A stretch of DNA of 50,658 nt from a virus. Positions within the stretch are counted from its first letter, which is position 1. Each line of letters opens with the position of its first letter. The stretch spans positions 1 through 50,658 of IMG/VR virus record IMGVR_UViG_3300025834_000001; one strand, 5' to 3'. Under the pieces are notes generated by a model. The model searched no databases and was not told where the DNA came from. It worked only from the letters and a program-made list of their open reading frames with translations. A program made the position numbers and the translations under genes. Of this stretch, positions 1 through 50,658 are shown in pieces.

Positions 1-127
1 TAATGCATGGATGTAGTATTGTGCTTCTATATCGGTTTCGATGGTAACATCCTTACCCATCTTATTGTAAATACCGTAGATTAACTTGGATGGATCTGCA
101 GGTAACTCCATGGTTATCCACTCCAGA
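1..127. repeat. Left copy of 127-bp terminal direct repeat (contig closure)
   Basis: These bases recur exactly at 50532-50658. The terminase reading frame passes through the join without a break (1545 bases, or 515 codons, on this side; 27 codons including the stop on the other). This means the contig is circular with an overlap. A 127-bp overlap equals a common maximum k-mer of short-read assemblers, so an assembly overlap is more likely than a packaged terminal repeat. Confidence 0.95.
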
Positions 128-1545
128 GCATTAATCCCATGGTTGTCTTTATCCTCGGGCTTATTACTCCAACCCGAACTTTCTAAGGTACCTGCCTTAA
201 ACTTATACTTTCGGATTTCCCCGATAAGCCCCTCACAACAATCCATTATTTCAAGGTACCCTGCCTCTATATAGGTATTAAGTCTGAATACCCTGGCGTC
301 AATATTAATGGCCCCGGGTATAAAGCTGATTCCATAATCTAAAAAGTGATCTGCTAAAGTCTTTTTATCGTAGTCTCGCTTCGGAGCTGATTTTGGGTCT
401 ATGATTGGTGGACAAACCATCCCCCCGAACGGTATGTCTTTTGTTTCCTCGTGGAAGATCTTGGCGAGCTGCTCCACACTTTTGTTATTAGTACGAACTT
501 CTTTGTACATAACTACCTTCTTGTTCGCCTCGTCTATCGCACTGAACAGGAATACGCTATCATCACTTAATCCATAATCGTAGGAGATGATTCTTTTCCA
601 ACTTCTTGGGATTTCTCTACGGGGTACGATGCAGGTTTGGGCGTTAGGATAAACCAAGCCTTCAGCATAATTAAAACTACCATAAACAAAACGTCTGACC
701 CACCACGCAGGTTTATTTTTCGTAATGGTATCAATGAAATTCTTCGGTAAGAACTCATTGGCCTCTGTGCTTGTGACATGCGTGGATATTGCCACGTCTT
801 TTTCCTTATCCATGATGATATAGTCATCCAGTATCCTCCCGTGCTTATGTATTTCGTCTGAATATAATAGAACTTCTTCCCGTATCCAACCGCTGTCCGG
901 ATTGGATTCTACGATTCCTGTACGCCAATCTGCCTGTAATACTGGGATATGAACCCCGTTTTTAGCGACTGTGAACATAGGCACTCCGTTAGAGTCTAAC
1001 TTTGGCACTGTAGCTGAAAGGTTTCGCAATCTAGTCTTCAACTGCTCAAAGGCCGCCGGCTTTACCTCGGATGCTTCCAGGATAATAAACATATCAATAT
1101 TATAAGATCGTAGTTTGTTTACATCATCGAATGGTCTAAACATAACCCTATGCCCGTTCTGGAAATCTATGTACTGTTTCTGATTACTTATATATTTAAC
1201 GAACGAGCCTGGAAGATCTGCCTCAATGTCCCGTTTTATAGTCATCTCGTACTGGCTTGTTACATTAGCCCCTATGACCGTATTCCCCCCAGGTGAGATA
1301 AACATATGCTTATAAAACTGCTGTCTGCTCGTGAGGGTTTTCCCAGACCCATACCCCCCAAAGTTACCCTTGATAAGATGGGGGTCTGTATGAAAACTCT
1401 CCTGGTGTGCTTGTGGTTTATAACTGTTGTAAAAACTATTACACTTATTATTGGAGCACTCATACCAGAACTCGCTGTCGCCCCCGTTAATAGCAATAGC
1501 TTTGTTCATAAAATGCCCACACCTAGGACAAACTGGTTTAGTCAT
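1..1545 (-). CDS. terL: Terminase large subunit, N-terminal 515 codons (continues across the contig join)
   Basis: ATP-driven DNA packaging motor with a maturation nuclease. The frame is open from ATG 1545 to the left edge and continues at 50531-50451, giving about 541 residues. Visible parts are an N-terminal zinc ribbon (C6, C9, C30, C35), Walker A GGYGSGKT (63-70), a Walker B-like strand ending in acidic residues (IDMFIILEASE, 150-160), and a C-terminal RNase H-like nuclease starting at IISYDYG (Asp near 323), with later acidic residues in IIDPK (about 382) and KDNHG (about 468). The N-terminal zinc ribbon is an extra compared with minimal TerL proteins. The start overlaps the preceding gene by 8 nt, and the next gene downstream (50179) lies just before the portal. 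The family assignment is firm; the nuclease residues are read by eye. Confidence 0.95.
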   Translation of the reverse strand, partial: MTKPVCPRCGHFMNKAIAINGGDSEFWYECSNNKCNSFYNSYKPQAHQESFHTDPHLIKGNFGGYGSGKTLTSRQQFYKHMFISPGGNTVIGANVTSQYEMTIKRDIEADLPGSFVKYISNQKQYIDFQNGHRVMFRPFDDVNKLRSYNIDMFIILEASEVKPAAFEQLKTRLRNLSATVPKLDSNGVPMFTVAKNGVHIPVLQADWRTGIVESNPDSGWIREEVLLYSDEIHKHGRILDDYIIMDKEKDVAISTHVTSTEANEFLPKNFIDTITKNKPAWWVRRFVYGSFNYAEGLVYPNAQTCIVPRREIPRSWKRIISYDYGLSDDSVFLFSAIDEANKKVVMYKEVRTNNKSVEQLAKIFHEETKDIPFGGMVCPPIIDPKSAPKRDYDKKTLADHFLDYGISFIPGAINIDARVFRLNTYIEAGYLEIMDCCEGLIGEIRKYKFKAGTLESSGWSNKPEDKDNHGINALEWITMELPADPSKLIYGIYNKMGKDVTIETDIEAQYYIHAL

Positions 1546-2011
1546 CTATCTTCTTTTTCGCTGTCTTCTTGGTCACGGGTTTAGCTGCCTCATTATGAAC
1601 TTGGGCGGCTCTAGCTTTGGCTACCTGTGCAAGACTAACTGGTGCCTTATGATCTTTCGGTTTCGCTGCTTCTAGCCTAGCTTGCTTCGCAAACTCGGCT
1701 TCAATAATTTCATTCTCAGCCTTCAGTATGGCCGCCTCAGTTAATCCTGTGGAAAACTTGTGGGCAGGTTCTGGGTCAAGCTGGTCGAGCAAAGAAGCTG
1801 CCGCAACATTGAAAAGGTTATAGATATCATCCCTCACAACCTTCTGATCTTCTTCGGTTGGGGCTGCGTCTACTGTTGCGTGCATAGCACTGGCAATGGC
1901 AGAAAGTTGAATCTGGAGAAAATCTGGGAAAGGGATTGGTGGCATAACGGACATCTGGATCTTTCCGTCTTCCGACATGTGCGTGACTATCTTGATATTT
2001 TTAACATTCAT
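1538..2011 (-). CDS. Small protein upstream of terminase; possible small terminase or packaging accessory
   Basis: 157 residues. I chose ATG 2011 because AAGGAGG lies 6 nt upstream; ATG 2014 is only 3 nt from it, and the frame upstream to 2080 runs through the promoter. The N-terminal half begins NVKNIKIVT and has a helical middle. The C-terminal third is Ala/Lys rich and ends in a basic KPVTKKTAKKK segment, which suits nucleic acid contact. It is the first gene of the late transcript and overlaps the terminase start by 8 nt, the position usually held by a small terminase. I see no clear helix-turn-helix, so the small terminase role is positional inference only. Confidence 0.8.
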   Translation of the reverse strand: MNVKNIKIVTHMSEDGKIQMSVMPPIPFPDFLQIQLSAIASAMHATVDAAPTEEDQKVVRDDIYNLFNVAAASLLDQLDPEPAHKFSTGLTEAAILKAENEIIEAEFAKQARLEAAKPKDHKAPVSLAQVAKARAAQVHNEAAKPVTKKTAKKKIDD

Positions 2012-2051
2012 CATAATCCTCCTTAAGAATTGAGCGTTATTTACTACCATA

Positions 2052-2080
2052 ATTATACATTGTATTGGATATGAATGCAA
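2052..2080 (-). promoter_or_regulatory. Late-gene sigma70-type promoter, minus strand
   Basis: On the minus strand TTGCAT (2080-2075) is followed after exactly 17 bp by TATAAT (2057-2052). It drives the accessory-terminase-portal transcript and its -35 box matches that of the lysis promoter at 38148. A perfect palindrome TTGAC-GGGGG-GTCAA (2085-2099) sits directly upstream of the -35 and is a candidate operator. Confidence 0.8.
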
Positions 2081-2084
2081 TAGT

Positions 2085-2099
2085 TTGACGGGGGGTCAA
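2085..2099. promoter_or_regulatory. Palindrome next to the late promoter, possible operator
   Basis: TTGAC and GTCAA arms flank a run of Gs, five bases upstream of the late -35 box, in the divergent region between late and early genes. The rest of 2100-2323 holds a G8 run and AT-rich sequence. I could not identify a convincing plus-strand promoter for the gene at 2324. Confidence 0.35.
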
Positions 2100-2323
2100 T
2101 AATAAAGGGGGGGGTAAAATAAAAGCAAAAGTCAAAATAATATATAAGATTACTAATAGAAGGTTACACCAAAAAGAAGAATATTATATATGTGTATATA
2201 GAGTAAAGCCCAAATATGAAATTTTAAACCCCACCCCCATCGTAAAGTAAACAAGTGTACTATATCTTATTATATGTATCAGTTCGATTGCTGTCCCAAT
2301 CATAGAAAGAAAGAGGTAATACA

Positions 2324-2557
2324 ATGCTAAATGTAACACTACACTACACACCAGAAGAAAGATTCACATCATGGCAGTACACATTCAGAGAAGAAGACAA
2401 CTCATTACCAGACACAGAAGAACTACTAGAACTACACATGCTAGACTTATCAGTTATAGAAGCAGACTACAAGCATGACATGCAGCTATACCAAGAAGAC
2501 CTACACTCATACGACTCAGCCTTTATCAACCTATCTAAGTTAATAAGAAACATATAG
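2324..2557 (+). CDS. Hypothetical acidic protein
   Basis: 77 residues, strongly acidic (EED, DTEELLE, IEADYKHD), with no membrane segment or known motif that I recognise. AAAGAGGTAATACA precedes the ATG. It is the first of four closely spaced plus-strand genes (2324-4037) facing away from the late promoter, so it is probably among the first expressed. Small acidic first-wave phage proteins often bind host factors, but nothing in the sequence shows this here. Confidence 0.75.
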   Translation: MLNVTLHYTPEERFTSWQYTFREEDNSLPDTEELLELHMLDLSVIEADYKHDMQLYQEDLHSYDSAFINLSKLIRNI

Positions 2558-2570
2558 AAAGGAGCACATC

Positions 2571-2663
2571 ATGACAGAGTTAATACTTACTTACACAGTT
2601 AATGCAATCGTACTACTACCAATGTTATACGTTATAGTATGGATAATCAAAGGAGGCAACTAA
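2571..2663 (+). CDS. 30-residue single-pass membrane peptide
   Basis: ATG 2571 follows GAAAGGAGCACATC, a good ribosome-binding site 14 nt after the previous stop. The product is almost entirely one hydrophobic helix (VNAIVLLPMLYVIVWII) with a short KGGN tail. Its own last codons (AAAGGAGGC) form the ribosome-binding site of the next gene, whose ATG overlaps the TAA. That coupling supports it as a real gene despite its size. Function unknown. Confidence 0.65.
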   Translation: MTELILTYTVNAIVLLPMLYVIVWIIKGGN

Positions 2664-2800
2664 TGTACTACATTACGTTTATCAACAGTAAGAATGTAAG
2701 GTTTACAAAGCACTATGAGTATGTAGCCTACATCAAAGCACTCAACAAGTACAGGCATAGTATCAGAATCGTTATTGTTTCACATGGAAAGGAGAATTAG
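2663..2800 (+). CDS. 45-residue basic hypothetical protein
   Basis: The start ATG overlaps the preceding TAA (TAATG) and lies 7 nt after AGGAGG. The product is rich in Tyr, Lys, Arg and His (YYITFINSKNVRFTKHYEY) and ends HGKEN. The codons for GKEN contain the AAGGAG that serves the next gene at 2802. It looks like a small nucleic-acid- or protein-binding peptide; no family is recognised. Confidence 0.65.
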   Translation: MYYITFINSKNVRFTKHYEYVAYIKALNKYRHSIRIVIVSHGKEN

Positions 2801-2801
2801 C

Positions 2802-4037
2802 ATGTTACAAATCGCTAGAGTTTACTGGAAGACACCAGCAGACTATCAGAACACAGAGGTTAAGATTGACATCAACAGTGAGAACTTTACAGATCTAGTT
2901 TATCAAGCAGCTAGACTCAACCCAAGACGTATATCCATTACAGACATTGAGGAAATACCAGAAGACTATCTACAACTGTTAGGATTACAAAACAGGGAGT
3001 ACGACATCAAATTAAATGGCACAACTATTCCATCAATGAACATACCTACAGCTTACTTCAAGTTTGTAGACCTAGACTATAACAGAATACCCAATGGACT
3101 AGGAGATATATTCATAGATAAGGACAGCACTTGCAAAGAAGTATTGCTCAAGTACAAAGGTAAGAAGATACCTACAGAGTTATTCCCAAAAGTAATGGAA
3201 GCATTCAAGCTATACACTGACAAAGCCAATGCTAAGGTCAAAGAGCTCAATCAAATCAAAGAATGGAGACTAATAGAAGACTTCTATGTACAAGCCATGT
3301 ATATAGGACACAAATCAAAGCCAACATTCAAGGTATTCAGTCCAAGTGCCAAGACATTCCTAGAAGAAAAGTTCTATTCTGAGTACATGGAAGACATATC
3401 CGACTTAGAGCAGCCATTAGTAGAGCCATTAGAGACAATTCAGCTAGAAATGCGAACTTACGACCTCAATGTACCAGACATCAGAGTAATAAGAGACTCA
3501 AAACCCGTATGGAAAAACAAATATGTCAAGGTAACGTACGAAGATACCTGCCTAGACAACTATGTAGCCTTCAAACCAACCAAATCAGAACCACCTAAGT
3601 TCCAAGGATTCACGAAACCACTAGAAACTGTAGTATACTGGCCAGATAAAGACACACTACTCAAGAAATACTACAACGATACCAAGGAATTAAACATCCC
3701 AAACAGCATTAGAGAAGAATTAGTGACAACAATGATACAACCTAACTGGTGGTACAACATTAATCATCTCTATACACAATGGTTAAACTCTCAAGATGAA
3801 ACGATTCAGACAGAATTCTACCCATTAGATAGTGAGATATGTCCAGTCTGCCAAACAAGGTACAACATCTACCAAGGATGCTTAGATCAGCTTACAGAAG
3901 AATATCATGTAGAACCTATAATGGAACTACCAGATAATATTGCTGATACATCTAATGATTACTACGATCAATTTGGTGACGAATGCTTCTGCAAAAGAGT
4001 TGAGGCATATCTAGAGAATCTACACAGAAATAAATAA
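2802..4037 (+). CDS. Hypothetical protein with C-terminal Cys pairs
   Basis: 411 residues from ATG 2802, which has AAGGAG 7 nt upstream. An in-frame ATG at 2775 lies inside the preceding gene and lacks a site. The protein is Tyr- and Lys-rich with no nucleotide-binding motif. Near its end, CPVCQTRY ... GC ... CFCKR could bind zinc. It closes the first plus-strand gene group. I do not recognise the family; the size and the Cys pairs suggest a DNA- or RNA-binding role, as inference only. Confidence 0.8.
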   Translation: MLQIARVYWKTPADYQNTEVKIDINSENFTDLVYQAARLNPRRISITDIEEIPEDYLQLLGLQNREYDIKLNGTTIPSMNIPTAYFKFVDLDYNRIPNGLGDIFIDKDSTCKEVLLKYKGKKIPTELFPKVMEAFKLYTDKANAKVKELNQIKEWRLIEDFYVQAMYIGHKSKPTFKVFSPSAKTFLEEKFYSEYMEDISDLEQPLVEPLETIQLEMRTYDLNVPDIRVIRDSKPVWKNKYVKVTYEDTCLDNYVAFKPTKSEPPKFQGFTKPLETVVYWPDKDTLLKKYYNDTKELNIPNSIREELVTTMIQPNWWYNINHLYTQWLNSQDETIQTEFYPLDSEICPVCQTRYNIYQGCLDQLTEEYHVEPIMELPDNIADTSNDYYDQFGDECFCKRVEAYLENLHRNK

Positions 4038-4038
4038 C

Positions 4039-4089
4039 AGTTAATTGTTAGGGCACTTTCAAACGAGAGTGTCCTATAGAGTTAATTGT
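4039..4089 (+). repeat. Hairpin flanked by direct repeats after the first early operon
   Basis: GGGCACTTTC (4051-4060) pairs with GAGAGTGTCC (4065-4074) over ten pairs, two of them G-U, with an AAAC loop. The 10-mer AGTTAATTGT flanks it at 4039 and 4080. No T-run follows, so it may be an RNA processing or stability element rather than a classical terminator. Confidence 0.45.
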
Positions 4090-4896
4090 CGCAGTCTATC
4101 CTCCCAATAAGATAAGATAAGGGTCAGCCTTCAAGTTTTCAGAATAGTTTGTATTGTTTATAATATTACAATATTATATATAATATATAATATATATATA
4201 TATATATATCTATATATATAACTATATAAAAATGTATAAAAATACACAAAAAAAACCTCAAAAACCTATAAACGAAATTTAAAAAAGCAAATTTATACCA
4301 CTAACTGTGACATTTTAAGGTAATGACCTACCTCAATTGACATATATTTCTTATTTTGCAACAAACAGTGGTACATTTGATACTTTTTAAAAATAGAAAT
4401 AAATTCAGCGTCACTTTTCTATTTATATTTATGCATAAAAATGTATAGCCTTATTTACACCACTAAATAACCCTATCCAATATCACCAAAACACGAACGA
4501 TTATGCCCAAAACCAGTTTATCGTTCGGAACTACACGAACAATAGACCCTTAAGGAAAACCTCTCCGACAGTAGTAAAAAACACGAACATTCATTTTATG
4601 CATAAAAAAGTATTAACATAATCTGTGTTATATTCAAACTCGACCAAAACATCTATACCACTCCCCCCTCACGTCTCAAACCCCTTCCAATTACTATCTT
4701 CCCAGCCTATACGTATAAAGGGTATGACTTTGTTCTTGTTTTAGTACAAGATTTCATTCAATATCATTACGTTACTGATTATGAATTAAAAAAAAGTAGA
4801 GATTTTCAGTTGTGAATTTTAATAAGTAATATTAATAATAATATTGCTTACACCAACCTTTTAACATAAGACCCATTGATGGGCAGAGAGGCTACC
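4090..4896. other. AT-rich non-coding block, candidate replication origin
   Basis: About 800 bp with no gene. An almost pure A/T tract (about 4158-4227) could be a DNA-unwinding element. Three direct copies of ACACGAAC start at 4491, 4533 and 4581. An inverted pair CGAACGAT (4494-4501) and ATCGTTCG (4520-4527) overlaps the first. The palindrome TTTATGCATAAA occurs at 4428 and 4595, and TATACGTATA at 4708. Iterons beside an AT tract, between divergent transcription units, are typical of an origin. No initiator site has been tested, so this is inference. Confidence 0.5.
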
Positions 4897-5358
4897 ATGT
4901 CACTAAGAAACAACGCTCCATTACTTCCAGCATTAGCAGAAGGCTCCCATGACGCTACACTATCCGCTTTCACTTATTTCCCAGCTACTGAAACTGCATC
5001 CGATGGCTATGCACTTCAGATTAAACTATCCGATAGAATCATTACTGAAAGGAAATTTGATCAGAGTTTCACTATCTCAATTAGCCACCTTCGTAAACAG
5101 CTGGGTGACGACAGCATCATCGCTCCTAAATTGGATAAAGACGGCAACTTGGTTAGCACATCATCCGAGTTATTTCTGAAGAACCTAATGGACAAAGCCA
5201 CTCCATTTAAAATCTACGTTGAGACTGTAGAAGTTACTCGTAGAAATGGCAATGTCTCAAATCAAAGAAACATCAACTTCCTTCCACCGTTAACCAAAGC
5301 CAAATCGGCTGAGTTGGTTATCACTAATCTAGATGATGGTGAAATCGTAGTTGATTAA
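4897..5358 (+). CDS. Probable OB-fold/ssDNA-binding-like early protein
   Basis: 153 residues. ATG 4897 has GAGAGG 5 nt upstream; the upstream TTG 4876 and ATG 4879 have no site. The start SLRNNAPLLPALAEGSHDATLSAF, followed by alternating hydrophobic strands and an acidic end (TNLDDGEIVVD), resembles small phage single-strand-binding proteins with acidic tails. I do not see a diagnostic motif, so the call rests on general shape. The gene stands alone between the putative origin and a strong terminator, which suits a highly expressed replication accessory. Confidence 0.75.
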   Translation: MSLRNNAPLLPALAEGSHDATLSAFTYFPATETASDGYALQIKLSDRIITERKFDQSFTISISHLRKQLGDDSIIAPKLDKDGNLVSTSSELFLKNLMDKATPFKIYVETVEVTRRNGNVSNQRNINFLPPLTKAKSAELVITNLDDGEIVVD

Positions 5359-5362
5359 CCCT

Positions 5363-5386
5363 AAAGGGCCTTCGGGCTCTTTTTTT
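5363..5386 (+). terminator. Rho-independent terminator
   Basis: AAAGGGCC pairs with GGCTCTTT (one G-U) around a TTCG tetraloop, with a run of Ts. It ends the single-gene transcript of 4897-5358. Confidence 0.9.
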
Positions 5387-5410
5387 ATGCCGGTCAAGTT
5401 AATAGTTCCA

Positions 5411-5434
5411 TTTACATTAAAAAAGTAGTAATAT
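5411..5434 (+). promoter_or_regulatory. Shared AAAAAAGTAGTAA motif upstream of the macro-domain gene
   Basis: TTTACA followed by an A-rich stretch containing AAAAAAGTAGTAA. The same arrangement occurs at 9741-9764 (TTGATT then AAAAAAGTAGTAA), and a weaker version with AAAAGTAGAGA occurs at about 4782-4805. All three lie upstream of a first gene. The -10 position is poor for host sigma70, so this is a promoter or activator site of uncertain type. Confidence 0.4.
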
Positions 5435-5487
5435 AAGTGGTATATCCGTGGAATGGATAGATATATAATTGAATAGGAGGTTTGGAT

Positions 5488-5931
5488 ATGCGAGACGCTA
5501 AAGGAATGATGTTTAGCCAGATTGGGCACTGTGATGTAATTTGTATAACTACTAATGGATTTGTCAAAGCAAACGGACAGGCTGTAATGGGCAGAGGTTG
5601 TGCTTTAACCTATAGTAAAATGTATCCCGGGGCTACTAAAATCCTGGCTAATAAGATACAGAGGAATGGTAACCATGTTTCTAAATTGGGCACTGATAAA
5701 GGCACTGAATTCTGGTCATTTCCTGTTAAACATAATTGGTGGGAAAATGCTGACTTAGAGCTAATCGAACGATCTGCCAGAGAATTAGTAATATTCGCTA
5801 ATGATGATCCTACTTGGACTAAAATCCTAATCCCTAGACCGGGTTGTGGTAATGGACACCTTGACTATGCTGTTGTTAGACCTATTCTAGCCCCTATATT
5901 AGACGATAGATTTTTAATTGTTACATTTTAA
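5488..5931 (+). CDS. Macro-domain protein (ADP-ribose binding/processing)
   Basis: 147 residues from ATG 5488, which has AGGAGG 7 nt upstream; the TTG at 5482 is too close. The sequence covers one macro domain: a first strand HCDVICITTNGFVKANG, then the loop GQAVMGRGCALTY, FPVKHNWWENADLELIE in the middle, and the late loop PRPGCGNGHLDY. Macro domains bind ADP-ribose and often hydrolyse ADP-ribose phosphate esters or protein and nucleotide ADP-ribose links. In a phage this could reverse host ADP-ribosylation or act in NAD/tRNA-end metabolism; the target is not shown. It leads a long run of small early genes. Confidence 0.9.
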   Translation: MRDAKGMMFSQIGHCDVICITTNGFVKANGQAVMGRGCALTYSKMYPGATKILANKIQRNGNHVSKLGTDKGTEFWSFPVKHNWWENADLELIERSARELVIFANDDPTWTKILIPRPGCGNGHLDYAVVRPILAPILDDRFLIVTF

Positions 5932-5950
5932 TAGAAAGGAATTGAATAAT

Positions 5951-6166
5951 ATGAAGAAAGCATTATTGAAACTGCTGGAACAAGAGCAACTTTGCATTAG
6001 TAACTTAGACGCAGACAAACGCCTTAGAGATCTGGATCACAAATACCTTACTTCTAATAATATGCAAGCAAAATTCAGTGAGACTGCTCGATTAGAAAAG
6101 GAAGTATTCCAAGCCCAGCTTCAAATCAAGAGATATTTTAAAGAGCTATTATTCGAAGGTGATTAA
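5951..6166 (+). CDS. Small helical hypothetical protein
   Basis: 71 residues from ATG 5951, preceded by GAAAGGAATTGAATAAT. It is almost wholly helical and charged (KKALLKLLEQEQL, ARLEKEVFQAQLQIKRYFKEL) with heptad-like spacing, so a coiled-coil dimer is likely. The last codons overlap nothing, but the next ATG (6168) follows within 2 nt, so translation is coupled. Function unknown. Confidence 0.7.
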   Translation: MKKALLKLLEQEQLCISNLDADKRLRDLDHKYLTSNNMQAKFSETARLEKEVFQAQLQIKRYFKELLFEGD

Positions 6167-6167
6167 T

Positions 6168-6488
6168 ATGGCAAGTTGCTCAAAACACTGTAAACATTAT
6201 CTTTGTGCTTACTGTGGTAAATTCAATGAATCTTTATGTATATCTCAAAATATAATGCACCCGGGCTTGATATTTCATCCAATGCTACCATTATGGCATT
6301 TTGATAAATACACCGATAGTGCACTCATGAATATGGCATACCAAACTGACCCTTGTAATCAACCTATGATGTATGTTGAAATCTATAATGACATTATTAA
6401 ATTCTGGCTGAAACATGGAAAAATCAGTAAAAAACAACGTGATTGCATTTGTAGAACCCTCGTTAACTCTTGTTTTGAAAGTAGGTAA
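6168..6488 (+). CDS. Cys-rich hypothetical protein
   Basis: 106 residues. ATG 6168 lies two bases after the previous stop and uses the AAGG within that gene; an in-frame GTG at 6159 is possible. The N-terminus MASCSKHCKHYLCAYCGKF has five Cys and two His within 20 residues, consistent with a zinc site. More Cys occur near the end (CICRTLVNSC). No family recognised. Confidence 0.75.
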   Translation: MASCSKHCKHYLCAYCGKFNESLCISQNIMHPGLIFHPMLPLWHFDKYTDSALMNMAYQTDPCNQPMMYVEIYNDIIKFWLKHGKISKKQRDCICRTLVNSCFESR

Positions 6489-6493
6489 TTAAT

Positions 6494-6664
6494 ATGAAAA
6501 CACCACCATTAGGTATAATGCCTAAATTTATCTGGGAAACAAAACGATATAATGCTCTCAACGCAGCTATTGCTCGATACCACAACGCCCAATTAGTAAT
6601 ACCTGTAGAATGGGTAACCGAACGTAATGAACTGCTTTTAAAATTAAAGGAGGAATACAAATGA
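6494..6664 (+). CDS. Small conserved-type phage protein
   Basis: 56 residues from ATG 6494 to TGA 6662-6664. The pattern MKTPPLGIMPKFIWETKR ... NALNAAIARY ... IPVEWVTERNELL resembles short proteins common in early modules of Bacillota phages, of unknown function. The last bases contain AAAGGAGG, the ribosome-binding site of the next gene, and the stop overlaps its start as ATGA. Confidence 0.75.
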   Translation: MKTPPLGIMPKFIWETKRYNALNAAIARYHNAQLVIPVEWVTERNELLLKLKEEYK

Positions 6665-7056
6665 AAGAACAGATTACAGAAGCAATCAAAGAATACACTG
6701 AATTAGGCTTAACTGCCAGAGCAGCAGAACTCCAGAAATTATCAGATCAAATCCCTTTTGTAGTTAAACTAGATACCTCTGAAGTATGGGCAGACTTTTA
6801 TCTTAGTATTTTCAAACCGGAAAAATACCCCCATAGAAATTACACAGAAAGCCCAGAGACTATCAAAGAACTAAATGAAATTAAAATCATGGTTGTAGAT
6901 GCTTGTATGCGTATGGCCCCTATGGGTGGGTTTGGTCTAATGTACCTTATAGAAGGTGATGGTGTCTATGGTGGAGGTGTCTTCAGCGGTAACTTTAGTC
7001 ATTCACCTGTAAATATAAACTTTAGTAACTTATTTAATACGGAGGTAACCAAATGA
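6661..7056 (+). CDS. Hypothetical protein
   Basis: 131 residues. ATG 6661 overlaps the preceding TGA (ATGA) and has AAAGGAGG at good distance. It has an N-terminal helix pair (EQITEAIKEYTELGLTARAAELQKL), then a mixed region with a Gly-rich segment (GDGVYGGGVFSGNFS). I do not recognise a family. Its stop overlaps the next start, so it belongs to the coupled small-gene operon. Confidence 0.75.
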   Translation: MKEQITEAIKEYTELGLTARAAELQKLSDQIPFVVKLDTSEVWADFYLSIFKPEKYPHRNYTESPETIKELNEIKIMVVDACMRMAPMGGFGLMYLIEGDGVYGGGVFSGNFSHSPVNINFSNLFNTEVTK

Positions 7057-7268
7057 TAACAGAAACAGGCGGGAGCTTACTATTTATAATTGTACTTTAT
7101 TTATTCGTAAGTTATGGAATCACAATAGTTTTATTTAAGGGGAATACATACTATGCAGAAGTGACACTCAAAGAATACTTATTAACTGCACTGGTTATCG
7201 TACCAATTATTATAATAGGCATAGTCATTATATTAATTGGATTAAGCCAGTTAGCTAACCTATTTTAA
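7053..7268 (+). CDS. Two-pass membrane protein
   Basis: 71 residues with two long hydrophobic segments (about 7-29 and 44-66: LLTALVIVPIIIIGIVIILIG), joined by a short KGNTYYAEVTLKEY loop. It starts in an ATGA overlap after AATACGGAGGTAACCAA. Early membrane proteins of this size in phages may serve exclusion or host takeover, but the sequence itself shows only topology. Confidence 0.75.
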   Translation: MITETGGSLLFIIVLYLFVSYGITIVLFKGNTYYAEVTLKEYLLTALVIVPIIIIGIVIILIGLSQLANLF

Positions 7269-7280
7269 GGAGGAAATCAA

Positions 7281-7559
7281 ATGAATGACAATCTAGGATT
7301 AAAAAAGTATACCCTAGTCCAATCTTTAAAGAAATCTGGTAAAGTTACTAATTGTATGGACGCTCTGGGTAAAGCTATGCTAATCATGTGGGCACTCAAG
7401 AATACACCTCAGAATAAACAATGCATTATATTTGAGGCAGAAACTGGACTAATTACAGCTCGATTCCATGGTAATAAATCTGGTTTTCCAACTGTAGAAA
7501 AAGACATTGAACATTTAGAGCTTTATGCTGAACTGGTTGAAAAGAAAGGAGTGCATTAA
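7281..7559 (+). CDS. Hypothetical protein
   Basis: 92 residues after a strong AAGGAGGAAATCAA site. It is soluble, with a helix (CMDALGKAMLIMWALKN) and a beta-like segment (CIIFEAETGLITARF). It ends in a TAATG overlap with the next gene. No motif recognised. Confidence 0.75.
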   Translation: MNDNLGLKKYTLVQSLKKSGKVTNCMDALGKAMLIMWALKNTPQNKQCIIFEAETGLITARFHGNKSGFPTVEKDIEHLELYAELVEKKGVH

Positions 7560-7780
7560 TGGTGTCATTTATTTTAATAGGAACTATCATTGCCTTACTT
7601 TTAATTCTTCTGATTGAGTACCTCGCCAGACCTAAAGAAATAGACATCCTTAACATGGATGAAGCTATGGAGTATTGCATGAAACACCAGTGTAACTATT
7701 GTAAGTACGAAACATATTGTGAAGATTGCAGATTGTACCACTGTAGTATATTTGCAAACTGGAAAGGAAACAGAAAATGA
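7559..7780 (+). CDS. Membrane-anchored Cys-rich protein
   Basis: 73 residues starting in a TAATG overlap with AAGAAAGGAG upstream. It has one N-terminal transmembrane helix (SFILIGTIIALLLILLIEYLA), then a cytoplasmic-looking domain with CMKHQCNYCKYETYCEDCRLYHC. Those closely spaced Cys probably bind a metal. Its end overlaps the next start (ATGA). Confidence 0.75.
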   Translation: MVSFILIGTIIALLLILLIEYLARPKEIDILNMDEAMEYCMKHQCNYCKYETYCEDCRLYHCSIFANWKGNRK

Positions 7781-7881
7781 GTGACATATTCAAAGACGCA
7801 TTAATATGTGCTGCAGGCAGTGCTATAACAGCATTTTGCTTATCTTTTATCATCATCTTAGTAATAGGTTTAGTACGATGA
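7777..7881 (+). CDS. 34-residue membrane peptide
   Basis: ATG 7777 overlaps the previous TGA and has GGAAAGGAAACAG upstream. The product MSDIFKDALICAAG is followed by a single hydrophobic helix (AFCLSFIIILVIGLV) and Arg. Its TGA overlaps the ATG of the next gene (7878). The four-base overlaps on both sides support that it is translated. Confidence 0.65.
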   Translation: MSDIFKDALICAAGSAITAFCLSFIIILVIGLVR

Positions 7882-8687
7882 ACGAAAAAGCTGCCCAAAG
7901 CGTATATAATCTAATCAAAGAATTAGAAAAAACTGAACCTAAACCCTACTATAGTGCCGAAAGAACATTAGCCGACAGAAACCAACGCATTAAAGAAAAC
8001 GAACTTGCAGATTGGACAAAAAGACACCCCAATACTACCCGATTAGACCCCGGCTTATTCCCAGAAGGCACTATTAATATGTTAAGAACTTTACCCGATG
8101 ATCAAGTAGACGCTGTACAATTTAATTATGCTGCTTACGTTAGAGGTGAGTTTGCAGACCCTGTACAACCAGAACAAGTTTATACTGCGACTGAACTAGC
8201 TGAACGACAACACAGACTAATGATAGACGGGCAAAACCGACCAAGACCTTTTGAACCTTGGCGAGATAGTATAATTCCTTCGGAACATGAAAAAGAAATG
8301 CGGAACTATGTCAAACAAAAGGAAAAAGAGCTGTTCGATCGGTATATAAAACAACTTGCTGACGGGGAACAATTAACTAAATTAGAGCAAGACTATATTA
8401 TAAATTATACTCGAATGAAACCTAAAGAAACTGGAACTGTAAATGTAGAAGAAGACTATTCCTGGTGGAGAGACCAAGAGGGAGAATACCATGAAATTGC
8501 TAAAATGCAAACTCATTATTTACAAAATGTGTATGTGTTTATCTTAAGACGTAATGGCAATCCAGAATGGCAATCTTATCTCCCAGTAATAAAGAGAGAA
8601 TTAATTAAACGACACGCAGAATCTAGAGTACCCTATGATACCACACAACGGGGGATGTTATGTAGAAAGGATCAATTGGTGAAATAA
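7878..8687 (+). CDS. Hypothetical charged protein
   Basis: 269 residues from ATG 7878, coupled by an ATGA overlap; upstream starts would run through the preceding gene in another frame. It is highly charged and mostly helical (ELEKTEPKPYYSAERTL, EKEMRNYVKQKEKELFDRY), with Trp-rich patches (YSWWRDQEGEYHE) and no known catalytic motif. It is the largest protein in this small-gene run. Family not recognised. Confidence 0.8.
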   Translation: MNEKAAQSVYNLIKELEKTEPKPYYSAERTLADRNQRIKENELADWTKRHPNTTRLDPGLFPEGTINMLRTLPDDQVDAVQFNYAAYVRGEFADPVQPEQVYTATELAERQHRLMIDGQNRPRPFEPWRDSIIPSEHEKEMRNYVKQKEKELFDRYIKQLADGEQLTKLEQDYIINYTRMKPKETGTVNVEEDYSWWRDQEGEYHEIAKMQTHYLQNVYVFILRRNGNPEWQSYLPVIKRELIKRHAESRVPYDTTQRGMLCRKDQLVK

Positions 8688-8689
8688 TT

Positions 8690-8881
8690 ATGAACGATTT
8701 AGAAGATGTACAGATCATCAGAATAACAGATTGTTTTGGCTTAGAGATTGATAAAGAAAAGTGGGGGGTTACCCTACCTATAAATTCCCTCAAAGATATT
8801 GTAGGTATCCAGCCCAGCCTTACCCATGAATCAATTATCATTCACTGTAAAGGAAAGATTATAGAGGCAATGCCACTATGA
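8690..8881 (+). CDS. Small hypothetical protein
   Basis: 63 residues starting 2 nt after the previous stop; the upstream gene's AGAAAGGATC region supplies a weak site. Alternating strands (DVQIIRITDCFGLEID, ESIIIHCKGKIIEA) suggest a small beta fold. It ends in an ATGA overlap with the next gene. No function can be assigned. Confidence 0.7.
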   Translation: MNDLEDVQIIRITDCFGLEIDKEKWGVTLPINSLKDIVGIQPSLTHESIIIHCKGKIIEAMPL

Positions 8882-9195
8882 TAAAGACCTGTCAACTCTG
8901 TGATAAAGAATTTAATGCTAAAACCAAACGAGAAAAATACTGCCCTGTACCCTGTCGAAAACAAGCCGCACTTAAAAAACAAAAAGACTGGGCTAGGGAA
9001 CATGCTACAAAAATTAAAGGTTATGTACCAGCATATCGCTTTGCTAAACCGGAGAACGAAGAAATCAATATTATACCACCTAGAAAGCCCTCAACTTTAG
9101 ATGCCAAAATGAATTTAGCTGCAGCACAAGGTATGACTTATGCTGAAATGCAAAAACAAGAAACACTTAACAGAGCTGGCAAAATACAAATATAG
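8878..9195 (+). CDS. Zinc-finger-like small protein
   Basis: 105 residues. It begins MIKTCQLCDKEFNAKTKREKYC and continues PVPCRKQ, a C-x2-C ... C-x3-C zinc knuckle like those of small phage and plasmid DNA-binding proteins. The rest is basic and Pro-rich, then helical. Start overlaps the previous stop as ATGA. Nucleic acid binding is probable; target unknown. Confidence 0.75.
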   Translation: MIKTCQLCDKEFNAKTKREKYCPVPCRKQAALKKQKDWAREHATKIKGYVPAYRFAKPENEEINIIPPRKPSTLDAKMNLAAAQGMTYAEMQKQETLNRAGKIQI

Positions 9196-9228
9196 TTTTA
9201 TATAGTTTAAAGAAAGAGAGGAATTAAA

Positions 9229-9459
9229 ATGCTTAAATATCACAATGATGGAAAAGAAAAATACCAATCACACGAAGTTTACGAAAGCGATTTTCAAGAT
9301 ATTGAAACAGGGTATGGCGAAACAAAAGAACAAGCGTACTTGAATTTCCAACACAATGTAGGGGTTTATATAGAAACGTTAAGATTATATAAAGAAATGA
9401 ACCTAGCAATTGAAAATTTAGTTCCTGTTGATTGCTCTGGAATTATGTTAAAGAAATAG
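9229..9459 (+). CDS. Hypothetical acidic protein
   Basis: 76 residues after AAGAAAGAGAGGAATTAAA. The segment DIETGYGETKEQAYLNFQHNV resembles small HicB-like/DUF1902-type antitoxin folds (ETGYGET...A), but no toxin partner lies beside it, so I do not name it as such. Helical end (ETLRLYKEMNLAIENL). Confidence 0.7.
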   Translation: MLKYHNDGKEKYQSHEVYESDFQDIETGYGETKEQAYLNFQHNVGVYIETLRLYKEMNLAIENLVPVDCSGIMLKK

Positions 9460-9486
9460 TTTCTACTATGTAAGAAAGGGAAAGTT

Positions 9487-9696
9487 ATGGATAGAATGTC
9501 AGAAGTAATCCTTCGTGGAGTTGAGCAGATGAATAAAGAGTGGTCTAATTTGGGGTTAGAAATTACTATAAATGACCAAGCAATCCCATTAATTGATATG
9601 CCTAAACACCTTAAAGATAGGGATGAAATTGGAATAAGATTTGAAGATAAAGTGTGCAGACAAGCACTTTTAACTTTCACAAAAATGCGAACATAG
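9487..9696 (+). CDS. Small hypothetical protein
   Basis: 69 residues preceded by AAGAAAGGGAAAGTT. Helix-rich, with a Cys near the end; no motif recognised. It is the last gene before a 100-bp gap that carries the second copy of the AAAAAAGTAGTAA motif, so it probably ends the transcript that began near 5488. Confidence 0.7.
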   Translation: MDRMSEVILRGVEQMNKEWSNLGLEITINDQAIPLIDMPKHLKDRDEIGIRFEDKVCRQALLTFTKMRT

Positions 9697-9740
9697 TGAT
9701 TAATAGTTATACATTTAATTGGTTAAAAATAATACAACAC

Positions 9741-9764
9741 TTGATTAGAAAAAAGTAGTAAAAT
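9741..9764 (+). promoter_or_regulatory. Shared AAAAAAGTAGTAA motif upstream of the 3D-domain/Ubl operon
   Basis: TTGATT followed by the A-rich block AAAAAAGTAGTAA, in the same register as the element at 5411-5434. It lies 33 bp before the first gene of the ubiquitin-like cassette and is probably its promoter or a control site, though the expected -10 region is weak. Confidence 0.4.
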
Positions 9765-9796
9765 GGGTAGTGTATCAAGGAAAGAGGTATGTAGAT

Positions 9797-10231
9797 ATGA
9801 ATTATAAACATATAGCAGTTCCACGACTAATTGTTCTTATACTACTACTGCTATTTATTTTAACGCCAGGACAACCCGAGCCCTCAAAGAGTACGCCGGC
9901 CCAGGTTATTCATAGAACATACCCCTTGACTGATGAAAGATGGACTGAGGTTACAGCTACGGGTTATTGTAAATGCATTGTTTGCTGTGAAAAAATCAGT
10001 GAAAATGCCGTTACTTATTCTGGACAGATCGCCCGAAGTTCCAGAACCATAGCTGCTAACCTCAGTTTTTATCCCATTGGCACTCGTCTTTACATAAAGG
10101 ATTTAGGTATCCGAGTAGTTGAAGACACAGGAGGGGCACTGCACAATAAGGATATTGACATCTATTTCAACACACACAATGAAGCACTGCAATTTGGCAG
10201 ACAAACTATTTTAATTAAGGAGATATTATGA
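9797..10231 (+). CDS. 3D-domain (double-psi beta-barrel) cell-wall protein
   Basis: 144 residues. I chose ATG 9797, with GAGG about ten bases upstream, over GTG 9770, which has no site. An N-terminal hydrophobic helix (LIVLILLLLFIL) acts as signal or anchor, so the rest should be outside the membrane. The C-terminal domain has the 3D-domain signature: VTATGYC, then RTIAAN, PIGTRLYI, VEDTGGAL and KDIDIYF, including the conserved Asp residues. Such domains occur in MltA-type lytic transglycosylases and in sporulation and Rpf proteins. A Cys-rich insert (CKCIVCC) is unusual. Its place at the head of the Ubl operon rather than with the lysis genes is unexplained. Confidence 0.85.
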   Translation: MNYKHIAVPRLIVLILLLLFILTPGQPEPSKSTPAQVIHRTYPLTDERWTEVTATGYCKCIVCCEKISENAVTYSGQIARSSRTIAANLSFYPIGTRLYIKDLGIRVVEDTGGALHNKDIDIYFNTHNEALQFGRQTILIKEIL

Positions 10232-10650
10232 GTAAAGTAAAAGAAGCAATTGAAGCTACCAAAAATGATCTACCAACTCTTAAAATGATGGTAAAATTAG
10301 CTCACGCAATTGAGATACTCTTATCATTGACAGACGACTTCAAGGAATTCTTTCCAAACAAAATGAAACCAAACTGCAAAGACTGTGACGACTGTAAAGA
10401 ATGTGGAGAACACACCGCTGCAGAACTTGACGAGCTAATGGGAGAACTTGATAAACTTGTAAGTGCAGACATATCTAAACAAAAGAGCGTTATGTTAGCC
10501 TTCGATCCAAAAAGAAAAGTAGCTACAATTGACGCAAAAGAATCCGATTTTGATCCGAAATTCCTAACGTATTTACTGGAAAGCATAGGGCTTCCAAAGA
10601 ATACAAAAGTTGAATTTAAAGTAGCAAAGGAGAAAAGCAATGAAAACTAA
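10228..10650 (+). CDS. Cys-cluster hypothetical protein at the start of the Ubl cassette
   Basis: 140 residues. ATG 10228 overlaps the 3D gene stop (ATGA) with AAGGAG upstream. An N-terminal helix (PTLKMMVKLAHAIEILL) is followed by a short Cys knot CKDCDDCKECGEH, a helical acidic part, and a C-terminal alpha/beta piece (ESIGLPKNTKVEFKV). The Cys cluster may bind zinc, which in this setting invites comparison with RING-like E3 elements, but the spacing does not match a RING and I do not claim one. It overlaps the next gene by 11 nt. Confidence 0.75.
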   Translation: MSKVKEAIEATKNDLPTLKMMVKLAHAIEILLSLTDDFKEFFPNKMKPNCKDCDDCKECGEHTAAELDELMGELDKLVSADISKQKSVMLAFDPKRKVATIDAKESDFDPKFLTYLLESIGLPKNTKVEFKVAKEKSNEN

Positions 10651-11032
10651 AATCATGGGCAACATCGCCATCATCAGCTCAAGTCTAACCCAGACAGAAA
10701 TCAAGGGCCTTGAAAGACATAATCCAGACGCTTTATGTCTAAAGGACGAAAAGGGTAGCACTAAATATAGAATCACTTCTACATCTGGTGCAGCATCAAT
10801 CACAAGAAACGGAGTCTCCTTCAATGAAATAGATGAAACTACTGGACAGGTTTACATCACTGTAGCACTCCCAGTTGGAACTGAAAACAAAGCTGTTTAC
10901 ATTGCTGAAAACTTTGGCAAAGCATTGACAGATTTGAGAACAGTAGAAGCAGCTGCATCAGAAGCATTCGCTGAAGTAACAGCCAACATCGAAGCAGTAG
11001 CTGACGCTATTGACGTAATCGAAGCAGTTTAG
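10640..11032 (+). CDS. Hypothetical partner protein of the Ubl cassette
   Basis: 130 residues, starting inside the previous gene after AAGGAGAAAAGC. The first part (MGNIAIISSSLTQTEIKGLERHNP, then ALCLKDEKG) is beta-rich. The end is an Ala-rich helix (AAASEAFAEVTANIEAVADAI) that could form a coiled coil. It sits directly before the Ubl gene and ends 34 nt from it, so it may be a conserved part of the conjugation locus, perhaps a substrate or adaptor. The family is not recognised. Confidence 0.75.
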   Translation: MKTKIMGNIAIISSSLTQTEIKGLERHNPDALCLKDEKGSTKYRITSTSGAASITRNGVSFNEIDETTGQVYITVALPVGTENKAVYIAENFGKALTDLRTVEAAASEAFAEVTANIEAVADAIDVIEAV

Positions 11033-11066
11033 TTAACACCAATTTGAAACATAGGAGGAAATTCTA

Positions 11067-11300
11067 ATGATCAGAGTAACTATTGGAACAAACACGGACA
11101 GGACAAATGTAGTCCTTGACCCTAACACAACCCTTAAAAAAGCACTTGAAGATGCAAATGTCGATATCGGCGTGTCTTCAATAACACTTGATGGTGCAAC
11201 CTTAAAACCAGGTGACATCAACAAGACATTCGCAGAAATGGGAGTAACTGAAAACTGCTTCCTAATTGTCTGTGCAAAAGTGGAAAATGCAGTAGCATAA
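11067..11300 (+). CDS. Ubiquitin-like (beta-grasp) protein
   Basis: 77 residues after AGGAGGAAATTCTA. The order of elements is that of ubiquitin: strand IRVTIGTN, strand TNVVLDPNTTL, helix KKALEDANVD, strand SSITLDGATL, the GDINKTFAEMG turn, and last strand CFLIVCAKV. It lacks a C-terminal Gly-Gly and ends VENAVA, so conjugation would need a different tail or trimming after the last strand. Genes for E2-, JAMM- and E1-like proteins follow in the same direction, which makes this the probable modifier of the system. It resembles the short Ubl (protein C) of PRTRC-type plasmid cassettes. A terminator follows directly. Confidence 0.75.
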   Translation: MIRVTIGTNTDRTNVVLDPNTTLKKALEDANVDIGVSSITLDGATLKPGDINKTFAEMGVTENCFLIVCAKVENAVA

Positions 11301-11316
11301 TCCAAACCTCTTTCTT

Positions 11317-11346
11317 AAAGGCAGGCTTTAGCAACCTGTCTTTTTT
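11317..11346 (+). terminator. Terminator after the Ubl gene
   Basis: GGCAGG (11320-11325) pairs with CCTGTC (11335-11340) around a nine-base loop, followed by six Ts. It separates the Ubl gene from the E2-like gene and would favour higher Ubl than enzyme levels if read-through is partial. Confidence 0.85.
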
Positions 11347-11348
11347 AT

Positions 11349-11408
11349 GGCCCGGGTCTCGGCGACTATTCAGCCCTACTGATATCTGGTTCGATACCAG
11401 ACTGGGTC
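11349..11408 (+). ncRNA. Compact tRNA-like element between Ubl and E2 genes
   Basis: GGCCCGG (11349-11355) pairs with CTGGGTC (11402-11408) as a seven-pair acceptor-like stem. A canonical T-arm TCTGG-TTCGATA-CCAGA directly precedes the 3' strand. Between them, GTC/GAC and TCAG/CTGA can form two tiny arms. At 60 nt it is too short for a normal tRNA: the D and anticodon arms are cut down and no seven-base anticodon loop is clear. It may be a decayed tRNA, a tRNA mimic or a processing signal. A T-run follows. Confidence 0.5.
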
Positions 11409-11441
11409 TTTTAAATTAAATAAATTGAAAGGAGCTATATA

Positions 11442-13073
11442 ATGATAAACCTAACTCAATATTCCAAAGACTACATTGACGACTTAATTTCCAAAGACGT
11501 AAAGAAAGTTGTGAGTAATAATGTATACTCCAGTTTAAGTTGGTCTCATAATGGTGTATCTTCTTTTGCATATGACTATCCTATAAAACTGGTAAACACA
11601 ACAATAGATGAACTATTTCGTGAGATTAAAGAGCCGGTTAGCTTAAGACTTGACAAACTAAACCTCACACAAGAAGACGTAGACCTTTTAAAACATAACC
11701 CAACAAACCCTGGGAGCTGGCCTTATCCATTAAGAGAAACCATACGTCGTGTAAACGAATATAGATTTAATACTCCAGCAGCAGACAGAAAATTTCCTCA
11801 TATTACAATAGCACATATTACAAAAGGATATTCTGGGATCAACTCGATTGGACAAGAATCTTCCAACAATGCAATACCTTTTAAAAGATTAGAATCAGCT
11901 ACGACACTACTGAAACAAAATGGAAAGCACAGACACGCAATGCTTGAAGTTGGCCCATCACAATACCTGTACATCACTAATCAATGGGGCTCAACATTAA
12001 TGTTTGCCATGTATTCTTGTATGCTCTTACTATTCAAACATATGTTATCAGAGGAAACAGCCGCAAAAGCAGAAGAACTAGCTCTTGATATATTCACAGA
12101 CAGGATAAGTACAGAAGCACTGGTTCATAAACTCGCTTCTATAATCGTAGACCCTAAAATACAACAAGAGCAGTTTAGAAAAAGCATCCAAGGTATCGAA
12201 TACAAATTACGAGTTAAAGAAAAACAACAATATGAAAAAGAATTAACTGACGTTACAGTTTCTCTACGAGACTTAGAAATAGAAATAACAGACTTGTGGA
12301 CAAAACATTCTTTCCTTAATCGACAAATAGATTATCGTAATGCATCTCCAGACGCTGAAGATGAAAGCAACGCACTATCTGAATTTATTATGAGAACTCA
12401 AGAAATAGTAGGCCAAGCATATAACCCAGAAACTCAAGTGCTTCAACTCGCTATTGTAAACGAATTGGAATATTATGAACGAGACGCATTCATAAGCTCT
12501 ATCAGAAATAAAGATTCAAGATGGTGGGAAACAAACGACTTTAGTATGTCTTCACTTTTAACTTTAATTATTTGTTTCTTAACTGAAAAGTATTCTTTAA
12601 TAACTAAAAGCATGATAACCCTAAACTTTGCGAGAAAAGAAGTAAATAGAGATTCCTCAACAGCAGCTCTAGCTGAATTAAGAGAATACATGGGAATGTC
12701 ACATCCGCATATTATGGGTATTAGTTGCTTTGGTTCAAACAGAAGTCAGATTATAGCAGGAATGGGGAAAGGAAACTACATAGGGTCTGTTGCCCAAACT
12801 ATAGCTGCCTGTAAAAACATGAATATGACTGACAGAATGGCTATAGGAAAACTGCTAGAGTACACAAACATTGCAATCGTTCAAGGTAAGCCATTTATCA
12901 AGAATAACAGAACTGGAGAAATATTAGATTATGCACACTTCTATGAGGAAAATAGAGATAACATTCAGCTTATGTTTAACTCAGAAGCAACTGCAAAAAG
13001 AACAATGACTCAATCAAAAGAAGATGTAGAAACTATCGCTGATATATTTGATAAGGAGGAAGATAATGAGTGA
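11442..13073 (+). CDS. E2-like (UBC superfamily) protein with long N-terminal extension
   Basis: 543 residues after GAAAGGAGCTATATA. The C-terminal region holds SHPHIMGISCFGS, with His421, His423 and Cys429. This matches the E2 pattern in which an HPN/HPH turn is followed a few residues later by the catalytic Cys, as in prokaryotic E2 families of PRTRC-like loci. Around it, LREYMGM and the helix-rich end fit that fold. The first ~300 residues are not a known domain; a coiled coil spans about 250-300 (RVKEKQQYEKELTDV). Predicted role: accept Ubl thioester from the E1-like protein and pass it to a target. It overlaps the JAMM gene by 8 nt. The E2 call rests on the motif and on neighbours. Confidence 0.7.
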   Translation: MINLTQYSKDYIDDLISKDVKKVVSNNVYSSLSWSHNGVSSFAYDYPIKLVNTTIDELFREIKEPVSLRLDKLNLTQEDVDLLKHNPTNPGSWPYPLRETIRRVNEYRFNTPAADRKFPHITIAHITKGYSGINSIGQESSNNAIPFKRLESATTLLKQNGKHRHAMLEVGPSQYLYITNQWGSTLMFAMYSCMLLLFKHMLSEETAAKAEELALDIFTDRISTEALVHKLASIIVDPKIQQEQFRKSIQGIEYKLRVKEKQQYEKELTDVTVSLRDLEIEITDLWTKHSFLNRQIDYRNASPDAEDESNALSEFIMRTQEIVGQAYNPETQVLQLAIVNELEYYERDAFISSIRNKDSRWWETNDFSMSSLLTLIICFLTEKYSLITKSMITLNFARKEVNRDSSTAALAELREYMGMSHPHIMGISCFGSNRSQIIAGMGKGNYIGSVAQTIAACKNMNMTDRMAIGKLLEYTNIAIVQGKPFIKNNRTGEILDYAHFYEENRDNIQLMFNSEATAKRTMTQSKEDVETIADIFDKEEDNE

Positions 13074-13770
13074 CAGAGTAATTGACTTAGTCAAAGCCAA
13101 CTGGGATGTATTACTAGAAAAACATGGCAAGTCACTATACGCTATGAGAATTGAAGACATTTATTCTTTAGTAGCACCAAAACCAATGATACTATACACA
13201 CCACTAGCTGAAATGAAAATACACGCTTTGGTTAAAGAAAGCACAATTGAAATAAGCTGGCATGGTTTAGTTGAAAAAATCAACGATATGACCTACCTTA
13301 TCACAGATATCCTAATGTACCCACAAACTTGTACAGCAGCAACAGTAACCACTGACGATGAAAAATACACCAATTGGTTACATAGCCAACCAGATGAAAT
13401 CTTTAACAAGATAAGATACCAAGGACACAGTCATGTTAGAATGGGAGTTATGCCATCCGGAGTTGATCTGAATTACTACAGAGATATGATTAAGAATCTG
13501 AAAAAAGATGACTTTTATCTCTTTGAAATCAGAAACAAAACAAACGAAATGAACATAAGACTGTACCAAAATAATGATATACCAGAATGGTTTGTCAATC
13601 GAGAACTACAGACAACAATAGCAATTAATGGAACTCCTAGTGATGTATATGCTCAAAGAATCATGAGTGAATTCATACAAAAAAAGGAGTATCCAAAACC
13701 CCCCTTGGAAGACAAACTAAACAAAGCACCTAAAACTATTAAAGGTAAGAAAGGGGACATCAAACTATGA
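13066..13770 (+). CDS. JAMM/MPN metalloprotease (deubiquitinase-like)
   Basis: 234 residues from ATG 13066, which has AAGGAGGA upstream; the ATG at 13048 is further inside the E2 gene. The JAMM motif is complete: Glu62 (IEISWHG), then His121-Ser-His123, seven residues, and Ser131-x-x-Asp134 (GHSHVRMG...PSGVD). Such zinc isopeptidases remove or mature ubiquitin-like proteins. A basic tail (KTIKGKKGD) follows the domain. It sits between E2- and E1-like genes, overlapping both, so the three are translated together. Predicted role: trim the Ubl C-terminus or reverse conjugation. Confidence 0.9.
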   Translation: MSDRVIDLVKANWDVLLEKHGKSLYAMRIEDIYSLVAPKPMILYTPLAEMKIHALVKESTIEISWHGLVEKINDMTYLITDILMYPQTCTAATVTTDDEKYTNWLHSQPDEIFNKIRYQGHSHVRMGVMPSGVDLNYYRDMIKNLKKDDFYLFEIRNKTNEMNIRLYQNNDIPEWFVNRELQTTIAINGTPSDVYAQRIMSEFIQKKEYPKPPLEDKLNKAPKTIKGKKGDIKL

Positions 13771-14432
13771 ACTTAAACAAACATAGGGAATTCTTTGATC
13801 CCGTGCAAACAGAATTGGCTATTCATATCATAGGTGTAGGAGCAGTAGGTTCAACCATAGCCGAGCAATTGGTAAGACTCGGACTGGCTTCCTTACACAT
13901 CTATGATATGGATATTGTAACAGAGCACAACCTAACCAACCAAATGTATTACCATCACCAAAAAGGAGTGCTGAAAACAACAGCTTTACGAGAAACATTA
14001 GAACGAATAAACCCAGAGGTATATGTTGTAAAACACGAAAAAGGGTACATCAAACAACCCTTAGGAGGAATTGTTTTCTTATGTGTAGACAGCATCGACC
14101 TTAGACGTAAGATAGTGGAAAACAACCAATATAACCCTAACATTTCCGCAATGTTTGATTGTAGAATGGAATTAACTGGAGCTCAACATTACGCTGCAGA
14201 CTGGAAAGACCCATACTCCATCCAAGTTTTTTTAGACTCTATGCAATTTTCCAGTGCAGAAGCCAAAGCTCAAACACCGGTCAGTGCATGTGGAACATCC
14301 TTAAGTATTAACCCAACAGTTAGAACTTTGAGTAGCTATTGCATAAGCAACTATATTAACTTCATAAACACAGGAAAACTGAAGAAGTTTATAATATTCG
14401 ATGCTTTCAGCTACGACACTTACGCAATTTAA
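13767..14432 (+). CDS. E1/ThiF-like Ubl-activating enzyme
   Basis: 221 residues starting in an ATGA overlap. It shows the adenylation Rossmann motif IIGVGAVGS (21-29), the acidic strand YDMDIV (46-51), NLTNQ (55-59), and a catalytic-Cys candidate Cys175 in PVSACGTS. It lacks the CxxC zinc pairs of MoeB/ThiF, as do several minimal E1-like proteins of PRTRC and phage Ubl loci. It should adenylate the Ubl C-terminus with ATP and pass it to the E2-like protein. It is the last gene of the cassette; a structured RNA and the reverse transcriptase gene follow. Confidence 0.85.
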   Translation: MNLNKHREFFDPVQTELAIHIIGVGAVGSTIAEQLVRLGLASLHIYDMDIVTEHNLTNQMYYHHQKGVLKTTALRETLERINPEVYVVKHEKGYIKQPLGGIVFLCVDSIDLRRKIVENNQYNPNISAMFDCRMELTGAQHYAADWKDPYSIQVFLDSMQFSSAEAKAQTPVSACGTSLSINPTVRTLSSYCISNYINFINTGKLKKFIIFDAFSYDTYAI

Positions 14433-14850
14433 AATGTACTAAATGATACAACGCAATTTAAGTTTCAATCCTAAGCAATGGATTCAACTTAGCTTTATGT
14501 GTTCCACTAAAGTATCAAATGCTTCGGAGGGGAAACACCCGCAGATGACGCCCCAGTAGGAGGCCGCATCCTGTGGGTCACCTGGAGATGGATATGTTAT
14601 AGCGTAATTCCGGTTAAGATTCAATAGTTTTTACAAATTATTAACCCAAAAGGGCTACGAACTATAACATTTCAACACAATTCCCCTAAGAGCATCAGAC
14701 ATTCAACAGTCTGCAGAGCCAACAGCTCTCAATTTCATCAGAACTACCAGCAAAAGTTAACTTACTTCTGGCACCCTGAGCTAAGTTGATCACCGTGCAG
14801 CACTGCATACTCCCGTATACCACAGTTTAGGTTGTATCAAACCAAAAGAA
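14433..14850 (+). ncRNA. Structured non-coding region upstream of the reverse transcriptase
   Basis: About 430 bp without a gene but full of stems. They are AAGTTTCAATCC/GGATTCAACTT (14460-14490), the bulged hairpin family member (14493-14512), CCCGCAGATG/CATCCTGTGGG, ATGTTATAG/CTATAACAT enclosing GGTTAA/TTAACC, CAGAC/GTCTG, AGAGC/GCTCT, and TGCAG/CTGCA. The 11-mer ACGCAATTTAA is repeated at 14422 and 14451. GC content rises above that of the neighbours. This is best read as a long structured RNA linked to the RT, possibly its template or primer RNA. Borders are approximate. Confidence 0.6.
14493..14512 (+). repeat. Bulged hairpin, copy 1 of 3
   Basis: CTTTA-T-GTG pairs with CACTAAAG around a TTC loop, leaving one unpaired T. 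The same stem with one bulged base recurs at 16074 and 16421. GTATCA and then GGGGAAACACCC follow, as they also do after copy 3. Confidence 0.6.
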
Positions 14851-14863
14851 AGGAAGTACACAA

Positions 14864-16021
14864 ATGTTTTATTTAACTTACAAAAGAACCATAACACAAC
14901 GACCTACACCAGCACCATCAATAGAGTATTTAATAAAAAACTTCCATAACGTAAATCAAACCCCAGTTTACCCACTAGATCCTATCCCATCATTTGCAAC
15001 AGCAACAAAAATAATAGACCATATAAGCAATACAATGATAGATACTTACGCACCTTATATTGCTCAGCAAAAACTGATTGCACTATGGAACGAAAGTAAG
15101 TACCTACTGGATGAAGATATGTCCAAACATTATTACTCTTTCTTAATCCCAAAGAAAACAGGTGGTCAAAGAAAAATCATGGCCCCCAACGACGAGCTGA
15201 AACATTACTTAAGACGCTTTGTAGATATTATACAAGACGATTTTCACATCTTATTTCATGACGCAGCTTATGCTTATACTAAAGGTCGGTCAACAACTGA
15301 CGCAGTTAAAAAACACCAAAACAATGAAAGCCAATGGTTCTTAAAGATAGACCTTAAAGATTTCTTTCCGAGCTGTTCATACAATAAAGTTAACACAGCA
15401 CTACAAAGTATATTCCCATTATGTTGCCTTTATGATAAAGTAGAAACCAAGGAAGCTCTTGAAGGAATGTTAAGATTATGCTTTGTAAATGATGAACTTC
15501 CACAAGGTACCCCAGCAAGTCCGTTACTAACGAACCTGTTAATGTTACCTCTGGACTACACCATCAAAAATAGATTCAAAGACTTCAACAAAAGCTACTT
15601 TGTATATACCAGATACGCAGATGATATCTTAATATCTTGTAAATACAATTTCAATTGGAGAGACGTTGTAAAAGAATTAGATCATGTTCTAAAGACAATG
15701 GGCTTAACCATTAACACAGAAAAAACAAGATACGGTAACCGAAACGGAAGAAACTGGAATCTCGGATTAATGCTTAACAAAGACAACCAAATTACAGTTG
15801 GGCATAAACGAAAGAAAGAAATCCGAGCAATGATTCACAACTTCCTAGAAGATTACCACAAAGGTGAACCGTGGTCGAAGCAGGATACACAAATATTCCT
15901 TGGACAACTCAGCTACGCTACACAAGTGGAACCAGATTATTTCAACCATGTTATTAAATTAGCAGGCCATGGACGAAAATATGACCTCAGAACAGCTTCA
16001 TTGCAAATTCTGAAAAGCTAA
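14864..16021 (+). CDS. Reverse transcriptase, retron/group II-like, flanked by structured RNAs
   Basis: 385 residues after AGAAAGGAAGTACACAA. RT motifs in order: GGQRKIMAP (100-107), a KGRSTTDAV segment (140-148), FLKIDLKDFF (159-168) with the first catalytic Asp, LPQGTPASP (212-220), YADD (251-254), and a KT-containing motif D (about 283-288). The GLMLNK...VGHKRKK segment follows. QGTPASP is typical of retron and group II-type RTs and excludes the diversity-generating type. No maturase X domain or endonuclease domain is present, so a group II intron is unlikely. It sits directly after the Ubl cassette and is enclosed by two long structured non-coding regions. Its exact RT class cannot be set by eye. 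Confidence 0.9.
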   Translation: MFYLTYKRTITQRPTPAPSIEYLIKNFHNVNQTPVYPLDPIPSFATATKIIDHISNTMIDTYAPYIAQQKLIALWNESKYLLDEDMSKHYYSFLIPKKTGGQRKIMAPNDELKHYLRRFVDIIQDDFHILFHDAAYAYTKGRSTTDAVKKHQNNESQWFLKIDLKDFFPSCSYNKVNTALQSIFPLCCLYDKVETKEALEGMLRLCFVNDELPQGTPASPLLTNLLMLPLDYTIKNRFKDFNKSYFVYTRYADDILISCKYNFNWRDVVKELDHVLKTMGLTINTEKTRYGNRNGRNWNLGLMLNKDNQITVGHKRKKEIRAMIHNFLEDYHKGEPWSKQDTQIFLGQLSYATQVEPDYFNHVIKLAGHGRKYDLRTASLQILKS

Positions 16022-16073
16022 TTAAAATCTTACAATAGCAATTACTAATTAAAAGGTTAGCCCCCTAATTAGA

Positions 16074-16093
16074 CTTTAAGTGCTACACTAAAG
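16074..16093 (+). repeat. Bulged hairpin, copy 2 of 3
   Basis: CTTTA-A-GTG pairs with CACTAAAG around a CTA loop. It lies between the RT stop and the giant hairpin and has the same single-base bulge as copies 1 and 3. Confidence 0.65.
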
Positions 16094-16114
16094 AAAGAAA
16101 AATACTAATAGTAC

Positions 16115-16362
16115 AAAATTCCAGGATCTTCAGACCGTCTCGGTTAAACTTCGCCGTACTGCTCCGGGCCTCCAGTGGAAAAGCAAGCTACGGATCCAAC
16201 CCGGCGTAGCACATTTTGTAAAGTTCATTTCGCAAAAGCACTACACTCACTTTACAAAACGTGCACTGCCGGAGTGGATTCCTCAGCTTGACTTTTCCCA
16301 CCTGGGGCCCAGGAGCATACCGGCGAAAGTTAACCCAGACCGCCTGAAGATCCTCGAATTTT
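16115..16362 (+). ncRNA. ~248-nt near-continuous imperfect hairpin downstream of the RT
   Basis: The two halves are inverted copies with scattered mismatches and bulges. Outer pairs: AAAATT (16115) with AATTTT (16357), and AGGATCTTCAG (16123-16133) with CTGAAGATCCT (16344-16354). Middle: GGTTAAACTTCGCCG against CGGCGAAAGTTAACC, and GGAAAAG against CTTTTCC. Inner: TTTTGTAAAGT (16214-16224) with ACTTTACAAAA (16249-16259). The terminal loop is 24 nt. This is far longer than a terminator and resembles the long msd stem of retrons, although retron RNA normally precedes its RT. No open frame is present. Confidence 0.75.
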
Positions 16363-16420
16363 AATTTTTAAGTATTGTAAGATACAAAACTACATATTAG
16401 AGATATAGGCGTAAGTCTAG

Positions 16421-16440
16421 TTTCAAGTGCTACACTGAAA
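16421..16440 (+). repeat. Bulged hairpin, copy 3 of 3
   Basis: TTTCA-A-GTG pairs with CACTGAAA around CTA. Against copy 2, two pairs have changed in a compensatory way (C-G to T-A and T-A to C-G), while bulge and loop are kept. GTATCA and then GGGGAAACCC (16478-16487) follow, just before the next gene. Confidence 0.65.
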
Positions 16441-16477
16441 TAATATAAAGTCAAGGTATCACGTCTTTCCCATACGA

Positions 16478-16487
16478 GGGGAAACCC
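16478..16487 (+). promoter_or_regulatory. GNRA-capped mini-hairpin before the replication operon
   Basis: GGG-GAAA-CCC, flanked by CGA and CG that extend pairing, 38 nt before the ATG at 16526. A related GGGGAAACACCC sits at 14529-14540 in the upstream RT-linked RNA. It may end the structured transcript or cap a leader. Confidence 0.35.
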
Positions 16488-16525
16488 GTTTTAATTTAAG
16501 TAATATGTAGACAAGGAGTCGAATT

Positions 16526-17008
16526 ATGAGTAATATAGAAGATAGATGGATTGAACTTCAACTCTACCAACTTCTAGCAGATTTACAGGACTTCTCCAGA
16601 AATCAACTAAGTGTCCTCGATGCTGTCGAAGTATTAGCGGTATGGGGGAAATTCAGTTCAACAAAAGCAGAAAAACTTGTCTTAGATGTTATGAGTTGGC
16701 CCCACTTTAGACCTGCAAGAGAAGAACTAGCAATCCTAGCACATAAAGCCGGAGTCGATATGCCAGAAATTACAAGAGTAACACAACTGGAAAGACACAC
16801 CATCTACAGAGCAATTCAAAATGAAGCAAAAAACCCAAAGATGTGGGTGCCTAGACTTACCTTAGAAAACACCAAATTAGCCAAACAAATCATTGATAGC
16901 CACATCAATCTAAGAAAGGTAGGAATTTATGGATCACGAACAGTTAAAGAGACTGAAGAACATGCACAAAATGCTTGGACAAGAGGCATTTACTCTGAAC
17001 CATTATGA
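16526..17008 (+). CDS. HTH-like protein at the head of the replication operon
   Basis: 160 residues after ACAAGGAGTCGAATT. The middle (REELAILAHKAGVDMPEITRV, then ERHTIYRAIQNE) has the spacing of a helix-turn-helix in which an AHKAGV turn leads into TRVTQLERHTIYR. This suggests DNA binding, as in resolvase or sigma-like regulators. It overlaps the next gene by 80 nt. A regulatory or replication-initiator accessory role is possible; the family is not recognised. Confidence 0.75.
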   Translation: MSNIEDRWIELQLYQLLADLQDFSRNQLSVLDAVEVLAVWGKFSSTKAEKLVLDVMSWPHFRPAREELAILAHKAGVDMPEITRVTQLERHTIYRAIQNEAKNPKMWVPRLTLENTKLAKQIIDSHINLRKVGIYGSRTVKETEEHAQNAWTRGIYSEPL

Positions 17009-17324
17009 TTTCGCAGAAAAAACGGCAGAACCAGACGAAGAAATATGGAAAGAGTTTTTAGCTATCCCAGAAATTATGGAATGGCGTAATGCAGAATTTC
17101 AGATCATATCAGACACAGAACTAAGAAAAACAATTCATGGAATTAACACTTCCAAATCAGTAGGGCAGTCACAGCTTATTGGAGCACTTTCCAAAATTAA
17201 TGAGGTCAGTGTACAAAAAACTGGGCCTGCCTTTGTTTACTGTTATACCCCGTTAAACTCTGAAGAAGCTCAAGCTCCGGATATCAAAATCTTAACCAAA
17301 AACCCATTTGGAGACCCCGAATGA
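16929..17324 (+). CDS. Hypothetical protein overlapping its neighbour by 80 nt
   Basis: 131 residues. ATG 16929 has AAAGGTAGGAATTT upstream, a good site, so the long overlap with the previous gene is probably real; ATG 16962 is a fallback. It has an N-terminal basic helix (EQLKRLKNMHKML), and a later segment SVGQSQLIGALSKI that looks like a phage-type specificity or DNA-binding helix. It ends in an ATGA overlap with the helicase gene. Function unknown. Confidence 0.75.
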   Translation: MDHEQLKRLKNMHKMLGQEAFTLNHYDFAEKTAEPDEEIWKEFLAIPEIMEWRNAEFQIISDTELRKTIHGINTSKSVGQSQLIGALSKINEVSVQKTGPAFVYCYTPLNSEEAQAPDIKILTKNPFGDPE

Positions 17325-18673
17325 GCCCCGAATTACGACCATACCAACAAGAAGATGTAGCATTCCTAGAAAAATTAGACAGTGCAGGTTGTTTCAACGA
17401 ACAGCGAACAGGAAAAACACCCACTGCCTTAATTTTAGCTTCGCCATATAAGAAAATACTCATTATATGCCCTGGATCGGCAATGCCACAATGGAAAGAC
17501 GAATTTGAGAAATGGTTAGGTCGGCCATGCATTACCTTAATTGGTACACCTCAAAAACGTAACGATTTATTCGCACAATGGACAGATGGACTGATTGTAT
17601 CCTATGACATCTTTAAAAGTACACTGAAAGGTGCAGGACTCGTAAAAGACATAGTAAAACATCCCCCAGATTTTATGATCGTCGATGAAGCACATAGAAT
17701 CAAAAACCCCAAATCAGCAGCAGCTAAATCCGTATTTGCTTGTAAAAAGTTTACTAAAAAATTGGCATTAACGGCTACACCTGCTCACGGCAAGTCTCAA
17801 GAAATATATTCTATCTTACATTGGCTATACCCAACACGATTTACAGGATATTGGGCATTTGTAGATGAATTCTTTGCACAAGAGAAGAAATGGGGAGCAA
17901 ATGGAACTCAATTTATAGATATTGGGGGCTATTTACCAGGAAAAGAACTGGAATTACAACAGTACCTCGCTACTATCTCTACTCAGCGTAAACGAAAGGA
18001 AGTAATGCCATGGTTACCTTTGAAAGATTATACACAAATCCGATTAGAACCGACAAAGCACCAAACCAAGTACCTCGCCGAACTCCAACAGTTTTACGAA
18101 ACAGAACACGTAATTACGCAAGGAACACTCGACAGGCTAATCCGATACCGACAGATATGCTTAGCACCAGCACTTCTAGACCTCAAAGGAGAATCCCCGA
18201 AGTCAGAGTGGATTAAACAGTATCTTAAGGATTACCCAGAGGAATCTGTTATCATATTCTCTAAATTTACAAGCTATTTGAAGTTACTACAGCAGGAATT
18301 ACTAGAATTTGAACCAGCTTTAATGATAGGAGCAACTCCAATCCCATTTAGAAAAATATTAGTAAATGAATTCCAGAAAAAGAGAACTAGAATCCTATTG
18401 CTTAATCTAGATGTAGGCAAGGAGGCCCTTACCTTGGACACAGCGACGACAACAATCTTTTGTGATAAGTACCCTCCAATTGGAGATATTGCTCAAGCAG
18501 AGGACAGATTCGTGTCAACCACAGAGGACAAGAAAGACAAACCACACAAAATTATTGAGTTAATGATCAAAGACACTTACGATGAAGAACTCTATAAACT
18601 TTTAGAGAGCAGAGCAAGTGAAACAGACGTACTCAATAACTATAAATTATACTTAGAAAGGAGAAAATTATGA
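17321..18673 (+). CDS. SNF2-family DEAH helicase
   Basis: 450 residues in one SF2 double-RecA unit. N-terminal LRPYQQEDV is the SNF2 Q-like motif. Walker A is RTGKT (29-33), motif Ia ILIICPGSAMPQW, Walker B VDEAH followed by RIKNPKS, and motif III LTATP. In the second half, SVIIFSKF (motif IV), LLLNLDVGKEALTL (V) and QAEDRF (VI) are all present. Phage SNF2 proteins of this length act as ATP-driven DNA translocases in replication or recombination. The start and stop both overlap neighbours by 4 nt, so it is translationally coupled in the replication operon. Confidence 0.93.
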   Translation: MSPELRPYQQEDVAFLEKLDSAGCFNEQRTGKTPTALILASPYKKILIICPGSAMPQWKDEFEKWLGRPCITLIGTPQKRNDLFAQWTDGLIVSYDIFKSTLKGAGLVKDIVKHPPDFMIVDEAHRIKNPKSAAAKSVFACKKFTKKLALTATPAHGKSQEIYSILHWLYPTRFTGYWAFVDEFFAQEKKWGANGTQFIDIGGYLPGKELELQQYLATISTQRKRKEVMPWLPLKDYTQIRLEPTKHQTKYLAELQQFYETEHVITQGTLDRLIRYRQICLAPALLDLKGESPKSEWIKQYLKDYPEESVIIFSKFTSYLKLLQQELLEFEPALMIGATPIPFRKILVNEFQKKRTRILLLNLDVGKEALTLDTATTTIFCDKYPPIGDIAQAEDRFVSTTEDKKDKPHKIIELMIKDTYDEELYKLLESRASETDVLNNYKLYLERRKL

Positions 18674-19653
18674 CAGTAACAAACAATCCAATTTTCAATT
18701 TCAAAAAAGCTGAAAGAGTACAGTGTAAAGCATCTATTATGTTACAAGGACTATCTGGCACTGGTAAATCTGGGCTGGCATTAGCACTAGCCGAAGGATT
18801 AACCAAGCACGATTGGGACAAAGTATTCGTAATAGATACTGAAAACAAATCAGCACCACTATTCGTAGGAATTCCCTTCACATCGGGGGGCACATTCGGT
18901 TCATTTAACGTAGGGGAGCTAACAGCAGACATTGGATTCAAGCCTTCATTCTACTTAGCATTTAGAGATCACGCAGTTCTCGCAGGTGCAGAAGTAGTTA
19001 TTGAAGATAGTATCTCACACGCATGGCAATACAAAGGTGGCGTCCTTGATATGGTTACGGCAGCAACTAATAAGTCTACTAACAAAGCAGATAAGTATGC
19101 AAGTTGGAGAGACCCAGAAGTAGCTTCTGAAAAACAATTACTATTAGACCTTATCAGAGATCCAAGACTTCATGTAATCACAACAGTCCGTGTCAAAGAG
19201 AAGTATGAATTTGAAGAAGACTCAGCAGGTAAAAAGAAATTGGTATCTATGGGAGAACAACAAATCATGCAGGATGACCTTAAATATGAGCCCGATCTAG
19301 TTCTTGAAACCATCGAACCAGGCCATGTTTACAGCAAGACTAAGATTCAGTACCCTAAAGCGAGATGTACTAAGACGAGATATGCTATATTCAACAGAGG
19401 CGAAACTTACGAGTTCACTCCAGAATTAATAGAACAGCTCAGGCAGTACCTTAATGAAGGTGCAGACCCAGAAGTGTTGCTAGAAGCTCAAAGACAAGAC
19501 TACATCATCGGTGTAACAGAGTACATTGACAATAAACCAAACGCTAAAGTAATCTGGTCAGAACTGAAGAAACAAGCAGGTTACGGCGACACCAAATTAA
19601 GTGAAATGCCCCTTGATGTTATCAAAGAGCTATTCATAAAACTAACTATATAA
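18670..19653 (+). CDS. RecA-fold AAA ATPase (Sak4-like)
   Basis: 327 residues. Walker A GLSGTGKS (27-34), then VFVIDTENKSAPLF and a Walker B-like strand AEVVIEDSISHAW. Later, HVITTVRVKEKY resembles the sensor strand of phage Sak4/AAA_24 ATPases, which assist single-strand annealing recombination. It lies between the SNF2 helicase and a DUF669-like ssDNA-binding protein, an arrangement seen in many Bacillota phages. Start overlaps the helicase stop, after AAAGGAGAAAAT. Confidence 0.88.
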   Translation: MTVTNNPIFNFKKAERVQCKASIMLQGLSGTGKSGLALALAEGLTKHDWDKVFVIDTENKSAPLFVGIPFTSGGTFGSFNVGELTADIGFKPSFYLAFRDHAVLAGAEVVIEDSISHAWQYKGGVLDMVTAATNKSTNKADKYASWRDPEVASEKQLLLDLIRDPRLHVITTVRVKEKYEFEEDSAGKKKLVSMGEQQIMQDDLKYEPDLVLETIEPGHVYSKTKIQYPKARCTKTRYAIFNRGETYEFTPELIEQLRQYLNEGADPEVLLEAQRQDYIIGVTEYIDNKPNAKVIWSELKKQAGYGDTKLSEMPLDVIKELFIKLTI

Positions 19654-19665
19654 AGGAGAAAGACA

Positions 19666-20046
19666 ATGACAGACGGAACACAAACAACGCCAGAATTGGT
19701 AAATGAAACAGAACCAAGCACAGCAATCGCAACCAAAAACATGGACGATTACAACAGAGCAGCTGGAACAAGACCAATGCCTGTAGAAGCACCTAAAAAG
19801 AAAAGAGCCCCAAGAGGAACAAAATCAGTTAACCCACTAGCAGAAGCAAAAGCAGAAGTCAGACTACTTCAAGCTAAAAATGAAATGCTCAATGAGCAGA
19901 TAAAAAATGCCTTTGCAAGAGAAAGAGCTCTTATAGAGTCTGTTGAAAGCATGGCTGTAAAAGTACAGAACCAAAGTACAAAATTAGCACTTATAGAAAG
20001 ACAAATGAGAAATGTTGTCGATACCATCAACCTAGGAGGCAAATAA
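19666..20046 (+). CDS. Coiled-coil hypothetical protein
   Basis: 126 residues after AAGGAGAAAGACA. A disordered, basic first half (APKKKRAPRGTKS) is followed by a long helix with heptads from about residue 60 (LLQAKNEMLNEQIKNAFAR). It probably dimerises and may tether replication proteins. Start and end sit within 12 nt and 1 nt of neighbours. Confidence 0.75.
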   Translation: MTDGTQTTPELVNETEPSTAIATKNMDDYNRAAGTRPMPVEAPKKKRAPRGTKSVNPLAEAKAEVRLLQAKNEMLNEQIKNAFARERALIESVESMAVKVQNQSTKLALIERQMRNVVDTINLGGK

Positions 20047-20047
20047 T

Positions 20048-20614
20048 ATGGCTATCAACTTTAACGAACTGCCAACTACCAGTGGATTCGCAGTACCCCC
20101 TAAAGGGAACTACCTAGCATTGGTTGAAGTAGCAGAAATGAAACAGGGGCAGAATATGGACAAACCACCATATCTAAACCTAAGACTTGCACTAACTGAC
20201 CCAGACGGAACATCCCATGGCAAAATATTTGATATCATCTCAGAAAGTGAGCATGAAGTAATGAAATTCAAATTAAGAAGATTCATTGAAGCATGTGAAA
20301 TTCCAATCACAGGAAACTTTGACTTAAAAGACCTAGTTAAAATACTTCCTGGAAAGCAGATTATAGTGCAAACTACAATTGAGCCTGCTAAAGATGGTAG
20401 ACCCGAAAAAGGTACAGTAAATATTTTTGCAGAAGGTGTTTACTACCCTAAATCCAAAATGAACGAAATCTTCGGAATACCAACTGTAGCAACTACACCA
20501 ACAAAACCTACGGCTCCAACTCCAGCACCAGCTACAATTAATGCAGCAGACGCTGAAGACGACGCAGTAGAAGTATTTGGTGTAGACCCTATAGAACCTG
20601 CAAACGAATATTAA
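20048..20614 (+). CDS. DUF669-like ssDNA-binding protein
   Basis: 188 residues after CTAGGAGGCAAATAAT. The N-terminal domain (PPKGNYLALVEVAEMKQ, then PYLNLRLALTDPDG, KIFDIIS and RRFIEACEI) follows the DUF669 pattern of phage proteins that bind single-stranded DNA through an OB-like fold. A Pro/Thr linker leads to an acidic tail (DAEDDAVEVFGVD), as in SSB proteins that recruit partners. It sits between the Sak4-like ATPase and the primase-helicase. Confidence 0.85.
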   Translation: MAINFNELPTTSGFAVPPKGNYLALVEVAEMKQGQNMDKPPYLNLRLALTDPDGTSHGKIFDIISESEHEVMKFKLRRFIEACEIPITGNFDLKDLVKILPGKQIIVQTTIEPAKDGRPEKGTVNIFAEGVYYPKSKMNEIFGIPTVATTPTKPTAPTPAPATINAADAEDDAVEVFGVDPIEPANEY

Positions 20615-20617
20615 AGT

Positions 20618-23398
20618 ATGAGCTTTTTAACAGAATTCTTCGACATAAACGAGGAATCTGGCGAAGTTGCCGTATGTTGCCCCTTCCCACACATTACTAC
20701 AGGAGGGATGACATACTTAGAACACAATCCTTCTGCACATGTAAACACTACAACAATGTTATATCATTGTAAAGTATGTGGTACAGGTTATTCAGAGGCT
20801 CAGTTCATACAACAGCTTCTAGGTTGTGGTGTCGCAGATGCTAAAAAAATACAGCACTGCTTCACTACTACAGAGGATTTACACGATTGGAACGATTCAA
20901 CAATACTAACAACAGCCTCAAAAGAACGAGGTCTAGCCCTTGGTATTTCAGAAGAAGTTCTGAGAGAACTCAATGTTAGCACCCCAGCTGGAACCGGTGA
21001 CCTAATTGCATTCCCAGTATTCATGTTTGACCATCTTTTAGATATACGCAAATATGACCCTGGTAACAAACCTAAAGTCAAATCTAGAGCTAAATGTGTC
21101 AGTGGATTAATTATCCCATTTGATACTTGGAGAACATCACCAACAACCCGTACAACAATAGTTTGTGCAGGAGAGAAAGATATGGCTATCGCACGATCAT
21201 ATGGTTTCAATGCAATCACCATTACAGGTGGGGAGGCTACATTACCTAAAGCACCAAAATACTTTAAGGACAGAAAAATAGTTATTGCTTATGACAATGA
21301 CGGAGCAGGTATCTCGGGAGCAAAAAGACTAGCTGCCACTTTAAAACCTTATGCCGAAAGTGTAAAGGTACTGACCAATTTCCATGAAGTATGTACAGAG
21401 CAAGGCGAAGACATAACAGACTACTTTATGAAGTATAACAAGACTAGAAACGACTTAATCAAATGTATATCAAATACAGACGAGTACATACCTACATTGG
21501 AAGACCTAAAGAAAGACTACCCAATCGTAGACCTTCTAACAGCAAGTCACCCAGATAACATAGGTAAAATACTAAGGAGTAATGTACAAATCGTAGCTGT
21601 ATCCGAAGCAACTTACGCCACACCCTCAGTGATCACAGCAGATAAATTTAGAACCGGTGGAGAAAACGACGGTATGAAAGTAGGAGAAACTCGAGACTGG
21701 GAGTTAAATGAACAAACCTGTCAAGACATCCTACACCTTATGGACAACAACTTCACAGAAGAAACCATAGCAAAAAATCTACGTGGTATGCTAAAGATTA
21801 TGCTGAAAGAAAAGTATGTGCATATTAAAGCACTAGAAAAGAAAACAATATTCAAGGCTTATCTAACAGATATGTTTGAAACATCCGATACAGATACACA
21901 GCCTATGGAGTACACAGCTTACTCAATTGGTAACAAATTAGAGTCTGGTAAAAAGTACATGGCGACTTACAAATTGGTTCCTCACCCATATAAAGGACAA
22001 CAACTAACGATGATTGTTCTGGATGTAGTGCAGGCTAACGATTCCGTTTCAAACTTTCAACTGACTCCAACTGTTAAAGCAAATCTCCGAGCCTTTCAAA
22101 AGGTCAAAGGAAGTGTAGCTGAAAAAATGGAGCACATTACAGAAAGAGCAAAAGGATTAATAGGATACGATGGTAATAACCAACTGATCCAGACAATCGA
22201 CTTAGCATTTCACACAGTGTTACAATTCAGATTCGGAAATTTTAAAAGTGTACGAGGTTACCTTGACACCATTATTGTAGGAGAAAGCAGAACTGGTAAA
22301 TCCAGCACTGCCGATATACTCAGAACAACATACGCTCTAGGAACATTTACATCATTGGCAGGAAATAGTGCAACAATAGCAGGACTGGTCGGAGGCTCAA
22401 ACAAAACAGCCACTGGCTACCAGACTAGAGCAGGTACTATCCCCCAGAATCATAAGGGATTAATCATCTTTGAAGAATTTGGAAAGTCCAACGCAAATGT
22501 AACTGCAGAGCTGACTGATATTCGATCTTCCAATGAAGTACGGATAACCAGAGTTTCTGGGACTATCACATTACCTGCAATGGTAAGAATGATAGCATTA
22601 ACAAATACTAAAGCATCTGGTGGAGCCATTAGACCTATTGCAAGTTACCCAAACGGAATAAGTATTTTACAGGAATTAGTCGGAACAGCAGAAGATATAG
22701 CACGATATGACATCGCACTTGTATCAGCTGACCGAGGCAACAGCCAAATCGACCCATTATGGGAACCTCTAGAACCTTTTACAATAGAAGAATATAGAGC
22801 TAGAATTCGATGGGTATGGAGCCGAACTCCAGATCAAATAATTATCTCGCCAGAACTGAGCAAATATATAATGGAATGTGCTAACACATTAAATAAAGAA
22901 TATGCTTGTCATATTAAAATATTTGGTACAGAAGCATGGAAAAAACTAACTAGACTTGCACTAGCAGTAGCAGGGTATCTAGTTTCCACCGATCATGAGT
23001 ATGAAAACCTTATCCTACAAAAAGAGCACATAGACTATGCAAGAGATTATCTCGTCAGTATCTATGATAACTCTACTTTCAAGCTCAAGGAATATGCAGA
23101 GCATGAAAGAAAGTATTCCACGATAGACAAAGAGGGCGTAGACAACCTTCAAGATATCTATCAGAAATCTCCAAGTATGATACTTCAGTTAGAACAGAGC
23201 TCGGCTGTAACTAAAAATATGTTAGCTGCTGCTACTGGACTGGATACTGGAGAATTAAATGCTGTGTTAATGCGATTAACAAAAGGACTGTTCATTCAGA
23301 TTCAGAACCATGACATTGTTCCAACTGAAAGATTCAGACTTGGTTTAGGAAAACTCAATCGTTCAACCAGCATGGCAAGGCTAGGTGAACCCTCATGA
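20618..23398 (+). CDS. Primase (zinc finger + TOPRIM) fused to MCM-like AAA+ helicase
   Basis: 926 residues. The N-terminal zinc module has CCPFPH (20-25) and LYHCKVCG (48-55), like CHC2 primase fingers. A TOPRIM domain follows, with VCAGEKD (about 183) and YDNDGAG (about 225). The central part is unassigned. The C-terminal ATPase has Walker A GESRTGKS (about 555), the insert LAGNSATIAGLVGG, Walker B LIIFEEFGK (about 617), and sensor segment IALTNTKASG. The GxSxTxxGLxG strand before Walker B matches MCM helicases rather than DnaB-type phage helicases. It makes primers and unwinds DNA at the fork. The start is close to the previous stop with a weak site; its end overlaps the polymerase start (ATGA). 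Confidence 0.88.
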   Translation: MSFLTEFFDINEESGEVAVCCPFPHITTGGMTYLEHNPSAHVNTTTMLYHCKVCGTGYSEAQFIQQLLGCGVADAKKIQHCFTTTEDLHDWNDSTILTTASKERGLALGISEEVLRELNVSTPAGTGDLIAFPVFMFDHLLDIRKYDPGNKPKVKSRAKCVSGLIIPFDTWRTSPTTRTTIVCAGEKDMAIARSYGFNAITITGGEATLPKAPKYFKDRKIVIAYDNDGAGISGAKRLAATLKPYAESVKVLTNFHEVCTEQGEDITDYFMKYNKTRNDLIKCISNTDEYIPTLEDLKKDYPIVDLLTASHPDNIGKILRSNVQIVAVSEATYATPSVITADKFRTGGENDGMKVGETRDWELNEQTCQDILHLMDNNFTEETIAKNLRGMLKIMLKEKYVHIKALEKKTIFKAYLTDMFETSDTDTQPMEYTAYSIGNKLESGKKYMATYKLVPHPYKGQQLTMIVLDVVQANDSVSNFQLTPTVKANLRAFQKVKGSVAEKMEHITERAKGLIGYDGNNQLIQTIDLAFHTVLQFRFGNFKSVRGYLDTIIVGESRTGKSSTADILRTTYALGTFTSLAGNSATIAGLVGGSNKTATGYQTRAGTIPQNHKGLIIFEEFGKSNANVTAELTDIRSSNEVRITRVSGTITLPAMVRMIALTNTKASGGAIRPIASYPNGISILQELVGTAEDIARYDIALVSADRGNSQIDPLWEPLEPFTIEEYRARIRWVWSRTPDQIIISPELSKYIMECANTLNKEYACHIKIFGTEAWKKLTRLALAVAGYLVSTDHEYENLILQKEHIDYARDYLVSIYDNSTFKLKEYAEHERKYSTIDKEGVDNLQDIYQKSPSMILQLEQSSAVTKNMLAAATGLDTGELNAVLMRLTKGLFIQIQNHDIVPTERFRLGLGKLNRSTSMARLGEPS

Positions 23399-24810
23399 GA
23401 CAATGGATATCAACAACAATAACGACCAACAGACAAGCCAATGAAATGCTAGACCTGTTGAAATTACTCGCTCCCAAGGTTGGAGCCTTTGACTCTGAAA
23501 CTAACGGACTGCATATTATAAACAGTACACCATTCCTGTTCCAGTTTGGATATTTACATCCAACAAAACACGTTGGTTACTCATATGCAGTTGACCTAGA
23601 GAAACAACCACTGTTGGGCCGGCAAGTGATAACTTGCTGGCACGACTATGTCTCTAAAAACTTTATAAAGTATTTAGCTCATAACACTAAGTTTGACTTA
23701 CATATGCTTTGCAATATTGGCTTACCATATCTTACGGAAAACTTATCCGATTCAATGTTCTACATTAGATATGCTCATGACGCAGTTCAGCCTGCAAATG
23801 GGGGCCCACCACTTGCACTAAAAGATTATGCTTCACAATACATCGCACATAATGCGAAGTATCAAGATAAACTTTTACAGAGTGAACGGGCATCCATCAC
23901 AAAGGAATTAAATCTGAAACTGAAGATTAGGCTAAAAGGATTAGTTCCTCCAACGGACTGGAACGCCAAAGCCTATACATTAGGTGTACTCACTGACATG
24001 TTTAAAGACCCAGTCTCTGACTGGACTTGGCTACCTGAAGATGCCCAAAAGGTATATCAAGAGTGGCTTAACATAGACGTGCCAGAAGTTATTCGACCAA
24101 GCGTAGTAGCTTTGGTGGAATCAGACTTCATACCATATACTATTCTGAATAGAGAAACTCTAATCAAGTATGCTCATTTAGATATAGTATACGCACTAGA
24201 AATCTATGACCATCTGGAGCCTATAGTTTTGGCTCGTGGTAACGAGACAGCCATTGAAATAGAGGAATCATTAATAATTCCACTATGGGAAATGGAACGA
24301 ACTGGATTTAACTGTGATATAGATTACTTAATCGAATCACAGGGTAAAGTCAAGGAGTACATTCTGGAAAGGCGACAAGCACTTTACGACCTTTGCCAGA
24401 GGAAAATCAACATAGGGCAACACGCCTTGGTTAAAGAAATACTTGAAACTGATTTCAATGTCAAATGCACATCAACAAACAAAGATATCCTGGATGTGGT
24501 AGTCTCAGATATAATCCGTGCAGGAGACAATCCCGAAGCAGTTGAATTTATTAGCACTATCCAAGAACTGAGAACCCTTGAAAAATGGTACTCTGCCTAC
24601 ATCATGCGGTTTATTAGACAAACCAAAGGTGGAGCAACTAGGCTGTACACAACCATCAACCAAGTTGGTGCTGTTACAGGCAGAGTAACATCTGATTTCC
24701 AACAGTTTCCAAAACAAGGTATAACCAAAGTTGACGGAACTGAATTATTCAATCCACGACGCATGGTAATCTGTACTGGTGGAGCTTACAACTCCATCAT
24801 CTATCTCGAT
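23395..24810 (+). CDS. Family A DNA polymerase, exon 1 (472 codons)
   Basis: N-terminal 3'-5' exonuclease with FDSETNG (Asp33, Glu35), LAHNTKFDLHML and YAHLDIVYALE, followed by the first part of the polymerase domain (VGAVTGRVTSDFQQFP). The exon ends in IIYLD, with the catalytic Asp of motif A. The unspliced frame stops two codons later in the intron. Joined to 25475-26287 it gives 742 residues, usual for phage pol I-type enzymes. The start overlaps the primase-helicase stop. Confidence 0.93.
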
Positions 24811-25474
24811 TAATACAATGGTCGAGAATAAACCCCGAGAATTGCTGGAACATCCCACCGGGACAATCAGCAGCCGAGCCTGGTAACAGGAAGGTTCAAC
24901 GACTAGTCGAAAGACGTACACTCAAGTGAGTGGAAGCACGGGGAAGTTTGACATCAAGTTCAACTTGTGGTATCATCTAATTGAAAGAAGGTGATAACAT
25001 GGCAAAAGGATTTAAACAAATAAAATATTCCAAAGCTGATGAACAATTTCTTATAGATAATTATGCAACATTAGGTAACAAAAAATGTGCAGAATTACTA
25101 AACAGAAGCATAACAGCACTAAACCATAAAGTAAAAAAGATGAACCTAACTATCGACTGGAGTTATACTTACACTTCAGTACAAGGATACTTAGTAGACT
25201 GCACAGACCGAAATAATAAACAGGCTAAACATCGTCAAATTATGGAACAAAAAATTGGAAGACCTTTAACCGCACAAGATATAGTTCATCACATAGATGA
25301 AAACAAGTTGAACAACAATCCAGAAAATCTGGAACTGCTAACACGGGCATCACATATAAACCTACATCGCCCTAAATTAATGGCTGCCAAACTTATGATA
25401 TAGTCTACTCTGCATAGTAATATGCAGCAGTCACATTGACGAATTAGAATTAACGACTCTAGTTGAATATAAGG
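24811..25474 (+). mobile_element. Group I intron with HNH homing endonuclease gene
   Basis: 664 nt. Exon end CTCGAT pairs with internal guide GTCGAG, ending in the required U-G at the 5' splice site (P1). Core elements are visible: AATTGCTGGAAC (P), AATCAGCAGCCGAGCC (Q), GGTTCAACGACTAG (R), and GATATAGTC (S) at about 25397. A perfect stem CTGCATA-GTAA-TATGCAG (25410-25427) fits P9. The intron ends in G25474, and splicing restores D-YSQIELR, motif A of the polymerase. The endonuclease ORF lies between R and S. Confidence 0.95.
24999..25403 (+). CDS. HNH homing endonuclease (intron encoded)
   Basis: 134 residues from ATG 24999, which has GAAAGAAGGTGATAAC upstream; the ATG at 24981 lacks a site. 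The N-terminal SANT/Myb-like DNA-binding part (YSKADEQFLIDNYATLG, then KCAELLNRS) joins an HNH_3 domain with GRPLTAQDIVHHIDENKLNN and HINLH. It would cut intronless polymerase genes near the insertion site and spread the intron. Its stop codon TAG is part of the intron S element, so RNA fold and reading frame overlap. Confidence 0.93.
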   Translation: MAKGFKQIKYSKADEQFLIDNYATLGNKKCAELLNRSITALNHKVKKMNLTIDWSYTYTSVQGYLVDCTDRNNKQAKHRQIMEQKIGRPLTAQDIVHHIDENKLNNNPENLELLTRASHINLHRPKLMAAKLMI

Positions 25475-26287
25475 TATTCGCAGATAGAATTAAGATTCCA
25501 AGCATTCTACACTATATTAGTAGGCCACCCAGATTTAAACCTGTGTCGTGCCTACATGCCATACAAATGTATCAACGGGTTAGGCGAAACTTTTGACTAT
25601 AACAATCCAGATCACATTCAAAAATGGAATCAAGATTGGTACTACGAAGAAGACGTTACTAAACACTGGGAACCTACTGATGTACATGGTGCCACAACTA
25701 TGAGTGCAACTGGACTTACTCCAGCTGATCCAGAGTTTAAAACATTACGGTCAACCATAGGTAAGCGTCTGAATTTTGCGAAAAATTATGGGGCCCAAAA
25801 GGGACGCATCCGACAGATGTTCCCAGAATGTACTGAAGAAGAAGTTGTCAGAATCAACGACGCTTATTATAATACATTCCCGGGTGTTAAAGAATACCAT
25901 AACTATTGCTACGGCAGAGCCAATATGTACAGTTACACCGAAAACTTATTCGGTGTGCGATACTACGGAGTCAATGGTCATAAACTTATTAACTCACTTG
26001 TTCAAGGAAGTGCAGCGTTCTATCTGAAAAAGAAGATACGAGAAGTATATGACTACTTCAAGTCCAATGAACTTCAGTCCACATTCCAGATGAATATACA
26101 TGATGAACTATCATGGGAAGTATTCGATGGAGAAGAACCACACTTCTTTGAAATCAAAAGAATTATGGAAGACTGGGAAGACGCCCTTGTCCCTATAGTT
26201 GCTGAAATGGACATCACCAACAAGACTTGGGCAGACAAAAAGGGGGTGGTATCAATTGCAAATATCTACGATTATCTTAGCGATTGA
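25475..26287 (+). CDS. Family A DNA polymerase, exon 2 (270 codons plus stop)
   Basis: Begins YSQIELR, completing motif A with the Asp of exon 1. It contains motif B in LNFAKNYGAQKGRI and motif C in NIHDELSW (HDE), then ends DYLSD. No good start exists in this exon, so splicing is needed for an active enzyme. Its last 30 bases overlap the proposed true start of the RuvC-like gene. Confidence 0.93.
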   Translation, partial: YSQIELRFQAFYTILVGHPDLNLCRAYMPYKCINGLGETFDYNNPDHIQKWNQDWYYEEDVTKHWEPTDVHGATTMSATGLTPADPEFKTLRSTIGKRLNFAKNYGAQKGRIRQMFPECTEEEVVRINDAYYNTFPGVKEYHNYCYGRANMYSYTENLFGVRYYGVNGHKLINSLVQGSAAFYLKKKIREVYDYFKSNELQSTFQMNIHDELSWEVFDGEEPHFFEIKRIMEDWEDALVPIVAEMDITNKTWADKKGVVSIANIYDYLSD

Positions 26288-26294
26288 CCCCTAG
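26256..26294 (+). other. Putative +1 frameshift site (CCC TAG) at the start of the RuvC-like gene
   Basis: TTG 26256, after AGGGGGTGGTATCAA, opens a frame reading QISTIILAIDP and then TAG (26292-26294). The canonical continuation PSGSFEEGKGTTGW is one base ahead. If tRNA-Pro slips from CCC to CCT at the stop, the two halves join as AIDPSGSF. CCC-stop +1 slippage is known from structural genes of phages PSA and SPP1. A C4-for-C3 sequence error would look the same. Confidence 0.55.
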
Positions 26295-26793
26295 TGGGAG
26301 CTTTGAAGAAGGCAAAGGCACGACTGGTTGGTGCTTGTTTAACAGCACCACAAAAGAAGTTCTCCAGATCGGAGAAATCTGTGCCTCATACTTCACTCGT
26401 TCAGAGTTATACTGGGCAGCTCACACTGCATTAATAGAACAAATGAATCAAAGGTATGGGCCAGACATTACTATAGTATGCGAAGACTATATCCTATATG
26501 CAAACAAAGCAAACAGCCAAATCAATTCCAGAATGGAAACACCAAAGTTGATTGCTATATTGCAAAACTTCGCATACATGCTAAACATCCCATTCAAACT
26601 CCAACTAGCAGGGCTTGTAGCCAAGCGTTGGGCTGACGAAATCCTTGAGCATAAAGGGTACATTGAAAAGTATGGCAAACGTAGTTATGTATTAAACCAC
26701 GAAGACTACAAACACAATCTCTCTCAGCATGAACGAGATGCCATACGCCATGCAGTACACTACAGTTATTTTGGGAAGGAGAAAAAGAAATGA
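26284..26793 (+). CDS. RuvC-like RNase H-fold nuclease, apparent 5' frameshift
   Basis: As read, TTG 26284 gives 169 residues beginning TPSGSFEEGKGTTGW. Proteins of this phage RuvC-like family begin with a strand IxxIDPSG carrying the first catalytic Asp. That strand (TIILAID) is present just upstream in another frame (26256-26288). The second acidic site is in TIVCEDYILY, and the last is in HERDAIRHAVHY. The role would be Holliday-junction or branched-DNA cleavage beside polymerase and YqaJ exonuclease. Without the upstream segment it would lack the first metal ligand, so either a +1 frameshift or a base error is likely. It overlaps the next gene by 4 nt. Confidence 0.8.
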   Translation: MTPSGSFEEGKGTTGWCLFNSTTKEVLQIGEICASYFTRSELYWAAHTALIEQMNQRYGPDITIVCEDYILYANKANSQINSRMETPKLIAILQNFAYMLNIPFKLQLAGLVAKRWADEILEHKGYIEKYGKRSYVLNHEDYKHNLSQHERDAIRHAVHYSYFGKEKKK

Positions 26794-27701
26794 GCGAATT
26801 TGAAACAAGTTATCTCTACAACCAACCGGCTGTAGATGAAATCAAAGTAGGCAATGCAATGCAAGAGGGTAACTTCACTATGAATTTAGAAGGACTCCCA
26901 ATTGTGGTCGATGTAGTAAACATCGGCCAGTATGCAAATGAAGACTATGCTATCCTCCGTAAAAACGGATTAGGTGGTTCTGATTCCTCCAGTGTACTTG
27001 GTGTAAACCCATACACTTCCAGAGCAGAACTTATCCAGGAAAAAGCTAGACGACATTTAACAGAAGAAGAAAAGCTCATTGGAGAAAAGACTGCTGTTAA
27101 AAAAGGACGTGATCTAGAACCACTAATTATCCAGAAGTTTGAAAATTACTTTCAACAAGAAACTTTCAAACCTGCAGATATGTACGGCTACATTGACCAA
27201 CCATATTTGAAAGTTAATTTCGATGGTGTCACAGGAATTCCTGGGCAATACATCCCTGCAGAAATAAAAGTGGTCACAGCCTACGGACAGAAACACTATT
27301 CCCCAGAGCGAGCAATGTTCAGTGAGAACATGGGCTTCAGACCACTCCCCGATAATATCTCAATGAACAACTGGTCAATAGAAACTAAGGCTGGGTTCTA
27401 TGGAATCCCACCATATTACTATACCCAGTTACAAGCACAGATTTCAGCACTGAATGCACCCTTCGGTCATCTGTCAGTTCTGTTTGATAAGGATTGGAAA
27501 TTCTATTCCTTCTTTATCTGGAGAGACGATGCAATGATCTCTGCATTAAAAACAGAGAGTTACAAAGTCTGGGAACAGGTTTTAGCCCTTAGAGCTACTA
27601 AATCAGAGTGGGCAACCAATCCGATAGACATATCCACTATGAAACCCATGGAACCGTTGCAATTACACGCTTCCAGCCCGGGCTTCAAAATTGAGTTCTA
27701 A
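26790..27701 (+). CDS. YqaJ-type viral exonuclease/recombinase
   Basis: 303 residues starting in an ATGA overlap after GGGAAGGAGAAAAAG. Motifs of the lambda-exonuclease/YqaJ fold appear in order: GLGGSDSSSVLGVNPY, KKGRDLEPLI (conserved Glu), LKVNFDGVTG (metal Asp), IPAEIKVV (Glu-x-Lys), and YYTQLQAQ (Gln). It would resect double-stranded ends for annealing with the Sak4-like ATPase and ssDNA-binding protein upstream. It is the last plus-strand gene. Confidence 0.92.
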   Translation: MSEFETSYLYNQPAVDEIKVGNAMQEGNFTMNLEGLPIVVDVVNIGQYANEDYAILRKNGLGGSDSSSVLGVNPYTSRAELIQEKARRHLTEEEKLIGEKTAVKKGRDLEPLIIQKFENYFQQETFKPADMYGYIDQPYLKVNFDGVTGIPGQYIPAEIKVVTAYGQKHYSPERAMFSENMGFRPLPDNISMNNWSIETKAGFYGIPPYYYTQLQAQISALNAPFGHLSVLFDKDWKFYSFFIWRDDAMISALKTESYKVWEQVLALRATKSEWATNPIDISTMKPMEPLQLHASSPGFKIEF

Positions 27702-27737
27702 GCGATTTAATTTTAAATTAGGTAATAGTAGTCCACG

Positions 27738-27772
27738 AAAAAACCAGAGAAATCACTCTCTGGTTTTTTTTA
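27738..27772. terminator. Bidirectional terminator between converging operons
   Basis: AAACCAGAGA (27741-27750) pairs perfectly with TCTCTGGTTT (27757-27766) around AATCAC. There are T-runs on both strands, so it ends the replication operon and the late operon. Confidence 0.93.
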
Positions 27773-27784
27773 TGCCAATCAAGT

Positions 27785-30700
27785 CTACCTATAGTAATAA
27801 AACATATCTTTCAGTCTAAACTGTAACATCTTCGGTGTTAGCTTGGTCATTCTCATAGATTGTTTACTGTTACCTTTCTTACTGTAATGTTTCTTAAAGA
27901 AAGATTCATAACGACCAGCCTTCTGGTTAGGGTAATACTTCTTAAAGTATGATCGTCTTCCACTCTTGCTGTATGCTTTACCTGCCCCCGAATAAGAACT
28001 GTACTTCTTGCCACTTGATTTCTTCTTTGGACTTCTTGGTTGCCATCTCATGTTTGCTCCAAATACACTTGGTGCGATCTGGGATAGAGCTTGAGATATA
28101 GGGTGCCCTTCTAATCTTTCAGAATACCTTGGTATCTGCTCTCCAATACGTTGAGCTAGTGGCCCTATCGCTGGTAGATATGCTGCAGCCATTTGAAGAT
28201 TGGTTTGAGCTTCTTGATCTTGCATCGCTAACAACATCGCTGTAATAGGATACTTCAACCCAGCATTTACCCTGTTCCACATCGATCCATCTATCGTACC
28301 CTCGTCTGTTCTGAGAGGGGGCTGTGTTAACAGGTTATACACATCCATATACGACGGATTCAACTTCAATGTCATGTTGGTATCTTCAAACTCTATATTA
28401 CCTTGAAGGAGACTATACTGTAGTGACCTATTATTTTCTAGTTCTTCCTGTGGAATAGAATCAAAATTCCAGATAGGCCTCATAGTATCTCCCATCATAC
28501 TGAACAACCTAGGATTGTTACTCATGACATCTATCCAAAACTCCAAGTTCCTCATTGTGAATGTATAGAACGGGATTACTAACTCAGCGATATATTCTGA
28601 AGGGTTCTTCAACCCATATTCAAAATGCGTTTTAGCTACCATTGTATACGCTTCTGATTGTGACCTACCACCTTTTTCAAGTGCCCATAAATACTCAGCA
28701 TACCGGGCAATTGATTCTACCTTTTGAGTAGGCTGTAACATAAACTCTACACCTATGTTTGCTGTCTGCCAAAGCTCATGTTCTACAGTCCTGTCTTTAG
28801 AAGCAATCATTTGCTTGTAGTAGTCTATACTTAATTCATCACCTTTTTCTCGGGCTTCTTTAAGTTTATCTCCCCAACCTTTATAAGTCTGGTTGAAGGA
28901 TTCCTGGTATGCCTTATTCATCTCAGCTGCTTGTCCTGCGGCTGGGCCATCTTGATGAAAAATATGAATTCTGCTAAATTCTTCTCTAGTCATTTTAGAT
29001 GGTTGTGGATTAGCACTAGAGAAATACCAATCAATACTTTGTAATTGGATTCTATTATACTTGCTATGGCTAATTATGTCTTTTAGTGCAGTATTATATC
29101 GACCTTCATCTCGTAAGGCTCTACCATAGAATGCCATCATTTCTAAAGGGCTCTCTGTGACAATTGCATTCTTTACGAAAGCATCTACAGCATTACGGAA
29201 TACAGCACCTCCTGTCATTAGATACCCCATCTTAGATAGATAGGTAAACTTCTGTACAGTTCTTAACCACATATTATCAAAATGGAAATCATTGATTGTT
29301 TGGAACGCTTTACTGTATGTCTGGTAATGCATGAACACTGGATTAAGTTTACGAGCTGCTGCTAAATCAGCCTCATTCCTAATCATAAGTTCTACTACAC
29401 GAGCTCCTGTCTTTGACTTAGGGTCTTTTATAAGTGCTACAAGTCTTTGTTCTGGAGCTGCCTTCAATGCTTTTACAATTTCTATATCATCCATTTTTGA
29501 TAACAGCCCTGTATTAATACTATGCATTTCATCGAAGAATAATTGCATGTATCCTACAACAGCATCTACAGTCATAGCATGATACTTAGCACTGTTTATT
29601 AAGCCTTGTGCCATGGAACCGGGGTACCCTTGCTGGAATATACGACGGTATTTGGCTGAGCCAATAGAGGAAGTGAATGTATCTGAGGCATCCATCCGAG
29701 TGTGATGTAACAGTTCGTCAGACTCTGGTAGAGCTTGACGTAATCTATCGGAGAATGTGTTATAGTAATCCTCATATAAACTAGGGTTGGCGATCTCTCC
29801 CATGGAGAAATCAATTTTATCCCCAACCAAAATCTCTTGCTGTGCATGGACATCCATGTATAGTTTAGATAACTCAAGATTACCCGTCAGTTTTGATTCC
29901 TTAAGGGCTTGGGCCATGTTCAGTCGTGGTAGAGTGGTTGGCACAACACTGGAATCTGGTCTAACACGGGAAAGCACTAATCGAATTTCATCCCCTATGA
30001 AAACCTTTTTAGGGTTATTAAATTTACTATTATACAATTTTATAAGATGGGAGTTAAGAAAGTCTTCCAATACTTTTGGATCCCCCAGCTTTCTAACTGA
30101 TTTACTAGCTTCAAATAAACAACTGTCAATTTTTTCTTTGGTTGCTCTTAACGCTTTAGAGGCATCTGTAACTTCTATATCTGCTTCCTCATGTAGCCTA
30201 TTACGAATTTCTATTAAGCCTTCTTTTATTTCATCCCAGTTTTTGTACTGTTTGCCTGTCACTAAATTGGCTATCTCGTTATATACCTCTGGTGTTTTAG
30301 CTATGACATCTGGGATAGTGTGTTGATTCACAATATCCTCTGTGACTGTAACCATATTACTTTCAAACTCGATACCAGTTCTAGCTGTAAATTCTGGAGT
30401 GAGTTTCTTTTGGAAAGCAACAAACATATCTACAACATCCATGTCTTGCTCAAACCCTAGTATGCATATCTTCATCATACGCTTACTTCTTAACAATGCC
30501 CATGCCAATGTGTCTTCATCAAAGGATAATACTATCTTCATCTGCTGTCTTGCCATTGCATGTTGTACTGCTTTATGATAGCTCATGTATTTTTGGAATC
30601 CTTCGGCATCTACGGAACCATCCCCTTTAATAAATGCTCTAACATCTTTAGCAATCTTGCGTCCTAACATATAGGATGGTTTCAGTAAGGCAGCTCTTTT

Positions 30701-33700
30701 GTCATATAGTGCTCTTGCAGCCTCTCCTAAAGAAGCTACGTTTGCAGCTTGGTGCAGAACATTCATGAAGTCGGCCTGTCTTGCGTACACATCTTCCACA
30801 GCATCTATGATTTTAACAAGGTCTACTTGTGGTGTGTTAACGCTGACAGAGTCTATCAGTTTGTAAATCTGGTCAACGTCAAATTCATCCACAGGGCGTT
30901 CCTCATTATGGAACTTATTAAACTCTTTATTAAATTCATCCATCTGTCTTGCACGGAAGTTCAATTCATTCTCACTAAATACTAGCTTTCTTGAGTTCTT
31001 GAAATCAAGTAATAGTTTGACTACAGCTTTAGAGTCTGCGTCAGTAAGTAGGTCTAGGGCTGCACGGAACTGCTCTCCCATTGAACTTTTTAATAGGAAC
31101 CTTGCAGTAGCGTAATCTACCAAAGTATCCTTATTTAATTTAACATGTTTTAAATAAGGGTGTGCCTTGATCATATTGGCTACTAACTCATTTATCTCTG
31201 GTGTGAACGGGTTACGTTTGAACAGAGCTGTGTTTGCAATACTGTCTGCTGTACGCCCCACAATATTAATAACCTTACCAAAGGTAATGATATACTGTTT
31301 ATCATCTACGATACGTAGGATATTCTGGATATCATCTACTGCAATTCTAGAAACCATTATCGGGTCGTAGTTCTTTTTAATTCCGTATAGTGGAGCTGGG
31401 TTTAAATGTTTCACACCATCAGCATCTACATAGCTTCTGTAAATCTGGTTAATATTAATAGGCTCATATATTGCAGACCTTGTGGCTAAAATTGCATCAT
31501 CATATTGTGCACCCCTTTTAGCAATGACATACTGGTGTGCCATAGCTCTATTAGAATTTTTAATACCCAAATACACCGACCTTAATTCATAAGCCAGTGT
31601 GCTTAAATTTTTCAATAGTGGAGCTGATACTCTAAACCCATCGTGCTCAAGTTCGTACTTTTCAAAAGCACCTTTAACATTGTCTATTAGATTTAACAGC
31701 TTGGAATCGGGCAATTGCAACAGGTCTAGCTCAAAGTTAGAGTCTCCAGATACCAATGCTTTCTGCCTATAAAATAACTTCTGTGTTAAAGCAGACAGCA
31801 CATGCTTCTGTTCTCTACTTATTTCAGCAGCTCCTAGCTTCTTTTTATACAACTCCATAGCATCTACATGGGATACGTTCTTGCTTTGTAATAATGACCT
31901 CATTGCATTGATACGAGTTACCTCTACTAAGAATTTCTCTGGGCTTAGATCTATCCTAAGCCTAGCTTCTTCTCGATCAAGTATTTTCTTAAGGAACGGT
32001 AAATCGAAGTCTCCACCATTCCATGTAATAAATCTTACTTTACCTGTTTCCCCAGGACCCCCAATACGAGCTCCTATCTTTTTCTTGTAACTAAACATTG
32101 GAGCTAACGCATCTTCAATTAACTCATACTGTGCTTTGTCATGGTGTGTGGCAGTTGACTTCATATACTTAGCATATACTTTCTCATATGTCGTCTTGGG
32201 GTTTTTCTTAAATGCCTTAATGAAGAACTCATTTTCACTATACAGTTCCTCCATAAGTTCTGCACTTGGTGGTCTCTCTGGCATTTGTATAACTTCATTA
32301 ACATCAACACCCTTACTACCAGAAGCTCTCAAAACTAATTCAGTTACATCTCCGTTAGGTCTACCGTCTGTTTCAATATCAAAGTAGATTGGGCGTATGC
32401 CTTTTTCTTCCATCTCTTTGATTAACTCTGGGAATTCTCTTTGAGTTATAAGTTCAAGTGCATGTGTGTCCCCTCTGCCTGTATGTGGGGTTCCCTCTAC
32501 TTGGGCTAAAAACTCTGGGTCAAGATAGAATAAATCCTGCTTGTAAGACCTATCTTGCAATATGGTTTGCAGTTGAGTTTCCGTATCTTGAATGATATGG
32601 TATACTGCATTGCTTATATCGTCATCTGTCATTTCACTTGTTATTTTATTACGAGCCGAACTATGTATAGAGTTTAGAAAGGCTACTCTTACATCCGGGG
32701 CAACTACTTCTGAAATTCTACCGTATACTTCAGAAACAAAATCTCTACTGTTGGCGACACTACTTTGTATCATAGTCATTGCATCTGTTAATTCAGCTAC
32801 TTCTTCTATTCCTTTTGTAGTGGTGTCTACCATATTGATTTCGTCAAGCACAGCCTCCATAGCCTCATGAACATTAGACTCAACCAACATAGTTTCAAAC
32901 CCTTGCTGTTGGTCAAATTTATAAGTGTACCAAACACTTTTCATGTTCATATTCCCTATAGGAGAGTGTATCAAAGAATCGCTTAATTCGTCAATCATAT
33001 CCATCATCTTGTATGCATGAGTGGCAAATTCATCTTTAGTAAATGGTAGTTCTAGGAATGCATTAGTGGTTTTATCTTCTTTTATCTTTCTAAGAGTATG
33101 CTCCATACTTGTTTTTATACTTCTTAAGACAATTAAGTATTCTTTGACTACAGTTACAGTCTTTAAATTTTTATCGTCAAAGGATTTTAAAGCATCTGTG
33201 TATCTACTCCAAGTTTGTTCCAAGTACATAGGGTCTTTAATAGGGGCCCCTTTAGTAATTTCATCCCCTTGTATCAACTTATCTCTATACCCTGTTGGAG
33301 AGTCAGCGTCACGAACAACACCTTTAACTCCAACATCTGCATGGTCTATAGGTATGTCATTTGCAGGTGTGTCGGTGTATTTACCAACTACATCTCCAGT
33401 GGAGCGTTGTATAATGTCCCCTTTATTAGTAAGTATCTTACCTACCTGTTCCTCGGGCACAGCTTTTGCAATATTACCTAGGTATATTTGGTTTATTAAA
33501 TTCTTATTAAAGGTGGTTATGTTAACCCCTTTAGGTATCTGTATCTTATAAGTAAACTCTTGGAAGTGTTTCGTAATATCAAAAGGAACCTTAGTAAACT
33601 TTGCATTAGCTTCACCTGTTTTAGTTAGCGTATCCTTGATTAATTTGAGCATAGCAACTTCATCTGGAATTTCTCCATTGGCTCCGATTGTCACACGCTG

Positions 33701-36082
33701 TGCGTCACGAGCTTCCTTGATCGCTGCCTTTAAATATTCGATATGGACTTCTTGCTGTGTGATAGTTTCTATATCCAACAATCTTTGGAGTATATTATTA
33801 GGGCCGCCTTGCTTCAATGGAGACCTATCTAATAATGTAGCGTATTCTTCTCTAAGATTCTTCAAAGCTGTTTCAGCGTTATCCAACGCTATAGACGCTT
33901 CTTTAACTTTATCATGTGCTGCTTTTGCTTTTACGTTACTTTTAATACTATCCTGCTGTCCTTCTGCACTTAATAAATCAGCTTTAGCTTTAGCCACTTT
34001 ATCCATGGCGACAGGAACCTCAGTAACAGAACGCCTATTGACTTCTAACATTGCTTCTTCTGGAGTTGCAAACTTTAATTTATATAATGTAGCTTCAACC
34101 CAGTGTTTGGTGTTAGTATATAAGTCTTGGGTAGATTTAGACATTTTGGTAAAACCCTCTGATCGAACAACAGTATCTAATACTCTATCAATTCTAGATA
34201 AATTTTTAGTTCCTTCCTCACCCATTAATTTTTCTGCTAATCTCTGCATTATCTTCTGCTGTCTGATAAATGCAGGGGGAACGATTGGATCCTCACTTAA
34301 GTTCTTAGTATAGTAATTGATATCGTCATAATGTTTTGCCATAGCTCGTTTAAATGCTCTGTCAAAGTTAGCTTCTGCTCGAAGTTCTTTATACACCCCT
34401 ACCCAGTAAGTGTGGTATCTCTCATACATTTCTGGATGATCCACAGCCAAATCTCTTAATTTACGTATTAAGTCTACCATGGTTGTAGCCTCTGGGTGGA
34501 GCTCTCTTACCTTTTGATCTACCAAAGTCCGCTGCATCTGAGATGTCATTTCAGAGTTTCTGGACGCAGCAAAACGGATGTCTCTCAACATCTTATCTAG
34601 ACTTGCAGCATTATGGGATATGCGATCATAATACTCTTTGAATTTAGTGTCTAATGCCATTGGAGGTCTATCATTACTTTTCATATATTTTAGAATTGCA
34701 TCGGCTCCTGCATCATCAACTAAAAATATATCTCTTATATTCCCCCGTAGTATATACATATTTTCTTGTACTGTATGTACCTCGTCAAACAAGCCACCTC
34801 TTAAGCTGTAAAGTGTTTTCTTAACTTCAGCAGTGTTAGACCTTATGGACTCTCTCAATAAACTTTCGTGTATTGCTTTGTAATCCATATCATCGCCTGT
34901 CTTGACTAGAGCTTGATTCAATGGCAATATTCCTCGTTCCATTGCGTCAAGAGCATCAACAGCACGTAGTATATTTAATGTGTTACGGGGAGTAAAGAAT
35001 GATTGTGCAATATTAACCATTCTGTTATTAGCTAATTGTTTTGCACCTCTAATGCCCTTGTATAATAAGTACCCTGTTGCTCCAACCGGTGTTCCGTTCA
35101 AAGCTCCTAGTAACATATTCTTCTCAAAGGCTTGTGCAGGTGCCAGAAGTTTAGATGTACTTTCTAGGATACGAATAGATTGGTCATCCAAGGCTTGTTT
35201 CCTCAGCAGTTCCCCAATCTGTTTCAAGGCATCCATACCTTCTGGGGTAGCCATATACCTTGCGGCGAAGTCATTGGACGCATGAAACTCTATACTTTTA
35301 ACTATGGCTTCATCAAATGTTTTATAGATTCCATTCTGTACAGCTTCGGTTGCTTCCTTAACTGTTTTCTTTATAAACTTTTCAGCCCCAGCTTCGGCCA
35401 CATCTACAACACCTTTAGCAGCCACATCTCCTAATGCAGTAGTCATTGCTTTTCTTAGACCTGCTTTAGTACCGGCTGTTACAGCTGACTTGGCCCCGAG
35501 TGTAACCCAGTTTAAAGGGTCTATGATAACTTCCATAAAGATATCTGCTGCCAGATTACCTGTATCGAAGTCGAAGTTCTTTCTACCCGGAGTATCATCA
35601 TCCCAACCTATGGCTTGTTTGAACCCGTCCCAACCGTAGCCTTGTGCTACAGCTTTGATAGGATTGGCTAGAATATCTATATTCTCTGTAAATGACATAA
35701 GGTTATTCAACGCCAAAGCAGTCCAATCATTTTCTTTGATTGGGCGTATGGTTGTTTTGTATAATACTTCAGCCATTCCTGGGATAATATTAAGGATTGG
35801 AATATCAGACATTCCACCCCACTTAAAATCTCTGGTTAAAGAGCTTGGATTTAATAGTGTGGAGAATATATCTGCAAAGGAATTCAGTTCAGTTGGATCA
35901 TTGTAGTTTATAAAAGGACGGTCTGGCATATCCCAAGGGGTTGACTTCCAGTAACCATAGGGGTTCTTATACTTATTATCATAAGGGTTCGGATATTTGT
36001 CACCATATGGAGAAGAAGAACTCTGGTATGAGTCCTTCTTTTCATATGAATTAGGATACTTATAGCTTACGAATTTAGCCAT
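27785..36082 (-). CDS. Giant internal virion protein with embedded DEDD exonuclease-like domain
   Basis: 2765 residues after AAGGAGAGAAAC; about 16% of the genome. The start is a Tyr/Pro/Lys low-complexity tract (NPYDNKYKNPYGYW), followed by long helical regions. At about 1230-1410 are YFDIETDG (Asp1235, Glu1237), FITWNGGDFDLPFL (Asp1360) and SHVDAMELY (Asp1407), the order of a DnaQ/RNase H_2-type 3'-5' exonuclease. The last ~80 residues are strongly basic and Ser/Tyr-rich (RSPKKKSSGKKYSSYSG). Position at the end of the late operon and size match ejected internal proteins of podoviruses. I see no RNA-polymerase or lysozyme motif. The exonuclease is inferred from motifs; ejection is inferred from context. 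Confidence 0.85.
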   Translation of the reverse strand: MAKFVSYKYPNSYEKKDSYQSSSSPYGDKYPNPYDNKYKNPYGYWKSTPWDMPDRPFINYNDPTELNSFADIFSTLLNPSSLTRDFKWGGMSDIPILNIIPGMAEVLYKTTIRPIKENDWTALALNNLMSFTENIDILANPIKAVAQGYGWDGFKQAIGWDDDTPGRKNFDFDTGNLAADIFMEVIIDPLNWVTLGAKSAVTAGTKAGLRKAMTTALGDVAAKGVVDVAEAGAEKFIKKTVKEATEAVQNGIYKTFDEAIVKSIEFHASNDFAARYMATPEGMDALKQIGELLRKQALDDQSIRILESTSKLLAPAQAFEKNMLLGALNGTPVGATGYLLYKGIRGAKQLANNRMVNIAQSFFTPRNTLNILRAVDALDAMERGILPLNQALVKTGDDMDYKAIHESLLRESIRSNTAEVKKTLYSLRGGLFDEVHTVQENMYILRGNIRDIFLVDDAGADAILKYMKSNDRPPMALDTKFKEYYDRISHNAASLDKMLRDIRFAASRNSEMTSQMQRTLVDQKVRELHPEATTMVDLIRKLRDLAVDHPEMYERYHTYWVGVYKELRAEANFDRAFKRAMAKHYDDINYYTKNLSEDPIVPPAFIRQQKIMQRLAEKLMGEEGTKNLSRIDRVLDTVVRSEGFTKMSKSTQDLYTNTKHWVEATLYKLKFATPEEAMLEVNRRSVTEVPVAMDKVAKAKADLLSAEGQQDSIKSNVKAKAAHDKVKEASIALDNAETALKNLREEYATLLDRSPLKQGGPNNILQRLLDIETITQQEVHIEYLKAAIKEARDAQRVTIGANGEIPDEVAMLKLIKDTLTKTGEANAKFTKVPFDITKHFQEFTYKIQIPKGVNITTFNKNLINQIYLGNIAKAVPEEQVGKILTNKGDIIQRSTGDVVGKYTDTPANDIPIDHADVGVKGVVRDADSPTGYRDKLIQGDEITKGAPIKDPMYLEQTWSRYTDALKSFDDKNLKTVTVVKEYLIVLRSIKTSMEHTLRKIKEDKTTNAFLELPFTKDEFATHAYKMMDMIDELSDSLIHSPIGNMNMKSVWYTYKFDQQQGFETMLVESNVHEAMEAVLDEINMVDTTTKGIEEVAELTDAMTMIQSSVANSRDFVSEVYGRISEVVAPDVRVAFLNSIHSSARNKITSEMTDDDISNAVYHIIQDTETQLQTILQDRSYKQDLFYLDPEFLAQVEGTPHTGRGDTHALELITQREFPELIKEMEEKGIRPIYFDIETDGRPNGDVTELVLRASGSKGVDVNEVIQMPERPPSAELMEELYSENEFFIKAFKKNPKTTYEKVYAKYMKSTATHHDKAQYELIEDALAPMFSYKKKIGARIGGPGETGKVRFITWNGGDFDLPFLKKILDREEARLRIDLSPEKFLVEVTRINAMRSLLQSKNVSHVDAMELYKKKLGAAEISREQKHVLSALTQKLFYRQKALVSGDSNFELDLLQLPDSKLLNLIDNVKGAFEKYELEHDGFRVSAPLLKNLSTLAYELRSVYLGIKNSNRAMAHQYVIAKRGAQYDDAILATRSAIYEPININQIYRSYVDADGVKHLNPAPLYGIKKNYDPIMVSRIAVDDIQNILRIVDDKQYIITFGKVINIVGRTADSIANTALFKRNPFTPEINELVANMIKAHPYLKHVKLNKDTLVDYATARFLLKSSMGEQFRAALDLLTDADSKAVVKLLLDFKNSRKLVFSENELNFRARQMDEFNKEFNKFHNEERPVDEFDVDQIYKLIDSVSVNTPQVDLVKIIDAVEDVYARQADFMNVLHQAANVASLGEAARALYDKRAALLKPSYMLGRKIAKDVRAFIKGDGSVDAEGFQKYMSYHKAVQHAMARQQMKIVLSFDEDTLAWALLRSKRMMKICILGFEQDMDVVDMFVAFQKKLTPEFTARTGIEFESNMVTVTEDIVNQHTIPDVIAKTPEVYNEIANLVTGKQYKNWDEIKEGLIEIRNRLHEEADIEVTDASKALRATKEKIDSCLFEASKSVRKLGDPKVLEDFLNSHLIKLYNSKFNNPKKVFIGDEIRLVLSRVRPDSSVVPTTLPRLNMAQALKESKLTGNLELSKLYMDVHAQQEILVGDKIDFSMGEIANPSLYEDYYNTFSDRLRQALPESDELLHHTRMDASDTFTSSIGSAKYRRIFQQGYPGSMAQGLINSAKYHAMTVDAVVGYMQLFFDEMHSINTGLLSKMDDIEIVKALKAAPEQRLVALIKDPKSKTGARVVELMIRNEADLAAARKLNPVFMHYQTYSKAFQTINDFHFDNMWLRTVQKFTYLSKMGYLMTGGAVFRNAVDAFVKNAIVTESPLEMMAFYGRALRDEGRYNTALKDIISHSKYNRIQLQSIDWYFSSANPQPSKMTREEFSRIHIFHQDGPAAGQAAEMNKAYQESFNQTYKGWGDKLKEAREKGDELSIDYYKQMIASKDRTVEHELWQTANIGVEFMLQPTQKVESIARYAEYLWALEKGGRSQSEAYTMVAKTHFEYGLKNPSEYIAELVIPFYTFTMRNLEFWIDVMSNNPRLFSMMGDTMRPIWNFDSIPQEELENNRSLQYSLLQGNIEFEDTNMTLKLNPSYMDVYNLLTQPPLRTDEGTIDGSMWNRVNAGLKYPITAMLLAMQDQEAQTNLQMAAAYLPAIGPLAQRIGEQIPRYSERLEGHPISQALSQIAPSVFGANMRWQPRSPKKKSSGKKYSSYSGAGKAYSKSGRRSYFKKYYPNQKAGRYESFFKKHYSKKGNSKQSMRMTKLTPKMLQFRLKDMFYYYR

Positions 36083-36097
36083 GTTTCTCTCCTTATT

Positions 36098-37396
36098 TTA
36101 ATGAAATTCCATAGGGACAAACTGTATGCCTTTTCCTGGGATAAGTTTATACTGCTCCGTTATTATCTTACCCTGTTGTGGAGAGCTCGAAGTGTACATA
36201 AACTTGGCGTCTTTGCCTGCTTGAGCTTGGCCTTCTTCAAGTGTAGCTACGATTCCTGCCTCTTTAAGAATCATCGCTGCTTGGCTTGGTTGCTTGTTTC
36301 TCAAAGCGTTCTGGTAGTCTGTCCAGAAATCACTTCCTGTCGCTGGATTAGTACCATTAGCGTTGTAGCTTGAACCACCTTTGTAACTTGCTGCGTTTAT
36401 TCTAGCTGCATCAGCCTGCCCTTTAGCGTTTATATTAGCTGCTTCAAGGGTACCTTTTAACTGTGTATCTGCTGTGTAGTTTCTAGCATTAGAATCAAGA
36501 GCACCAACACCATACTGTGTATCAGCGGCGTACTTACCTGCATCAATTCCTGCAAGACTTGTACCTGCACTATTGGCTGCCTGTAATGCAAGAACTGCAT
36601 TCTGTGCCATCGCTGCCTGTTCTTTATCGTTAAGCATTGCACCAGTCTGTGCCACATTAGTAGCCCCGGCTGCGTTAACTTGTGAATTCTGGAGAAGTGC
36701 TGACATCTCTTGTGCTGCCTGCATCCCTCTGGAAGCTCCAGTTGCTACAGCTGCTGCGTTTGATTTACGTATAATATCGGCTTGGGTCTGTTGCCCAGTG
36801 AAGATCGAATCCATAAACTGATTGGCTACCATCTTCTGTTGGCCTTGCTGTACTCCAAAGGATTTAGCAGTAGCATCATTGTAGATTCCTTCAATGGTGC
36901 CTCTGTCAGTTGTAATCCCATACAGTTTAGCAAGTGCTGCTGCACCTACCATATTAGCAGGATTCTGTGAAGGTGTAACCCCGGGGATCATTGGTGCTTC
37001 TGCAACTGCCCCTTGTGGCCTTGATGTTTCAACTCCACCTTTGTCGGTCATAAGATAATACTTTCCGTTCTCACTTACAACGGTGTCACCAACACCAACC
37101 CTAGATCCATTAGCATAGAAGGTTTGTCCCCCAGAGTTGTATCCCATAGCAGAAGTTCCATCTGCCTTAAATATTTCAGCTCCAAAAGATTTAGCTGCTG
37201 GGGCTGGAGTTGGAGTTGGAGTTGGAGCAGGTTTACCTGCATTAGAATACTGTGTTGCTACACCTGCTTGGGATCTAATAGCATTGGCTGCTTTATTAGC
37301 TGCAAGCATTCCTGCATCATCTTTATTCTTTTGTGCTTTTGCATACGCTGCACTTTGTGCTGCAATTAATTTAGTTTGTGCTGCTGTTAGTGCCAT
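36098..37396 (-). CDS. Ala-rich internal virion protein
   Basis: 432 residues after AGGAGGTGTATTA. It is very rich in Ala, Gln, Asn and Gly, with helices such as QTKLIAAQSAAYAKAQ and a Pro-Thr linker (PAPTPTPTPAPAAK). The C-terminal third (GSDFWTDYQNALRNKQPSQA) is less repetitive. It precedes the giant protein by 15 nt and ends the structural genes. Low-complexity Ala-rich proteins in this place are usually internal core or ejection proteins; no enzyme motif is visible. Confidence 0.75.
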   Translation of the reverse strand: MALTAAQTKLIAAQSAAYAKAQKNKDDAGMLAANKAANAIRSQAGVATQYSNAGKPAPTPTPTPAPAAKSFGAEIFKADGTSAMGYNSGGQTFYANGSRVGVGDTVVSENGKYYLMTDKGGVETSRPQGAVAEAPMIPGVTPSQNPANMVGAAALAKLYGITTDRGTIEGIYNDATAKSFGVQQGQQKMVANQFMDSIFTGQQTQADIIRKSNAAAVATGASRGMQAAQEMSALLQNSQVNAAGATNVAQTGAMLNDKEQAAMAQNAVLALQAANSAGTSLAGIDAGKYAADTQYGVGALDSNARNYTADTQLKGTLEAANINAKGQADAARINAASYKGGSSYNANGTNPATGSDFWTDYQNALRNKQPSQAAMILKEAGIVATLEEGQAQAGKDAKFMYTSSSPQQGKIITEQYKLIPGKGIQFVPMEFH

Positions 37397-37407
37397 TAAT
37401 ACACCTC

Positions 37408-37683
37408 CTATTCCCCGTCTACTTTATTAAAATTAGATAGCCCATTTGCACCCAAACTGACCGAGATTGATGTCAGCAGATAAAGCACTAGGTCAAAGGG
37501 AACGAATGTGCCTCCTTGAAATTGTACTAATAGGATTAGTATAAACGCTACTAAAGCCGAGTAGTATTTAGTTTCAAGGTATTTAATATATGGGAGTCCT
37601 TTTGTAAACTCCACAACCATAAACACAATTGTTACGAATGTTGCATACGCCGTGAGCAAATCCCATGTAATATAATCATTCAT
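37408..37683 (-). CDS. Holin-like membrane protein
   Basis: 91 residues with three hydrophobic segments (LLTAYATFVTIVFMVVEF, YYSALVAFILILLVQF and VLYLLTSISVSLGANG) and a charged tail. Length, topology and position between the endolysin/membrane pair and structural genes fit a phage holin. Start overlaps the stop of the preceding gene by 4 nt; GGAGCAGGACA supplies the ribosome site. Confidence 0.8.
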   Translation of the reverse strand: MNDYITWDLLTAYATFVTIVFMVVEFTKGLPYIKYLETKYYSALVAFILILLVQFQGGTFVPFDLVLYLLTSISVSLGANGLSNFNKVDGE

Positions 37684-38102
37684 TGTCCTGCTCCTTTTCT
37701 CGTTCGAGCACTAGTCTCCCGGGTGTTAGTACAATTTCTAACACGCTCTTTAATCTCTGTTGTATTTGCGAGTAAGGAATTAACTTGGAGTTCCATTCGA
37801 TCTACGTTAGCAACATGGTAATCCAACTTAGTTTCCATTTTACTTACCTGTCGTTCTAATGAGTTTATGGATGCAGTAGATGCTGCTTGCATATCACTCA
37901 TAGTTTTATTTAAGACATCTATGGCAGATCCTAATGCCTGCACTGCTTTTGAAAGTGTATCCCCAACACTCTTTAATGCTGGGATGAATTCTTTAATCAC
38001 AAAGAAGACAATTGCGAATATAATCCCGAGGGCTATGACGCCAGCTCCGAATGTTTCGATCTGCTGTAATGCACCCGTATTGTCTATTATTTGTTCTGCC
38101 AT
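37680..38102 (-). CDS. Membrane-anchored coiled-coil lysis accessory
   Basis: 140 residues after GTGAGGTGACTAG. One transmembrane helix (VIALGIIFAIVFFVIKEF, about 22-39) is followed by a long heptad region (LSKAVQALGSAIDVLNKTM, then LERQVSKMETKLDYHV). The layout recalls XhlA-like holin partners but with the membrane segment at the N-terminus. A promoter directly upstream and the overlap with the holin gene suggest joint expression for lysis. Confidence 0.75.
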   Translation of the reverse strand: MAEQIIDNTGALQQIETFGAGVIALGIIFAIVFFVIKEFIPALKSVGDTLSKAVQALGSAIDVLNKTMSDMQAASTASINSLERQVSKMETKLDYHVANVDRMELQVNSLLANTTEIKERVRNCTNTRETSARTRKGAGQ

Positions 38103-38147
38103 CTAGTCACCTCACTAACTTGCATTCGCAATAACTTCTATAGTCAT

Positions 38148-38176
38148 ATTTTAACATTTTTTGTATAATTATGCAA
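38148..38176 (-). promoter_or_regulatory. Lysis-module promoter
   Basis: Minus-strand TTGCAT (38176-38171), 17-bp spacer, TAAAAT (38153-38148), just after the endolysin stop. It shares the TTGCAT -35 of the terminase promoter and would drive the two membrane lysis genes and the internal proteins. Confidence 0.75.
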
Positions 38177-38179
38177 TGG

Positions 38180-39388
38180 TTACGCTATCCATGTCTTACC
38201 GAAATATTCTACCACTGCCTTGGCATAGGCTACCCCGAATGCTCCCTGCTCTGCCTTGGTATCAATGGCTTTGACATCGTTCACATTATCTAGGAACGCT
38301 GTCTCTATAATGATAGACGTAGCATAGATCTCTCGAAGGAACCCATAGTAGTCCTTGCCATAAGAGTTGAGTCTTGTCTTAACCCCTCTGCTGTTCTGCC
38401 CCAGTGCCTTGGCATACTTTTCACAAAGCAGTGCAAGTTTTAAACTGTCAGTACCAACGATTGATCTAAAGGCTTCAAACCCATCTCCACCGCCTGCATT
38501 GTTGTGGATTCCTATAGCAATATCTGGTTTGAACGCATTACATTCCTTGATTTCGTCAACCAATGGGTCGTACACATCACTGGTTCTGCTGAGTAAAGTA
38601 ATGTACCCTTGCTTTATCAATGCAGCGTTCAGTGCCAATGCCATAACAAGGTTTACATCCTTCTCATTGAGGCCGTTTGCAACAGCCCCAGAATCTGAAC
38701 CACCATGCCCTACCCCTATAAATATCTTCTTTTTTAAAGTAGTGGTTGGGGGAGCAACTGGATAATCAATCCCTTGAGTAGCAAAGCCCTGCTCGATATA
38801 TAGATTGTGCTTGCATTCTGCAGTGCTGCCATTGATTGCTGGGATATGCCCACCATCTCCAATGATGGCCAGCTCAAATCCTTGAGCCTTTACCCATAGG
38901 TTGATCTGGTAAGCACTCATGCTATGGATATAAATCTGGTAGCACTTACCTGCCTTCATGGCAATAACAGTATGGGCAGTCTTGCGTAACACGTCGGTAT
39001 AGTTGTAGTACTTTCCATTTTTATAGAACTTGGCAAAGCCTTCCACAGATGGTTTGTAATTACCTATCAGTCCTACACCACCAACAGCCCACAGTACGTT
39101 GGCTCTATCGGGAATTTCTGTGTCATACTTGTATCGTCCGTACCCGAATGTGCCATCTTTATATCTGTAGATTACTGATTCTGGGTACCCTAACCAAGCA
39201 TGGCAGGCAGACCCACATACAGCCTTGCCTTTATTTACAAGTATTGATCCTGGAATTTTCCCACTAGGCCATGTAAAACTAGCAGACATTGCATCCTTGT
39301 AATTCTTCAGTGGGCCATTAGGGTCAAACACCAGTAAATCATCACTTACTATTGCATGTTCATATCCTATCTTAATTGTCTTTGGCAT
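38180..39388 (-). CDS. Endolysin: N-acetylmuramoyl-L-alanine amidase with N-terminal glycosidase-like domain
   Basis: 402 residues after AAGGAGGCTATT. The C-terminal half (about 220-402) is Amidase_3, with zinc ligands in FIGVGHGGSDSGA (His), LNEKDVN (Glu), IGIHNNAGG (His) and catalytic Glu in IIETAFLDN. The N-terminal ~200 residues (LLVFDP, VNKGKAVCGSACHAW, AVGGVGLIGNY, IIGDGGHIPAINGS) resemble phosphodiester glycosidase (NAGPA-like) domains with their DGG turn, here GDGG. This would cleave a different wall-linked bond or bind the wall. No signal peptide, so holin-dependent release is expected. Confidence 0.88.
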   Translation of the reverse strand: MPKTIKIGYEHAIVSDDLLVFDPNGPLKNYKDAMSASFTWPSGKIPGSILVNKGKAVCGSACHAWLGYPESVIYRYKDGTFGYGRYKYDTEIPDRANVLWAVGGVGLIGNYKPSVEGFAKFYKNGKYYNYTDVLRKTAHTVIAMKAGKCYQIYIHSMSAYQINLWVKAQGFELAIIGDGGHIPAINGSTAECKHNLYIEQGFATQGIDYPVAPPTTTLKKKIFIGVGHGGSDSGAVANGLNEKDVNLVMALALNAALIKQGYITLLSRTSDVYDPLVDEIKECNAFKPDIAIGIHNNAGGGDGFEAFRSIVGTDSLKLALLCEKYAKALGQNSRGVKTRLNSYGKDYYGFLREIYATSIIIETAFLDNVNDVKAIDTKAEQGAFGVAYAKAVVEYFGKTWIA

Positions 39389-39402
39389 AATAGCCTCCTT
39401 AT

Positions 39403-39420
39403 AGGGGTATTGCTACCCCT
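39403..39420 (-). terminator. Perfect 7-bp hairpin between small gene and endolysin
   Basis: AGGGGTA and TACCCCT pair around TTGC, 15 nt before the endolysin start on the minus strand. No T-run follows, so it may attenuate or protect the endolysin message rather than stop it. Confidence 0.4.
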
Positions 39421-39434
39421 TTGATTTTACCTAA

Positions 39435-39593
39435 TTAGTCAACACTAATTCCTAAATATCCTTCAATTACTTCAATTCTTTTTAGCAAGTCGTTAGTTTT
39501 TGTGCTTTTTTTGTCAATTAGCTTTCGTTTTTCCTTAACACTATTCACCTTTTGAATCTCTTCATCAGACTTCACTTTCATTTTTTCTATCAT
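39435..39593 (-). CDS. 52-residue coiled-coil protein after the fibre gene
   Basis: ATG 39593 overlaps the fibre stop (ATGA) with GGGGAGG six bases upstream; the stop is at 39435. The product is Lys/Glu-rich and helical (MIEKMKVKSDEEIQKV, DLLKRIEVIEGYLGI). Short coiled-coil proteins behind fibre genes are sometimes fibre chaperones or trimer caps, and such a role is possible here. Confidence 0.7.
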   Translation of the reverse strand: MIEKMKVKSDEEIQKVNSVKEKRKLIDKKSTKTNDLLKRIEVIEGYLGISVD

Positions 39594-42355
39594 ATTGAAC
39601 CTCCCCAAGCAACCGCAAGTAATTTTACATTCCCATCAAGTATAATTTTCAATACAATGTTTGTTCCTGCTGATTGTGCGGATATACCTGTTACTGTATC
39701 CAAGCCACATTCTGTAAACGTAACTCCATTATTTCTTGATATGTAGCATAATATACTTCCAGTTCCAATAATTGACATTACTTCTACTATTGCATTAACC
39801 AGTGTCCCTTCTGATGTTGTTGCATTCCAAACAATAATTGCAGTATCTAATGCAGCTTCTTTCATTTCGATTTCTGCTATTTTTATATATATTCCTGCAC
39901 CAATAGCGGCTGATAGGACTCTCCAATATCTAACATTAGTAGTTGTCGATACATCAAAAGTTTGAACATCAGTTGTTGCAGAAGTTACCAAATCTCTTAC
40001 GGTAGTCCAAGTTGTACCGTCGGGGGAACTTTGAAAATGTAGAGTGCTATTTGAATTAGAGGCTCCTAATTTAATAGTTACTTGTCTAACACACGTAGGT
40101 AATGCAAATACATATCCAACACTAGCGGTTTCATACACGCCAGTACCTGATTGAGATGATTGCCAATACGTTGAAATATTATCATCAAAAGCGTTGTTTG
40201 GAGATGACCCTGCATATGTACCATTACTAATGGTAGTTCCACCAACACATTTATCAAGTGTATAAACACCTACAAGTGCCGCACATTGTAAGGATTTAGC
40301 ACTATTATCAAAATAATATCCACTTGATAGTGCAACATTAATACCAGTTATATCTTCCAAAGTATCACTCCAAGCATTAGGGTCTAAATTCAATCCAGTT
40401 TGTCGCATCTTCATTCGCAAAATATCACGTTGAAGGAGAGAATTTACTGTAGATAAACTACTCAAGTTACTGCTGACTATGTCATTAATTAATTTAACTT
40501 GATGAACCGATGCAGCATTGACTGCACTGTCTGATGTTAATGAGTTTTCTACAGTTGTAACAGTATCTTGTGCAGGGATGCCTAAAGCAGTGATATCAGC
40601 CTTTACTGCAACTGCAACTTTACCACCAGAACCTTTAAGAAGCCCAGTTAATACTGTGTCGGTTGTAGTACCAACGCTATTAGGCCCCACATCACCTTGT
40701 ACACCTTGGCTACCCGTTGTACCAGTATCTCCCTTAACACCTTGTATGCCTTGGGCACCATCGGCTCCTGTGTTTCCAGTATCACCTTTAACACCTTGAA
40801 TACCTTGAATACCTTGAATACCTTGGATACCTTGAGAACCTGTTGTACCTGTAGCACCATCTGCTCCTGGGGCACCTTTACTTGCCATTAAACCCCAATA
40901 GGTTGCATTTGGTGGAAGGTTTCCTGCTGAAGATGTATGTGATAATTTACAGAAATATGAATTACCTAAATACTCAACTGTGTCTATTTGAGCTACAGTA
41001 TTTACATATGGGTTAGCAGTAATCCAAGTACCTTGAGGATAATAACCTTTTCCAGTTATACCTTGAATTCCTTGAATTCCTTGCGAACCTGTGGCTCCAG
41101 TCTCTCCTGCTACACCCTGGGAACCTGCATTACCTTGAATACCTTGAATCCCCTGTGCTCCTTGTGGGCCTTGCAGTGAACCTAGATTAACCCACTGGCC
41201 TTGAATCGTATCCCAGTTGTAAATTACATTTGTTATTTGCGTTCCTACTGCGTAAGCATCTCCTGTTGCTCCAGTGGGTTGTGCTGTCTGCAAAGCAAGT
41301 AATGTAGCGTAAATACCTTTAATTGCAAAGGACGCTCCGTCTGCACCATTATTACCTTTAAGACCTTGAGGACCTCCTGGGCCTTGTGCTCCTACGCCCC
41401 CTGCTGCACCAGTTAAACCAGTGTCACCTTTGTCGCCTTTGTCTCCAGTAATACCTTGCAGACCTCTTGCTCCAATGTCACCTTGAGCTCCAGTCGCACC
41501 TGTGCTACCTGCAGGGCCTTCGACACCTTGGACGCCTGGTACGCCTTGTGTTCCTTGAGATCCTTGAGCACCAATATCACCTTGTGCACCAGGTGCACCT
41601 GTAAGACCTATGACACCTTGGCTTCCTGTGTCACCTTTAATACCTTGACTCCCAGAAACACCTACAAGCCCACGGTCACCTTGAGCTCCTTGAATACCTT
41701 GGTTCCCTTGGGCACCTTGTGCACCGGTAAGTCCTATTGACCCTTGGGGGCCTTGAATTCCTATAGGGCCTATACTGCCTTGATTACCTTGGACACCTTG
41801 GGCACCCTGTGGGCCTTTTACATTTACTACTGACGGGATAACCCCGGCTTGACCTTCTGTGAAGGACATTGTTCCAGAGACTTGATCCACAGAAGGAATA
41901 ATAGAGTTTCCTTTAAGTCCCTGTATTCCTTGAACACCTTGGGCTCCAGTTAAACCTTGTATTCCTTGTATACCTTGCAACCCAGTTATTCCTGTAATAA
42001 TAGTTTGTACTCCATCATCGGACACAACTACATTATTAAACTTCAATCTGGATCTTTGAGGAAGCCCCTCTCCTACACTGTTGATTATTAAATGACCACT
42101 GGAGCCTGTAGCAAACCAGTCAACTCCATTAATAGTAGTCTCAATAACATTGTCTACATTAAGTCTTAACTGAAGGATATCGTCAGAGACTATAGACTTG
42201 TTTACAACTTCAACCACATCGACAAGAATCTCTGCAAGGTAATCCCCCTGGATAATATTCAGATTCCAGAGTTCATTCCACTTTGCTGCAGTGACAACAA
42301 ACTTGCCAACTTGCGTCTCAGTTTGATTTATATATTTGGGAATGTAATTTATCAT
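39590..42355 (-). CDS. Collagen-like tail fibre with discoidin-type C-terminal domain
   Basis: 921 residues. The N-terminal ~120 residues probably attach to the tail. Collagen-type Gly-x-Gln/Ala repeats (GIQGIQGLTGAQ and similar) run from about 120 to 555 and form a trimeric rod. Two globular inserts break them: GIYATLLALQTAQPTGATGDAY, and a CBM-like GTWITANPYVNTV...NSYFCKLSH. The C-terminal region (about 700-830) has the F5/8 type C pattern: NNAFDDNISTYW, QVTIKLGASNSN, SPDGTTWTTV and YWRVLSAAIG. It likely binds host surface sugars. The repeat DNA may vary in length between isolates. Confidence 0.88.
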   Translation of the reverse strand: MINYIPKYINQTETQVGKFVVTAAKWNELWNLNIIQGDYLAEILVDVVEVVNKSIVSDDILQLRLNVDNVIETTINGVDWFATGSSGHLIINSVGEGLPQRSRLKFNNVVVSDDGVQTIITGITGLQGIQGIQGLTGAQGVQGIQGLKGNSIIPSVDQVSGTMSFTEGQAGVIPSVVNVKGPQGAQGVQGNQGSIGPIGIQGPQGSIGLTGAQGAQGNQGIQGAQGDRGLVGVSGSQGIKGDTGSQGVIGLTGAPGAQGDIGAQGSQGTQGVPGVQGVEGPAGSTGATGAQGDIGARGLQGITGDKGDKGDTGLTGAAGGVGAQGPGGPQGLKGNNGADGASFAIKGIYATLLALQTAQPTGATGDAYAVGTQITNVIYNWDTIQGQWVNLGSLQGPQGAQGIQGIQGNAGSQGVAGETGATGSQGIQGIQGITGKGYYPQGTWITANPYVNTVAQIDTVEYLGNSYFCKLSHTSSAGNLPPNATYWGLMASKGAPGADGATGTTGSQGIQGIQGIQGIQGVKGDTGNTGADGAQGIQGVKGDTGTTGSQGVQGDVGPNSVGTTTDTVLTGLLKGSGGKVAVAVKADITALGIPAQDTVTTVENSLTSDSAVNAASVHQVKLINDIVSSNLSSLSTVNSLLQRDILRMKMRQTGLNLDPNAWSDTLEDITGINVALSSGYYFDNSAKSLQCAALVGVYTLDKCVGGTTISNGTYAGSSPNNAFDDNISTYWQSSQSGTGVYETASVGYVFALPTCVRQVTIKLGASNSNSTLHFQSSPDGTTWTTVRDLVTSATTDVQTFDVSTTTNVRYWRVLSAAIGAGIYIKIAEIEMKEAALDTAIIVWNATTSEGTLVNAIVEVMSIIGTGSILCYISRNNGVTFTECGLDTVTGISAQSAGTNIVLKIILDGNVKLLAVAWGGSI

Positions 42356-42362
42356 ATTTCAC

Positions 42363-44810
42363 CTACCTCGCATTCATCATTCGATATACCCACGCCATAT
42401 TGAGTATCTCGTAGGATACTTCATTCTGGGAGATAAATCTCATTCTTGGGTTATAACCTTTTCCCGAAACGATCATACGGATTTTCCACAATCTCATTTC
42501 TGGAAAACCAGAGCCATCCAATGTCCAAGCACCCCAGTCTTGATCGTCCTCTGCCAACATCGTTTCTCCTGGGAGAATCGTTGGATCAAGTAGTTCTCGC
42601 TCTAAACTAATCAAGCCATAGTCTGGATTAGCTGGGTCTACTTCTTGGTGCATTACATATTTAAACATATTGTAACGCTGCTCTCCATCTATAAAGAAGT
42701 CTGTATAAAACTTCAACGACTCTACAGATGTATTATTGAAAAGGAACTGGAGCTCACGATATCGTTTCTTATTACTGTTCAGTTGATCACGATAACCTGT
42801 GTCCCAGAACTGCCAATTTTTAAACAACTTTCTAAGTTCTAAAGCTCCGATTATTTCTGGGAGAAAAGTGGCTGCCGTTGTGAAGACACTTCCGTTAGGG
42901 ATATATAAGTCTTGTCTAGTCAAGGAATCTTTCTCTAGGAACTGGATTACAGGAACTGTATAAGCCCCTTTAACCACAGAACTCAACTCCATGTACATAC
43001 CAGACTTTGTCATATCCTGTTGGAAGGAACTCATAATGACTTCACTCTCTAGAGTATAAACTCTCCAAGATCTCGCTAGAGTATTGTATAGTAGCATTAC
43101 ATTTATTAATCTACCTGTGTCGGTTTTGAATACATACACATTGTGTACATCTTCAAAGTCTAGGAAGTTATAGTAATGTACTAACTCAATCCCACCTCTG
43201 TAGTCAAATGTACTGTTAAGTATTTCCTTAACGGTATCTTCAAAATCATCTAACATCGCTATGACGTTTTTAGAGATTGGAGCTACCACTAGGTTCTCTG
43301 CGTTAAGTTTACTAGGCACTACCATGTAATAGTAATTACCAGACTTAAAGAAAACCATTCCCTTAACAACTTGGATTAAGTGGATATCCCAAGTAGAAAT
43401 ATTCAGATTGCTTTGTATCTTTTTCTTGTACCAACCTAATCCGTCTGGGCTTGGGTTTAGCATAAACAAACTAGATGTGGTAAACACAAGCATAGCTTCA
43501 TTTACTGGGATACAATGCACGATTGGTTCTTCAAAGATATCAGACCCGGATGGGTATGGGAAATAGCTAGGATCGTTGATATCACTCATAAATAGGGATA
43601 GTGGGTTGCTTGGAATCCCCCACAATACCAACCTATTTTTCCAATAAGTCATACCTGCTGCTGTGCTTAGATCGTAGTTTTTCATCTTGGTGTTGTTCTT
43701 GTTTTCTTCTTTCAAGAAGGATATACCCATGGCAATAACCTTTTCTGGCATTGTTTCTGGCACACCCCCTATTACTTTAGTTGCAGTCAGCTGAATAATT
43801 ACGTTAGCTGCAGGAGAACTAAAAGATACCTTTAATTCTGGGAGAGTAGTTAAGGTCAATCGTTCGGTTTTCAATGTTGCGAATGTTGAACTGCCAGAAT
43901 CTTTCCACTCCCATTTAAAATCATAAACATTACCTGTGTTGCCTGCATAGAATGCTTCAAATGTTAAGTTCTGATTTAACAGTGGGTTCATTACAATCTC
44001 TCCATCTGCTCCATAAGGCAACAAACCTAACAGTTGAATTGTACCTGCAAAGTTTGTGTTCTCAAAAGTAAATGGGTTTTCCTTAAGCATATTGTAACCC
44101 CACATTACTGCTTCAGTTGGGCTTACTTCTTTAGGCACAAGAGCTTCACTAATATAAGAATCGTCAGTGTGTAGCTTAGTTTGATACAACTTTTTAGTTG
44201 TAACAGCCGGAGCTCCTATGGTCTCTTGTCCGAAGTAATAGTACATATTATTAAAAGCGTAACATCCAACTTGTCTTGATATGTTTTCTGTATCAACCAA
44301 AGGTAAACCATGGATTGACGCAGCTTCTGGTTTAGTGAAATAGACCTTACCTAGCTTTGTAGAATCAGCCATTTCTTTAAGGAGCATAGGGTACTGGGTT
44401 AGATTTGGATCACCTCCTACAACTGGTGCATCTTGCTGCACTGTAGCAATATGGCCCACACCTACATAAAGCTGCGTGTCAGCAATCTTATCTGTTGTAG
44501 GTTGACCAATAATAATCTGTCTGAAGGTTTTAGTCGATTCGGCTGAAATCTTACGCCCTGTGTAAAGAGACATAGATTCAGCATACTCCACAGGCACTGC
44601 AGCCAGGGACATTCCAAACGACTTAACACGAACACCGGGTCTTGGAGTTAATATAGCTCCAGTGGCATCTGTGTCGTAGTTAACTAAAAGACGAGACAGT
44701 CCTTCTGCGATTGGTGCGTTTGAATAAAGCATCCCCAATGTGAATACTTCGTCTACGTTTACCGATCTGGACTGCCTCATATTTTGTTTGTAAGCTACTC
44801 CTGTAATCAT
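42363..44810 (-). CDS. Tail nozzle / tail tubular protein B-like
   Basis: 815 residues, beta-rich. The N-terminal region (NVDEVFTLGMLYSNAPIAEG, then ILTPRPGVRV) carries the TPRPG segment common to podovirus nozzle (T7 gp12-type) and stabilisation proteins. Later segments (KNRLVLWGIPSNPLSLFMSD, EAMLVFTTSSLFML) match their propeller-like strands. It lies directly after the adaptor gene and before the fibre gene, the usual order for a short tail. Site AGGTAGTTAAT precedes the ATG. Confidence 0.83.
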   Translation of the reverse strand: MITGVAYKQNMRQSRSVNVDEVFTLGMLYSNAPIAEGLSRLLVNYDTDATGAILTPRPGVRVKSFGMSLAAVPVEYAESMSLYTGRKISAESTKTFRQIIIGQPTTDKIADTQLYVGVGHIATVQQDAPVVGGDPNLTQYPMLLKEMADSTKLGKVYFTKPEAASIHGLPLVDTENISRQVGCYAFNNMYYYFGQETIGAPAVTTKKLYQTKLHTDDSYISEALVPKEVSPTEAVMWGYNMLKENPFTFENTNFAGTIQLLGLLPYGADGEIVMNPLLNQNLTFEAFYAGNTGNVYDFKWEWKDSGSSTFATLKTERLTLTTLPELKVSFSSPAANVIIQLTATKVIGGVPETMPEKVIAMGISFLKEENKNNTKMKNYDLSTAAGMTYWKNRLVLWGIPSNPLSLFMSDINDPSYFPYPSGSDIFEEPIVHCIPVNEAMLVFTTSSLFMLNPSPDGLGWYKKKIQSNLNISTWDIHLIQVVKGMVFFKSGNYYYMVVPSKLNAENLVVAPISKNVIAMLDDFEDTVKEILNSTFDYRGGIELVHYYNFLDFEDVHNVYVFKTDTGRLINVMLLYNTLARSWRVYTLESEVIMSSFQQDMTKSGMYMELSSVVKGAYTVPVIQFLEKDSLTRQDLYIPNGSVFTTAATFLPEIIGALELRKLFKNWQFWDTGYRDQLNSNKKRYRELQFLFNNTSVESLKFYTDFFIDGEQRYNMFKYVMHQEVDPANPDYGLISLERELLDPTILPGETMLAEDDQDWGAWTLDGSGFPEMRLWKIRMIVSGKGYNPRMRFISQNEVSYEILNMAWVYRMMNAR

Positions 44811-44811
44811 A

Positions 44812-45243
44812 TTAACTACCTATGTCTTCCCAAGATAATTTAATGACAGCGTCAGAACCCGTCACAGACCCTAGCGTTGTATTATCTTGATACAGTGGGT
44901 CTACAAAGTCAATGTAGTCCCGTACCATTTTGAATAAATTATCTTTGTACTCCCAGCCATAAGCTGTAGATGTTGCAATACCTTCCTCGTCAGATGTAAA
45001 GTATTTATACGCGGCACCTATACAAACGATGTTACGTATATACTTATCTGGAAAAAAGTTATAATTAGGCCATATTCCTGGGAATGCTGCTTCTGTAAAC
45101 TCTGTAAGCATTGGGTATTTAGAGTTCATTTGTTGATTTATATCGTCAACTGCTCTATCAAGAAACCTAGACATTTGACCAAATGTTAAGATTTCTCCAG
45201 CAAGTAACTCGTTTACTGTGGCAACTATTTGTGTCAGTTGCAT
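44812..45243 (-). CDS. Head-tail adaptor (gp11/tail tubular A-like)
   Basis: 143 residues, helical at the start (LTQIVATVNELLAGEI, FLDRAVDDINQQMN), with the aromatic loop FPGIWPNYNFFPDKYIRNIV and late helix LFKMVRDYIDFVDPLY. Length, fold pattern and place next to the nozzle gene match podovirus adaptors that join portal and nozzle. GGAGGTGTGGT precedes the start. Confidence 0.78.
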   Translation of the reverse strand: MQLTQIVATVNELLAGEILTFGQMSRFLDRAVDDINQQMNSKYPMLTEFTEAAFPGIWPNYNFFPDKYIRNIVCIGAAYKYFTSDEEGIATSTAYGWEYKDNLFKMVRDYIDFVDPLYQDNTTLGSVTGSDAVIKLSWEDIGS

Positions 45244-45254
45244 ACCACACCTCC

Positions 45255-45290
45255 TATAAATAAAATAGGAGAGGATTTCTCCCCTCCTAA
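45255..45290 (-). terminator. Terminator or attenuator after the small head protein gene
   Basis: TAGGAGAGG (45266-45274) pairs with CCCCTCCTA (45281-45289) with one mismatch. On the minus strand it is followed by a broken T-run (TTTTATTTAT). It would reduce transcription from capsid into tail genes. Confidence 0.6.
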
Positions 45291-45295
45291 TTGTT

Positions 45296-45676
45296 TTAGT
45301 ACAATTCTAATTCCCCCGGTGAACCTTCCTGGTTCTCTCGAGAGTTACCCATTCTGGTCTGCACTTTAATATTTCTATTAATATGTGCAATTCTAGAATT
45401 GATTTCATCTGCGAAAGTCTCTGGAACGTTGTGTATAGTGCCATCCACTCTTACATATACACTGATACCATTAATCATAACCCTCATGGTTCTGCCAAAG
45501 TATGGTGCATACAGTGGTGATACGTTAACCGGTACCAGTGGCTCAGCCTTGTAGACCTTGAGTAATGCTTTCCTGCGAGCCTCGGCTCCCTGCATTGCTT
45601 TCTGAGCTGTCAGCTGAACGTCTGGTGGAATTACCTGTGCTACAACTTCTGGGGAATCTGTCTTTTTCTCTGCCAT
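45296..45676 (-). CDS. Small head protein (hypothetical)
   Basis: 126 residues after AAGGAGGCAACCTAA. A helical first half (LTAQKAMQGAEARRKALLKV) is followed by a compact beta part (GRTMRVMINGISVYVRVDGT) and a helix with NSRIAHINRNIKVQ. It lies between capsid and adaptor genes, the place of minor head or decoration proteins. The family is not recognised. Confidence 0.75.
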   Translation of the reverse strand: MAEKKTDSPEVVAQVIPPDVQLTAQKAMQGAEARRKALLKVYKAEPLVPVNVSPLYAPYFGRTMRVMINGISVYVRVDGTIHNVPETFADEINSRIAHINRNIKVQTRMGNSRENQEGSPGELELY

Positions 45677-45701
45677 TTAGGTTGCCTCCTTATAAGGTAG
45701 C

Positions 45702-46925
45702 CTATACTGGATTAACCTGTGTTGGAACACAAATGTAATCTACAACTGCTTCAAGTCTAGTTGATCCGAAACCAATTGAATTGATTTTGAAACCAATGGA
45801 CTGTCTCTGGTCGATAGGATCTAGCACACCAGATGAACCCTTTTGCTTAACATACATTCTAGTCTGGTCTTCACCAGTAAGACCTGTTCTAGTAAGGGCA
45901 TCCTTACCAATAACAAGTATATGCTGAGCTTTGAATTCAACCCATGCTTCTCCACCACCTTGATTAGCTGTGTTGTATGCTGCGATATCCCAGATCATTT
46001 GACCAGGAATATAGGAAGCATCGTCACCAGTTCTGCTATCTTTAACATAGCCATCTACTGCAACTCCTGCTCCACCTACTGCTGCATCAATTGCTACTGA
46101 AGCATACTCATAAGTGTCAACGCCAGTTGATCTGTATAGTCTCTTAGTGATTTTTGCGGTCTTAGTGAAATCTCCGTGAGTAGGTACTAACAAAGTCTCA
46201 TAGAACTCTAAGTCAAACATAGGCACCAGTGAACTGTTGTCATACATTGTCTTAGTAGTGTTATTGATTGTCATGTACTTCTCAACGATAGGATCTGAAA
46301 TCATATCATAGAAAAATTCCGGTGATGCAATTACATGGTATCTTCCGTTCAATCTTGGCTTAACAAGAGCCTTTTTCAAGGACAAAGTGATAAGTCTAAG
46401 GTCTGCGATTGACGGAATAGATGCTACTGTAAGAGCTTCAAAGTTAGCTGCCCCACCTGCATAGTATTTCTGTGCGATTGAGAACAAAGTTTCCTTAGCT
46501 AAAAGGTCTAATGTCTCCATTGCTACAAGAGAATACTCTCTAGTGTAATGAGCAACAACAGGGTCTACTACTGCGAAATCTACTTTATCAGTAAATTCCA
46601 TGTAACGACCATATTGGTGAGCGTGCAATTCATACTTTTCTACAGATCCCTTATCTGATTTAGGAGGAACTCCCTCGTCAAGAGGAACTGTATGAGCCTG
46701 CAATGGTGCCCATCTTCTAACCATTAACTTGTCTGCCTTCTCCTGGATAGGGGAAACGTCAGCAAGTCTGAAATAAACATACTGAGACGCATCATATCTG
46801 ATGGTGTCCAACAGCTGTTTTGAATAAAATACTTCTGGGTTTACAACGCCTGCTCCAGCGTTATTAGCCATTTCAACCCAAGAGTTGATATCAGCTACGG
46901 GGTTTAATGCGTTTAAAGTTGCCAT
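45702..46925 (-). CDS. Major capsid protein, N4-gp56 family-like
   Basis: 407 residues after AAGGAGGGATTTATCC. It has YFRLADVSPIQEKADKL, RRWAPLQAHTVPLDEGV, YGRYMEFTDKVDF, and the C-terminal strand RLEAVVDYICVP, the pattern of N4-gp56 family HK97-fold capsid proteins. The scaffold gene directly upstream and the adaptor gene downstream fit. It has no obvious prohead protease partner in this window. Confidence 0.9.
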   Translation of the reverse strand: MATLNALNPVADINSWVEMANNAGAGVVNPEVFYSKQLLDTIRYDASQYVYFRLADVSPIQEKADKLMVRRWAPLQAHTVPLDEGVPPKSDKGSVEKYELHAHQYGRYMEFTDKVDFAVVDPVVAHYTREYSLVAMETLDLLAKETLFSIAQKYYAGGAANFEALTVASIPSIADLRLITLSLKKALVKPRLNGRYHVIASPEFFYDMISDPIVEKYMTINNTTKTMYDNSSLVPMFDLEFYETLLVPTHGDFTKTAKITKRLYRSTGVDTYEYASVAIDAAVGGAGVAVDGYVKDSRTGDDASYIPGQMIWDIAAYNTANQGGGEAWVEFKAQHILVIGKDALTRTGLTGEDQTRMYVKQKGSSGVLDPIDQRQSIGFKINSIGFGSTRLEAVVDYICVPTQVNPV

Positions 46926-46959
46926 GGATAAATCCCTCCTTCATTGTTTTCACGTCACT

Positions 46960-47733
46960 TTACAAGTCTTTGAAAAGTGCGTCTAAACCTTTAACTGTGT
47001 TAATTGGTGTTCCTGGGGGTGTTCCTTTGCCGGTACCATTGGTTGGTTCAGTTGAATGATTGGTTACATTCGCTAATCGTGCAGCCTCTTTTGCAATACC
47101 TTCTTTTCGTGCGTTCTCCATGAGTACGTCATGATTTTGGAGTATGTACATTGAGGGTAGGTCTATATCCATTTCATACGGATTAATACCTACATTTTTT
47201 AGAGACTGTGCAAAATTCTGAATGCCCGTTTCATCTAACTGGAACTTTTTTGCAACGGCAGCGAAACCTTCATTGGTGGCATTCCTTCTGACCTCGGCCT
47301 CTCGGGATGCTCTATCTGCGTCGCTTGCATCTAGCCTTGCTAAAATGTCTACGGGGATATTCTCTTTCTTGCTTTGAGCTTCCAGTATTTTAGCCTGGAT
47401 AGCCTGGGCTACTTTCTCTGGGTCTTTTTCGTCCAGTCCTAGTAGTTTAGCCATTCCGTCTACTGCTTGTTTGTAGGATTTGTTCTCTACTCTCATAGCA
47501 GCAAAGGCAGCTTCGGCTTTGCTTACATCTACTGGTTTTTCTACTGCAGGTGGCTCTGTTGCTGTTCCCGGTTCTGTTGCAGGTGGCTCCGTTGCTGGTG
47601 GCTCTGTAGCAGGGGGTTCAGTTGCAGGTGGCTCAGTCGCAGGTGGTTCTGTTGCAGGTGGTGTCTTATCCTCCACTTTTGGTGCAATACCAAATGTTTC
47701 AAGTAAGAAGTCTGCTTGTTCTTTTCCGTCCAT
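46960..47733 (-). CDS. Scaffolding protein with PPATE repeats
   Basis: 257 residues. An N-terminal helix (EQADFLLETFGIAP) is followed by six tandem PPATE units, then helical, charged segments (KVAQAIQAKILEAQSKKEN) and a conserved-looking end (VKGLDALFKDL). Acid-rich helical proteins directly before the capsid gene are usually scaffolds. ATG 47733 has AAGGAG about ten bases upstream. Its own promoter (47827-47855) lies 94 nt before it. Confidence 0.83.
   Translation of the reverse strand: MDGKEQADFLLETFGIAPKVEDKTPPATEPPATEPPATEPPATEPPATEPPATEPGTATEPPAVEKPVDVSKAEAAFAAMRVENKSYKQAVDGMAKLLGLDEKDPEKVAQAIQAKILEAQSKKENIPVDILARLDASDADRASREAEVRRNATNEGFAAVAKKFQLDETGIQNFAQSLKNVGINPYEMDIDLPSMYILQNHDVLMENARKEGIAKEAARLANVTNHSTEPTNGTGKGTPPGTPINTVKGLDALFKDL
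47556..47665 (-). repeat. 15-bp tandem repeat encoding PPATE
   Basis: Six in-frame units encode PPATE in the scaffold gene, with silent changes between units. Such repeats change copy number by slippage and would alter linker length only. Confidence 0.8.
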
Positions 47734-47753
47734 CTACCATTGTCTCCTTTCGT

Positions 47754-47771
47754 GTGTACCGGCGAGTACAC
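47754..47771 (-). promoter_or_regulatory. Leader hairpin before the scaffold gene
   Basis: GTGTAC and GTACAC pair around CGGCGA, in the untranslated leader about 20 nt before the scaffold start and close to its AAGGAG. It may tune translation or stability. Confidence 0.4.
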
Positions 47772-47826
47772 GGAGTGCCAGGATTACGCACAATTAAGGT
47801 TGTGGAACCTATCCTTTGCTACCTTA

Positions 47827-47855
47827 AGTATAAACTTAACAATAAAATTTGTCAA
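47827..47855 (-). promoter_or_regulatory. Scaffold-capsid promoter
   Basis: Minus-strand TTGACA (47855-47850), 17-bp spacer, TATACT (47832-47827). It follows a terminator by about 20 bp. The spacer AATTTTATTGTTAAGTT is nearly the same as that of the promoter at 48233, so the two units are duplicates. Confidence 0.9.
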
Positions 47856-47876
47856 CGATTTAACACTGCTTTTAAA

Positions 47877-47902
47877 TAAAAAAAGCACCCGTAATGGGTG
47901 CT
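47877..47902 (-). terminator. Terminator after the 92-residue gene
   Basis: AGCACCC and GGGTGCT pair around a five-base loop, followed on the minus strand by seven Ts. It ends the short transcript of the 92-residue gene just upstream of the scaffold promoter. Confidence 0.92.
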
Positions 47903-47907
47903 CAATT

Positions 47908-48186
47908 TTAGCCTATAATACGGGGTCTCAAAACACCTGTTACTTGCAGAGCTAATAACAAAGCATTGAATTCCGCCGTAGTAGGATGTAGTGCCTCAAC
48001 ACTATCTGGGGGGCTGTCAGTCTGTCGAGCGAGAGCTGTGTTTGCACGCCCTAGCACTTCATTAATAGCACCCACCATATCTTTTGCTGATGTGTCTAGT
48101 TTAGCAACTACAGTAAAATCGTCCGTTGTAATACTCTCCAACGGAGTCTGGATTCTTGCAGGGAATCCTGCACGGGAATCAAACAT
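47908..48186 (-). CDS. 92-residue head-module protein
   Basis: ATG 48186 has AGGAGG seven bases upstream and lies after a promoter; the longer frame to 48318 would run back through promoter and terminator. The sequence (MFDSRAGFPARIQTPLESI, then FTVVAKLDTSAKDMVGAINEV, ending in TTAEFNALLLALQVTGVL) looks like small phage proteins that end in a helical trimer. It has its own promoter and terminator, so it is probably needed in large amounts, perhaps as a head decoration protein. Confidence 0.8.
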   Translation of the reverse strand: MFDSRAGFPARIQTPLESITTDDFTVVAKLDTSAKDMVGAINEVLGRANTALARQTDSPPDSVEALHPTTAEFNALLLALQVTGVLRPRIIG

Positions 48187-48232
48187 AGGGGATCCTCCTA
48201 TTCTATCAGAAACCCATCGTTCTGATAAGTTA

Positions 48233-48261
48233 AGTATATTCTTAACACTAAAATTTGTCAA
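48233..48261 (-). promoter_or_regulatory. Promoter of the 92-residue gene
   Basis: Minus-strand TTGACA (48261-48256), 17-bp spacer, TATACT (48238-48233), followed by TTAAC. It is a near copy of the scaffold promoter, lying directly behind the portal terminator. Confidence 0.9.
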
Positions 48262-48290
48262 TAAAAGAACACCCCACAACAGGGTGTTCC
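48262..48290 (-). terminator. Terminator after the portal gene
   Basis: GAACACCC and GGGTGTTC pair around a seven-base loop, followed on the minus strand by TTTTAT. It closes the terminase-portal transcript. Confidence 0.85.
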
Positions 48291-48329
48291 TAAGAGAATT
48301 ATGACACACTGCACGCACAGTGTTTTTGC

Positions 48330-50189
48330 TTAAGTTGGCATCATTCCTGCTGGAGATAGTCCTGGCATTCCTGGTGCTGGCATTCCTGGGTTTACAATCG
48401 GTGATCCTGCAGGAGATGCGAATCCAGTCATGTCTCCACCCGGAGGTGCAACCAGACTTCCTGGGTCTTCCATCATTCCGTTACGTTTAGCTTTTAGGGA
48501 ATCTGCTACAGCCATGATTGCTTCATCTGGGCTCATTCCATTCTTAACAAGCTCTGCGTATTGGAACAACACTTGACTTACTTCTTCCTGTGCATCCTGT
48601 AATCTCTGGAGTCCCATTCGTTCCATCATGAATTCCTTCATTGGGATATCTTGGAACATCAACCATTCTTCCTCTGTGATTAACTGGACAGCTGAACCTT
48701 CCTGTTGATATTGCATCTGTTTTTCCATGATCATATTTGCTGCGTTCATTAATCTCGCCTTAGTTCTTGGTAGTTCTGAGCTGATATTAATCTCATAAGC
48801 AAATATGGCGGCGTCAGTTACTTGACTGAACGGTACAGATACAGTTTTCTTTTCTAGCTTTCCTGGAACTTGCACGATGTATTCTCTATCTGGGGAATAC
48901 TCAATTAAGTTAGCTAGTATCAGATGGGTTAAGTGTTTTGAGTAAGTCTCATAGTTACGAATCTTTGGCACGTCTATCGTAGTTACACGATTCAACATTT
49001 CCTCGGTTCCTCCTGTGGTAATTATACTACCGGTGTCACGTCCGGTGTATCTACCATCTACGCCACTTACTAATTCTATGTTCATCATCAAATCCTTACG
49101 CATGAACGGAATACCCGGGCCTGCTGATGGGAACTGGTGATAGTACACTGCTTTTTCTGGGAAACCATTAACAGTAAAAGTTCTGTCAGCTTCATCCCCA
49201 TGCATAGCAAACGCTTTGACGTTCAACCCCGATTGGTTGTTTATAAACTTCGGAGGTCTCTGGTTCTTATACTCTGCTGTCAGAGAAATAGAATCCAGGA
49301 TGTTGTATGCTATGGCATTGGATAAGATCTTGGCTGAAGGGCTAATACCTACAAGCATCCCCGGAGCTGGTAAATTACAATACAGCTCAGCTATCGGGAA
49401 CGTGTTTGGTTTAATGTCTTCCTTGTACATCAAGATTTCCTGCATGTTTAGTACATGAATCTCGTGTACTTTATCTTCCTTGTAAATCCAGAAGATTGTC
49501 AGCTCATAATAACCATCTGTGGAAGTTGGTGTCTTAACCCCGGTTGCTTGTGGCATCTGGCTGGAACTAGCTGCACTAATTCTAGCTTTTGCTGTTGCAA
49601 ACTTTTCCTTGTACTTCGGCGATCTTGCAAACACAGTCTCGTGGAAGCTCTCGGTGTAACAGCAATGAGCTGAAGTTTTAAGTGATTCTGCAAACGGGTC
49701 TCTCATAAACTTCAACGGATCGAGGTTCTTAAGAACTACATTCTTCTTGAACATCGGGTTGGTGGCTCCAATTACATTTTCAGACCAACCTACTTGGGTG
49801 TACCCTACATTTAAAAGTGAGGCTCTCTCGCCTGCCTTATATTGTAGGTCTCCTACCTCAGCACTGGCCCAAATCGAATCAAGTGCAAGATTAACATTTG
49901 TAACTATCTGCTTATCCCGTTCTCCAGTAGGAGTTACACTAGCACTTTTGACAACAGTGTACAAACTGGCCAAGATGTTTTCCTTAACATAACTGACGAA
50001 GTTACTGTCTGGCTTAACTTGATAAGCTGGAAACTTTGCTCCGATTGCTCTCCAAAAATCTGTCTTATCAATAGCATCCAATAGAACCATCCTACGATGT
50101 TCGGGTGCGTACTGGGCCAACATGACATTCTTGGTCTCTTGTAATTCACCAACGGTGTAGCGATTTGTATCTTCTTTTTTATCTGCCAT
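48330..50189 (-). CDS. Portal protein
   Basis: 619 residues after GGAAGGAGATAACG. The N-terminal helical part includes DFWRAIGAKFPAYQVKP and FVSYVKENILASLYTV. The middle (GYTQVGWSENVIGATNP and NLDPLKFMRDPFAES) is typical of podovirus portals, as is the stem region with PFMRKDLMMNIELVSGVDG. A Gly/Met/Pro-rich tail (PGMPAPGMPGLSPAGMMPT) ends it. It forms the dodecameric DNA channel that works with TerL, encoded just upstream. Confidence 0.88.
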   Translation of the reverse strand: MADKKEDTNRYTVGELQETKNVMLAQYAPEHRRMVLLDAIDKTDFWRAIGAKFPAYQVKPDSNFVSYVKENILASLYTVVKSASVTPTGERDKQIVTNVNLALDSIWASAEVGDLQYKAGERASLLNVGYTQVGWSENVIGATNPMFKKNVVLKNLDPLKFMRDPFAESLKTSAHCCYTESFHETVFARSPKYKEKFATAKARISAASSSQMPQATGVKTPTSTDGYYELTIFWIYKEDKVHEIHVLNMQEILMYKEDIKPNTFPIAELYCNLPAPGMLVGISPSAKILSNAIAYNILDSISLTAEYKNQRPPKFINNQSGLNVKAFAMHGDEADRTFTVNGFPEKAVYYHQFPSAGPGIPFMRKDLMMNIELVSGVDGRYTGRDTGSIITTGGTEEMLNRVTTIDVPKIRNYETYSKHLTHLILANLIEYSPDREYIVQVPGKLEKKTVSVPFSQVTDAAIFAYEINISSELPRTKARLMNAANMIMEKQMQYQQEGSAVQLITEEEWLMFQDIPMKEFMMERMGLQRLQDAQEEVSQVLFQYAELVKNGMSPDEAIMAVADSLKAKRNGMMEDPGSLVAPPGGDMTGFASPAGSPIVNPGMPAPGMPGLSPAGMMPT

Positions 50190-50445
50190 CGTTATCTCCT
50201 TCCATTATGTCATGTACAGTTTTCCAGACTGTCTCCATAGGGTCAACCTTTTCCTTATAAAGTTTCTCCAACTCCGGGTCTTCCTCAAGTGGTGTGTATG
50301 TGGAAGTTGGTTTCGGGGTTGTGTCTTTATATTGACTTTCAATGATATGGTTGTGGAAATGTCTCAGCTCGATCTTGATTGCCCTACCTGTGATAACCGT
50401 TACGGTCAAAAGAACTAACAAAGCCAGTATAAGATAATCTAACAT
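50179..50445 (-). CDS. Small membrane protein between terminase and portal
   Basis: 88 residues. An N-terminal transmembrane helix (LILALLVLLTVTVITG) is followed by a charged soluble part (EEDPELEKLYKEKVDPMETV). It overlaps the portal start by 11 nt. Phage membrane proteins in this place are sometimes early lysis or packaging accessories; nothing specific is visible. Confidence 0.72.
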   Translation of the reverse strand: MLDYLILALLVLLTVTVITGRAIKIELRHFHNHIIESQYKDTTPKPTSTYTPLEEDPELEKLYKEKVDPMETVWKTVHDIMEGDNDGR

Positions 50446-50450
50446 AATAT

Positions 50451-50658
50451 TTACCCTCCGTTATAACTATAATTTATTGTCCCAAATGGGGTGGCTGCAT
50501 CTTCGTGATAAGCTGTAAAGTCATCCTCGGATAATGCATGGATGTAGTATTGTGCTTCTATATCGGTTTCGATGGTAACATCCTTACCCATCTTATTGTA
50601 AATACCGTAGATTAACTTGGATGGATCTGCAGGTAACTCCATGGTTATCCACTCCAGA
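50451..50658 (-). CDS. terL: Terminase large subunit, C-terminal part (joins 1-1545)
   Basis: The frame is open from the right edge to TAA 50451-50453 and is the continuation of the terminase at 1545-1 through the 127-bp overlap. The unique C-terminal 26 residues include AQYYIHALSEDDFTAYHEDAA. A separate start here (ATG 50642) would be an artefact of linearising the circle. Confidence 0.93.
   Translation of the reverse strand, partial: LEWITMELPADPSKLIYGIYNKMGKDVTIETDIEAQYYIHALSEDDFTAYHEDAATPFGTINYSYNGG
50532..50658. repeat. Right copy of 127-bp terminal direct repeat
   Basis: Identical to 1-127. Removing one copy gives a circular map of 50,531 bp with an intact terminase gene. Confidence 0.95.

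Follow-up and report, generated by a model that had tools for sequence, protein, structure and literature searches.

Retrons are RNA-templated DNA elements that bacteria use against viruses. The retron groups in the literature take their definition from the effector, which may be an ATPase, an HNH or HEPN protein or a membrane protein, among others (PMC13405049). Retron reverse transcriptases (RTs) typically carry VTG and NAxxH motifs, with motif outliers on record; the priming G is located where the a1 arm ends on its inner side, and Retron-Nex1 has already been described with more than one msr-msd copy (PMC6868368). Ubiquitin-like proteins (Ubls) of prokaryotes were surveyed in 2006, and the parts of this survey that are drawn on here include Ubls of phage tails accompanied by JAB, as well as mobile operons of E1, E2 and JAB; an RT is not among the systems described in those parts (PMC1779556). 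A literature search of partial coverage yielded no Ubl retron type and no paper that ties retrons to Ubl conjugation.

The stretch of DNA analysed here (the window) is an IMG/VR virus record of 50,658 bases. Since its genes include a terminase, a major head protein, tail fibre proteins and replication genes (primase-helicase, DNA polymerase A), besides a YqaJ recombinase, it belongs to a tailed phage. In the initial annotation, positions 10228-14432 were assigned to a Ubl-conjugation cassette next to an RT. The four genes named there (Ubl, E2-like, JAMM and E1-like) are indeed open reading frames where they had been placed, with the motifs that had been described. The unit is nevertheless larger than that range: the four genes fall inside it, but it omits the RT and the RNA elements, at most three in number, with which the unit extends to about 16510. 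The gene at 10228-10650, which lay within the range, was considered as a part of the module and rejected, as it has no relative in other loci, unlike the X gene at 10640-11032, which does. The features are as follows.

10640-11032, plus strand: X, a small alpha/beta protein of 130 aa; homologues lie directly upstream of the Ubl in related loci
11067-11300, plus strand: Ubl of 77 aa, predicted beta-grasp; C-terminal tail KVENA plus VA
11442-13073, plus strand: E2-like protein of 543 aa; N-terminal region, coiled coil, and C-terminal domain with H423 and C429
12702-12728, plus strand: HPHIMGISC motif, residues 421-429 of the E2-like protein
13066-13770, plus strand: JAMM/JAB metalloprotease; E62, H121, H123, S131 and D134, counted from the ATG at 13066
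13767-14432, plus strand: E1-like ThiF-family adenylating enzyme of 221 aa; GVGAVGS, Cys175
14444-14839, plus strand: ncRNA unit 1 (msr-msd like); a1 TGATACAAC at 14444-14452, priming-G context ACGC, a2 GTTGTATCA at 14831-14839, z about -6
14491-14521, plus strand: conserved hairpin H2 of unit 1, with UAUCAAA directly after it
14864-16021, plus strand: reverse transcriptase (385 aa) with YADD; most similar to retron RTs, NLG replacing VTG
16027-16383, plus strand: ncRNA unit 2; a1 ATCTTACAATA at 16027-16037, then G (priming motif TAGC), H1, H2 at 16072-16102, a long imperfect msd-like hairpin, a2 TATTGTAAGAT at 16373-16383
16390-16510, plus strand: ncRNA unit 3, short and possibly degenerate; a1 CTACATATTA at 16390-16399, H2 at 16419-16449, a2 TAATATGTAG at 16501-16510

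Searched singly, neither the Ubl nor the 543-aa protein has a significant match in Pfam, NCBIfam or PHROG. The beta-grasp fold that had been proposed for the Ubl was recovered in the predicted structure of a natural Ubl-X fusion from a related locus, L008 (mean pLDDT 84): the best matches of residues 1-77 of this model are all ubiquitin or SUMO, with a Z of 8.8 to SUMO. The window Ubl is 48% identical to the L008 fusion, and the model supports its reading as a beta-grasp protein closest to SUMO and ubiquitin. Of the 80 loci related by their RT, 12 have such a fusion, with X as its C-terminal domain; in the window X is a separate gene. A first count that placed the fusion in most loci was traced to fusions among the sequences used to build the profile, and was corrected to 12/80.

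The window Ubl has no C-terminal Gly-Gly and ends in Ala. In the stand-alone Ubls the tail reads K-x-(D/N)-N-A, which is the exact end of the protein in 26 of 46 cases and is followed by one to three extra residues in another 12 of 46; GG or GA is found at this place in five of the 46, and the tail of the L013 Ubl reads KSDGGCC. The joint of the Ubl-X fusions lies directly after the Ubl tail and the fusion loci mostly contain no second Ubl, as would be expected if the JAMM protein frees the Ubl.

We call the 543-aa protein E2-like on account of its motif and its position. Its C-terminal domain displays the motif P-H-(I/L)-x4-C-x-G, which resembles the HPN...C block of E2 proteins, and both His423 and Cys429 are invariant (81/81 sequences). 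A single-sequence search of phages, plasmids and viral contigs found no relatives, none of 40 members of the family matched the Pfam E2 families, and hhalign comparisons with PRTRC-B and the crAss E2 were not significant. The structure predicted for the L038 protein (505 residues; pLDDT 80, pTM 0.45) is confident in parts only; there was no UBC among the matches listed for it in the PDB and viral structure libraries (Foldseek, VIA), which barely cover the catalytic domain. The initial cassette assignment thus holds for the Ubl, the JAMM protein and the E1, whereas the E2 role is suggested by the invariant PH(I/L)....C motif, the searches with the L038 model neither confirming nor excluding a UBC fold.

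The JAMM reading frame, listed with a TTG start at 13048, has an ATG at 13066 and reads E...HSH...SGVD. Its match to the PADLOC JAB model is weak (2.8e-4), and the E, H, H, S and D of the metal site are conserved in 80 of 80 sequences. The E1-like protein exceeds the Pfam cut-off for ThiF (E 2.5e-17); its glycines, Asp49, Asp108, Lys70 and Cys175 are present in all 81 sequences and Asp47 in 80 of them. With active-site residues invariant in 80-81 sequences, the cassette genes are not chance reading frames.

The identical gene set, in the same order, is located on the minus strand of phage MT835544.1 (L002). Single-sequence scans of viral contigs and genomes with the E1 and JAMM proteins found none, and further loci were retrieved only when two-sequence alignments were used in these scans. 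Nearly all of the loci found in this way contain X, Ubl, E2-like, JAMM, E1 and RT in that order. As for the exceptions, L039 ends before the E1 and L041 is fragmented. Twelve loci represent at least five genome contexts that have the module alone in common, flanking genes being shared only inside each group.

With an RT alignment as query, viral contigs yielded 395 relatives, and the analysis went on with the 80 best. Among these best 80 of 395, HMMs identified an E1 in 71 loci, an E2-like protein in 70, and a JAMM protein, a Ubl and X in 69 each. In eight of the nine loci that lack an E1, the contig starts no more than about 1.2 kb before the RT. The remaining locus, L116, has suffered an internal loss and retains X, Ubl and part of the E2-like gene. 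The gene order is conserved in 67 of the 68 loci where it could be read. The sole exception, L058, is apparently a circular record opened at another place. Some loci are one phage assembled twice (L077-L079, L096-L097), so that the independent phages number fewer than 80. The E2-like proteins remain RT-linked down to 15% identity. We are highly confident that the RT, the RNAs and the cassette form one unit. The RT, noted at first as a neighbour of the cassette, is shown by these data to belong, with its RNAs, to the module.

Besides IMG/VR contigs, contigs of MAGs assigned to Oscillospiraceae, Eubacteriales and Ruminococcus contain relatives of the module, and the hosts of the phages that bear it are therefore probably Clostridia of gut-like habitats. 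A close relative of the E1 is present in five of 391 cellular genomes of one class.

Both catalytic Asp residues of YADD are conserved in all 89 RTs. When the RT profile was compared to the PDB, the best matches were retron RTs (Ec83, E 5.6e-41; Ec78, 2e-39), far ahead of group II (1.4e-14) and DRT enzymes. The NCBIfam model retron_St85 gives 213 bits, under its cut-off of 235. The VTG of region Y is absent, N-L-G being aligned there (L in 87/89, G in 89/89), and the St85 RT of phage 4LV2017 carries VTG at the place where these RTs have NLG. A strict NAxxH in region X is absent as well: the sequence is D-A-V-K-R-H, with the invariant H shifted one place later. The element is retron-like in architecture, and falls outside strict membership on two motif tests, VTG and NAxxH.

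The ends of the intergenic region between E1 and RT pair with each other: over nine loci the summed helix score is 192, versus 158 for shuffled sequences (sd 8, maximum 179 of 200). In 112 units, the a1/a2 score is 22.3 for the real arms versus about 19.1 for arms swapped between loci; it is the joint tests alone that are significant, single a1/a2 helices mostly not being so individually. A G is found directly after a1 in 72% of the 57 good units, and directly before a2 in 72%. Unit 2, directly 3' of the RT, has an a1/a2 helix of 11 bp, a pair of msr-like hairpins and one long msd-like hairpin (z about -18). Unit 3 has a weak model match (E 0.016) and no significant fold.

Hairpin H2, which is followed by U-A-(U/A)-C-A-A, occurs in 108 distinct copies, in which 98.3% of the cells are paired and eight of the nine pairs show changes on both sides; the nine founding sequences gave 96.3% and seven of nine, respectively. 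Its covariation is 0.756, versus 0.248 when shuffled and 0.04-0.12 when slid. When 1.28 Mb were scanned with a covariance model of H2, 116 copies were identified, every one on the strand of the RT (allowing for L002, which is stored reversed); 33 control loci, from PRTRC plasmids, crAss phages, further phages with ThiF and a St85 retron phage, gave none. One copy is located just upstream of most RTs and extra copies lie downstream in many loci, with eight copies in L056.

The RNA copies of L056 share 72% identity in their 5' part and 37% in their centre, versus 35% for shuffled centres. The folding of most RNA centres does not exceed that of controls (median z -0.63 vs -0.70); strongly folded centres elsewhere are found in L067, L106 and L072 (z -7 to -10). 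An Rfam search of the window found no family, and a comparison of the RNA region with phage DNA found no spacer-like matches. When the RNA regions were compared with the window by blastn, no repeat longer than 14 nt appeared other than their own inverted arms, and no template/variable repeat pair. We consider it quite likely that the RNAs are msr-msd like.

The explanation that we favour, and hold to be reasonably probable, is that of a phage-borne retron-like element whose partner proteins constitute a Ubl-conjugation cassette, arranged as X, Ubl, E2-like, JAMM and E1, followed by one or more msr-msd-like RNAs and the RT. The JAMM protein would cut after K-x-(D/N)-N-A to trim the Ubl, whether stand-alone or fused to X; the E1 would adenylate the trimmed tail, and Cys429 of the E2-like protein would accept the Ubl and attach it to a target. 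From its RNAs the RT would make msDNAs, and the resulting complex of RT, RNA and DNA may set the timing or the target of conjugation, in the way that other retron complexes control effectors. True protein conjugation by the cassette is likely, control of it by msDNA a possibility that we put forward tentatively. The occurrence of the module on unrelated phage backbones makes it likely that it serves in conflict, either against other phages or against host defences, and a defence or counter-defence function is also suggested by its carriage on phages and by the known roles of retrons and bacterial Ubl systems; a part in inter-phage or host conflict nonetheless has, in our view, about an even chance of being correct. 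An unlikely extension is that one RT uses a set of RNAs that share their ends and have unrelated centres to generate varied ssDNAs, which would act as sensors or guides for placing the phage Ubl, a form of DNA-instructed protein tagging.

The Ubl cassette and the retron could also be independent modules, adjacent because of a shared phage ancestor or an accessory-gene hot spot, with no part for the RT in conjugation. The downstream replication genes that the window shares with L009 and L013 would fit such a history, as would the crAss phages, which carry a Ubl cassette without an RT; the idea becomes improbable given that order and pairing are kept in 67 of 68 loci across five contexts that share nothing else, and that E2-like proteins at 15% identity are still RT-linked. 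The near-obligate RT and the RNAs would be left unexplained if the cassette served counter-defence only, interfering with Ubl-based or other immune systems of the host while the RT is incidental. We deem this similarly improbable, although the cassette is phage-borne and adjoins replication genes, which speaks for it. Neither this reading nor mimicry of a host Ubl defence, both raised in the initial annotation, is favoured over other roles by the present results.

The ThiF/MoeB family serves sulfur-carrier and cofactor pathways in cells, and NCBIfam models of the ThiF/MoeB type do match the E1, all of them far under their cut-offs. That the E1-like protein and the JAMM protein act on a small carrier in the style of ThiS/MoaD is a reading to which we give hardly any credence, given these scores, a tail of K-x-D-N-A instead of GG, and the presence of both an RT and an E2-like partner with invariant His and Cys. 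The RT itself might be of another phage type, for instance that of a diversity-generating retroelement, with the RNAs as regulatory leaders; the replacement of VTG and NAxxH and the unrelated RNA centres within one phage (37% identity, 35% shuffled) are in line with this. Against it, the top PDB and NCBIfam matches are retron RTs, the window is without a template-variable repeat pair, and a1/a2 and the position of the G fit retrons, which makes such an RT very improbable.

If the retron-like reading is true, the module represents a new type of retron, partnered by a protein-tagging system and with several RNAs per RT, and it joins retrons and bacterial Ubl conjugation, hitherto separate fields. 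Judging from the 395 RT relatives in one viral scan, it is common in phages of probable gut Clostridia. It opens to experiment the reach of control by retron msDNA, the targets of bacterial Ubls and the maturation of a Ubl that lacks Gly-Gly.

Among the known systems, the St85, Ec78 and Ec83 retrons (I-A/II-A in PADLOC naming) resemble the module in RT sequence, in an adjacent RNA closed by a1/a2, in the G after a1 and in clustered accessory genes. They differ from it in that here NLG takes the place of VTG, the partner is a Ubl cassette and many loci have several RNAs per RT. Bil and type II CBASS (Cap2/Cap3) likewise use E1, E2 and JAB proteins in phage conflict, and matches were obtained to their E1 (including Cap2) and JAB proteins, whereas the present module has an unfused 221-aa E1 and a 543-aa E2-like protein, possesses its own Ubl, is phage-borne and RT-linked, and has no CD-NTase that was seen nearby. 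The PRTRC plasmids (E-C-F-B-A-ThiF) show the same logical order of a small protein, a Ubl, an E2 (B, with F), a JAMM protein (A) and ThiF. Sequence support is confined to the E1, for which PRTRC_ThiF gives 32.5 bits versus a cut-off of 144.75; no other PRTRC model matched, E, C, B and F being without a significant match, and no RT was seen adjacent.

Finally, a full set of these genes in a phage had been regarded as unusual, which it is not: crAss001 and other Steigviridae encode Ubl, E2-like, JAMM and E1 proteins in identical order. In crAss001 (gp79-gp76) these genes lie in the phage replication region, the E2-like protein reads H-S-H....C-x-G, and profile matches were obtained for the E1 (1.1e-22) and the JAMM protein (E 2.5e-6). 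The crAss cassette differs in having no RT or H2 nearby, in the long C-terminal extension of its Ubl and in an E2-like protein that is not alignable to ours. The crAss phage genes called thiamine biosynthesis probably belong to a Ubl pathway.

The terminase pieces at the two ends of the window both match one protein of L009, a relative that shares downstream replication genes, and the record is therefore probably a circularly permuted, near-complete genome. DNA polymerase A is split by an HNH gene, probably an intron or homing insertion, and a 2765-residue protein had no Pfam matches.

1-1545 and 50451-50642, minus strand: the two parts of the terminase
23395-26287: DNA polymerase A, two ORFs flanking the HNH endonuclease gene (24981-25403)
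27785-36082, minus strand: 2765-residue protein

Several loci with related modules carry additional genes. The family between JAMM and E1 is found in a subset of loci only, with two copies in L008, and one of the genes between RNA and RT reads, judged by eye only, like a DUF3990-type ADP-ribosyltransferase. The RNA units of L056 have their ends in common and unrelated centres, and each sits between small genes.

L008:11026-11887, L012:9190-9792, L038:10961-11491, L039:9698-10201: family between JAMM and E1
L040:10360-11195, L041:11795-12145: genes between RNA and RT
L056:7490-12711: eight RNA units

A jumbo phage has a more distant ThiF-like gene close to its topoisomerase genes, and viral contigs from the environment (L015-L036) contain others. 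The Ubl/E2-like/JAMM/E1 set is also present in crAss-like phages (crAss001, L043-L047, L003, L005), where existing annotation reads metalloprotease and thiamine biosynthesis. Their E2-like protein has the motif MHSHV...C-x-G-x-G, and the crAss001 Ubl (gp79) has the tail ...KKIKSGA, followed by an extension.

L006:4929-5612: ThiF-like gene, Xanthomonas phage PhiXhv-15
L004:1265-6487: crAss001 set, gp79-gp75

Follow-up and report, generated by a model that had tools for sequence, protein, structure and literature searches.

The 543-residue protein studied here, which we call E2L, is probably a stand-alone E2-like conjugating enzyme of a ubiquitin-like (Ub-like) system carried by phages or prophages and perhaps coupled to a retron-like element. 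Its gene lies in the window (the whole 50,658-nucleotide stretch of viral DNA that was analyzed) within a cassette of five genes, behind which a structured RNA and a retron-type reverse transcriptase (RT) follow. The features of this region are listed below, with the evidence for each in brackets; loci outside the window carry L numbers.

10640-11032, + strand: UP130, a 130-aa conserved companion protein; in L020 and L038 it follows the Ub-like protein within one fused chain
11067-11300, + strand: Ub-like protein, 77 aa, with tail K-x-x-N-A and no GG (19-row alignment, tails, weak Pfam matches)
11442-13073, + strand: E2L, 543-aa E2-like protein (open reading frame, 18-row family alignment, models)
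13066-13770, + strand: JAMM (JAB) metalloprotease, 234 aa (conserved residues, PADLOC)
13767-14432, + strand: ThiF-family E1-like enzyme, 221 aa, with an invariant Cys175 in SAC (Pfam, solved relatives)
14444-14839, + strand: non-coding, retron-RNA-like stretch between E1 and RT (fold z -4.7, inverted repeats)
14864-16021, + strand: retron-type RT, 385 aa (PF00078, PADLOC, gene order)

The window, which is classed as a virus record, comes from a tailed phage: it matches profiles for DNA helicase, primase, DNA polymerase, major head protein, tail fibre and endolysin. The E2L gene sits in a rightward gene block upstream of the replication genes. The E2L open reading frame is a real gene: a Shine-Dalgarno-like AGGAG stands ahead of its ATG, and the opposite strand is stop-rich throughout. 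Elsewhere in the window, a 149-aa protein (5482-5931) looks macrodomain-like by eye, and the late block holds an open reading frame of 2765 aa (27785-36082, - strand).

The cassette and the retron-like element behind it

Single-gene scans of viral contigs for close relatives of E2L, JAMM, the Ub-like protein and E1 found none, nor did tblastn of E2L in phages and plasmids. Relatives were reached by an E1 search in phages, which found the same cassette in MT835544.1, a phage-type contig from human feces, and then by a two-sequence Ub-like profile, which retrieved 15 loci from genome contigs, whose titles name Clostridia-type MAGs, plus another 3 from viral contigs. Searches of a class and of a family contributed three further genomes (G292, G134 and G528); the cassette is rare, with matches in 3/391 genomes of the class and 3/297 of the family. 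E1 matches in an S. saprophyticus plasmid and a Staphylococcus contig were set aside, as they are located among cofactor genes.

The order UP130, Ub-like, E2L, JAMM, E1 is found, with all genes on the same strand, in 15 loci (the window, L001, L004, L005, L006, L008, L010-L015, L020, L021 and L038). A sixteenth cassette (L019) is cut inside E1, and two further loci (L009 and L037) stop within JAMM or behind it. Several loci depart from this arrangement. E2L and JAMM are missing between Ub-like and E1 in L017, while a bacterial contig (L039, 8636-11196, - strand) holds a frameshifted remnant of the whole cassette including the RT. In L007 (6273-7924), E2L is broken after about 116 aa and a serine-recombinase-like open reading frame follows, which may reflect an insertion or a chimeric contig. 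One genome has two Ub-like genes (L016, 1455-3105, and L018, 3744-4459) with no E2L, JAMM and E1 behind them; L016 has an RT upstream instead.

The designation of the 77-aa protein as Ub-like is putative and draws on its size, its position and Pfam matches at E-values of 0.02 or worse (DUF2604, best 0.023, in 10/19 members; TUG-UBL1, 0.076, in 1/19); a search of the PDB with it gave no match. Nearly all rows carry the K-x-x-N-A tail, with L021 deviating, and of the 19 unfused genes nine end exactly at the tail alanine and five one residue past it. In L020 (6914-7606) and L038 (3881-4492) the Ub-like protein and UP130 form one open reading frame, Ub-like first, with the amino acids ...DNA followed directly by AK at the junction, an arrangement that likely marks the end of the modifier and ties UP130 to the pathway. 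There is precedent for a C-terminal alanine, since the cGAS-like proteins that Cap2 modifies terminate in Gly or Ala (PMC10097602).

The two enzymes downstream of E2L carry invariant residues. All 16 JAMM proteins compared have E62, H121, H123, S131 and D134, satisfying the pattern E...HxH(x7)SxxD, and PADLOC matched the window's copy to JAB (2.7e-4). The E1-like protein, which matches PF00899 (2.5e-17), shows a GxGxxGS loop; its Cys175 is invariant (15/15), and its nearest solved relative is UBA5 (6.7e-11), with a weaker match to Cap2 (4.1e-6).

The RT matches PF00078 (1.4e-26) and the PADLOC retron model RT_II-A (4.4e-57), and the best 25 of its 87 PADLOC matches are all retron RT models. 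An RT follows E1 in 16 of the 18 loci with DNA beyond E1 (the window, L001, L004, L005, L006, L008, L010, L012, L014, L015, L017, L020, L021, L038, L039 and L054); only its start lies within the contig in L010, it is in fragments in L039, and it stands further off in L004 and L054. In L038 (7955-10281) the RT gene is split by an open reading frame of 306 aa, perhaps a mobile insert. Retron RTs carry a VTG motif. At that position NLG was found in 10/10 rows read, and the alignment shows CLG in L001; the element is therefore called retron-like. It resembles retrons in that a retron-type RT stands behind a structured RNA bounded by terminal inverted repeats, and differs from them both in this motif and in its partner genes, which are those of a Ub-like pathway; we know of no retron type with such partners.

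Most loci have a gap of about 280-480 bases between E1 and RT (L020 leaves no room for an RNA before its RT), and in the window this stretch contains the following elements.

14444-14452, + strand: a1-like arm, TGATACAAC (reached in 7/300 shuffles)
14493-14512, + strand: msr-like bulged hairpin, then TATCAAA (recurrence across gaps, covariation)
14831-14839, + strand: a2-like arm, GTTGTATCA (inverted repeat)

The best inverted repeat coincides with the gap ends in 9/11 gaps, failing to do so in L005 and L038, and its arms change on both sides among loci (TTTTGTAAT/ATTACAAAA, GCCTGTAAT/ATTACAGGC, TGATACAAC/GTTGTATCA). Shuffled gaps reached a comparable terminal repeat in 0-22 of 300 cases for the window, L001, L012, L014 and L017, and in 51-79 of 300 for L004, L006, L008 and L015. 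The hairpin, in which a single bulged base separates stems of 5 bp and 3 bp and the loop has 3 bases, was present in 12/13 gaps compared with 64/2600 shuffled gaps, and a TA[AT]CAAA-like stretch lies 3' of most copies. Across 11 rows, six of the eight pairs show double changes, and covariation was 0.684 versus 0.205 in shuffled rows (0/500 shuffles reached it), with a maximum of 0.182 when slid. These 11 rows were picked by a pairing scan, which makes the pairing counts partly circular, and the fair evidence is accordingly the frequency of the hairpin relative to shuffles together with the TA[AT]CAAA-like stretch that follows it. The rows include L010 as an addition and exclude L038 and L021 (hairpin with the downstream motif missing), L020, L011 and L013, which lack the hairpin, and a further match in the window at 14623; covariation was counted on the hairpin only because a whole-gap MAFFT alignment misplaces L017. 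Folding z-scores were -6.2 for L012, -4.7 for the window, -3.0 for L001 and -2.5 for L014; the minimum-energy fold of the window's gap does not contain the msr-like hairpin, and Rfam gave nothing at its thresholds. The stretch between E1 and RT has the layout of a retron RNA.

It is possible that the RT and RNA constitute an independent retron-like element that merely adjoins the cassette, and two loci speak for this, as they have the cassette with no RT detected behind E1 (in 3.2 kb at L011 and 0.8 kb at L013). We consider it rather unlikely, given that the order is kept in 16 of 18 loci that span phage-type, viral and bacterial contigs and extend even to the remnant in L039. Moreover, when one RT of the clade was searched in the 391 genomes, three of four strong matches lay with the cassette and the fourth was on a contig ending at the RT start, so that the clade RT was never found apart from the cassette where the upstream DNA was readable; a fifth match, at 29% identity, was a more distant RT.

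E2L as a two-part protein

Within E2L, the following parts and residues were distinguished.

11442-12344, + strand: residues 1-301, comprising a family-specific N-terminal region (1-237) and a long helix (238-301) (model, column identity)
12351-12989, + strand: residues 304-516, UBC/RWD-type domain (model; RWD and UbcH7 rows lead VIA-align)
12708-12710, + strand: codon of His423, invariant (18/18 rows)
12726-12728, + strand: codon of Cys429, invariant, proposed thioester cysteine (18/18 rows)
12822-12824, + strand: codon of Asn461, invariant (18/18 rows)

The 17 other members of the family (446-733 aa) align with E2L over the whole length, with the cysteine at 365-477, and the length is thus a family trait rather than a chance fusion. 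The longest, a 733-aa relative in L019 (7271-9472), has a long C-terminal extension. Mean column identity over 18 rows is 0.45 for residues 1-237, 0.41 for the helix and 0.50 for the E2 domain. The sequence-only reading had described an uncharacterized N-terminal part of about 400 residues containing a coiled coil. This part is indeed long and common to the family, but it measures about 300 residues, since the UBC-like domain starts near 304 and the E2 fold thus takes in roughly 125 residues ahead of Cys429; of the coiled coil, what the model displays is the long helix alone. In the full-length model (pLDDT 62.9, from 15 rows) the C-terminal domain is good and residues 1-240 are poor, mostly at pLDDT 30-65. 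A MogA/MoaB-like fold for residues 28-212, suggested by the fold search with the full model, was rejected because of this low pLDDT.

The same reading had suggested that E2 and E3-like functions are fused in one chain, with the N-terminal domain recognizing targets in place of an E3. Every relative keeps the N-terminal part and the cassette showed no separate gene for an E3, but a Pfam search of 16 E2L members matched no E3 domain in any of them and the region is modeled at low confidence. In addition, Cap2 works without an E3 (PMC10097602), and binding of E1, UP130 or the RT-RNA complex would be an equally plausible role for the N-terminal part. We therefore regard the fusion as unlikely. The N-terminal domain and the long helix most likely serve to recognize a target or a partner, for which UP130 and the RT-RNA complex are the first candidates.

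The C-terminal domain carries the case for E2-like identity, which is well supported. In the 18-row alignment the sole invariant residues are Phe42, Glu211, His423, Cys429 (located in SHPHIMGISCFG) and Asn461, followed by Gly431 (17/18) and Pro422 (15/18). Of the three residues that the sequence-only reading had named for testing, His423 and Cys429 are constant, whereas His421 is peculiar to one row, the position being Asn in 15 and Gln in two; the common family motif is NPHI-x4-C-[IL]-G. The isolated model of residues 304-516 (pLDDT 78.3, pTM 0.78) runs helix, two strands, helices, two strands, Cys loop and helices. Its first 12 VIA-align entries (Z 3.8-4.9 over 84-126 residues) include four titled RWD domain (RWDD3, RNF25 twice and GCN2) and two titled UbcH7, along with chains of the SEA complex, RQC, SCF-RBR and Spc24-Spc25, the matched parts of which we take to be RWD-like or UbcH7. 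Atg10, an E2, was matched at Z 2.0-2.4, and the first clearly unrelated row was actin capping protein at Z 3.3; structural re-alignment of the full model gave Z 6.7 for the SEA complex and 5.2 for the RWD domain of RWDD3. These modest Z values are insufficient alone and become convincing jointly with the invariant Cys/His pair and the neighborhood of E1, JAMM and Ub-like genes. Foldseek returned nothing significant for the full or the 304-516 model (E-values above 0.5 for the latter), and Pfam E2 families had no match among 16 E2L members at E 0.1, in single-sequence scans of a kind that miss remote members. A profile search of solved structures with E2L yielded CopM only (1.7e-3), and no E2.

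These structural matches raise a further explanation, namely that E2L ends in an RWD-like adaptor domain without activity, where Cys429 and His423 have a structural or metal-binding role and any conjugation proceeds straight from E1. RWD domains and UbcH7 both share the predicted fold of residues 304-516; RWD domains, which make up the best structural rows, are inactive, unlike the role proposed for E2L, while UbcH7 has about 150 residues and lacks the N-terminal domain. The classical HPN motif is also absent from the E2L family alignment. On the other hand, Cys429 and His423 are retained in 18/18 rows although columns of the domain average only about 50% identity, and RWD domains lack the cysteine according to Iyer et al. 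(2006; PMC1779556). An inactive adaptor is thus quite unlikely, and the active E2-like reading is preferred. Neither of the outcomes named beforehand as refuting it, loss of the cysteine in homologues or a C-terminal region without a UBC fold, was observed.

Proposed pathway and relation to known systems

What the data display directly is the gene content and order, the conserved residues, the E2-like model and an RNA structure with covariation; from these we infer a reversible conjugation pathway, which we consider likely as a sequence of steps. The E1-like protein would adenylate the C-terminal alanine of the Ub-like protein and hand that protein over to Cys429 in thioester linkage, His423 and Asn461 also belonging to the active site. 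E2L would transfer the Ub-like protein to a target without an E3, its extra domain acting as the selectivity module, and the JAMM protease would remove the modifier from the target; JAMM may also free the modifier after ...DNA where Ub-like protein and UP130 form one chain. The RT and RNA probably yield a DNA-RNA product, and its state might switch the modification, or the product might receive it; the model for such gating is the gating of effectors by retron complexes. Coupling of the pathway to this product, as switch or target, is put forward tentatively as a hypothesis. So too, only as a possibility short of an even chance, is the complete picture of retron-gated Ub-like conjugation, in which the DNA-RNA complex controls or joins a phage-borne E1-E2-JAMM cascade with a targeting domain on its E2 and a modifier ending in Asn-Ala.

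The cassette could also be a diverged form of PRTRC, which we take to be the type 6d operon of the literature. E2L would then correspond to the helical F and the E2 protein B together, UP130 to E, the Ub-like protein to C and JAMM to A, and it is only if E2L equals F plus B that the cassette fits the PRTRC order. The PRTRC operons retrieved have the order E-C-F-B-A-ThiF, plus variants, the same in Cupriavidus and Burkholderia plasmids, and our E1 matches PRTRC ThiF by hhalign (98%, E 2.6e-13). This is the only profile that matches, and ThiF-like E1s in general would do so; E2L, its E2 domain, Ub-like, UP130 and JAMM compared with F, B, C, E and A all gave hhalign probabilities below 3%. Furthermore, E2L has its histidine before the cysteine, whereas PRTRC B has none there and a THPN-like stretch after the cysteine, and the modifier tail here is NA, not G. 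Iyer et al. (2006; PMC1779556) describe five operon types, of which type 6d has Ub-like, helical, E2-like, JAB and E1 genes. The likeness to PRTRC therefore lies in separate neighbors of these kinds in the same order on mobile elements, while the cassette differs in the E2 histidine, the modifier tail, its long single E2 and its retron-like RT and RNA; descent from PRTRC is very doubtful. Sulfur transfer of the ThiS/ThiF type in place of conjugation is highly improbable, since E1 is a ThiF family member but the Ub-like protein is missing the GG tail, E2-like and JAMM proteins are present and the nearest solved E1 is UBA5.

Among other systems, CBASS Cap2/Cap3 resembles the proposed pathway in its E1, E2 and JAB chemistry without an E3 and in accepting a C-terminal Gly or Ala on the modified protein (PMC10097602). 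It differs in that Cap2 unites E1 and E2 in one protein, a cGAS-like enzyme takes the place of the modifier and no RT is present. Bacterial BilABCD (ISG15-like) operons encode separate Ub-like, E2, E1 and JAB proteins with a short E2, and to our knowledge contain neither an RT nor UP130. Retrons are known with many effectors, and bacterial Ub-like systems are known in defense. A Ub-like cassette paired with a retron-like RT and its own structured RNA was not found described: the open-access literature, searched by title and start of abstract, gave no combination of a retron or RT with Ub-like, JAB, E2-like or ThiF proteins, "reverse transcriptase" occurs nowhere in the text of Iyer et al. (2006; PMC1779556), and a retron paper (PMC12548924) mentions neither ubiquitin nor ThiF. 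If the proposal is correct, the system would tie protein tagging to reverse-transcribed DNA and define a retron type that has such tagging as its effector. It would also provide an E2 that works without an E3 and has an additional domain of its own, as well as a tractable case for what phage-borne Ub-like systems modify.

Similar gene orders in other phages

Ub-like, E2-like, JAMM and ThiF-looking genes were also seen in the same order in Bacteroides phage crAss001 (L035, 1265-5675) and Dulem virus 41 (L003, 2266-5696); the E2-like motifs there read HSH...PC.G or SHC...CCLG, and both the Ub-like and the E2-like assignments were made solely by eye. Xanthomonas phage PhiXhv-15 (L002, 1733-5612) encodes, ahead of a ThiF gene, a protein of 892 aa that contains a helical stretch and the motif IHPHM...SLCLGS. 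An hhalign comparison of the E2L family with this protein and with the 373-aa Dulem virus 41 protein did not confirm kinship, and the E2-like motifs of the two therefore remain a lead. Ahead of the 892-aa protein, which has a near-identical counterpart in Erwinia phage Ep032, comes one of 141 aa with a terminal GG.
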